From assembly GCA_900318555.1 (NCBI GenBank), contig ONKX01000057.1, positions 1 to 33,145 on the forward strand: a stretch of DNA of 33,145 nucleotides, read 5' to 3'. The notes under the pieces are model-generated. The model saw nothing but the letters and a program-made list of their open reading frames with translations, searched no databases and had not been told where the DNA came from. The translations under genes and the position numbers were made by a program. This document shows positions 1-33,145 of this stretch, in pieces. This DNA is from an uncultured Prevotellaceae bacterium. GTDB lineage: Bacteria > Bacteroidota > Bacteroidia > Bacteroidales > Bacteroidaceae. The number at the start of each line of letters is the position of its first letter. Within the stretch, counting starts at the first letter, position 1.

Positions 1-1195
1 CAGATTGACATGCATTGCTTCCGTTGCTTCCGTTGCTGCCATTAGCAGCGTTGCCACCGTAAGCTTCCACCTTGCCTTTACCCATCAGATAGAGCGTACC
101 GCTTGCGGGCAGTTCAATGCCTGCACCAGCACCGGTCATGCCTCTGGCACGACCGCCACGAGCTGTAAGTGTGACACCATGGGGGATATAGAGATATACC
201 GTAGCACCAGCAGCTATGGTCAGACCGCTGCCGGTAGCGCCATTGGAAAAAGTCACATTCTGATCAACATAGTAATGTCCCGAATAAAGTGTATTGCCTG
301 AAGAACTTCCCTCCGACAAAATACTCCAACCATCAATAGATTGTTGTTTCATCTTTGGCACAGCCTTACCGTCGACTAGCTCCCACGAATCGGCCTTCTT
401 GCCGTTCATCAGACTAAGCACCTCGTATTGGTTGCTCTTATTGTAATGATCACATGTATTCCAATTGTGATGAGTAACGGTGAAGCTATTACCATTGGTT
501 CCCCAGTTTTTTGCACTAGAGCCGTCGTAATCTATACAGAAATACATGTGTTGGGCTTTGGGGCTACCATGGTCATAAACACGCTTTAAGTTCCAACCGC
601 CTCCGTTACACCATCCGATGATGTCACCTGCATAAGAATCATTTGAATTATTGGTGTTAACCTGTCCATCAAAACGACAGTCGTTCATATACACACGTGC
701 ATAATCTGAATGACCTATGATGCCTCCGGCATGGGTCGCGCTTGATGCATTCACCTCTGTTGATACCCACACACGGTTAACAGTAACAGTAGAGGAACCT
801 AAAACTTTACCAATCAGTCCTGCGGAATGGATACCGCCCGTGACAGTGCCCTTCACATGCAGGTTCTTGATGGTTGCATCTTTTACATAGCAGAAAAGCG
901 CACAAGGCTTACTGTCATTGCGCCAAATGTTAGTGGCAGTTATCGTATGACCATTGCCGTCGAAAGTACCACAATAGGGAGTATTTTCGTCAAGTCCTAT
1001 ACCTTTGTCCGTGGAGAAGTCGGCCTCCAAACGGGCATTAATCTCAGATTCACCCTTGGCCTGATCCACAGCATTACGAAACTCTATCCAGTCATTCTCG
1101 TTACGGATGACATACTCTTGAGCCGCAGCCTTTTCAATGCATAACGTGCTGCCGAGGCTGAGGAGCAGCGTCAGTGTGAATAATATCTTCTTCAT
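1..1195 (-). CDS. GLUG-type secreted surface protein, 3' part cut by window edge
   Basis: The frame is open from an ATG at 1195 to the window edge, about 398 codons with no stop. Its ATG overlaps the TGA of the upstream gene as ATGA, so the two are probably translationally coupled. The N-terminus is a signal peptide (MKKILFTLTLLLSLGS, with a likely cut near AAAQ-EY). A GLUG-like beta-helix follows, with the hallmark FDGNGHTI near residue 80 and a GGIIGHS motif. The visible end becomes glycine- and asparagine-rich, with GSNGSNGSN. I infer a secreted or surface-exposed beta-helical protein; the function is unknown. No sorting tail can be judged because the C-terminus lies outside the window. 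It is the last visible member of the long minus-strand gene train. Confidence 0.8.
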   Translation of the reverse strand, partial: MKKILFTLTLLLSLGSTLCIEKAAAQEYVIRNENDWIEFRNAVDQAKGESEINARLEADFSTDKGIGLDENTPYCGTFDGNGHTITATNIWRNDSKPCALFCYVKDATIKNLHVKGTVTGGIHSAGLIGKVLGSSTVTVNRVWVSTEVNASSATHAGGIIGHSDYARVYMNDCRFDGQVNTNNSNDSYAGDIIGWCNGGGWNLKRVYDHGSPKAQHMYFCIDYDGSSAKNWGTNGNSFTVTHHNWNTCDHYNKSNQYEVLSLMNGKKADSWELVDGKAVPKMKQQSIDGWSILSEGSSSGNTLYSGHYYVDQNVTFSNGATGSGLTIAAGATVYLYIPHGVTLTARGGRARGMTGAGAGIELPASGTLYLMGKGKVEAYGGNAANGSNGSNGSNACQS

Positions 1196-4100
1196 CGTTT
1201 GAATATTTTGCGTCCTTTTTGAACGATAATACCTTTATATTTAGAATCTACACGTTGTCCGTTGAGGTTATACGTTGGACGTTGAACGTTGAACGTTGAA
1301 CGTTGAACGTTGGCGTCAATATCTTGAATTCCGGTCGTTTCATCTGCTATCTGGAAGAACTCTACGAAGACACGATCGCCTAACAGGGGAAGGAGCTCGT
1401 AGGTGTTGGCATTGATCAGCGTGAGGCAATAGCTCATGGGTGACGTGCTACGGGTGTCGTCGGCCTTGGCATAGAGGAACGACTGGTCGTAGTAGTTGTC
1501 GTTGAACAGCATGCAGCCGTACTCTGCCAAATCAGCATAGCGCTCAGGAGCCGGCAGCTGCCAGATGTCGAGACGGTCGTCGAACGAGGCACACCAGTAG
1601 TGCGGTATGTCGAAGTCGTCCTCGTCATCGTCGTAGTCCTCGCTGATATCCTCTTCCTCCATCATCGCCTGTTCGAGCAGCTCCTCAAGTTCTGCTCCAG
1701 TCTTCTCGTCCACCAACGGCGTGGCATCGGAACGCTTGGCACGTACTAACAGGGGGAGTGCAGGCGGGAGTTCCATGTAACCGTCGGCCAGCAGATAAAC
1801 GAGCGACACGGCATTGAGCGGCGTGTCCGTATTTTCGGCAAGCACCTCGCCATTGATATCGACCAGATAGGCGATGTCGTAGTAGTCGAGCAAACGTTCG
1901 GTAATGCTCTGCGGCTCGCGCGGGTCGAGGAAGACGGGCTGCCAGCCGTCGGAAACGGCCGCAGAGAGACGTCGTGGAGCACTGGCATGCGTGGCGGGTT
2001 TAGCGTTGTCCATCTTCGCCCACTGGGTCTGCCCGTACTTGATGGTCTTCTTGGAATAACTGTTGTAGAACTGCAGATAGAAGCGGTTAGGCTGAATGAT
2101 GGTGGAGCCGTCGGGAAGGACGAATTCCCCCTCTGTTCCCAGAGCGCCATTCCATGCGTACATGAGCTCGTTGCTGACGATATTGGCAGGAATGGTGTCG
2201 TAGGCGGCAAAGAAATTGCCGACATCTAAGGCAGACGCATAGCGTGCGACGCGATGGTCGCTGGTAGCCTGGATGGTGATGGGGCTGCCGTCGGCGTTGC
2301 TCAGCACGTAGGTCCTTTCCTCACCATCGCTGCCATTGTTCATCAGCCAGGGCTTGTTGAACGTATAGTCGACGGGCTGCGGACTGTTGCTGAGGGTCAG
2401 CGTGTGGACCGGTCCGGGCTTTGGCTGGTTGTCCTCTTTTATCACCTCACGGTAGGTGAACGTGCCGTTGCCGGCAATCTGAGTGAATGCAAACGGCAGT
2501 ACCCACTCGTCGTAGAGCTTCGTGGCCTTACGCTTGTAGATAACCTGCTTGACCTTGACGTCGCTGCTGCAGAAGAACGGCTCGCCATCGATGATGGTGA
2601 GTTCATCCAGGGTCTTGTCATGGGACACCGTCTGGCTCTTGTTGCCTGTGACGATGCGGGCGTCAATCCGGTCGAGGATGCCCTGTGCATAGACAGGATA
2701 TTCGTTTAGCTTGCCCTGTGCCTTCTGACGCTCGTCGGCTGTTGCATTTTGCTCGTTAATCCAGATGCAGTTGGTGACCTTCGACTTGTTGCTGAAAGCG
2801 TACAGCGGATTCTTGTTGACAACCCCCTGATTGCCCGTGTTGGTCAGTACGCCCGTGGCAGAGCAGTGGTCTATCTGGCCATTGCCTGAATTCTTATAGA
2901 TAAGGGCTCCAATAAGGCGCTTAAGAGGCATATCTGCACCAGCAATACCAGCAAGTCTCTTGATTTCGCCACAGAAATGACAGTTGCGGATGGTTCCCTG
3001 GTTATCGTAGGCGATGCCGCCACAGTTCTTGGTGGTTACTATGGTGCCAGCCACACGCAGTCCTTCGAGCTCTGCTCCCGGTTCGATTTTGGCGAACAGT
3101 CCTACGGCGGTACCCTCGTTGTGGAACCTGATGGTGTGACCGCGGCCATGGAAGGTGCCTTTCAGCGTGATGGCCCTCTCCTTGTCCCAGTTGTTCAGGT
3201 CAATATCCCTGGCCAGGTAGTAGAGGCCGGCCTGATCGTGGATGCCGGCAAACTGGCTGGCGGTATAGATATACTGGCCTGCCTGGATTTTGGCGGAAAT
3301 CAGGACGTCATGGTCGGGCATGGTAAAGGAGAAGGTATAGACGTTCTCGGTGTTGTCGGTGAACGGGCACTGGAAGGCGTCGCTTCCGTCAGGTGCCGAA
3401 ATGGTGATGCTCTCCAGATGGTTGTTGCCATCCACCCTCACGGTTGCGGTGACCAGAGTGCCGGCATTGGCGGCCTCTGGTGAGAGTTGCTGCAGTGTGA
3501 CGTTGGCAGTCTCGGCGAACGTGATGGCATGGCCGCCCACGTACTTGCTCTTGAGGCTGGCAATATAGACGTAGTAGTCCTTGGGGGCCTGATAGATTAC
3601 GTCGGTCATACCGGCAGGCGTCTTCGCTGTCACGCCCTGACAGAGTTCGCCTCTGGAATTGCCCGGATTGGGAACATAGTAATTGCGCTCAATGGTGACG
3701 CTGTCCTGGTCGTTGCATATCATATAGGCTTGTCCGTCGCCAGCGACAAACATGCCACTGAAGACGTTGTCCCTGATGACGGCATGTTTTCCCTGACGGG
3801 CCACGCCATAGACCATCGGGGCATCTAAGCCGTCGCAGAGGACGTGGCAGTAGGCGATGGTGCCTCCCTCATCAGTGGAGCTGTTGTGTCCGGCAATACC
3901 GCAGGCGAAGGAAGCCGTTCGCTCGTTTTTCACGGAGCCGCTTACCTCGCAGTCCTCGATGATACCATTGTTATACCTACAGATGCCACCTATATTGTCT
4001 TCACTTTCAGCTCCAATTTTTACTCCCTTCAAATTCGCAGTGACATAGAGATGGCGAACGGAGCCTTTTGTCTCGATGGTGTGAAAGAGGCTGCAATTGC

Positions 4101-6483
4101 CTCCGTAGGTGATACGGTGGCCGTTACCGTCGAAATCACCCATGAGTTCAATTTTTTTATTGTTCCATTCGTTACCTAGGTTAAGATTGGTATCGAGGCG
4201 GAACGTTCCACACTGCTGTGAGAGACTATCTAACTGCTGCGCAGTAGTAATGGGTACGATAAACTCGCCTATCAACGTGATGTAAGGGGTTGGCATGACA
4301 AAGGAATAGGTGCCTGCACCGGTGTTCTTATCCACCTTCACCTCCTGGAACTGCACGACGTTGGCAGGGATGGTCCTGATTTGCTTTAACTGGCAACCGG
4401 CTTTGGGCTTGACCGTGACAACGACGGTTTCACCCGTCTTCACAAACTCTTTATCGACCTCAATCTCGCCGCCGATATAACTTGTGAGCATCACTTTCTG
4501 TTTTTCAACAGTCGGAGTAACGTCGAGGTCGTCATCGTCTTTTCTGACGTAGTGGAAGACGGTCTCATTGGTAGCCATGTTAATGGAGTCGGGCTCCAGG
4601 ATTTCAGCTTCACTATCAGGCAAGTCTACATATCCACGACGAGGAATACTTTCAGTGTTCCCCTCGGCAGGAACATCGATTGACACCTCTTTGATGCAAT
4701 ATCCATCATCAGCCTTTGCTTTGATGATGATGACATCACCTTTTATCGCCTTGATAGTGGTACCCTGTTCATCAGTGGCTGTATTGATCAGCGTCAGGGT
4801 GGCATGCTCTTTATTGACGATGCGCATTGTGCTTTCCTCGCCCGACGGCGTATATTCGATGGTGGCGTCGGTTTTGCCCATCTTGAAGACAAGCACGTGT
4901 TCATTTCTGATGGACTTGCCATCCGTGGGAAGCAGCAGGCAGAGGTTGTCAAACGCCGGACCTTCATAGCTGCGCTTATTAATGTCTTCGGCCTGGCCTT
5001 CTACCAACATCTTCACCTTGGTGGCTGTGCCATCGATGGTGAGGAGCTTGCACTCGGTAACCCAGTCCTTCACCTTTCCGGGAAGGTCGGCAACAGCCTG
5101 AGTTTCAGACTTGCCATTACCCACGGATACGATACTGACCTTTGCCAGACGGGAACCGTAGGGCATGATGCTGGCAATGGCTCCAATCTTCAATTTGTTA
5201 TTTTCCTTGGCACTGGCGGGGAAGGTGTATTTGCTGAGGTCCACAGTCTGCTCCATGCTGTTGACTCCGCTAGTGCGCCAAAATTTATTGCCTTCGGAAT
5301 CGGTAAAGGTCTTGACGGGAAGTTGCTCGCCGTCGTTTTTGGAGGTATCTGTCCAGCTATTCATGCTCTCGTCAGCATAGCTGTTCTTCAGCACATTGTG
5401 GTACACCACCGTATTGCTCGCGCCCGTTGCAGTGTAACTGACACTGAAGGTATCAGGCATCAGGAACACCACCGGAACTTCTTGCCCCTCGCGTGCCACG
5501 CCGGGGTAGCCGGGAATCATCTCGGGAACGAAGGCCTTGACGCGATTGGATTTCTTGGTGTCATTGAGGTTGAAAGAATATACTTTCTCATGATAGACAT
5601 GGACCGTAACATCGCTCAAATCAACCTTGCAGCGATAGACGGTTTTCCACCTTTTATCCTCTTGCAACTCCGGTTTGTCCACAAGCCACCATGACTTGCA
5701 GCCTTCAAAGCTGATGTTGGCAGGGATATAGCCTGGTTCGGAGATCAGAATGACATCCACCTCTTCACGTGCTTTCGGGGTTTTATTGCTGAAGCTTACA
5801 TTGACCTGAGAGGTATTTCCCTCTATCTTCATCTCATAATTCTTCTTGCCGAAGATGGGAGTGACATGTACGGTCTTGTTCGTGTTTGGCAACGTGATCT
5901 TCACGGTATCCGCACTTTTTATGACAAGGCTCGGATTGATATTGGTGACTTCGACATCCACCAGTTCGTGAGTTTTTTTATGATTGTCGCTCAATACGGG
6001 AATCAAGACGATTTGCATGTTAGGCAAATTCTTTACCACAGCAATGCTGTCTTCTTCGTAGGCTAAACCATACAGCGGCTTTAACTTGTCATAAGCATAT
6101 TTATACTGATGGATAATCAGCGAATCCAAGGGGGCAAAGAATGCCCACACCTCGACGTCGCCATCGGGCATAGTGAACTCGAAGTTCTGTGTCTTGTTGC
6201 CACGATCATCCGGATATGAACTCGTGTTTCTGGCCGTTCTGGTCACATCTAGTCCGCCGTTGGCGTTTCGCTTGGCATAGAACAGGCCTCTCGACAAGCC
6301 ATAGCCACTTTCAGGGTTGACATCGACCTTCGCCGTACCGCCGGCAGCACAAGTCTGGGGATTAATACTCACTCCCCCATGCTCCATGGGGTAGTGAGTA
6401 CTTTTCAATATATTATAATTTTGTGCCCATACACCGACAGAGATAAACAACATCAGTGCGGTTAATAATCTAGTTGTTTTCAT
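1192..6483 (-). CDS. Giant InlB-repeat/GLUG surface protein with T9SS-like tail (1763 aa)
   Basis: I start it at ATG 6483 (MKTTRLLTALMLFISVGVWAQ, a clean signal peptide); an upstream TTG at 6492 is less likely. Divergent InlB B-repeat-like modules occur near residues 20-110, 670-740 and 1000-1070, each ending in a 'FTMPDGDVEV' or 'FVMP' strand. GLUG beta-helix blocks carry GNGHRI near residue 788 and GRGHTI near 1111. An acidic run rich in E and D lies near residues 1600-1620. The last 25 residues (YNLNGQRV...KG...GRKIFKR) resemble the type A C-terminal sorting tail seen in Bacteroidetes T9SS substrates. I infer a large protein exported to the cell surface. Its stop overlaps the next start (ATGA). 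A seven-base repeat array lies in the coding sequence just before the tail (1271-1312). Ligand and role are unknown. Confidence 0.85.
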   Translation of the reverse strand: MKTTRLLTALMLFISVGVWAQNYNILKSTHYPMEHGGVSINPQTCAAGGTAKVDVNPESGYGLSRGLFYAKRNANGGLDVTRTARNTSSYPDDRGNKTQNFEFTMPDGDVEVWAFFAPLDSLIIHQYKYAYDKLKPLYGLAYEEDSIAVVKNLPNMQIVLIPVLSDNHKKTHELVDVEVTNINPSLVIKSADTVKITLPNTNKTVHVTPIFGKKNYEMKIEGNTSQVNVSFSNKTPKAREEVDVILISEPGYIPANISFEGCKSWWLVDKPELQEDKRWKTVYRCKVDLSDVTVHVYHEKVYSFNLNDTKKSNRVKAFVPEMIPGYPGVAREGQEVPVVFLMPDTFSVSYTATGASNTVVYHNVLKNSYADESMNSWTDTSKNDGEQLPVKTFTDSEGNKFWRTSGVNSMEQTVDLSKYTFPASAKENNKLKIGAIASIMPYGSRLAKVSIVSVGNGKSETQAVADLPGKVKDWVTECKLLTIDGTATKVKMLVEGQAEDINKRSYEGPAFDNLCLLLPTDGKSIRNEHVLVFKMGKTDATIEYTPSGEESTMRIVNKEHATLTLINTATDEQGTTIKAIKGDVIIIKAKADDGYCIKEVSIDVPAEGNTESIPRRGYVDLPDSEAEILEPDSINMATNETVFHYVRKDDDDLDVTPTVEKQKVMLTSYIGGEIEVDKEFVKTGETVVVTVKPKAGCQLKQIRTIPANVVQFQEVKVDKNTGAGTYSFVMPTPYITLIGEFIVPITTAQQLDSLSQQCGTFRLDTNLNLGNEWNNKKIELMGDFDGNGHRITYGGNCSLFHTIETKGSVRHLYVTANLKGVKIGAESEDNIGGICRYNNGIIEDCEVSGSVKNERTASFACGIAGHNSSTDEGGTIAYCHVLCDGLDAPMVYGVARQGKHAVIRDNVFSGMFVAGDGQAYMICNDQDSVTIERNYYVPNPGNSRGELCQGVTAKTPAGMTDVIYQAPKDYYVYIASLKSKYVGGHAITFAETANVTLQQLSPEAANAGTLVTATVRVDGNNHLESITISAPDGSDAFQCPFTDNTENVYTFSFTMPDHDVLISAKIQAGQYIYTASQFAGIHDQAGLYYLARDIDLNNWDKERAITLKGTFHGRGHTIRFHNEGTAVGLFAKIEPGAELEGLRVAGTIVTTKNCGGIAYDNQGTIRNCHFCGEIKRLAGIAGADMPLKRLIGALIYKNSGNGQIDHCSATGVLTNTGNQGVVNKNPLYAFSNKSKVTNCIWINEQNATADERQKAQGKLNEYPVYAQGILDRIDARIVTGNKSQTVSHDKTLDELTIIDGEPFFCSSDVKVKQVIYKRKATKLYDEWVLPFAFTQIAGNGTFTYREVIKEDNQPKPGPVHTLTLSNSPQPVDYTFNKPWLMNNGSDGEERTYVLSNADGSPITIQATSDHRVARYASALDVGNFFAAYDTIPANIVSNELMYAWNGALGTEGEFVLPDGSTIIQPNRFYLQFYNSYSKKTIKYGQTQWAKMDNAKPATHASAPRRLSAAVSDGWQPVFLDPREPQSITERLLDYYDIAYLVDINGEVLAENTDTPLNAVSLVYLLADGYMELPPALPLLVRAKRSDATPLVDEKTGAELEELLEQAMMEEEDISEDYDDDEDDFDIPHYWCASFDDRLDIWQLPAPERYADLAEYGCMLFNDNYYDQSFLYAKADDTRSTSPMSYCLTLINANTYELLPLLGDRVFVEFFQIADETTGIQDIDANVQRSTFNVQRPTYNLNGQRVDSKYKGIIVQKGRKIFKR
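1271..1312. repeat. Six-unit heptanucleotide array inside a coding region
   Basis: Six consecutive 7-base units read TACGTTG, GACGTTG and then AACGTTG four times on the plus strand. On the minus strand they encode NVQRSTFNVQRPTY, directly before the C-terminal tail of the 1763-residue protein. Because 7 is not a multiple of 3, gain or loss of one unit shifts the frame. One shifted frame meets TAA at once and the other meets TAG about nine codons on. The array is inverted relative to the arrays at 6487, 9307 and 11190. Confidence 0.9.
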
Positions 6484-6486
6484 ATC

Positions 6487-6535
6487 GTTCAAAGTTCAAT
6501 GTTCAACGCTTAATGTTCAACGTTCAACGTTCAAT
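6487..6535. repeat. GTTCAAY heptanucleotide array between two GLUG genes
   Basis: Seven consecutive 7-base units (GTTCAAA, GTTCAAT, GTTCAAC, GCTTAAT, GTTCAAC, GTTCAAC, GTTCAAT) fill the whole space between the stop of the 921-residue gene (6531) and the ATG of the 1763-residue gene (6483). The array therefore occupies the ribosome-binding region of the downstream gene. Unit gain or loss would change the spacing between stop and start. Confidence 0.9.
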
Positions 6536-9296
6536 TTCTCTTCAGGTACTTATTCCCTTGATAGATATAGAGTCCTCTGGGAAGACCGCTGAACGGATTG
6601 TGCACGTCAGTCACCTTGCGCACCACACGGCCATGCATGTCGTAGACGTTATAATCTGTATGCTTCTGCAATGACGGCTTTTCCGCTGTGGGTACCTTGA
6701 TAGCCGTAGGATACGGATTGGTCTCCCTAACACCGAGATACTCAATATACAGATAAGGACGCAGATTTTCTCCAGGCTTTTTCTCATCTTCCGGTCCGTA
6801 AGCCACAGACTGCGCAAGAGCACCTTCGTCATCATAGACGAAGTAAATGCCATCTGTCAGATATGGCTGACCATCAATCATTTTTTCCGTAAGAATCTGC
6901 AGGAGACACTCGTTGGTGGCATCGAGAATAAAGTGCTCACGAGAAATGACCGCACCAGTGATAGAGTCCAGATCGATTAAGAGGGCATGGATGGTATTGG
7001 TCGCCTCGTCCACATATTCTATAAGAGTTTCTTCCTCATCTTCATCTGAGTCATCATGCTTGTACGTAGTACTATATTCCAGACTGATTTCGCCCGTAAC
7101 ATAGTTATGCGAATACACTTCGACGATTGTGGCATCGCGCTCCTCGTCGTATGTGGTACTGATGTTCCATTTAGTCTTTAGGATGTCATCGATGTTTTCC
7201 TGATAGGTGATGTTATTTTCGTCCTCGATGATGGTACGCGACACAAGTTCGCGGGAGTTGTCCCAGAGGGAGAGGGCGTATTCGTCGATTTGTTCATTCA
7301 TTCCAGACCAGTCATCAATCGTCTCTACTACTGGCTTTACCTTTTCAGGTGAGACGAGAAGGTATTCCGACTTTCTGAGAAAGGTCGAATCGGGAGAAAG
7401 CATATAAGACTCAAAGCTTAACAGCTCGCCTCCGTCCATGGGTTTGAACAGTTCAAATCCTTCATCAAATTCTTCATCAGAGACAATGCGTGTCACAATG
7501 TATGTGCGATCGAAATCCGCATAATCAACGGAATCTTTCTTGATGACTTCCTCAAAGGAAGTGCCTGAGGCGGCAATAGCGTCATCGTCGGAATAGCCGC
7601 CGATAATCTCTATCTCCCGTTCCTTCTCACTCAGCTCAATGCCGCCGTCCTCCGAAAGCTCTGACAATTGGACGCGACGCGGTATGGCATTCCACACAGT
7701 GGGAATGTCAGGGTTTGGCATGGCCTTAATGTCGGTGTTGACCACCGGAATGGGGTAGGAGTCATTCTGCGACATCATGAAGGTTGTCGAGTCACTTTCT
7801 TCATTAAGCAGCTCCAGCATATTGTATGTTGACATCATGTCACGACTGACTAACTTGAGACCATCGGCCTCGCCATGTGTGGTGAAACAGTGGCGGAATG
7901 TGGTGGTCGTCAGTTCGTCCGGCTCACCGTCCATGCTGTTGGTGGCAGCACCATAGCTGTTCAGGATGTGTCCGTATGGCAAACCGCATGCCATGGGGTT
8001 CCAGTGGCCTGCTGTCCTGATAGGAGATACGGACGCACAATTCTGGAAGGTGACGTGCTGGTCGGCATATCCTACGAGACTTCCGACATAGTTCTGGCCT
8101 TCCAATACGCCGAAACTGGCACAGTTGATGATGTCGCAATAGGCCGCATAACCCACGATACCGCCTACGCAGGCTGTACCCTTCATGGTGTTTTCAGCAT
8201 CGAAGATGAGGTTGGCAATGACGGCATGCGACTTGAGCGTTCCCTTAGCTACGCCCACGAGGCCTAAGCAGTCGATGCCCTGGAAGCAGTTGACGAGGCC
8301 GCGAATACGGTGTCCGTTGCCGTTGATCACGCCCTGGAACGGATGTTCGAAGGATCCTAAAGGCAGCATGGTGACTTCATTGCTGAATATCAGGTCGGAC
8401 TTGATGTCAATACCGATGTTACCGGGGATTTGACCTAACTGCACCATCTCAGCCAGGATACGCATCTCACTGGCATCGTAAACTTCGTACACCGAATGAT
8501 CTGCATTACTCTTAGGCTTGTGCAGTCCACACACGGTGCATTTGTCGTCCGCGCCAAAAACATGAGATTTGATGCTGTCTTTGCGTTCTATTTCAGAATA
8601 GGGACAGTGCTCGCAAATACGCAATTTGCCCATATTGGACAGACAGCTGGTATTGGTCGTAGCGCTTTCCTTCAGGCTGTGCTCCGTGTATTTAGGAGGG
8701 AGATAGATGGTGCTGTCAATGCCACAGACTGCGCATTTAGCCTCTTTTTCACCTCGTTGACCGCATATCGGTTCACGCAATAACCTCGTTTCGCTGAAAT
8801 CATGGACATGAATATACATGGCGTTGATGCCACCAGCCATGATACAATTTTTTGCGGAATAACTGGCTTCAAGAGTGATATAGTGCTTTCCGGCAGAAAG
8901 AGTGATGATATCTGAATTGATGTCAATTAAGTTCTTACCTTGACTAGTTTTGGCTATCTTATCATTTTTCGCAGTGAACTTAATTATACGGGTTCTACCT
9001 GGCGTCTTATCCTCTTCTACCATTAACTTGATGAAGACGTTGTATTCAAGGGTTGCCATTTTTCCGTTCGGAACAATGACGGAGAATATCATCGTGGCTT
9101 TCTCTGTCTTTTCTACGATTGTTAATCCTCCTTTTTCCGTTATCTGGAAGCCGTCTATCTCCGGCGTGGAGATAACAATCCCATCACTCGTAGTGCCGCC
9201 GTTGAAAAGAAACGGCTTCTTAATCCCGTAGCCAAAACTGCTGATGGAAAGGGAAAACAATAAAACGGTCAAAATATAAAAAAACTTCCTGCCCAT
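6531..9296 (-). CDS. GLUG surface protein with Cys knuckles and T9SS-like tail (921 aa)
   Basis: The start MGRKFFYILTVLLFSLSISS gives a signal peptide. Residues of about 25-165 form a beta-rich region. Between about 170 and 260 there is a Cys/His segment with CAVCG, CEHC and CTVCG pairs, similar to the Cys-rich segment of the upstream 589-residue neighbour. GLUG repeats follow at about 320-425 (GNGHRI, GGIVGYA, GSLVGYA). The remainder is acidic with no family I recognise. The final 35-40 residues (YNVYDMHGRVVRKV...GLPRGLYIYQGNKYLK) match the general form of a T9SS type A C-terminal sorting tail. I infer a surface protein from the same paralogous group as its neighbours. The stop codon lies inside the seven-base array that leads to the next gene. 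Confidence 0.85.
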   Translation of the reverse strand: MGRKFFYILTVLLFSLSISSFGYGIKKPFLFNGGTTSDGIVISTPEIDGFQITEKGGLTIVEKTEKATMIFSVIVPNGKMATLEYNVFIKLMVEEDKTPGRTRIIKFTAKNDKIAKTSQGKNLIDINSDIITLSAGKHYITLEASYSAKNCIMAGGINAMYIHVHDFSETRLLREPICGQRGEKEAKCAVCGIDSTIYLPPKYTEHSLKESATTNTSCLSNMGKLRICEHCPYSEIERKDSIKSHVFGADDKCTVCGLHKPKSNADHSVYEVYDASEMRILAEMVQLGQIPGNIGIDIKSDLIFSNEVTMLPLGSFEHPFQGVINGNGHRIRGLVNCFQGIDCLGLVGVAKGTLKSHAVIANLIFDAENTMKGTACVGGIVGYAAYCDIINCASFGVLEGQNYVGSLVGYADQHVTFQNCASVSPIRTAGHWNPMACGLPYGHILNSYGAATNSMDGEPDELTTTTFRHCFTTHGEADGLKLVSRDMMSTYNMLELLNEESDSTTFMMSQNDSYPIPVVNTDIKAMPNPDIPTVWNAIPRRVQLSELSEDGGIELSEKEREIEIIGGYSDDDAIAASGTSFEEVIKKDSVDYADFDRTYIVTRIVSDEEFDEGFELFKPMDGGELLSFESYMLSPDSTFLRKSEYLLVSPEKVKPVVETIDDWSGMNEQIDEYALSLWDNSRELVSRTIIEDENNITYQENIDDILKTKWNISTTYDEERDATIVEVYSHNYVTGEISLEYSTTYKHDDSDEDEEETLIEYVDEATNTIHALLIDLDSITGAVISREHFILDATNECLLQILTEKMIDGQPYLTDGIYFVYDDEGALAQSVAYGPEDEKKPGENLRPYLYIEYLGVRETNPYPTAIKVPTAEKPSLQKHTDYNVYDMHGRVVRKVTDVHNPFSGLPRGLYIYQGNKYLKRN

Positions 9297-9306
9297 ATCT
9301 TTAAAT

Positions 9307-9327
9307 TTTCAATGTTCAACGTTCAAT
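9307..9327. repeat. Short GTTCAAY heptanucleotide array upstream of GLUG gene
   Basis: Three tandem 7-base units (TTTCAAT, GTTCAAC, GTTCAAT) end 10 bases before the ATG of the 921-residue gene at 9296. A solitary GTTCAAT lies at 9409-9415 next to the stop of the upstream gene, so the gap at 9297-9416 is bracketed by the same unit. Confidence 0.8.
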
Positions 9328-9336
9328 GTTATGTAA

Positions 9337-9408
9337 CTTCGTTCCATGACTTTTGTCACGACTCGGCAAAATTCGAACAAGTTCGATTTTGCTCTCGCTG
9401 CTCCAAAA
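9337..9408 (-). repeat. REP-like hairpin element in intergenic gap
   Basis: The core is a near-perfect inverted repeat: 9366-9378 pairs with 9381-9392, with one bulged base (arms GCAAAATTCGAAC and GTTCGATTTTGC). Read on the minus strand it is preceded by a GGAG tetranucleotide (9404-9401) and followed by a smaller TGAC-TTTT-GTCA stem (9347-9358). A GTAG or GGAG tetranucleotide before a hairpin is the layout of REP elements mobilised by RAYT transposases, and a RAYT gene is in this window. It could instead act as an intra-operon attenuator or RNA-stability hairpin. There is no T-tract suggesting a strong terminator. Confidence 0.5.
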
Positions 9409-9416
9409 GTTCAATG

Positions 9417-11186
9417 TTACTGCTGTGACGCCGCTTCCGGCAACGTGGCATCCGATCCGCTGCCACAGATGGCCTCGAAGACATTCCCCGTCAGTGTTCC
9501 CTTGGCGTTGGTACCACAGATACCGCCGGCATAGTCGCGCACACCGCCAACCCATACGTTGCTTTCGGTGGTGCACTTGGAGATGGTGCCCTTGTTGAGT
9601 CCACAGATACCGCCGAGGTTCTTGCCCATATCTATCGAGCTCATCACAGAGAATATCACGTGACAGCTGTCAATGGTTCCACTGTTGACACCCGCGATGG
9701 CGCCGATATAGTCCCAGCCGCGCATGTTGCATGCAGCCATGCCCACGTTCTTCACGACGCCATCCTTGCCGATAGCACCGAAGAGTCCGCGATAGCCGCA
9801 GCCTGCCACGGGTTCTTCTGTCTGGAGCATCGTGATGACGTGACCGCCACCGTCGAAGGTTCCCTCGAATGACGTACTGTCAGTATCACCGATAGGTTGC
9901 CACGGCACTTTGACGAAGTCTTCGGCAATCAGGTCGTTGTCAAGACGGAAATGGGTCTTGGGACGGCGGTTGTTGACATAGTCGGCAATCCAGTAGAGGT
10001 TGCCGAAGGTCCTGACGACATAGGTGCTGTCGCTACCGGAATACTCCACAGCGGGACGCTCGTAGGGGTGCAGACACTTCTTGTTGGTGCAGAAGCCGTT
10101 GTCGTCGTAGCTATGGTCCGTGCCAGGCTCATTAAAGTATACCACATGGTAACACTGGCTGCAGGTATATTTCACGAGGGTGTTTTCGCAGTCCTGTCTC
10201 ACCACCTCGCGACGCTCCAGCGAATGGGGGAGTTTCTTGATGAATTGGCAGTCGCCGCAGTAAATCATGTGATAGTAATCGTCGACAGGCAACTTCTCCT
10301 TGCCAAAGTTCTTGTGCTGCGCCTTAATGACATAGTCACACACCAGACACCGCTGGTTGTGATTTCCCCAGTCAGCGGAATAGGTTGCCCATTTATGCTT
10401 CTCCGTAACCTCTTTTCCACACTCCTTACATTTCTTGTAGTGTACTGAGTCGGGGTCGATTTTGCCGGTTTTCTCGGTGTATTGCATCCATGCATCATGG
10501 CCATAGGCCTGCTCGAAGTGGTGGGGCTCTTGTATGGTGAGCTTGCAATCGTCAAGGCTGCAATAGTGCTCGTGCTCGAGGATGCTTCCGTTGGGCAATT
10601 TCCTGTACTGCGATTTGTGATTATGCCAGGTAAAGAGGAAGTAGCGTCCACCACCGGCATGACCGCCGCTAACGGTCTGATTCTTACCCGCCGTCGGCTT
10701 GCTGCTCCTGACCTCCGCCCACTTGAGCACGCGTTGGTTGAAATCTTGGTTGCCCGTATGGCTATAATAGACATGGTCCTGTTTAGGATATGCGCCTCCA
10801 TAAATGCTATAGTTGCGGCCGTTCAGTCCGCCATAATAGGTCTTGTCCAAGTGTGATTGTGCCTGGTAGTAGGGAGCCGGTATGTAATCCTTTTTCCCCT
10901 CATTGAACTCTTTGCCATAGGCATCCTTCCTATCTGCCGTTACTTTCACGTCGGTGATGTATTCTTTCGGGTTCGTACCGCTCTTAAATACGGCAAACAC
11001 GTAGCCACCGCCACGTCCTTTGCGGAAATCCAAATCGAAGTCACCTGCGCCATGATAGCCGTTAGCCTCGGGAGCAAGACTGTCTTTTTTCTGCACTGCC
11101 ACAACTTTAATCTCCGTTACAAAGCCTTGAGCCATGGCAGCGGTAGTGGATAGTGAAAAGAGAATAGTAAATAGTATTTGTTTCAT
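9417..11186 (-). CDS. GLUG surface protein with five CxxC-type knuckles, no sorting tail (589 aa)
   Basis: I place the start at ATG 11186 (MKQILFTILFSLSTTAAMAQ, a signal peptide); the in-frame TTG at 11195 is less likely. The middle has repeated Cys pairs at about residues 252 (CKECG), 279 (CLVC), 309 (CGDC), 342 (CSQC) and 369 (CTNKKC), which look like a string of metal-binding or disulphide knuckles. GLUG motifs run from about 445 (FDGGGHVI) to the end (GLFGAIG, GAIAGVN, GGICGLN, GGICGTN). The protein stops right after the last GLUG repeat and lacks the C-terminal tail of the two larger neighbours. The stop lies next to a GTTCAAT unit and a REP-like element, so the tail may have been lost there. 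I infer a secreted protein of unknown function. Confidence 0.85.
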   Translation of the reverse strand: MKQILFTILFSLSTTAAMAQGFVTEIKVVAVQKKDSLAPEANGYHGAGDFDLDFRKGRGGGYVFAVFKSGTNPKEYITDVKVTADRKDAYGKEFNEGKKDYIPAPYYQAQSHLDKTYYGGLNGRNYSIYGGAYPKQDHVYYSHTGNQDFNQRVLKWAEVRSSKPTAGKNQTVSGGHAGGGRYFLFTWHNHKSQYRKLPNGSILEHEHYCSLDDCKLTIQEPHHFEQAYGHDAWMQYTEKTGKIDPDSVHYKKCKECGKEVTEKHKWATYSADWGNHNQRCLVCDYVIKAQHKNFGKEKLPVDDYYHMIYCGDCQFIKKLPHSLERREVVRQDCENTLVKYTCSQCYHVVYFNEPGTDHSYDDNGFCTNKKCLHPYERPAVEYSGSDSTYVVRTFGNLYWIADYVNNRRPKTHFRLDNDLIAEDFVKVPWQPIGDTDSTSFEGTFDGGGHVITMLQTEEPVAGCGYRGLFGAIGKDGVVKNVGMAACNMRGWDYIGAIAGVNSGTIDSCHVIFSVMSSIDMGKNLGGICGLNKGTISKCTTESNVWVGGVRDYAGGICGTNAKGTLTGNVFEAICGSGSDATLPEAASQQ

Positions 11187-11189
11187 AAC

Positions 11190-11217
11190 GTTCAATGTTC
11201 AATGTTCAACGTTCATT
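11190..11217. repeat. GTTCAAY heptanucleotide array between MACPF and GLUG genes
   Basis: Four tandem 7-base units (GTTCAAT, GTTCAAT, GTTCAAC, GTTCATT) make up nearly all of the 30-base gap between the TAA of the last MACPF gene (11219-11217) and the ATG of the first GLUG gene (11186). It marks the border between the two halves of the gene train. Confidence 0.85.
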
Positions 11218-13214
11218 TACTTATGTTCAAAATCCGGTTTGCGCCAGAGCAACGCCTGGCCGATAAGATCCTGCGTCAACAGCGTGAAATGGTCTTCTTT
11301 GGGGTTGAGGATGAAAATACCGTGTTGGTTGGTATTGTCGTCCTTGACGACAAACCGCTTGTATTTGAAGAATAGCGGCACGTCATTCTCCTGGATGCGC
11401 GACGGACCGAAGACCTGGCCGGAATTGTACATGAACTTTATAATATTGTTGAGCTTTCCCGTCGCAGCGACCTCATAGCCCACGGGGACATCTTTGAGCA
11501 GGGTGCGGATGGTATTCATGGCCGACTTGTTCTCACTGGTGCTGGCCAACACGCCCTGGTGCAGATAGAAGGGACCAATCTTCATGTTGGCCGTGCAAGT
11601 GTCGTTCCACATGTAGATGGCAGCCTCACTGATATTGTTGTCGCCGGCAATGACGTAGTTCTGGTTCTCCTTGGGCGAGATATCGATGTCGCCATTATTA
11701 TAGTAGATGTAGTCGTCGTAGTTGAGTCGTACCAAGGGGGTGACGTAGGCCTTGGCCTGGAACTCCTCTCCGGGGAGATAAGACCACGTGATGGTGAACA
11801 GGCTGTCGTCACTGCAGCGACGGCCCAGACCCTCACGACACATCTTGCCACCGAGGGTGGGGTAGAATACGGTGTATTCGACGTTCTTGACATACTCGTC
11901 GACAATCTCGCCGATAATCTCGTGGTCGATTTCTACCTTCGTGGTGGTAGAAGGGTTGGTGAGCTTGAGGGCGGAGGTAGGTATCTTGGCATATATCTGC
12001 TTCCTGACGCGGGGCATGACGTCGGTCTCGTGGACGATGTACTTGCCGACCATCAGGTTGTATAAGTTGGCCACCTGCGGATCGACGATCAGGTCGGCGA
12101 TGGGGGCAACCTTGATGTCGATGAGCTCCACGTTGTTGTCGTCCTTGTTGCCGCCAGGGGTGAACTTGAGCGACTTGAACCACTGGTCAACCACTTGGCT
12201 CTTCAAGGTCATGTTACTGCTGTCGTGCATTCCTGCCAGCTGCAGGGCGAGGGCACTATTGCCACCGAGAGCCTCAACGTGGGTCTCGCGGTCTGTCTGC
12301 GTTTTGGTCACCCAGTCCTGTGTCTCCGTACCGTCTTTGCCTCCGACGCAATAGAGGAAGGTAGCACCGGCCTGCTTGTCGACCGTTTCGCGTGAGTCGG
12401 TGACATGGCGGTTCATCGTGGTGCTGAGCTTGATCTTGCCGCCCAACTGGGCATGATAGATGATATGTGTGCCGTAGGTCTGGAGCATATTCTGAATGAT
12501 GCGCTGCGCCTCGGTAAGATTGTTTTCATTGATGGCTTTTGAAGCCAGCTGCTGATAGCGGAGGAAGCCCTGGGACAATGCCTCGGGATGCTCGCGGGCA
12601 ATATATAAGAGGTCATAAGGCTCCATGTGGCGCGAAGCTACGGTCAGACCATCGTTAATGATGCAGAAAGCAAACTCGTTGCTCGTCAAATCGGTCTTGT
12701 TGAAGGTTGTCGTGGCCTCAGCCTGAAACAGGAGTAAATCAACCTTCACCGATGACTTACGGGTAAGCTTCTCGCAGATGGTCGTGGCATCCGTGCCGCT
12801 GTAGACATGATGGAAGGACGAGGGAGAGACGTCGTCGACCAGGGTCGTTGAGCCATGTTCCTCATCGAACTTCTTTATATACTCCATATCGATGACACGG
12901 TCGCGCACCTCGTCGTAGTTACTATACTTTCCGGTACCGTTATAACCGTAACCCACACCGTAACTGCGATAAAGGTCGCCGATGTATGCCATACGCTGGG
13001 CGGCATGTACTCTCGTCCAGTACTCCTCGGTGTAGTCGCCATAGGCGTTGGCAGGATCGTATTCCTCCAATACCGTTTGAAGGTCATCTTCGCGCGAGCA
13101 GGATGTGAAGAGTGAGGATTGCAGGATGAACAGTGCTGCCAACAGCACATTCGCCGACATTCCTATTGTTACGCCCGTCCGTCTCATTTCTTTGTTCGTG
13201 TTCATATTTGTCAT
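11217..13214 (-). CDS. MACPF-domain lipoprotein 6, with C-terminal extension (665 aa)
   Basis: A long basic N-region and hydrophobic stretch end in the lipobox FTSC (Cys near residue 39), so it is a predicted lipoprotein. The MACPF domain spans roughly residues 60-410. It holds the shared GVGYGY start motif and a full MACPF signature, YGTHII...QLGG, with the Gly at residue 248 and the His at 250. An LGGN motif and the W...P...I.P closing segment follow. The last 240 or so residues form an extra beta-rich domain absent from the first four paralogues and could be a receptor or glycan-binding module. MACPF proteins form membrane pores in immunity and in Bacteroides antagonism (BSAP toxins). Its ATG lies 3 bases after the stop of MACPF 5; an alternative ATG is at 13205. 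Confidence 0.85.
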   Translation of the reverse strand: MTNMNTNKEMRRTGVTIGMSANVLLAALFILQSSLFTSCSREDDLQTVLEEYDPANAYGDYTEEYWTRVHAAQRMAYIGDLYRSYGVGYGYNGTGKYSNYDEVRDRVIDMEYIKKFDEEHGSTTLVDDVSPSSFHHVYSGTDATTICEKLTRKSSVKVDLLLFQAEATTTFNKTDLTSNEFAFCIINDGLTVASRHMEPYDLLYIAREHPEALSQGFLRYQQLASKAINENNLTEAQRIIQNMLQTYGTHIIYHAQLGGKIKLSTTMNRHVTDSRETVDKQAGATFLYCVGGKDGTETQDWVTKTQTDRETHVEALGGNSALALQLAGMHDSSNMTLKSQVVDQWFKSLKFTPGGNKDDNNVELIDIKVAPIADLIVDPQVANLYNLMVGKYIVHETDVMPRVRKQIYAKIPTSALKLTNPSTTTKVEIDHEIIGEIVDEYVKNVEYTVFYPTLGGKMCREGLGRRCSDDSLFTITWSYLPGEEFQAKAYVTPLVRLNYDDYIYYNNGDIDISPKENQNYVIAGDNNISEAAIYMWNDTCTANMKIGPFYLHQGVLASTSENKSAMNTIRTLLKDVPVGYEVAATGKLNNIIKFMYNSGQVFGPSRIQENDVPLFFKYKRFVVKDDNTNQHGIFILNPKEDHFTLLTQDLIGQALLWRKPDFEHK

Positions 13215-13217
13215 CTA

Positions 13218-15416
13218 TCAAAACTTGTTGATCGTAATATAAATCGGGAAGAATTTAAAGAACTCCTGACTGGAATAGTTGAATGCACTGACATACTCCG
13301 GGTAGTCGAGCAGCAGGTCGGTTCCTGAAGCACTGACACGCATGATGCGCGCCTCGCCTTCATCGCTTGTGACAACAGGGAATCCGCTGGCATCATTCTG
13401 CTGCCAGGTGATGGCCATCGTCGGTTGATCGGGATGTGAGAGTACCCAGTAGCCGTTAGGCCAGTCCAATCCGAGCATGTTACGGCCATCAAATTCGTGG
13501 CTGTAGAAAATGCTCATGCGGTTGCCCAGCATCTTGGTGATGCTCTGCGACTCCATGACCGAGGGCAGGTAGTCCTCCAGGCCGATGGCCTTGACGGAAT
13601 TGCTCACAGCATCAGCCCATCTCAGGTGGCCGTCCTCGTCGCCAGTACGCTCGTCGGCACGCTTGATATGGTCGCCTCCGTCTATCAGGGCGAACCAGTA
13701 GCCTGCGCTGTTCTTATAGAGTGTTCCGTTATAATCTTTATATCTTCTCTTGGCGAACTCCACAAATGCAGAGTCTTTCTCCCAGTATGTGCGCATGTTG
13801 TCATTCTTCAGCGCTACCGGTTTCACCGACCAGAAGGTGCTGGCGACCTTCGCAAAATTCATCGGCTCAGCAACAACACTGGGTTGTTCGGTGAAGACGA
13901 CAGACTGATAATTCAAAAGCTGCTCTTTCTTGGTAGGACAGGGGATTGGCTGAACGGCTCCCCAGTAGAAGTACAGATTCTTCAGCCTTTTCGTCTTCTG
14001 GTCGAAGAGGTTTCTAATATAGGTGGTGTCGCTCTCAGCGTGGATGCTGTCGTTGGGGATGTATGTCGATGCACTGCCTTGCCAGATGACGCGTCCCGGA
14101 CGGTGGTTCTCATCGCCTACGAACAGTCCGGAATACAGGTAGGGACGCATATTGCCGTCTTTACCTTTAATCAGCGGATAAGCCACGATACAGGTTGAGT
14201 CGCTGCGAATGGAAGGAACATACTCCTTACAGATGATACAGGCTTTGTTGGAATCATTATAGATGACTCTCACATCCTGACCATAATTGCCCTCTACCGG
14301 TATGGTACCGTAGGGAGCCTCGTAAATCTCCTTTGTGGGGGCTTCTTTCTTCAGGTAGGTCTCAAAGACCTTGCGCATCACCTTACGGGTGGTAGCATTC
14401 TCAAAGAGCTGGTAGTATGGCAGGAAACGGCCGCTGACGAAGGAGGCGTTGTAGTTGTTGGGCTCAATACTGATATTGTTGGCCCAGCCATAGTAGTCGC
14501 CATCGCCGATTTTCTTGGCAGCGGCACTCTTATGGTCGAAAGTCCTGTGAAGCTTGGCACAGTCTTCACTGTCGCCACCCTTGACCTTGATTTCGCCTTC
14601 GTACTGAACGGTGTTTCTGACGAGTTTCTCGATGACCTTAGAGGGGGGAGAGGTTGTTACAACATCCTTGCCAAAGAGGGTTTCTGTCACCTGATTGATC
14701 GTATAACTCTTATCTACGCAGGAGTCGCGTTCGATTTGCATCGTCAGCTCAATCATACCGCCCAGATTGGAAGACACGACGAGGTGTGTGCCGAACTTCT
14801 CGGAGAAGGTGACGGCATCAGCTTCGGTGATACCGTTCTCGGTCTTGGCGACTAGTTGTTTGACAGCCTGACGGAAGTCTGCCGCGAGGATGCTGTTATT
14901 GTTATCCAGCTCGTCCAGATTCAGACATTGCAGCATGCCGACATCCATGGTCATGGTGGCCATGATGTGCTTGATGAACATGTGGGCTTTATAGCTGTTG
15001 TGCCAGATGGTCCTGGAAAACACATTGTTCTCACGGTAATACTTACCAGTTGCGATGGCACCGGTTTCGTCGATGGTGTACTTGGTCTCAGAATGTCCCA
15101 TCTCCTCCAGGGTGTTGCCGCTGAAGATGTCCATGGACGTATAATGGCGTCGCTCGGAATTGATGATGAGTCCTAACGTTGCCTCGTAGGACCTGAGACG
15201 TTCCATGTTGACGATGGGGGAGGTGGAGAAGTACTTGTCGTCCATCACGCTGCCGGCGGCGTTGTAGGCATAGCCTAAGCGCTGCAGTTTTATCTGTTCG
15301 GCCGAATAGGTTCTAGTCAGATCGTCGTAGCTCACATCACTGTCCTTCAAATCATCGGAACAGGAAATGAGGAGAAGGGCGAAAAGAATATAAAGGTATT
15401 TATTCATATCAGTCAT
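13218..15416 (-). CDS. MACPF-domain lipoprotein 5, with large C-terminal extension (732 aa)
   Basis: The N-terminus MNKYLYILFALLLISCSDD (from ATG 15407, or MTDM from 15416) is a lipoprotein signal with Cys in LISC. The 15416 start overlaps the upstream stop by 8 bases. A MACPF domain fills about residues 40-390, with the signature FGTHLVV...NLGG (Gly at 209, His at 211) and a KGGD motif. About 330 residues follow that I do not recognise. They contain WG, WQG and GLDWPNGYWVLSHP stretches, are rich in Tyr and Trp, and are plausibly a beta-rich binding module. Its MACPF core is the most divergent of the set. I infer a pore-forming or accessory subunit anchored in the outer membrane. Confidence 0.8.
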   Translation of the reverse strand: MTDMNKYLYILFALLLISCSDDLKDSDVSYDDLTRTYSAEQIKLQRLGYAYNAAGSVMDDKYFSTSPIVNMERLRSYEATLGLIINSERRHYTSMDIFSGNTLEEMGHSETKYTIDETGAIATGKYYRENNVFSRTIWHNSYKAHMFIKHIMATMTMDVGMLQCLNLDELDNNNSILAADFRQAVKQLVAKTENGITEADAVTFSEKFGTHLVVSSNLGGMIELTMQIERDSCVDKSYTINQVTETLFGKDVVTTSPPSKVIEKLVRNTVQYEGEIKVKGGDSEDCAKLHRTFDHKSAAAKKIGDGDYYGWANNISIEPNNYNASFVSGRFLPYYQLFENATTRKVMRKVFETYLKKEAPTKEIYEAPYGTIPVEGNYGQDVRVIYNDSNKACIICKEYVPSIRSDSTCIVAYPLIKGKDGNMRPYLYSGLFVGDENHRPGRVIWQGSASTYIPNDSIHAESDTTYIRNLFDQKTKRLKNLYFYWGAVQPIPCPTKKEQLLNYQSVVFTEQPSVVAEPMNFAKVASTFWSVKPVALKNDNMRTYWEKDSAFVEFAKRRYKDYNGTLYKNSAGYWFALIDGGDHIKRADERTGDEDGHLRWADAVSNSVKAIGLEDYLPSVMESQSITKMLGNRMSIFYSHEFDGRNMLGLDWPNGYWVLSHPDQPTMAITWQQNDASGFPVVTSDEGEARIMRVSASGTDLLLDYPEYVSAFNYSSQEFFKFFPIYITINKF

Positions 15417-16608
15417 CTTCGTAGTTACGTAATGATTTATCCATGTAGTTTCTCAGTATGTTACGTGCCTTGGCATCGTATACCACCTCGTAGATAGGCA
15501 CCAGGCGGATATCGATCAGTGCCGCATCCTTCGGAGTCACCGTTGACTGCCATTTCTTCAAGGTCAGCGAGTCTATCTTTGCTTCCTGACCAGTGGTGAA
15601 GGCCGTCACGAGTGATACGTCACCACCACGGGCGGTGATATGGCTCTCTGAATTGCGGTTACACTTCTCGGCAGCATCCTTATATTCGGTACTGATCTCG
15701 GTACGGATGTTGACAAATTTTATCTGAACAGACAACTCCAGAGCCACCTTCACGTCGAGTGAATTAGACACGGAGTCCATGGATGTCGTGTTGTAATAGT
15801 CCAGCGAGCAACCTAAGACGGAACGTCTCACGAAACCAGAACCAATCTCTTCGATAAATTCGCGGCAGTAACCGCTGGCTGTATATGCTGAAGAAGCAGA
15901 ATGGACCTTCCGGACAAACTTCTGCATCACACTAGCGAATCCAGGGGCGTAGACCTCTTTAAAGAGGGGTACAACCTTGGCCAGTGAGTCTGCGTCAATG
16001 CTGACATAGGTGTCGGCTACCGATGAGGTGGCTACGGCATGGGAAACCAGCTCACGCAGGTTCAGGTAGTTGAGGTCGCGCGAGAAATAGCTCTGCTTCA
16101 GGCGCATCAACGAATAGTAGCTCTTCTGGGTAGAGAAGCTCTTCTTGTTGAAGGCTACATCCAAATCGACCGAGAACATACCTGCGCTAAAACCTAAACC
16201 GATGTCGAGCGCCAGGGAATCTTTCAGGGACTTGACGCTGGTGCTGTAGAAGAACTTTTGCTCGGTAGCGGGATTGTAGTCGTCGACAAGAAAGGAGGTA
16301 TTGTACTTCTTTTCCATATCGCGCAGGTTACGCATATTGAACACCTCCATATCGGTACCGACACAGTAGGACTCATTATCCCTGTAGGTGTAGCCGGCAC
16401 CACGGATGGCGTTGATGTCATCTTCAACTTGCTTAATATCTTCAGGGGTATAGGCCCTGGCAAGCCACGATATGGGCGCGTAACTGACTTCGGAGTCGTC
16501 GGCAGCCTGAGATGTCTCAGGAACGACGGGTATATCCTCGTCATTGCTGCACGATGCCATCGCCAACATGCCTGCTGCTATATATAAATATAATAAGGTG
16601 TACTTCAT
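15409..16608 (-). CDS. MACPF-domain lipoprotein 4 (399 aa)
   Basis: The signal MKYTLLYLYIAAGMLAMASC ends in the lipobox MASC. The rest is essentially one MACPF domain. It has GAGYTY near residue 70 and a glycine/hydrophobic alternating stretch (LDIGLGFSAG) where the first membrane-inserting segment would lie. A conserved MRLKQSYFSRDLNYLN segment follows, and then a degenerate signature, IGSGFVRRSVLG (Gly at 256), in which the usual Thr-His is replaced by Ser-Gly. The RGGD motif and the closing W...P...I.LVPIY segment are present. It has no extra N- or C-terminal domain. The start lies 21 bases after the upstream stop. I infer a structural or accessory subunit of the same assembly. Confidence 0.85.
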   Translation of the reverse strand: MKYTLLYLYIAAGMLAMASCSNDEDIPVVPETSQAADDSEVSYAPISWLARAYTPEDIKQVEDDINAIRGAGYTYRDNESYCVGTDMEVFNMRNLRDMEKKYNTSFLVDDYNPATEQKFFYSTSVKSLKDSLALDIGLGFSAGMFSVDLDVAFNKKSFSTQKSYYSLMRLKQSYFSRDLNYLNLRELVSHAVATSSVADTYVSIDADSLAKVVPLFKEVYAPGFASVMQKFVRKVHSASSAYTASGYCREFIEEIGSGFVRRSVLGCSLDYYNTTSMDSVSNSLDVKVALELSVQIKFVNIRTEISTEYKDAAEKCNRNSESHITARGGDVSLVTAFTTGQEAKIDSLTLKKWQSTVTPKDAALIDIRLVPIYEVVYDAKARNILRNYMDKSLRNYEDD

Positions 16609-16629
16609 ACTTAATTCCTGTTTTCTTGC

Positions 16630-17733
16630 CTATTTCGTCCCATTCGTACGCAAAATGTAATTCACACGGTCTTGCACCTTACCCGTGAAGAGGTTGGCCA
16701 TGGATGCTATCTTTACGTCGGTGAGTGCACACAATTTCAATTTGTCGCTTTCGGGAGTGGGAGGAAAATTGACACTTTCCATCCACTCCTTGATGCCCTG
16801 GGGAGCGGGGTTGACTCCTGACAAAATCTCGGTGACAGCCTGTACATTGCCACCGCGGACATGGATGTCAAGGTTATAGCGGTCACGGGATATCTTGCTG
16901 AACTGCTCGGTCTGTTCGCTGGTCGATGCCTCGACACCGACGAGGAGTCCAATGCTGGCATTGAGTGCCACGCCGGCACTCATGGTCTCGGTGAGTGAAG
17001 ACTTCTCGATCTGCAATGTATATTCCAGCACGCCACCCATGAACGAACGGGCTACGAAGCCGCGACCCCACTTGTTCACGAAGTCCAGAACCATCTTGTT
17101 GCTGACATCTCCCTCCTTGACGTTGTTGCCCTCAAGCAGTTTCCAGTCGGCATAGAAGCCTGGTGCGAAGACCATGCTGTCGCCCGTTTCCTTGTAGTAC
17201 ATGATGACATTCTTATACTGAAGGTCACGGCAGTAAGCCACGCGCTTGGTGCGCTTCATGGCAAACACCGACTCGCTTTCCTTTACACTTCCCTTGGAAA
17301 AGTTACCTGTCACGCTGATGTCAGCCACGATAACATTGACGCCAACACTTGCAGACAGAGCCAACTGCTTGGACACCGCTTCGCGTGTCTCACCGGTGAT
17401 AATCTGTTCCTCACTATACGGCGTATAATCGTCGCTGACGAAGTTCAATCCCTTGACATACTGGATGGAGTCCAGATAATTGAGGTTGAAGATGTTGAAG
17501 GCCACTCCTTCCAGATATTCAGCACCTGTGGCATAGGTATAGCCTACTGCCAGCAGCCGGGAAACATAGCCTCCTGAAGGTTCCGATCCGTTTACATTAG
17601 GTGCCCCGGAGGCACCATTACGGCCGTAAAGAGCCAACATCTCTTCCTCTGTCAATGGGTCGTCACTGCTACAGGAGACCATTCCAAGCGCACAGGCAAG
17701 AAGGAGAAAACAAAATATACGGTTCATCTTCAT
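16630..17733 (-). CDS. MACPF-domain lipoprotein 3 (367 aa)
   Basis: The smallest paralogue. The signal MKMNRIFCFLLLACALGMVSC ends in the lipobox MVSC, followed by SSDD. The MACPF domain starts around the GYTYATG motif near residue 64. It has an alternating small/hydrophobic stretch (SASVGVNVIVADISVTG) typical of a membrane-inserting hairpin region, then MKRTKRVAYCRDLQYKN, which is conserved with MACPF 2 and 4. The signature is degenerate: WGRGFVARSFMGG (Gly at 223), with Arg-Gly in place of Thr-His. RGGN occurs in the C-terminal part. The spacing to the next gene downstream is 21 bases. The role is inferred from family and context only. Confidence 0.85.
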   Translation of the reverse strand: MKMNRIFCFLLLACALGMVSCSSDDPLTEEEMLALYGRNGASGAPNVNGSEPSGGYVSRLLAVGYTYATGAEYLEGVAFNIFNLNYLDSIQYVKGLNFVSDDYTPYSEEQIITGETREAVSKQLALSASVGVNVIVADISVTGNFSKGSVKESESVFAMKRTKRVAYCRDLQYKNVIMYYKETGDSMVFAPGFYADWKLLEGNNVKEGDVSNKMVLDFVNKWGRGFVARSFMGGVLEYTLQIEKSSLTETMSAGVALNASIGLLVGVEASTSEQTEQFSKISRDRYNLDIHVRGGNVQAVTEILSGVNPAPQGIKEWMESVNFPPTPESDKLKLCALTDVKIASMANLFTGKVQDRVNYILRTNGTK

Positions 17734-17760
17734 CTTATACTCTTTGATTATCAGACATTC

Positions 17761-19161
17761 TTACTGTCCTAATTTTAAATTAAAGTAGCTCTTCAACACT
17801 TCGTGGGCATCGGCATCGGCAATGAGTGCATAGATGGGAATCAGCGCCATGTCAACCATCACGGCACGGGTGGGAGTACAGCTGTTCTGCCAAGCAGTGA
17901 CTTCACTGTCAAGCAGTACGCCGCCTGTGACAAGGATACACACCTGGCTCACATCGCCGCCACGCACCTTGACAGTCGCCGTCGTCTTACTCATCAATTC
18001 CTTGCCTTCTTTGGACACGCTAATGTCAATCATTCCCGCACCGCCAACATCCTTACCCTTTATCTTGGTCTGGAAGCTAGCCTCAAGGGCCACCTCGACG
18101 CTCAGCGTGTCACGGAGCAACGTGCTGTCAACGCTGATCTGATAGTCGAGCACTGTGCCCATCGCCGATTTGCTGATGAAGCAAGGACCGATCTCATCCA
18201 GGAACGCGCTGCAGATGTCATACTGCTTCGTCTGATTACCTTTCGCAGCAGCAATGTCCTCGGCAAATTTCTCCTGAACGGAGAGGAAACCCGGCGACAG
18301 CAGCTTCTGCTTCTCCTCACGCGTGGTGGCCTTTTCCAACAGGGCCATGACGTTCATATAATGAATCTCGCGCGTGAACTGAGTATTTTTCAGACGCTTG
18401 AGGGCGTACTTGTTCTTTGACTTCTCCTGATGACCTTTTCCTACACCAACATCAACACCGCCGCTACCACTGCCCTTGCTCTTCACCGAACCAAAGTTCA
18501 TGCTGGCCGAAGCGTTGACAGTAAGGCCTTTGATAAGCTCCTCCTCACTGTCTGCTGTGAGAAACTCTTGGGCGGTCTGCGGGAATATGTCATCGGAAAT
18601 CAGCCTGACACCAGTGGCTTGCTGGATGCTGTCGAGCGTGACAAGGTTGAACAACTGGATCAGGGCACCGTCGCAATAATCGCCACCGGGCATATAGCTA
18701 TAACCGGCACCTTTATTGGCGGAGAACACCGTCGAGACGGAGTCTAGCGTAGGATTGCTCGACTGGACGATGGACATATTATACTGGCTCTCTCCACCAG
18801 CTCGCGTGGCAGCCTCCTGGGTCGTGAGCGTCAGCACATTCTCGCGCATTGCTCCCCAGTTCTCACCCACCTGAACGAGAGCTGTAGTAGGACCTTCGCC
18901 AACCGACGGATAGACATTCGCCAAACCTTTCGAAGTTGCTACAGACCACTTGCCCGGCACGTTGATGAAGGCTGTATACTCCCCATAGGAGGCGCCTGTA
19001 TTCATGACGCCTTGCCCGGAAGTCCCGAGAATAGCAAACGGAGCATTGCTCTCGTTGCTAGTCCCCTCATTGCCTATCATATCCTCGCTGCTGGAGCATG
19101 CCACCGCCAAAGCTGCAGCAAGCAACAGCACCGGGTAAGATATGTTTCTGTTCATATTCAT
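17761..19161 (-). CDS. MACPF-domain lipoprotein 2 with BACON-like N-terminal domain (466 aa)
   Basis: The signal MNMNRNISYPVLLLAAALAVAC ends in the lipobox AVAC. Residues of about 40-120 form a BACON-like beta domain (INVPGKWSVAT..., then GENWGAMRENVLTLTT), a fold usually placed before catalytic or binding domains in Bacteroidetes surface proteins. The MACPF domain follows from the GAGYSYMPGG motif. It has a Gly/Ser/Lys-rich first hairpin (GSGSGGVDVGVGKG), KRLKNTQFTREIHYMN, a degenerate signature IGPCFISKSAMG (Gly at 325, Pro-Cys replacing Thr-His) and RGGD. The ATG overlaps the upstream TGA as ATGA, which suggests coupled translation with MACPF 1. I infer an outer-membrane-anchored subunit. 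Confidence 0.85.
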   Translation of the reverse strand: MNMNRNISYPVLLLAAALAVACSSSEDMIGNEGTSNESNAPFAILGTSGQGVMNTGASYGEYTAFINVPGKWSVATSKGLANVYPSVGEGPTTALVQVGENWGAMRENVLTLTTQEAATRAGGESQYNMSIVQSSNPTLDSVSTVFSANKGAGYSYMPGGDYCDGALIQLFNLVTLDSIQQATGVRLISDDIFPQTAQEFLTADSEEELIKGLTVNASASMNFGSVKSKGSGSGGVDVGVGKGHQEKSKNKYALKRLKNTQFTREIHYMNVMALLEKATTREEKQKLLSPGFLSVQEKFAEDIAAAKGNQTKQYDICSAFLDEIGPCFISKSAMGTVLDYQISVDSTLLRDTLSVEVALEASFQTKIKGKDVGGAGMIDISVSKEGKELMSKTTATVKVRGGDVSQVCILVTGGVLLDSEVTAWQNSCTPTRAVMVDMALIPIYALIADADAHEVLKSYFNLKLGQ

Positions 19162-20645
19162 TTAAGGTCGCTTAAGTCTATCGTAAGCTCATTCCCGTAT
19201 TTGCTCTCGTCTAGAGAGAAACTCTTGTCAATATATTCTACAAGATATTCGCGCGCTTTAGCCTCGTCACTTTCGGCCACAGAACCATCGAAGATGTCGT
19301 AGATAGGATGTACCTGCATGCCCACCATGGCAGCCTTCTCAGGCTCTGCGCCGAGCATCCACTGGGCCAGGTCGGTACAATTGAGTGAGCCGCCAGTGGC
19401 CAGGATGTTAACCAACTGGACATCATTGCCGCGAGCCTTAACCTTTGCCCTGGTAGAGGAGGCTGCGTTGAATTGGGCATCGGTCACCTGAACATTGCCG
19501 CTGAAGAAGAAATTCTTCAGTTTGGTGCTATCCTTCATCTGCTCAAGAATCTTAGCCTTGGTGACAGAATCGACACCAGTTGTATCCTTAATTTGCTGCT
19601 GCCACTTGAAGTCGAGAGCGGCCTTCACATCAGTGCTCTTAACAACCTTCGAAGAGTCAACAGTCATACGGTAGTTAAGCTCGCAGCCTAAAAGACATTT
19701 TGTAATGAAATGGGTACCTACGATTCTGAAGAACTCGTCGGCTGCAGCCTTCTTCTTGGTTGAATCCTCTCCGGCTGCTTTAAACTGACTGATGAAGAGT
19801 TTCTTGTAATACTTGTAGCCCTCACTGTAGTTAGCGTCGTTAAACCAAGCCTTTTCCCAAGCAAGCTCACGACTGTACATCGAACGTGTCAGCGACTTTT
19901 GTACGACAGTATGTCCAGTATGCGATACGCGGTTTACGTTCACGTCACCAGACAAGCCCAACTTGACAGATCCGAAGTTTCCGCCAGGATTGCCTTTCAC
20001 GGCAACCAGTTTGTCCATCATACTGTCGCTGGTGTGATAGAAGTACTCCTCCTTGGTCTCTGGTGCAAAGTCGTGCTTGACAAGCGAATCAATCTCGTTC
20101 ATGGCCTCCATTCTGAAAATCTGAATGCCAGTACACAGTTCTGCAACAGGACTCTTCGTCCTCTGGTAACCGTAGCCGACAAAGACATTGGAGTTTACAA
20201 CCTTTTTGAATCTTTCAATGCTTGTAAGTGCATCCTGAGTCACCGTCTGCGTACCATCGCCGGCACGGGTGAATGCTCCGTCTTTGCTGAGGAACTTCAC
20301 GTTGTAAGACAACTGACGGTTCTCTGCCCAGTTGTTACCGATCAGCACCGGAACGCGGGCACTGCCTTCACCGTACATCTTGGTAGGAGTGAACTCCATG
20401 TTGTCAGCGGTCTCAATATACCAAAGGCCATCGGTCTTGATATTCAGATAATACGTGCCTTGGTCAGCAGACACACTTGAGATTGCCTGACCACTTGCAT
20501 CGGTCAGCACAGAAGAATACATGGGGATGTCAAAATTAAGCTCGTTAATACCGGACTCACCCTCAGCAAGGTTAGCGTCTGAACAAGCGGTAAAGGCTGC
20601 TAAAGCCATTACAGCTATAAAGAATTGTTTCGTCATTTTTTTCAT
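19158..20645 (-). CDS. MACPF-domain lipoprotein 1 with BACON-like N-terminal domain (495 aa)
   Basis: First gene of the MACPF train, about 83 bases downstream of the predicted transcription start. The signal MKKMTKQFFIAVMALAAFTAC ends in the lipobox FTAC. A BACON-like domain covers about residues 30-125 (IKTDGLWYIET..., GNNWAENRQLSY). The MACPF domain follows from GYGYQ, with MYSRELAWEKAW in the middle and an intact signature VGTHFITKCLLG (Gly at 310, His at 312). RGND and the closing W...P...HPIYDIF segment follow. A Gly/Val stretch (GNFGSVKLGLSGDVNV) sits where the first membrane hairpin is expected. With MACPF 2 it forms an ATGA-coupled pair of the same domain plan. I infer a pore-forming subunit exposed at the cell surface. 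Confidence 0.87.
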   Translation of the reverse strand: MKKMTKQFFIAVMALAAFTACSDANLAEGESGINELNFDIPMYSSVLTDASGQAISSVSADQGTYYLNIKTDGLWYIETADNMEFTPTKMYGEGSARVPVLIGNNWAENRQLSYNVKFLSKDGAFTRAGDGTQTVTQDALTSIERFKKVVNSNVFVGYGYQRTKSPVAELCTGIQIFRMEAMNEIDSLVKHDFAPETKEEYFYHTSDSMMDKLVAVKGNPGGNFGSVKLGLSGDVNVNRVSHTGHTVVQKSLTRSMYSRELAWEKAWFNDANYSEGYKYYKKLFISQFKAAGEDSTKKKAAADEFFRIVGTHFITKCLLGCELNYRMTVDSSKVVKSTDVKAALDFKWQQQIKDTTGVDSVTKAKILEQMKDSTKLKNFFFSGNVQVTDAQFNAASSTRAKVKARGNDVQLVNILATGGSLNCTDLAQWMLGAEPEKAAMVGMQVHPIYDIFDGSVAESDEAKAREYLVEYIDKSFSLDESKYGNELTIDLSDLK

Positions 20646-20734
20646 AATCTTTTTATTTTTGGGTTAGTTTAAAAAATTGTCTGACTTTTATCGTCACGGG
20701 TTAATAATCACCCTATAGTTTTATTGTTTGGATG

Positions 20735-20765
20735 CAAAGATAGCAAATTTTATCCCCAAAAACAA
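20735..20765 (-). promoter_or_regulatory. Promoter of the MACPF/GLUG gene train
   Basis: On the minus strand a -7 element TATCTTTG (20742-20735) matches TAnnTTTG exactly. It is preceded by TTG (20765-20763) at a 20-base spacing, which fits the Bacteroidetes housekeeping promoter form. The predicted start lies near 20728, leaving a leader of about 83 bases before the ATG at 20645. I saw no other equally good promoter within the train, though I did not score every site. Confidence 0.75.
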
Positions 20766-20838
20766 GTATCAAATGCAAAAAAGGTTATTTTTTGCTAATT
20801 TTAAAACAATTATTGCAGATTTTGAAAAAACAACGCCC

Positions 20839-20890
20839 CAAATGTTACAAATAATAAAGGTGTTTTATGCAAATGTTACAAATGGTAAAA
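20839..20890. promoter_or_regulatory. Direct repeat upstream of MACPF promoter, candidate regulator site
   Basis: CAAATGTTACAAAT occurs at 20839-20852 and again at 20870-20883, and both copies continue into TAAA after two differing bases. The 31-base centre spacing is close to three helical turns. The copies lie 75-125 bases upstream of the -33 element, where an activator could bind on one face of the DNA. Each copy has a TGTTACA core that is nearly self-complementary. Confidence 0.5.
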
Positions 20891-20891
20891 T

Positions 20892-21920
20892 TCAAGCAAT
20901 CGAGAGTGTGATGGTTGCCAAGTCGGCGGCATAGGCATTCATATCAAGGCATTGCGCACGGGTGATGCGTGCGGCAGCAGTTTCGGAGCTATAGTCAGCA
21001 TAGGGGGCCAATACCAACATAAAGCCCTCAGAACAGCCCGAGAGGTCTCTGCCGGAGGGATAGTTGAATTTGCCGTCCAGACTGCGGTTAACGATATGTA
21101 TCATGGGGAGCTTTTCCTGATAGCAAGCCTCATAGACGGCTTTCTCTGCCGGCGAGATAAAAGGCGAGATGAGCACCGTACCGCGATGGGCTTCTTCCAG
21201 GTATTTCTCCACCTCTTGCTGTATCTGCTCCTCTGTCAGATTGCGATGGCAGCGAACTTGGAGACGCTCGGGATATGTGACGAGGAACGTGTTGCCGACG
21301 GCGGTATAGCGATGGCCTTTCTTGCCAGCGGAGAAATCATAGACCTTGCGCAGTCGGTCTGGGAAATGCCACTTGAGCCAAAGACGGCGCGGGTTGTCAT
21401 TGAGATAGGCCACCCAGGTTTTCAGCTGGCCCTTGCGAAACAGGATGCGGTCATTAAAGCCGCGGGAGAAGAGGGGCGCTTTCGTCCCGTGCTCAGAACT
21501 TAAGTCCTTCGTTCCGTGCTCGGAACTTAAGTCCCGAGAGCTAAACGAAGCCCAGAGGGCGTGGGAGCAGGCGCTTTTCCAGGCGGCGACGATTTTACCC
21601 AGGGCGTAATCAGCGGGGAGGGTATCGCGGACATAGAGGATGCCGTGGAAATGGTCGGGCATGATTTGATAATGGAGCACTTGGATGCGGCAGCTGGTCT
21701 TCTTCGTGGTTTCGGCAGCCGTTTGGCGGAAGGCCTCCGTGACGTAGGCACCAAGAGGCGTCGGCTCGATGGCGGCAGTAGCGGCACTATCACCGACCAG
21801 CGTACCAAGAAGGCGCTGACGGCCTTCCGTCGTCACCGTAATCAGATAGATGCATGGCAAAGTGTAGTCATGATTCTCCATCCGCCGCAGACGGTTATGC
21901 TTGACGGGAGCTTTTTCCAT
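20892..21920 (-). CDS. REP-associated tyrosine transposase fused to DprA/LOG-like domain (342 aa)
   Basis: The N-terminal half is a Y1/HUH transposase of the RAYT type. It has an IYLITVTT strand, the metal-binding MPDHFHGILY motif (His 90 and His 92) and the downstream WVAYLNDNP helix that normally carries the catalytic Tyr. RAYTs process REP hairpins by single-strand cleavage. Between the HUH core and the Tyr helix is a 27-base in-frame repeat (21481-21535) encoding DLSSEHGTK twice. The last 120 or so residues (VLISPFISPAEKAVYEAC, PMIHIVNR, GFMLVLAPY, ITRAQCLDMN) look like a Rossmann-type DprA/LOG-like domain, from memory of similar fusions. The ATG overlaps the upstream membrane-protein gene by 26 bases. 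No terminal repeats flank it, so it is probably a domesticated single-copy gene. Confidence 0.75.
   Translation of the reverse strand: MEKAPVKHNRLRRMENHDYTLPCIYLITVTTEGRQRLLGTLVGDSAATAAIEPTPLGAYVTEAFRQTAAETTKKTSCRIQVLHYQIMPDHFHGILYVRDTLPADYALGKIVAAWKSACSHALWASFSSRDLSSEHGTKDLSSEHGTKAPLFSRGFNDRILFRKGQLKTWVAYLNDNPRRLWLKWHFPDRLRKVYDFSAGKKGHRYTAVGNTFLVTYPERLQVRCHRNLTEEQIQQEVEKYLEEAHRGTVLISPFISPAEKAVYEACYQEKLPMIHIVNRSLDGKFNYPSGRDLSGCSEGFMLVLAPYADYSSETAAARITRAQCLDMNAYAADLATITLSIA
21481..21535 (-). repeat. In-frame 27-base tandem repeat in RAYT gene
   Basis: Two 27-base units, each with a GAACTTAAGTC core next to a CGTGCTC block, lie in tandem and encode DLSSEHGTK twice. The CTTAAG centre is palindromic, so each unit can fold. 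The minus-strand string CACGGAACGAAG in one unit nearly equals CATGGAACGAAG in the hairpin element near 9340. Confidence 0.8.
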
Positions 21921-22905
21921 TGCTTTTCGTAAAGTTCAGGGCAAGCCAAGCGTAGATGCCAAGGGCGACAACGAGGAGTGTCTGGACGGTATGGACGATG
22001 AGGACGAAATAGAGTGCTTTTTCGTCGGCAACACCATAGAGGATGAGCATCGTCTTCACGGCAAAATGCCAAGGGCCGGCACCGTTAGGTGTAGGCACGA
22101 TGACCGCTATGGAGCCTACGATGAAGGTAACGAGGGCGCAACCTAAACCGAGGTCGGCGGTGAAGTCGAAGCAGAAGAACGTCAGGTAGTAGTGCAGGAA
22201 GTAGCTCACCCAGATGGCCAGCGTGAAGAAGACGAACAACGGGATGTTGCGTACGTCCTTCAGCGAGATGACGCCCTGCCAGATGCCTCGCAACGTCGCG
22301 CGTACCTTATCATATATAGACAGTTTTCGCAACAGGAAATGCAGCAGGATGAGGATTGCCACCGCGCAGATAGCCACCACCAGGTAGCCCGCCCACGAAA
22401 AGCCATGCAGAATGCTATGCAGATTGGTACCCGTCTTGCGGAAAAACATGCCGAAGGTGCTCATCTCCAGCAGCAGGACGATGGCCGTGATGCCCATCAC
22501 CAACAGCGAATCAATGGCTCGCTCGGTGACGACGGTGCCCAAAGCCTTGGGGAACGACACGTTGTCGTAGCGCTTCAGCACACCGCAGCGCGTGAACTCA
22601 CCCACGCGGGGGATGACTAGCGAGGCCGCATACGACAGGAAGATGCTATGGAGCAATACGGAAGTGCGCAGGCGCACACCGTTTCCATCCAATACCGGCT
22701 CTAGCGTCTGCCGCCAGCGCCATCCGCGGAACATCTGTGCCAGTATGCCAAGCGGGAACGACAGCAACATCCACGTCCAGTCCATCTCGTCCGTCATGAC
22801 GTGCAAGATGGTCTGCCAGTCCTCGCCGCGATACATCCAATAGAGGATGCCCGCGCCCAATACCAATGGCATCAGAATCTTCAATATGACACTTCTCGTC
22901 TTCAT
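21895..22905 (-). CDS. Lysylphosphatidylglycerol synthase TM-region (flippase-like, UPF0104) membrane protein
   Basis: I start it at ATG 22905 (MKTRSVILKILMPLVLGAG), which gives 336 residues; a TTG 42 bases upstream would put the promoter -7 inside the gene. About eight hydrophobic segments are visible, e.g. ILMPLVLGAGILYWMY, WMLLSFPLGILAQMF, LLVMGITAIVLLL, LVVAICAVAILILLHFLL and FVFFTLAIWVSYFLHYYL. The motifs PRVGEFTRCGVLKRY and PTPNGAGPWH match the conserved positions of the MprF/AglD-type transmembrane family. Members are lipid flippases or poorly defined envelope proteins; the substrate here cannot be read. The RAYT gene overlaps its last 26 bases, so both probably share a transcript. Confidence 0.8.
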   Translation of the reverse strand: MKTRSVILKILMPLVLGAGILYWMYRGEDWQTILHVMTDEMDWTWMLLSFPLGILAQMFRGWRWRQTLEPVLDGNGVRLRTSVLLHSIFLSYAASLVIPRVGEFTRCGVLKRYDNVSFPKALGTVVTERAIDSLLVMGITAIVLLLEMSTFGMFFRKTGTNLHSILHGFSWAGYLVVAICAVAILILLHFLLRKLSIYDKVRATLRGIWQGVISLKDVRNIPLFVFFTLAIWVSYFLHYYLTFFCFDFTADLGLGCALVTFIVGSIAVIVPTPNGAGPWHFAVKTMLILYGVADEKALYFVLIVHTVQTLLVVALGIYAWLALNFTKSNGKSSRQA

Positions 22906-22918
22906 TCCGCCTATCTTC

Positions 22919-22941
22919 GCGCTGTTTACAGCGCAAAAGTA
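22919..22941 (-). promoter_or_regulatory. Promoter -7 with overlapping palindrome, flippase gene
   Basis: TACTTTTG on the minus strand (22941-22934) matches TAnnTTTG; no clear TTTG is seen at 19-21 bases upstream. A perfect inverted repeat GCGCTGT-TT-ACAGCGC (22919-22934) starts at the last base of this element and covers the likely start site. It may be an operator or a hairpin at the 5' end of the mRNA. Confidence 0.5.
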
Positions 22942-23024
22942 CAACAATTTTGGGAATTATTGGCTTTTTCGCCTCACTTTTTTATATTTATTGTCTAAAT
23001 GATAGCACATTCCGCTTTTTTTCG

Positions 23025-23032
23025 TATCTTTG
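23025..23032 (+). promoter_or_regulatory. Promoter -7 element for the 242-aa gene
   Basis: TATCTTTG matches TAnnTTTG exactly, but no TTTG is seen at the expected -33 distance. It predicts a leader of about 175 bases before the ATG at 23214. Confidence 0.5.
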
Positions 23033-23038
23033 CACCGT

Positions 23039-23074
23039 CCTCCCTCCACCGATGCACCGACCTCCCTCCGCCGA
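23039..23074. repeat. GC-rich direct repeat at 5' end of leader
   Basis: CCTCCCTCCACCGA (23039-23052) and CCTCCCTCCGCCGA (23061-23074) differ by one base and are 22 bases apart. They begin at the predicted transcription start of the 242-residue gene. Confidence 0.7.
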
Positions 23075-23112
23075 AATATACCGAAACTCAATGGGAGAGG
23101 CCTCGGAGGAAA

Positions 23113-23156
23113 CCCAGAGCAACCCCAGAGCAACCTTAGGGCAACATGCTACCAAC
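23113..23156. repeat. 11-base tandem repeat in leader
   Basis: Three to four consecutive 11-base units: CCCAGAGCAAC twice, CTTAGGGCAAC, then the weaker ATGCTACCAAC. They lie in the untranslated leader about 60 bases before the ATG at 23214. The period is near one helical turn. Confidence 0.8.
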
Positions 23157-23213
23157 GACGGCACAAGAAGATAGGAAGAACGATACAATTTCGAACAACA
23201 AAATAAAGAGATT

Positions 23214-23942
23214 ATGGCAAAAGCAACAGGAACCGCTATGGATGGCTATGTTGGTCGTATAAATGGCGCAACAATCTACACGAGGGGCAAAGATACAATC
23301 ATACGTAAGACACATATCATTCAACCGCATCGGCTCTCGCGTACGCAATTGGTGCTGCGTGAGCGGATTGCTCACAACAACATCCTCTGGCGCAGACTCA
23401 AGGCCGCCCACCACACCCATTTCGAGTGTGGCGCGGATGCCTACCGCTGTTTTATGTCGGTCAACAGACTCTCGCCAACGATCTATCTCACCAAAGACAT
23501 GGTAAGCAACAATACCTCACTACTCCTGCCTGACATGGCTGTAAGTAACGGACCGCTGGCTCCCATCAGCTATCAGTTTGGCGAGGTGGAAGGACAACCG
23601 GCATTACTCACCGACCTTACGCCCAAGGACATCTGTAAGGGCGAATATCTGCTCTATGTCGTGCGACAGGAGGTCATACATAGGCAAGGCGAGGAAGACC
23701 TGCCACAAGTGCATATCTCCGTTGAGGTTGTTACGCCCTCCATCAGCAACGACGGCACGCTCGCACTCGTGGGTGACCGCTTCGGTGACCCGATGCTGGG
23801 CTTTGCTCTTGTACGTATTCAGAATGATCATGTTTCTTCCCAGCACATTATCACCCGTTGCAACTACTACGAACGCTATACCACCGAGGAAGCCTTACTG
23901 TCCGCCGCCGAAAGTTACGGCGGACTGACAGATAGAAAATAG
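23214..23942 (+). CDS. Bacteroidetes-type protein of unknown function (242 aa)
   Basis: The start ATGGCAAAAGCAACA follows an A-rich stretch, normal for this group. The protein has no signal peptide or membrane segment. The N-terminus (GYVGRINGATIYTRGKDTIIR, then a QLVLRERIAHNNILWRRLK helix) resembles small conserved Bacteroidetes proteins that I know only as unnamed or DUF families, such as the DUF6266 type; this match is from memory and weak. The C-terminal half is predicted to be beta-rich (LLYVVRQEVIH, VHISVEVVTP). It stands alone, with a long repeat-containing leader upstream and pepD on the same strand 127 bases downstream. No function is assigned. Confidence 0.7.
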   Translation: MAKATGTAMDGYVGRINGATIYTRGKDTIIRKTHIIQPHRLSRTQLVLRERIAHNNILWRRLKAAHHTHFECGADAYRCFMSVNRLSPTIYLTKDMVSNNTSLLLPDMAVSNGPLAPISYQFGEVEGQPALLTDLTPKDICKGEYLLYVVRQEVIHRQGEEDLPQVHISVEVVTPSISNDGTLALVGDRFGDPMLGFALVRIQNDHVSSQHIITRCNYYERYTTEEALLSAAESYGGLTDRK

Positions 23943-23980
23943 TCAAAGAGAGGGCGGAGAAAATATGTAGAATAGGCTTA

Positions 23981-24004
23981 GAAATGAGAATTTATTCTTA
24001 TTTC
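23981..24004 (+). terminator. Weak hairpin between 242-aa gene and pepD
   Basis: GAAATGAGAA (23981-23990) pairs with TTCTTATTTC (23995-24004), with one G-T pair and a 4-base loop. The stem is A/T rich and lacks a following T-run, so termination would be weak. It ends directly before the pepD promoter. Confidence 0.3.
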
Positions 24005-24005
24005 C

Positions 24006-24036
24006 TTCGTTAAATCGAAAAATTTTCGTACCTTCG
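24006..24036 (+). promoter_or_regulatory. pepD promoter
   Basis: TTCG (24006-24009), a 19-base gap and TACCTTCG (24029-24036) form a Bacteroidetes-type promoter with one mismatch in each element. The leader to the ATG at 24070 would be about 27 bases. Confidence 0.55.
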
Positions 24037-24069
24037 CAGGCGAAAGAAACCTTTAAACGAAAAAATACA

Positions 24070-25533
24070 ATGAACGAAATCCAAAATCTGAACCCGCAGT
24101 GTATCTGGAAGAACTTCTATGCACTGACACAGGTGCCGCGTCCGAGCGGACATTTAGAGAAAGTACAGCAGTTTCTGCTTGACTTCGGTAAGCAGGCTGG
24201 GGTAGAGGCCTTCAAGGATCCCGCAGGGAATATCGTGTTCCGTAAGGCTGCCACACCAGGCTATGAGAACAGGAAGGGCATCATCCTGCAGGCCCACATG
24301 GATATGGTGCCGCAGAAGACGCCCGAGTCGAAGCATAACTTCGAGACCGACCCCATCGAACCGTGGATTGACGGTGAGTGGGTGAAGGCCAAGGGTACCA
24401 CGCTGGGTGCCGACAATGGTCTGGGCGTAGCAGCCATCATGGCCATCATGGAGGACAAGACCTTGAAGCATGGTCCCATCGACGCGCTGATTACGCGTGA
24501 CGAGGAGACGGGTATGTTTGGTGCCAACGAACTGCCCGAGAACGAATTGCAGGGTGACATCCTGCTGAACCTCGACTCTGAGCATTGGGGTAAGTTTGTC
24601 ATCGGCAGCGCCGGTGGTATTGACGTCACCGCAACGATGGACTATCAAGAGGCAGACACCGACCCCGAGGATGCTGCCGTGAAGGTGACCATCAAGAACC
24701 TGAGAGGCGGACACAGCGGTCTGGAGATTAACGAAGGGCGCGCCAATGCCAACAAACTGATGGTGCAGCTGGTGCGTGAAGCCATCGAAGAGACAGAGGC
24801 CCGTCTGGCTTCGTGGAATGGTGGTAATATGCGTAACGCAATCCCCTTCAAGGCCGAGGTGGTGCTGACACTGCCTAAGGAGAATGTTGCTGCGCTGAAG
24901 GAAATTGCTGACGACTGGAAGGAAACGTTCAACGACGAGTTCAAGCTCATCGAGCCGCAGGGTGTCGAGGTGATTGTCGAGGAGGTGGCTACGCCAGCCA
25001 AAGAGGTTCCCGTAGAGATTCAGGACAATCTGGTGAATGCTATTTACGGTTGTCACGACGGTGTCATCCGCTTTATTCCTGCCTATCCCAGCGTGGTAGA
25101 GACCTCGTCGAACCTCGCCATTATCAATATCGGTGAGGGCAAGGCAGCCATCAAGATTCTGGCCCGTTCGAGTCGTGAGGATATGAAGGACTATGTGGCT
25201 ACCATGCTGGAGAGCTGCTTCAATATGGCAGGCATGAAGGTCGAGACGAGCGGCTCGTATGGCGGATGGGACCCCAATCCCGACAGCGAAATCCTACACC
25301 TATTATTAAAAGAATATAAGGAACTGTTCGGCAAGGACGGCATCATTCAGGTGGACCACGCCGGTCTGGAGTGCTCGGTCATCCTGGGTAAGTATCCTTG
25401 GTTGGACGTCGTGAGTCTCGGTCCGACGATGAAGTCGCCGCACACCACGCAGGAGCGTGCACTCATTGAGACCATAGCACCTTTCTGGGAACTGCTGAAA
25501 AAGACCCTCGAGGATGTTCCGGTTAAAGGTTAA
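24070..25533 (+). CDS. pepD: Aminoacyl-histidine (Xaa-His) dipeptidase, peptidase family M20C
   Basis: The 487-residue length is normal for PepD. Metal-ligand motifs of the M20 di-zinc peptidases are in order: QAHMDMVP (His 76), GADNG (Asp 115), TRDEETGMFG (catalytic Glu 145 with Glu 146), LNLDSEHWG (Asp 169) and SPHTTQE (His 458). A central dimerisation/lid domain lies between about residues 200 and 390 (GGHSGLEI at its start). It is a cytoplasmic enzyme that splits dipeptides, with a preference in characterised members for those ending in His such as carnosine. It has its own promoter and ends in a strong hairpin terminator. The stop codon is embedded in a five-unit GGTTAAN repeat. Confidence 0.93.
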   Translation: MNEIQNLNPQCIWKNFYALTQVPRPSGHLEKVQQFLLDFGKQAGVEAFKDPAGNIVFRKAATPGYENRKGIILQAHMDMVPQKTPESKHNFETDPIEPWIDGEWVKAKGTTLGADNGLGVAAIMAIMEDKTLKHGPIDALITRDEETGMFGANELPENELQGDILLNLDSEHWGKFVIGSAGGIDVTATMDYQEADTDPEDAAVKVTIKNLRGGHSGLEINEGRANANKLMVQLVREAIEETEARLASWNGGNMRNAIPFKAEVVLTLPKENVAALKEIADDWKETFNDEFKLIEPQGVEVIVEEVATPAKEVPVEIQDNLVNAIYGCHDGVIRFIPAYPSVVETSSNLAIINIGEGKAAIKILARSSREDMKDYVATMLESCFNMAGMKVETSGSYGGWDPNPDSEILHLLLKEYKELFGKDGIIQVDHAGLECSVILGKYPWLDVVSLGPTMKSPHTTQERALIETIAPFWELLKKTLEDVPVKG

Positions 25534-25555
25534 TGGTTAAAGGTTAACGGTTAAT
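25521..25555. repeat. GGTTAAN heptanucleotide array over pepD stop codon
   Basis: Five consecutive units (GGTTAAA, GGTTAAT, GGTTAAA, GGTTAAC, GGTTAAT) cover the last codons and stop of pepD (TAA at 25531-25533). The unit differs from the GTTCAAY unit of the MACPF/GLUG region but has the same 7-base length and a variable last base. Confidence 0.9.
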
Positions 25556-25558
25556 GAT

Positions 25559-25596
25559 AAAAAAATGCAGATTTGTTTGGCAAATCTGCATTTTTT
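25559..25596 (+). terminator. Strong pepD terminator
   Basis: A perfect 10-base stem (TGCAGATTTG at 25566-25575 with CAAATCTGCA at 25581-25590) and a 5-base loop are flanked by seven A before and six T after. It is a clear intrinsic terminator, usable in both directions. Confidence 0.9.
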
Positions 25597-25607
25597 ACGT
25601 ACCTTTG
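25576..25607 (+). promoter_or_regulatory. corA promoter, overlapping the terminator
   Basis: TTTG (25576-25579), a 20-base gap and TACCTTTG (25600-25607) match the Bacteroidetes promoter form exactly. The -33 element lies in the loop of the pepD terminator and the gap spans its right arm and T-run. The predicted start is near 25614, leaving a leader of about 125 bases. Confidence 0.75.
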
Positions 25608-25636
25608 CCCCCGAATAACCAAAAAAGTAACAAAAA

Positions 25637-25672
25637 ATGGACGATTACCCGGCGAATCATTACAATTCGTAA
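25637..25672 (+). CDS. Candidate 11-residue leader peptide upstream of corA
   Basis: A short frame MDDYPANHYNS with start and stop lies about 23 bases after the predicted transcription start, preceded by an A-rich stretch (AACAAAAAATG) like other starts here. Acidic residues followed by Pro near the N-terminus are the feature that makes ribosomes unstable at low magnesium in enterobacterial MgtL-type leaders. It is followed by leader segments that can pair in exclusive ways (25688-25738). Whether it is translated is unknown, and chance could produce so short a frame. Confidence 0.35.
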   Translation: MDDYPANHYNS

Positions 25673-25687
25673 GGCAGGGGAGCAGCA

Positions 25688-25738
25688 GGCAAGACCGCTA
25701 ATCCTCTTGCCGCTAAACTATTTTAAAGGATTAGCAAG
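25688..25738 (+). promoter_or_regulatory. corA leader with alternative hairpins
   Basis: GGCAAGA (25688-25694) can pair with TCTTGCC (25705-25711). CTAATCC in its loop (25698-25704) can instead pair with GGATTAG (25728-25734), which overlaps the ribosome-binding AAAGGA. CTTGC (25706-25710) can pair with GCAAG just before the ATG (25734-25738). These pairings compete, as in attenuator or translational-control leaders. No known riboswitch class is recognised. Confidence 0.35.
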
Positions 25739-26665
25739 ATGAAGACTTTCTGGAACACCCAAGGGGGGCTCAGCCAGCTCAGCGAGTGGCAGCCCAACTG
25801 CTGGATACAGGTAACGTGTCCGACAGAAGAAGACCAGCAGATGCTGGAGGAGGAGTACAAGATTCCCGACTACTTCCTCTCCGACATCAGCGATACCGAC
25901 GAGCGTGCCCGTTACGAATACGATGACGGTTGGATGCTCATCATTCTGCGTATTCCCTATGTCAAGGAGATACGCTCGAGGACCCCGTATACCACGGTGC
26001 CGCTGGGTATCATCCACAAGCGCGACGTGACCATTACCGTATGCTATTACGAGACGAACATGATGATTGACTTCGTCAGTTTCCAGCAAAAACGCGGTGC
26101 GGGATTCACCGACTATGTCGATATGATATTCCGTCTGTTCCTCTCGTCAGCCGTATGGTATCTGAAGCGCCTGAAGCAGATCTCAATGCTCATTGACAAG
26201 GCAAAGCGCAACCTGGACCGCGAAGTGAACAACGAAAGTCTGATTGGTCTGAGTCGTCTGCAGGACTCGCTGACCTACTTCAACACCTCCATCCGAGGCA
26301 ACGAGACGCTGCTGTCGAAGTTGAAGTTCAAGCTGCAGATTGACGAATTGGACGCCGACCTCATTGAGGATGTCAACATCGAGATGACGCAGGCCCGCGA
26401 GACGACGAACATCTATTCGAACATCTTGGAGTCAACGATGGATACTTACCAGTCGATTATCAACAATAACATGAACACTATCATGCGTACGTTGACGTCG
26501 GTGACCATTATCCTCATGTTGCCGACGTTGGTGGCATCATTCTTCGGCATGAACCTTGTCAACGGTATGGAGAATAGTCCCATAGGATTTGTCGTCGCCA
26601 TCATCATTTCGGTGCTCATTTCGGTCATCTCACTGCTTGTTTTCCGTCACAAACGACTGATTTAA
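25739..26665 (+). CDS. corA: CorA-family magnesium/divalent metal channel
   Basis: 308 residues, a typical CorA length. A soluble alpha/beta N-terminal domain and a long helical stalk (RLKQISMLIDKAKRNLDREVN onward) are followed by two C-terminal membrane segments (about residues 248-268 and 282-300). Between them is the invariant Gly-Met-Asn signature at residues 270-272 (FFGMNLVNGMENS). The MPEL motif of classical CorA is absent from the loop, as in many divergent members, so transport of other divalent ions is possible. It would act as a pentamer in the inner membrane. It has its own promoter inside the pepD terminator and a long leader with a possible leader peptide. Confidence 0.92.
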   Translation: MKTFWNTQGGLSQLSEWQPNCWIQVTCPTEEDQQMLEEEYKIPDYFLSDISDTDERARYEYDDGWMLIILRIPYVKEIRSRTPYTTVPLGIIHKRDVTITVCYYETNMMIDFVSFQQKRGAGFTDYVDMIFRLFLSSAVWYLKRLKQISMLIDKAKRNLDREVNNESLIGLSRLQDSLTYFNTSIRGNETLLSKLKFKLQIDELDADLIEDVNIEMTQARETTNIYSNILESTMDTYQSIINNNMNTIMRTLTSVTIILMLPTLVASFFGMNLVNGMENSPIGFVVAIIISVLISVISLLVFRHKRLI

Positions 26666-26694
26666 CCACTTTTTTCAAAAAAAATTAGGTGGTT
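26664..26694 (+). terminator. Possible corA terminator
   Basis: AACCAC (26664-26669) pairs with GTGGTT (26689-26694), with the T-run and A-run between them also able to pair. It begins inside the corA stop codon. The following T-tract is poor, so strength is uncertain. Confidence 0.4.
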
Positions 26695-26708
26695 TCAGAT
26701 TTTATTGC

Positions 26709-26716
26709 TAATTTTG
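26709..26716 (+). promoter_or_regulatory. Promoter -7 element of DUF349 gene
   Basis: TAATTTTG matches TAnnTTTG; a clear -33 TTTG is missing at the right distance. It would give a leader of about 48 bases before the ATG at 26771. Confidence 0.4.
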
Positions 26717-26770
26717 CCGAATACTTGGCAAAATGGCCGGATTTGTATTACATGAACTAAAACATTTTTA

Positions 26771-28645
26771 ATGATGGACTCTCTAGAAAAAACTCCCATC
26801 GAGGAGCAGACCGTAGAACAAAACGCAGTGGAAACCCCAGTCGAGCAGACCGCAGAGGTTGTTGAAGTTCCAGAAACTCCAGAAGTTTCGGAAACTTCCG
26901 AGAATGTGGAAGCTCCCGTAGAGGCTGAACGCAAGCAGTATCAAACAAAGAAAGAGGTGTTGGAGCGCGTACGTGAGATAGCTCATGGCGACGAAGCACC
27001 CCAGAAGGAGGAGGTTGACTACCTGAAGACCGCCTTCTACAAGTTGCATATTGCCGAGCGCGAGGCACGCCTGAAGGACTATATCGACGCTGGCGGCGAC
27101 CCTGAGCAGTATCAGATTACCCCTGACGAGCTGGAGGAAGCTTTCAAGGCTGAGATGGGTGTTATCAAGGAAAAGCGTCAGAAGCTGTTCAAGGAGCAGG
27201 AGCAGGAGAAACAGGTGAACCTGGAAAAGAAGCTCGCCATCATTGAAAAGATCAAGGCAATGGTTACCTCGCCCGAGGAAGCCAATAAGTCGTATAAGGA
27301 TTTCAAGGCTCTGCAGGACGAGTGGAAAGAAATCAAGAACGTACCTGCCGAGAAGGCCAACGAGCTGTGGCGTAACTATCAGCTGTATGTAGAGCAGTTC
27401 TACGATTTGCTGAAGTTGAACAGTGAGGCTCGTGAGTACGACTTCAAGAAGAATCTGGAGTTGAAGACGAAGTTGTGTGAGGCAGCAGAAAAGCTGGCAG
27501 ACGAGCCGGATGTCATCAGTGCGTTCCACCAGTTGCAGAAGCTGCATCAGGAATATCGCGAAATAGGTCCTGTCAGCAAGGAGTTGCGCGAGGAGATATG
27601 GAACCGCTTCAAGGCGGCATCCACCGTTATCAACAAGCGTCACCAGCAGCATTTTGAAGGCATGCGTGCCAAGGAAGAAGACAATCTGGCAAAGAAGACC
27701 GCTCTTTGTGAGAAGGTAGAGGCTATTGCCGCTGAGGAGAACAAGACGGGTTCGGACTGGGAGCGTCATACGAAGGAGATCATCGAGTTGCAGGCTGAGT
27801 GGAAGACCATCGGTTTTGCTCCTCAGAAGATGAACGTCAAGATTTTCGAGCGTTTCCGTGCTGCGTGTGATGATTTCTTTGGACGCAAGGCAGAATATTT
27901 CCGTACGCTGAAGGAGAATTTCAAGGAGAATGCCGAGAAGAAGCGTGCACTCATCGAGAAAGCGAAGGCGCTGCAGGATTCTACCGAATGGAAATCGACG
28001 GGCGACAAGCTCATCAACCTTCAGAAGGAATGGAAGACCATCGGTATGGTTCCCAAGAAATTGGGCGACCAACTGTGGGAGGAGTTCCTCGGTGCCTGCA
28101 ACAAGTTCTTCGAGGCCCGCAAGGCCGCTGGCGGTGGAACACGTAGTGACGAGCGCGAGAATTTGGAGAAGAAGCGTGATGTCATCGAACGTCTGAAGGC
28201 CGCTGCCGAAGAGGCTGGTGAAGGTTTGCAGGAGAAAGTGCAGCAGCTCGTTGAGGAGTATCAGGCTATTGGTCATGTTCCCTTCAAGGAGAAGGATAAG
28301 TTGTATGAGGAGTATCATGCCGTGCTCGACAAGCTTTACAAGGAACTGAACATTTCCGTTGCCAAGCGTCGCCTGACGAAGTTCAAGGATAACCTCAAAC
28401 AGGTTGCCGAGCGTGGTGAGAATGCTCTCGACAGCGAGCGCGCACGTCTGATGCGTCAGTATGAACAGCTGAAACAGGAGGTGCAGACCTACGAGAACAA
28501 CCTTGGTTTCCTCAATGCTTCGTCGAAGAAGGGTAATTCGCTCATTGACGAGATGAACCGCAAGGTGCAGAAGTTGAAGGATGAGGTGCAGCTGGTACGT
28601 GAAAAGATCAAGGCTATTGACGCTGAGAACGCCAATAAGGAATAA
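26771..28645 (+). CDS. DUF349 repeat protein, coiled-coil rich (624 aa)
   Basis: The start is ATGATG (26771 or 26774). The first 60 residues are acidic and rich in Glu, Val and Pro (low complexity). The rest is almost all charged helix with five DUF349 repeats, recognised by the core EW/EYxxIGxVP near residues 183 (divergent, EWKEIKNVP), 263, 343, 420 and 496, spaced about 77-80. A C-terminal coiled coil ends in Lys/Glu-rich sequence. There is no signal peptide, so it is cytoplasmic. The biochemical function of these widespread Bacteroidetes proteins is not known to me. It is a single-gene unit closed by a strong terminator. An antisense frame over 500 codons long is a by-product of the repeated Glu/Lys codons. 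Confidence 0.88.
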   Translation: MMDSLEKTPIEEQTVEQNAVETPVEQTAEVVEVPETPEVSETSENVEAPVEAERKQYQTKKEVLERVREIAHGDEAPQKEEVDYLKTAFYKLHIAEREARLKDYIDAGGDPEQYQITPDELEEAFKAEMGVIKEKRQKLFKEQEQEKQVNLEKKLAIIEKIKAMVTSPEEANKSYKDFKALQDEWKEIKNVPAEKANELWRNYQLYVEQFYDLLKLNSEAREYDFKKNLELKTKLCEAAEKLADEPDVISAFHQLQKLHQEYREIGPVSKELREEIWNRFKAASTVINKRHQQHFEGMRAKEEDNLAKKTALCEKVEAIAAEENKTGSDWERHTKEIIELQAEWKTIGFAPQKMNVKIFERFRAACDDFFGRKAEYFRTLKENFKENAEKKRALIEKAKALQDSTEWKSTGDKLINLQKEWKTIGMVPKKLGDQLWEEFLGACNKFFEARKAAGGGTRSDERENLEKKRDVIERLKAAAEEAGEGLQEKVQQLVEEYQAIGHVPFKEKDKLYEEYHAVLDKLYKELNISVAKRRLTKFKDNLKQVAERGENALDSERARLMRQYEQLKQEVQTYENNLGFLNASSKKGNSLIDEMNRKVQKLKDEVQLVREKIKAIDAENANKE

Positions 28646-28649
28646 AAGA

Positions 28650-28682
28650 AAGAGGGTGTCAACATCAAATTGACACCCTCTT
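28650..28682. terminator. Bidirectional terminator between convergent genes
   Basis: A perfect 13-base stem (AAGAGGGTGTCAA at 28650-28662 with its complement at 28670-28682) and 7-base loop are followed by ATTTTTT on the plus strand. It separates the DUF349 gene from the convergent Rid gene ending at 28698 and can serve both. Confidence 0.92.
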
Positions 28683-28697
28683 ATTTTTTCATATCGT

Positions 28698-29843
28698 TTA
28701 GAATTGAGGCATGGTCGTGTCGTCGTTTTGGCGTACGGCCATGCATTCCATTTCTACCAACCATCCCGGACGGCATACTGCAGCGTGGGTGATGACACAG
28801 GGCTTGCCGGGGAAACGCTCCTCGAAGAGGTTGCGCACCAGTTCGTAATCGGACACGTCGCGCAGATAGACAATCATGTGGGCCACATCGTCGTAGGTGC
28901 AATTAGCCTCCTTCAACAGCGCCTCTACGTTCTCCCAAAGGCGCTGTGTCTGACGCTCTATATCCTTGGGGAACATGATCTCACCCTTGTTATTGATGCT
29001 CGCCGTACCTGAGATGAAGACGTGAGTGCGGTCACCATAGTCCACACGCGTGCCACGCTCGAAACTGACACCATAGTCGCTAGTGCGGTTCAGGTGCGTA
29101 GGAGCATAAAGATGGTGTATCTGCTCGGGTTGGATACCGGCAATGCCGTAATTGTCCATCTGCGTCAGTACGTTAGGATCCTGCTGGCGTCCACCAATAC
29201 CTGTTGAGGCAATGAAATGCGTATGCTGCGTCAGTCCCTGGGTGAAGAACACCTGATTGCGAGCTCTGACGACACCACCGTAGTTCAGGTCGATATCGTT
29301 GACGAACAGCCATGTGCGGATGCAGTTATCTGACAGTTTACAACCCTCTTCAGCCAACTGCATGATGTACTCGTTGAACAAGAGGCGCATCTGGTATTCT
29401 GAGTTTGCTGCCAGGTTGCAGGCACTGCCGTTCCACAGGTGGCGGAACTGTCCGTGACGTACTTCATAGAGTCCGCTTCTGGCAACTCCCGTCTGTACCC
29501 CCGTCATCAGATATACCCACAACGCCACTTTTGTACCGTCGAGGGGTGCTTGTTGGATGACGCTCTTGGCACATGGGGTCATATCCGAAGCGAATATGTC
29601 CTCAGCCTGATTGGCAGCGTCACTTAGGAAGTAACGCTTGAACACTGCCTGCGGACGGCCTGGAAGCTGGTCCAGCAAACCATTGTATGCGTCCATCACT
29701 GCCTCTAACTGTTTGGCATACGTCAGTCCCTTTTTGCTGACGTGAATCATCACGTGATATTCCTTCACCTCCGTGCCGTTGTCAAAGCAGAACACCTCGG
29801 CACGAGCATTTTCAAAGTCTATTTTTGATAGTTGCTTGTCCAT
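28698..29843 (-). CDS. Two-domain Rid (YjgF/YER057c/UK114)-superfamily protein
   Basis: I start it at ATG 29843 (MDKQLSKIDFENARAEVF), 20 bases below the promoter -7; this gives 381 residues instead of 395 from an upstream start. The C-terminal 130 or so residues are a Rid fold: GTASINNKGEIMFPKDIERQTQRLWENVEALL, then YLRDVSDY, and CRPGWLVEMECMAV, whose Arg fits the conserved active-site Arg of imine deaminases. The N-terminal part is longer than in RidA. The overall plan recalls the FkbO/Hyg5 chorismatase-like branch, where two Rid-like halves are fused. The substrate cannot be assigned from sequence alone. It is cytoplasmic, monocistronic, and divergent from the transpeptidase gene. Confidence 0.75.
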   Translation of the reverse strand: MDKQLSKIDFENARAEVFCFDNGTEVKEYHVMIHVSKKGLTYAKQLEAVMDAYNGLLDQLPGRPQAVFKRYFLSDAANQAEDIFASDMTPCAKSVIQQAPLDGTKVALWVYLMTGVQTGVARSGLYEVRHGQFRHLWNGSACNLAANSEYQMRLLFNEYIMQLAEEGCKLSDNCIRTWLFVNDIDLNYGGVVRARNQVFFTQGLTQHTHFIASTGIGGRQQDPNVLTQMDNYGIAGIQPEQIHHLYAPTHLNRTSDYGVSFERGTRVDYGDRTHVFISGTASINNKGEIMFPKDIERQTQRLWENVEALLKEANCTYDDVAHMIVYLRDVSDYELVRNLFEERFPGKPCVITHAAVCRPGWLVEMECMAVRQNDDTTMPQF

Positions 29844-29862
29844 TGTTTTTTCTTTTCGCCGC

Positions 29863-29893
29863 CAAAGGTACAAAAAAGTGAGCACATAACAAA
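29863..29893 (-). promoter_or_regulatory. Promoter of Rid-family gene
   Basis: On the minus strand TTTG (29893-29890), a 19-base gap and TACCTTTG (29870-29863) match the Bacteroidetes promoter form exactly. It faces away from the transpeptidase promoter. Confidence 0.75.
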
Positions 29894-29933
29894 ATAAAAA
29901 TGTTTTTTATTTCTTTTTGTCGACTATAAGTGC

Positions 29934-29941
29934 TATCTTTG
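29934..29941 (+). promoter_or_regulatory. Promoter -7 of transpeptidase gene
   Basis: TATCTTTG matches TAnnTTTG exactly; the upstream area is T-rich but has no exact TTTG at 19-21 bases. It gives a leader of about 20 bases before ATG 29969. Confidence 0.5.
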
Positions 29942-29968
29942 CAACAAATATACACGGCAACAACAAAA

Positions 29969-31111
29969 ATGGAACACAAATATCGCTTTTTTTTAATATT
30001 CGCCATGCTGCTCATGACGAGTTTGTCACTGAACGCACAAGACCTGCCGACGGACGGACCATTGACGCTGCGACCTTTGCTGCAACAATTGGGCGAACGT
30101 CTGCTGAAAGGTAAGACGGGGGCCATTGTAGCCATCAATCCTGCCAATGGTGAGATACTCTGTCTGGCGACGAACACCCCTCAGGGTAGTGATGTCCGTC
30201 AGGCCATCGGGAAACCACAGGCTCCTGGTTCGACATTTAAGACGGCGCAGGCACTGGTAATGCTTTCTGAGGGCAGTATCACTCCAGAGACCGCTGTGAA
30301 GTGTGAGAATGGCGTGACGGATGGTAATATCAAGGTGGGTTGTCATCAGCACCGCTCACCGCTGAAACTGAAGGATGCGCTGGCACAGTCGTGCAACACG
30401 TGGTTCCTGATGACGTTCGCTTCGATGATCAACGATGACTTTATGTATGAGACGCGTGACGAGGCTATCACGACTTGGCGCAGTTATATGCAGTCGATGG
30501 GACTGGGTGGTCCTATGCATATCGATATTGCTGGTGAACAGGGTGGTCTGTTGGCTGGTGCCGACTACCTGAACCGTCGCTATCCGAAGGGCTGGGACGG
30601 AAAGACCATCTGGTGGGCAGGTATGGGGCAGGGTGACGTCACGCTGACGCCCTTGCAGTTGTGCAACCTCGCTGTTACCATTGCCAATAGGGGCTGGTTC
30701 TACGTGCCGCATATCCATAAGGACACGAAGAACCAGCGTTATCTCACCCGTCGTCAGACGAAGGTGGTGCCAGAAGCTTATGCACCTGTTGTGGAGGGTA
30801 TGCGCCTGGCCGTAGAGAAGGGTACAGCTGCCGGCATCCGCACCACGTATCCTATTTGTGGCAAGACGGGAACTGTCGAGAATCCTGGTGCCGACCATTC
30901 GGCATTCATCGCCTTTGCACCGATGAACGACCCAAAGATTGCCGTCAGTGTGTATGTCGAACACGGAGGTTTCGGTGCCGACCTCGCCGCTCCGATGGCT
31001 GCACTCATCATTGAACAATATCTGAAGGGTAAGCTTTCTACTCAGTCCGAAGCGCGCGCCAAACGCCTCGAAGCCAAAATCATCAATCAAACGCGACCTG
31101 TTTCGCAATAG
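29969..31111 (+). CDS. Short penicillin-binding transpeptidase-domain protein
   Basis: I choose ATG 29969 (MEHKYRFFLIFAMLLMTSLSLNAQ, a cleavable signal peptide ending near NAQ-D), giving 380 residues; a start at 29930 would lie inside the promoter. All three penicillin-binding motifs are present: Ser88-Thr-Phe-Lys91, Ser141-Cys-Asn143 and Lys299-Thr-Gly-Thr302. It should therefore be a DD-transpeptidase-fold enzyme with the nucleophile Ser88. Compared with class B PBPs of about 600 residues, it lacks the membrane anchor and the N-terminal dimerisation domain. It is exported to the periplasm. The role may be accessory peptidoglycan cross-linking or beta-lactam hydrolysis/sensing; the motifs alone do not decide. 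The 3' end overlaps convergent radC by 25 bases. Confidence 0.85.
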   Translation: MEHKYRFFLIFAMLLMTSLSLNAQDLPTDGPLTLRPLLQQLGERLLKGKTGAIVAINPANGEILCLATNTPQGSDVRQAIGKPQAPGSTFKTAQALVMLSEGSITPETAVKCENGVTDGNIKVGCHQHRSPLKLKDALAQSCNTWFLMTFASMINDDFMYETRDEAITTWRSYMQSMGLGGPMHIDIAGEQGGLLAGADYLNRRYPKGWDGKTIWWAGMGQGDVTLTPLQLCNLAVTIANRGWFYVPHIHKDTKNQRYLTRRQTKVVPEAYAPVVEGMRLAVEKGTAAGIRTTYPICGKTGTVENPGADHSAFIAFAPMNDPKIAVSVYVEHGGFGADLAAPMAALIIEQYLKGKLSTQSEARAKRLEAKIINQTRPVSQ

Positions 31112-31773
31112 CTGTAGTAGGCTCCGTCAGTGATGATGACGTGATCGAGAAATTTGATGCGCATCAGCTGGCAGGCGCGTTGGATGCTGGTAGTCAGGTC
31201 GTTGTCCATTGAACTGGGACGCAACGAACCTGAGGGGTGATTATGGCAAATGGCTAGCATGGTTGCATTGGCGAGTACAGCCTCGCGGATGATGATACGA
31301 ATGTCGACTGCCGTCTCTGTGATACCTCCGTGCGAGATACGTATCTGTTTGATGAGGCGGTGGTTTTGGTTCATGAGCAACAACCAGAACTCTTCGACGT
31401 CAAGGTCCTGCAATTGTGGATGCATGTAGTTGTAGATGAGGGTTGCCGTGCCTAAGTCGGGTCGTTCCTCGGGTTTTCCACTTTGTCGACGTTTGCCCAG
31501 TTCGCAGGCAGCAAGGATGGTGATAGCCTTTGCCTCTCCTACGCCATTATATCGGCAAAGGTCGCGAATGGTGAGTTTTCCCAAGGTATTTAGGTTGTTG
31601 TTGCAGTCAGCAAGAATATGCCTCATCAGCGTGACGGCATCTTCCTTCGTGGATCCTGAACCAACCAGTATGGCCAATAACTCGGCATCAGTCAGTGCCG
31701 ACGGACCGAGCCGCATGAGTTTCTCGCGTGGACGGTCTTCCTCTGCCCACTGGTTGATGTTCAGCTTATCCAT
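31087..31773 (-). CDS. radC: RadC/JAB-domain DNA-repair-associated protein
   Basis: 228 residues, the usual length. The N-terminal UPF0758 part (REKLMRLGPSALTDAELLAILVGSG) and helix-hairpin-helix segment (LCRYNGVGEAKAITILAACELGKRR) precede the JAB/MPN metalloprotease-like core. The core carries the motif His177-Asn-His179-Pro-Ser-Gly and Ser187-x-x-Asp190, so metal-binding residues are intact. The biological role of RadC is unsettled despite its name. Its start overlaps the end of the glycosyltransferase gene by 8 bases, and its stop runs 25 bases into the convergent transpeptidase gene. Confidence 0.93.
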   Translation of the reverse strand: MDKLNINQWAEEDRPREKLMRLGPSALTDAELLAILVGSGSTKEDAVTLMRHILADCNNNLNTLGKLTIRDLCRYNGVGEAKAITILAACELGKRRQSGKPEERPDLGTATLIYNYMHPQLQDLDVEEFWLLLMNQNHRLIKQIRISHGGITETAVDIRIIIREAVLANATMLAICHNHPSGSLRPSSMDNDLTTSIQRACQLMRIKFLDHVIITDGAYYSYCETGRV

Positions 31774-32809
31774 GCTTTTTCGTAAACAACGACTCCAGGA
31801 AGCCTACGCCATAGCCAATGAGTTGGATGAAGGCTGCCGGAATGGATTTGAGTCCCACCATCACACTCTTGTTGCGGATAGTGGAGTCGATGAAGATTAA
31901 AGCACAATATAATATAAGAGGAATAAGTGCCAGACAGCTCATCCACAGACCTACCTGCTGGTACCAATGCTCTTCAGGACGAAGCCATACGCCAAAGTTG
32001 AACAACCCCTCGCCTACCAACCAGCATAGGAATAGGAAGACAACGCCTATCGTAAAGACTGCAGGAAGGGCGTGAACGGGCTTGAGAGCTTCAGGATATT
32101 TGCGCCAGAGGTTGATGCGGGCATAGCCGCTGTTATAGACCTGTCGCCAGAACTTACGGAAATCCGTACGGCGTTTGTGCCACAGCCAAGCCTCAGGGAA
32201 CAGACGACAGCTGTATCCGTTCTTATAGATGCGAAGGCTGAAGTCGATGTCCTCACCATAGAGCGACATTTTGGAAAAACGCTCTGTCGTGAATCCACCT
32301 AACTGTTGATACACCTCACGACGTACGCCGAGGTTGAACGAACGGGGATAGAACTTTTTGTCGAGTTGTTTTTTACCACCACGAATGCCGCCCGTCGTAA
32401 AGAACGAGGTCATAGCATACGAAATGGCTTTCTGAATGTCAGAGAACGACTCGTGGGCAGCATCAGGACCGCCCCAGGCGTCCGTAGGCTGGTGTTTTAG
32501 TTCGTCGTCGATAGCCTGCATAAAGCCCGGAGGAGTAACGGCATCGGAGTCGAGAATGATGACATACTCGCCCTGAGCACGTTCTACGCCATAGTTGCGG
32601 CTTTGTCCTGGACCGCTGTTCTCCTTGAAGTAATAATGCAAATCAAGGATGTTTGCGTATTTGTCGCAAACATCCTTGCAGGGAATCTGTGAACCGTCTT
32701 CCACTATCACCACCTCGAAGTCCTTAAGAGTCTGTGAGCTAAGGCTCTCCAGCAACTCGTCCACTTCGTCAGGACGGTTGAAGACTGGTACGATAATGGA
32801 ATATCTCAT
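31766..32809 (-). CDS. Family 2 glycosyltransferase with C-terminal membrane segments
   Basis: 347 residues. The N-terminal GT-A fold starts with [20 protein letters not shown]. It has the nucleotide/metal motif Asp87-Ser-Asp89 (IILDSDAVTPPG), the GEDIDFSLRI acceptor/catalytic motif and an FPEAWLWHKRR segment. Two to three hydrophobic segments (VFTIGVVFLFLCWLVGEG, WMSCLALIPLILYCALIFI, and a weaker one near the end) anchor it to the inner membrane. It probably adds a sugar to an envelope glycan or glycolipid; donor and acceptor are unknown. Its ATG overlaps the efp stop by one base (TAATG), and radC overlaps its end, so all three form one operon. Confidence 0.9.
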   Translation of the reverse strand: MRYSIIVPVFNRPDEVDELLESLSSQTLKDFEVVIVEDGSQIPCKDVCDKYANILDLHYYFKENSGPGQSRNYGVERAQGEYVIILDSDAVTPPGFMQAIDDELKHQPTDAWGGPDAAHESFSDIQKAISYAMTSFFTTGGIRGGKKQLDKKFYPRSFNLGVRREVYQQLGGFTTERFSKMSLYGEDIDFSLRIYKNGYSCRLFPEAWLWHKRRTDFRKFWRQVYNSGYARINLWRKYPEALKPVHALPAVFTIGVVFLFLCWLVGEGLFNFGVWLRPEEHWYQQVGLWMSCLALIPLILYCALIFIDSTIRNKSVMVGLKSIPAAFIQLIGYGVGFLESLFTKKHG

Positions 32810-33145
32810 TACTCCTTAGCGCGAGCCAGATAAGAACCGTCGCGGGTGTCAACCTGAATGAGGTCACCCTCGTTGATGAACAGGGGAACGCGAACCTCAA
32901 CACCAGTCTCCAGCGTAGCGGGCTTCAGGGTGTTGGTAGCGGTGTCGCCCTTGATACCAGGTTCAGAGTGGGTCACCTTCAGGATGGTCTTAACGGGCAT
33001 CTCAGCATAGAGGATAGTACCGTCGGTAGTGTCGCTGACAACTGATACGACGTCGCCTTCCTTCATGTACTCATGACCGATAACGAGGTCGTTGGCGATG
33101 GGAATCTGCTCGAAAGTCTCCTGATTCATGAAGATGCGGCCTTCC
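32809..33145 (-). CDS. efp: Elongation factor P, C-terminal part (cut by window edge)
   Basis: 111 residues up to the window edge, reading [15 protein letters not shown] at the visible start and GSYLARAKE at the end. This covers the end of domain I and domains II-III (OB folds) of EF-P, about 188 residues in full; ETFEQ and DTRDGSYL are characteristic. EF-P relieves ribosome stalling at polyproline. The N-terminal loop with the modified residue is outside the window. It is the first visible gene of the efp, glycosyltransferase, radC run. Confidence 0.93.

What the first reader, a model, noticed from the sequence alone, without database searches (positions are those of the whole stretch)
11217..20645. 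Six consecutive MACPF lipoproteins in one operon
Seen: six adjacent minus-strand genes, each with a lipobox signal and a MACPF domain (G-x-G-Y start motif, a GTH-type or degenerate signature, RGGD-like motif, closing W...P...IP). Joints are ATGA, an 8-base overlap, or 3-27-base gaps. Known: MACPF proteins form pores; Bacteroides BSAP toxins are single MACPF proteins. Inference: six co-expressed, divergent paralogues suggest a hetero-oligomeric surface pore or attack complex comparable in logic to complement C6-C9, or a toxin bank with several targets.
Basis: partly seen in the sequence, partly recalled or inferred. Interest (0 to 1): 0.85.

Follow-up and report, generated by a model that had tools for sequence, protein, structure and literature searches.

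The report
Six-subunit bacterial surface pore-protein operon
Prevotella-type gut bacteria carry a conserved operon for six different relatives of our own complement and perforin pore proteins, which looks like one many-part surface attack machine rather than six separate toxins.

Summary
Six adjacent minus-strand genes (A-F, 20645-11217) encode lipoproteins with MACPF domains. Five pass Pfam's cut-off; B is tied in by profile comparison.

The six are old, distinct lineages, not recent copies. The order A-B-C-D-E-F recurs complete in 22 of 24 other Prevotella-type loci (some near-copies); the other two are cut or split at contig ends. The only Bacteroidetes-type promoter motif lies upstream of A, and the gene run continues into three secreted proteins (to 1192).

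Related loci in the same genus carry three MACPF genes (b, f, e): 16 of 25 read. In the 12 analysed the three diverge in lockstep. A-D group with b (no C-terminal domain), F matches f, E matches e. Twelve of the 16 sit beside a lipoprotein with a legumain-like (C13) protease, as do two six-gene loci.

Best reading: a hetero-oligomeric surface pore/attack complex, a six-part elaboration of a three-part system. It works like complement or the multi-component CDCL toxins without belonging to either. Subunit A is exchanged between operons by recombination. Assembly, pore formation and target are inferred. Both AlphaFold models had low confidence, so no structural test was possible.

The parts
20735..20765 (-). 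Bacteroidetes-type promoter motif TTG-N20-TATCTTTG upstream of A
   Evidence: Only match to TTG-N18-23-TAnnTTTG on the minus strand of 1000-23300. Within 200 nt upstream of A in 16 of 22 rows, against 1 of 22 (B), 0 of 22 (C), 0 of 21 each (D, E, F). That this is the Bacteroidetes consensus is recalled.
19158..20645 (-). A: MACPF lipoprotein, class I (N-terminal domain + MACPF, no C-terminal domain); most variable of the six, exchanged between operons
   Evidence: PF01823 E 5.6e-6; 21 of 21 rows match at E up to 1, best 7.3e-10; mean aa divergence 0.419, highest of the six; no double-acidic signal in 21 of 21 rows
17761..19161 (-). B: MACPF lipoprotein, class I
   Evidence: hhalign to A 1e-42, D 2.3e-36, C 1.9e-29; 10 of 23 rows match PF01823 at E up to 1; best match of the 'b' profile among A-F, 3.2e-22
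16630..17733 (-). C: MACPF-only lipoprotein, class I
   Evidence: PF01823 E 5.5e-8; most conserved of the six, mean divergence 0.216
15409..16608 (-). D: MACPF-only lipoprotein, class I; both putative membrane-hairpin regions show alternating hydrophobicity
   Evidence: PF01823 E 5.6e-9
13218..15416 (-). E: MACPF + ~370-residue C-terminal domain lipoprotein, class III
   Evidence: PF01823 E 4.2e-10; best match of the 'e' profile among A-F, 7.8e-37; its C-terminal domain matches that of e, 1.3e-13
11217..13214 (-). F: MACPF + ~270-residue C-terminal domain lipoprotein, class II
   Evidence: PF01823 E 2.1e-9; phmmer to 2qp2 1.5e-4; best match of the 'f' profile among A-F, 2.5e-31
9417..11195 (-). 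G: putatively secreted protein of unknown function, conserved after F
   Evidence: Homologue after F in 21 of 22 loci, L045 being cut before it, and in 13 of 13 re-fetched loci; no Pfam family over its cut-off
6531..9296 (-). Putatively secreted protein with a borderline GLUG motif and a weak T9SS-like C-terminal tail, conserved after G
   Evidence: GLUG 20.0 bits against a cut-off of 20.5; Por_Secre_tail E 0.048, not significant; TIGR04183 E 0.017, under cut-off; found in 13 of 13 loci
1192..6492 (-). Large putatively secreted protein, last gene of the run
   Evidence: Flg_new_2 25.3 bits, cut-off 23.6; homologue at the right place in 11 of 13 loci; L070 ends before it and L082 has no hit in the 1.45 kb that follow

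Best explanation
The operon encodes one hetero-oligomeric, cell-surface MACPF complex with six non-redundant subunits, used for antagonism by pore formation. It is an expanded form of a three-component MACPF system (b, f, e) found in the same genus and in one genome of another Bacteroidales family. Proposed working: the two subunits with C-terminal domains (E, F) bind or nucleate on the target surface. The subunits without such a domain (A-D, relatives of b) are recruited and form most of the beta-barrel wall, as C9 does after C5b-8 and CDCL-S after CDCL-L. A is the variable subunit that sets compatibility or target range and is exchanged by recombination. The three secreted products act with it at the surface. 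Shown: MACPF homology by sequence, lipoprotein signals, conserved order, one promoter motif, purifying selection, class structure, lock-step divergence of b/f/e, exchange of A. Inferred: physical complex, assembly order, pore formation, target, proteolytic activation.
For: Order: A-F complete and in order in 22 of 24 non-window loci; L045 is cut in C, L046 has A in two frames at its contig start. All 19 of 398 same-genus genomes with full-length B (own included) show the other five on the same contig: 14 in the window or fetched loci, 5 (G115, G220, G258, G291, G385) from places, where E and F are named by place and length and A of G220 is cut. Identity: in a 73-row MACPF tree each of A-F (5 rows each) is one clade at 100; b and f have 99, e only 21; b+A+B+C+D lie on one side of a branch with support 94. 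Correspondence: among A-F, b is best with B, f with F, e with E, and E/e and F/f similarity extends into the C-terminal domain. Co-divergence of b, f, e over 12 loci: r 0.94, 0.96, 0.97; 0 of 2000 permutations as high for each. Promoter motif almost only before A. dN/dS 0.11-0.26 in 12 comparisons. Two or more acidic residues after the lipid cysteine in 22/23 B, 21/22 C, 19/22 D, 22/22 E, 20/20 F rows (two F rows without a recognised lipobox dropped). Exchange of A: window against L038/L039/L042 is 95-100% identical in most 250-base bins over C-G but 59-82% over A, flanks 91-95%; AU test rejects window+L038+L039+L042 on the A tree, p 5e-22. Precedent: two-component CDCLs with a MAC-like mechanism (PMC11169675, sections 6 and 17 read).
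Against: No structure: AlphaFold models of B (pLDDT 33) and E (pLDDT 47) are unusable; fold search did not run. Hairpin analysis is mixed: alternation exceeds shuffles (p 0.013 or less, 12 tests, uncorrected) for A CH2, C CH2, D CH1, D CH2, E CH2; borderline for B CH2; not for A, B, C, E CH1 or either F region. A lacks the double-acidic signal in 21 of 21 rows; E and F are also fairly acidic at the control positions (1.45 and 1.75 of 5), so for them the signal is less telling. b is closer by profile to e (2.8e-27) than to B (3.2e-22), and f to e (6.1e-36) than to F, so classes are not cleanly separated by profile alone; the tree carries long-branch warnings and was a quick search. Co-conservation does not prove one complex, and lock-step divergence partly reflects shared descent. 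No immunity gene was identified; only Pfam scans of neighbours bear on this. G067 has D and part of E on a 3.2-kb contig without full-length B, a fragment or a partial set. A Bacteroides MACPF protein, BACUNI_00959, is reported without antimicrobial activity (PMC4999547, passage).
Confidence: 0.6

Rival explanations
1. A bank of six independent BSAP-like toxins with different targets, co-transcribed for convenience.
For: Each is a lipoprotein with a MACPF domain; Bacteroides BSAPs act as single proteins (PMC12853789 abstract, PMC4999547 passages). A is highly variable and exchanged.
Against: A-D have no C-terminal domain, the part that binds the receptor in BSAP-1 (PMC12853789 abstract and section 9). 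The set keeps its order in 22 of 24 loci, whereas an independent bank should gain, lose and shuffle members. b/f/e co-diverge at r 0.94-0.97 in 12 loci.
Confidence: 0.13
2. A non-toxic surface assembly (adhesion, nutrient capture or envelope scaffold) that uses MACPF domains as oligomerising modules.
For: Three large putatively secreted proteins follow in the operon. BACON matches occur in 11 of 11 b proteins at E up to 1, and the class I profile matches carbohydrate enzymes at its N-terminal part, 8va4 5.7e-6 and 3zmr 1.7e-4. Hairpin amphipathicity is not uniform. The abstract of the 3KK7 structure paper suggests a role in adaptation to the gut (PMC2954219, search listing).
Against: Patchy presence (19 of 398 genomes, many of them incomplete MAGs), exchange of A and the C13-protease neighbourhood of related operons fit antagonism better than a core envelope function. 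Several hairpin regions keep a pore-like pattern.
Confidence: 0.2
3. An anti-predator or anti-eukaryote weapon, for example against rumen ciliates, with the same hetero-oligomeric pore mechanism.
For: 11 of the 22 named loci come from records with RUG names, rumen MAGs (recalled); the A-D profile resembles eukaryotic perforin and complement and insecticidal MACPFs.
Against: No direct evidence of target. The B. fragilis CDCLs and the BSAPs in the papers seen act on bacteria (PMC11169675, PMC12853789). The habitat of the window's genome was not shown.
Confidence: 0.07

Closest known systems
Two- and three-component CDC-like toxins (CDCL) of Bacteroidota (PMC11169675)
   Same: Adjacent genes for homologous but distinct lipoproteins; reported MAC-like mechanism with a long platform subunit and short wall subunits; reported need for a surface protease.
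   Different: CDCLs were collected by PF01289 and described as single, paired or triple adjacent genes; here the domain is PF01823, six genes in three classes, and PF01289 was not significant.
BSAP antimicrobial MACPF proteins of Bacteroides (PMC4999547, PMC12853789)
   Same: Lipoproteins with a MACPF domain; E and F have the BSAP order MACPF then C-terminal domain. The 2025 survey pooled PF01823 proteins of Bacteroidota as BSAPs, and by that usage A, C, D, E and F would count.
   Different: Characterised BSAPs act as single proteins. That survey found 20 of 214 representatives without a C-terminal domain and left open how those with neither end domain bind receptors; in this operon such proteins (C, D, and A, B with an N-terminal domain) are encoded with C-terminal-domain partners.
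Complement membrane attack complex C6-C9
   Same: Several distinct MACPF subunits, here thought to build one pore; the class I profile matches C6, C8 beta and C9 by sequence.
   Different: No complement accessory domains by Pfam in A-F; bacterial lipoproteins in one operon.
Three-gene MACPF operons b, f, e found here (16 of 25 loci read; L103 in another family)
   Same: E corresponds to e, F to f, A-D to b.
   Different: One class I gene instead of four; gene order varies (b-f-e, or b-e-acc1-f). 12 of 16 have acc3, the C13-protease lipoprotein, next to them, which most six-gene loci lack beside the operon.

Membership tests
MACPF superfamily (PF01823) | MACPF domain by curated profile or profile homology | tested here: met
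   5 of 6 over cut-off; B by profile-profile and 10 of 23 rows at E up to 1, best 3.2e-12; class I profile hits solved MACPFs
MACPF superfamily (PF01823) | MACPF fold in a predicted structure | tested here: inconclusive
   B and E models too poor (pLDDT 33 and 47); A, C, D, F not modelled; fold search not run
BSAP | Lipoprotein with acidic surface-export signal, B-F | tested here: met
   B 22/23, C 21/22, D 19/22, E 22/22, F 20/20 rows
BSAP | Lipoprotein with acidic surface-export signal, A | tested here: not met
   0 of 21 rows have two acidic residues in the five positions; the mean is 1.00
BSAP | Encoded as one gene | tested here: not met
   Six genes in fixed order in 22 of 24 loci; whether one suffices is untested
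BSAP | Known C-terminal domain class (DUF5648 PF18885, or PF20779/PF20785) | tested here: not met
   None appears for E or F at E up to 1; sequence only
BSAP | Kills related Bacteroidales | not testable with these tools
   Needs experiment
CDCL | PF01289 domain | tested here: not met
   Only E 0.051 for B, under the cut-off; 2 of 23 B rows at E up to 1
CDCL | Adjacent lipoprotein paralogues | tested here: met
   Six adjacent lipoproteins, more than the two or three described
CDCL | Activation by a surface protease | not testable with these tools
   A C13-protease lipoprotein neighbours 12 of 16 three-gene loci and two six-gene loci, and a gene of that type lies elsewhere in the window's genome; activation not shown
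Complement MAC | Several distinct MACPF subunits in one pore | not testable with these tools
   Distinct subunits shown; one pore not shown
Complement MAC | Accessory TSP1/LDLa/EGF-type domains (recalled) | tested here: not met
   No such Pfam family in A-F at E up to 1

The most novel reading that the evidence does not exclude
A bacterial membrane attack complex built from six obligate, specialised MACPF subunits on the producer's surface: E and F as target-binding platform, A-D as a mixed barrel wall, A as an exchangeable specificity subunit, armed in at least part of the family by a dedicated legumain-type protease. It would have arisen by expansion of the wall subunit of an ancestral three-part machine, independently of vertebrate complement.
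Probability: 0.35. Interest if true: 0.93.

Novelty: new variant of a known kind. Interest (0 to 1): 0.82.

Why it matters
In the papers seen, bacterial MACPF toxins of this phylum are one-protein systems and the related CDCLs two- or three-protein systems. A fixed six-subunit set, with a three-subunit relative that co-diverges, makes it testable how and why MACPF rings become hetero-oligomeric, a question studied mainly in vertebrate complement (recalled). It also suggests an answer to a gap stated in the 2025 BSAP survey: MACPF lipoproteins without a receptor-binding domain may be partner subunits, not incomplete toxins. Exchange of one subunit in an otherwise near-identical operon suggests an arms race in Prevotella.

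Tried and rejected
Structure prediction of B and E: low confidence, so no fold claim is made. Fold search was attempted three times and the machine was busy.

BACON domain in A and B: considered because b proteins match it (11 of 11 at E up to 1, best 3.8e-9) and the combined class I profile, which contains b rows, matches carbohydrate enzymes at its N-terminal part. Pfam gave no BACON for window A or B. Trimmed N-terminal domains of A and B match each other (5.6e-7), but B against b is not significant (0.12) and A against b is weak (0.005). It is therefore not claimed.

MACPF in b by Pfam: only 4 of 11 at E up to 1, best 8.2e-4; b is placed by profile comparison and tree.

C-terminal domains: E against F directly is not significant (0.47); E-e 1.3e-13, F-f 2e-6 and e-f 3.2e-10 are.

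Iterated profiles for b, f, e ran together into one general MACPF family; classes were then assigned by length, order, tree and hhalign. F and f are not resolved as sisters in the tree; the link rests on hhalign.

Of 16 three-gene loci, 12 were used in the tree and correlation; L083, L086, L091 and L095 were left out, before seeing their effect.

C13 protease as a fixed part of the six-gene system: rejected. Among L035-L056, acc2-acc3 lie directly upstream of A in two (L052, L055; L069 and L070 are the same contigs). In the contig of L054, acc1 copies lie upstream and acc2-acc3 about 15 kb away. 9 of 19 six-gene genomes have a C13 match over cut-off, some short. acc2-acc3 pairs also occur with no MACPF hit in the stretch fetched (L109-L111). 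Among the 16 three-gene loci acc3 was not seen in L077, L083, L098 (stretch or contig ends) and L086.

Sigma-70 and terminator scans: 24 against 20.3 +/- 4.4 and 22 against 17.2 +/- 4.2 in shuffles, so unused.

Single-sequence amphipathicity was replaced by ortholog-averaged values; both are weak and the hairpin limits were set by eye.

Module correlations without near-identical pairs (198 of 210 kept) are modest: E-F 0.68, G-tail2 0.57, B-G 0.47, E-G 0.43, A-B 0.41, C-D 0.28. They could reflect linkage alone and are not relied on.

AU tests: groups were named after seeing the distances; quick trees, LG+G4. For B the five-row group is not rejected (p 0.28).
Full report
OBSERVATION. Pfam MACPF is over the curated cut-off in five. 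B misses Pfam in this genome but is a relative of A, C and D at 1e-42, 1.9e-29 and 2.3e-36; 10 of its 23 rows match MACPF at E up to 1, best 3.2e-12. A joint profile of A-D and b (22 rows) matches solved MACPFs: 2qp2 1.5e-15, perforin-1 1.6e-9, C8 beta 2.1e-9, C6 1.3e-8, C9 1.4e-6. Profiles of single subunits gave weaker or no significant matches to solved structures. In the window's genome PF01823 gives four places, all in this cluster. The signature region is kept in E and F (GTH...LGG), partly in A, and changed in B-D (sequence).

CONSERVATION. A search with B returned 22 loci from records titled Prevotella, Prevotellaceae or Bacteroidales. 22 show A-F complete and in order; L045 is cut in C and L046 has A in two frames at its contig start. 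G and the next gene follow in 13 of 13 re-fetched loci, the last gene in 11 of 13. In the genus sample 19 of 398 genomes (own included) have full-length B and all six genes on the contig: 14 read in the window or in fetched loci, and 5 inferred from places. G067 shows D and part of E on a 3.2-kb contig without B. In a family-level sample of 399 genomes only the own genome has full-length B; G622 gave two weak hits, which led to a three-gene locus. dN/dS is 0.11-0.26 in two comparisons per gene.

ONE TRANSCRIPTION UNIT. The motif TTG-N18-22-TAnnTTTG lies within 200 nt upstream of A in 16 of 22 rows, against 1 of 22 (B), 0 of 22 (C) and 0 of 21 each (D, E, F). With corrected A starts it is in 17 of 21, window included, and absent in L035, L037, L048 and L051. 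On the window's minus strand between 1000 and 23300 the only match, spacer up to 23, is at 20765-20735. Median gaps between the six genes are 12.5-29.5 bases over 20 loci. No transcript data were available.

SUBUNIT CLASSES AND A THREE-GENE RELATIVE. PF01823 was found in 59 of 398 same-genus genomes. Of 25 loci read, 16 hold three MACPF genes: b, f and e. BACON matches occur in 11 of 11 b proteins scanned. In a tree of 73 MACPF domains (301 columns, quick search, long-branch warnings) each of A-F is one clade at 100; b (99), f (99) and e (21) each lie on one side of a branch; and b with A-D is one side of a branch at 94. Among A-F, the best profile match of b is B, of f is F, of e is E, although b and f are each closer still to e. 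E/e and F/f similarity extends into the C-terminal domain. Over 12 three-gene loci the pairwise distances of b, f and e correlate at 0.94-0.97, 0 of 2000 permutations as high; this is the strongest sign that the three act together, though shared descent contributes. The six-gene operon is thus four class I genes (A-D), one class II (F) and one class III (E). In an order-level sample 65 of 393 genomes had some match to the e profile, mostly short; near full-length only in G1100 of another family, where L103 holds b, e, f with acc1-acc3. Two more genomes hold two or three MACPF genes with acc3 (L104, L105).

ACCESSORY PROTEASE. acc3 joins an ANF receptor-like domain (3.2e-6) and a C13 peptidase domain (7.8e-52) in the one member scanned. 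A profile of it matches next to 12 of 16 three-gene loci. It lies directly upstream of A in two six-gene loci (L052, L055) and about 15 kb away in the contig of L054. The window's genome has such a gene on another contig. CDCLs are reported to need a surface C11 protease (PMC11169675, section 17), so proteolytic activation is a fair hypothesis, not a result.

EXCHANGE OF SUBUNIT A. Against L038, L039 and L042 the window is 95-100% identical in most 250-base bins over C-G (a few bins 81-94%), 59-82% over A and about 80-93% over B, changing near 17.5-17.75 kb; flanking genes are 91-95% identical. The window's A is nearest L040/L041 (84%), whose C-F are 63-79%. Holding window, L038, L039 and L042 together on the A tree is rejected (p 5e-22), and window with L040 and L041 on the E tree (p 2e-76); for B the five-row C-F group is not rejected (p 0.28) (groups named after seeing distances). 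A is the most divergent of the six (0.419 against 0.216-0.338, 21 rows). It is also the only one without two acidic residues after the lipid cysteine (0 of 21 rows; B 22/23, C 21/22, D 19/22, E 22/22, F 20/20). What such signals mean is from PMC5080379 (passages).

MECHANISM. Shown: MACPF homology by sequence, lipoprotein signals, fixed six-gene set, one promoter motif, three classes, co-divergence in the three-gene form, exchange of A. Inferred: that E and F dock or nucleate, because the C-terminal domain carries receptor binding in BSAP-1 (PMC12853789, abstract and section 9); that A-D form the wall; that the product is a pore. Ortholog-averaged alternation of hydrophobicity in the two putative membrane regions exceeds shuffles for D (both), A CH2, C CH2 and E CH2, is borderline for B CH2, and fails for A, B, C and E CH1 and both F regions. 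That suits unequal roles but is weak.

LITERATURE. Searches of the held open library for MACPF with Prevotella, Bacteroides and operon (15), gene cluster/paralog (37), BSAP/rumen (38), C13 (90), rumen (91), BACON domain (123) and heterooligomer (125) showed no listed paper on an operon of four or more MACPF genes, judging from titles and abstract starts; two searches listed only the top 20 of 283 and 25 of 80. Opened: PMC11169675 (outline, sections 6 and 17, passages), PMC12853789 (outline with abstract, section 9, passages), PMC4999547 (passages), PMC5080379 (passages). The library lacks most subscription journals.

LIMITS. The two structure jobs gave unusable models. Nearly all comparison loci look like MAG contigs. 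Rumen origin rests on record names and recall.

Noticed in passing
L078:12187-14394 (acc3) and 10993-12156 (acc2); also L063/L064, L079, L081, L084, L085, L087, L089-L091, L093-L095, L097, L099, L103, L104: Loci with one to three MACPF genes are often followed by a lipoprotein pair, acc2 and acc3; acc3 joins an ANF/ligand-binding domain to a C13 legumain-type peptidase. The pair also occurs with no MACPF gene in the stretch fetched (L109-L111).
   Followed up: partly
window 19158-20645 and L038/L039/L042: Subunit A (with part of B) is replaced by a divergent allele in operons otherwise 95-100% identical over most of C-G, with flanks only 91-95% identical: C-G looks homogenised between species while A is swapped.
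   Followed up: yes
window 19158-20645: A alone lacks the double-acidic export signal in 21 of 21 rows; it may not be surface-exposed like B-F.
   Followed up: partly
window 20892-21920: A Y1 (IS200-like) transposase-type gene, Pfam match below cut-off (E 0.0026), sits between the operon promoter and an LPG-synthase-like membrane gene. In L038, L039 and L042 the LPG gene lies next to A in the opposite orientation.
   Followed up: no
L094 (G385:C12) and G385:C64: One genome (G385) carries both a six-gene and a three-gene MACPF operon.
   Followed up: no
L052, L054, L108: Runs of acc1-type lipoprotein genes lie upstream of some six-gene operons, four in a row directly before A in L054.
   Followed up: no
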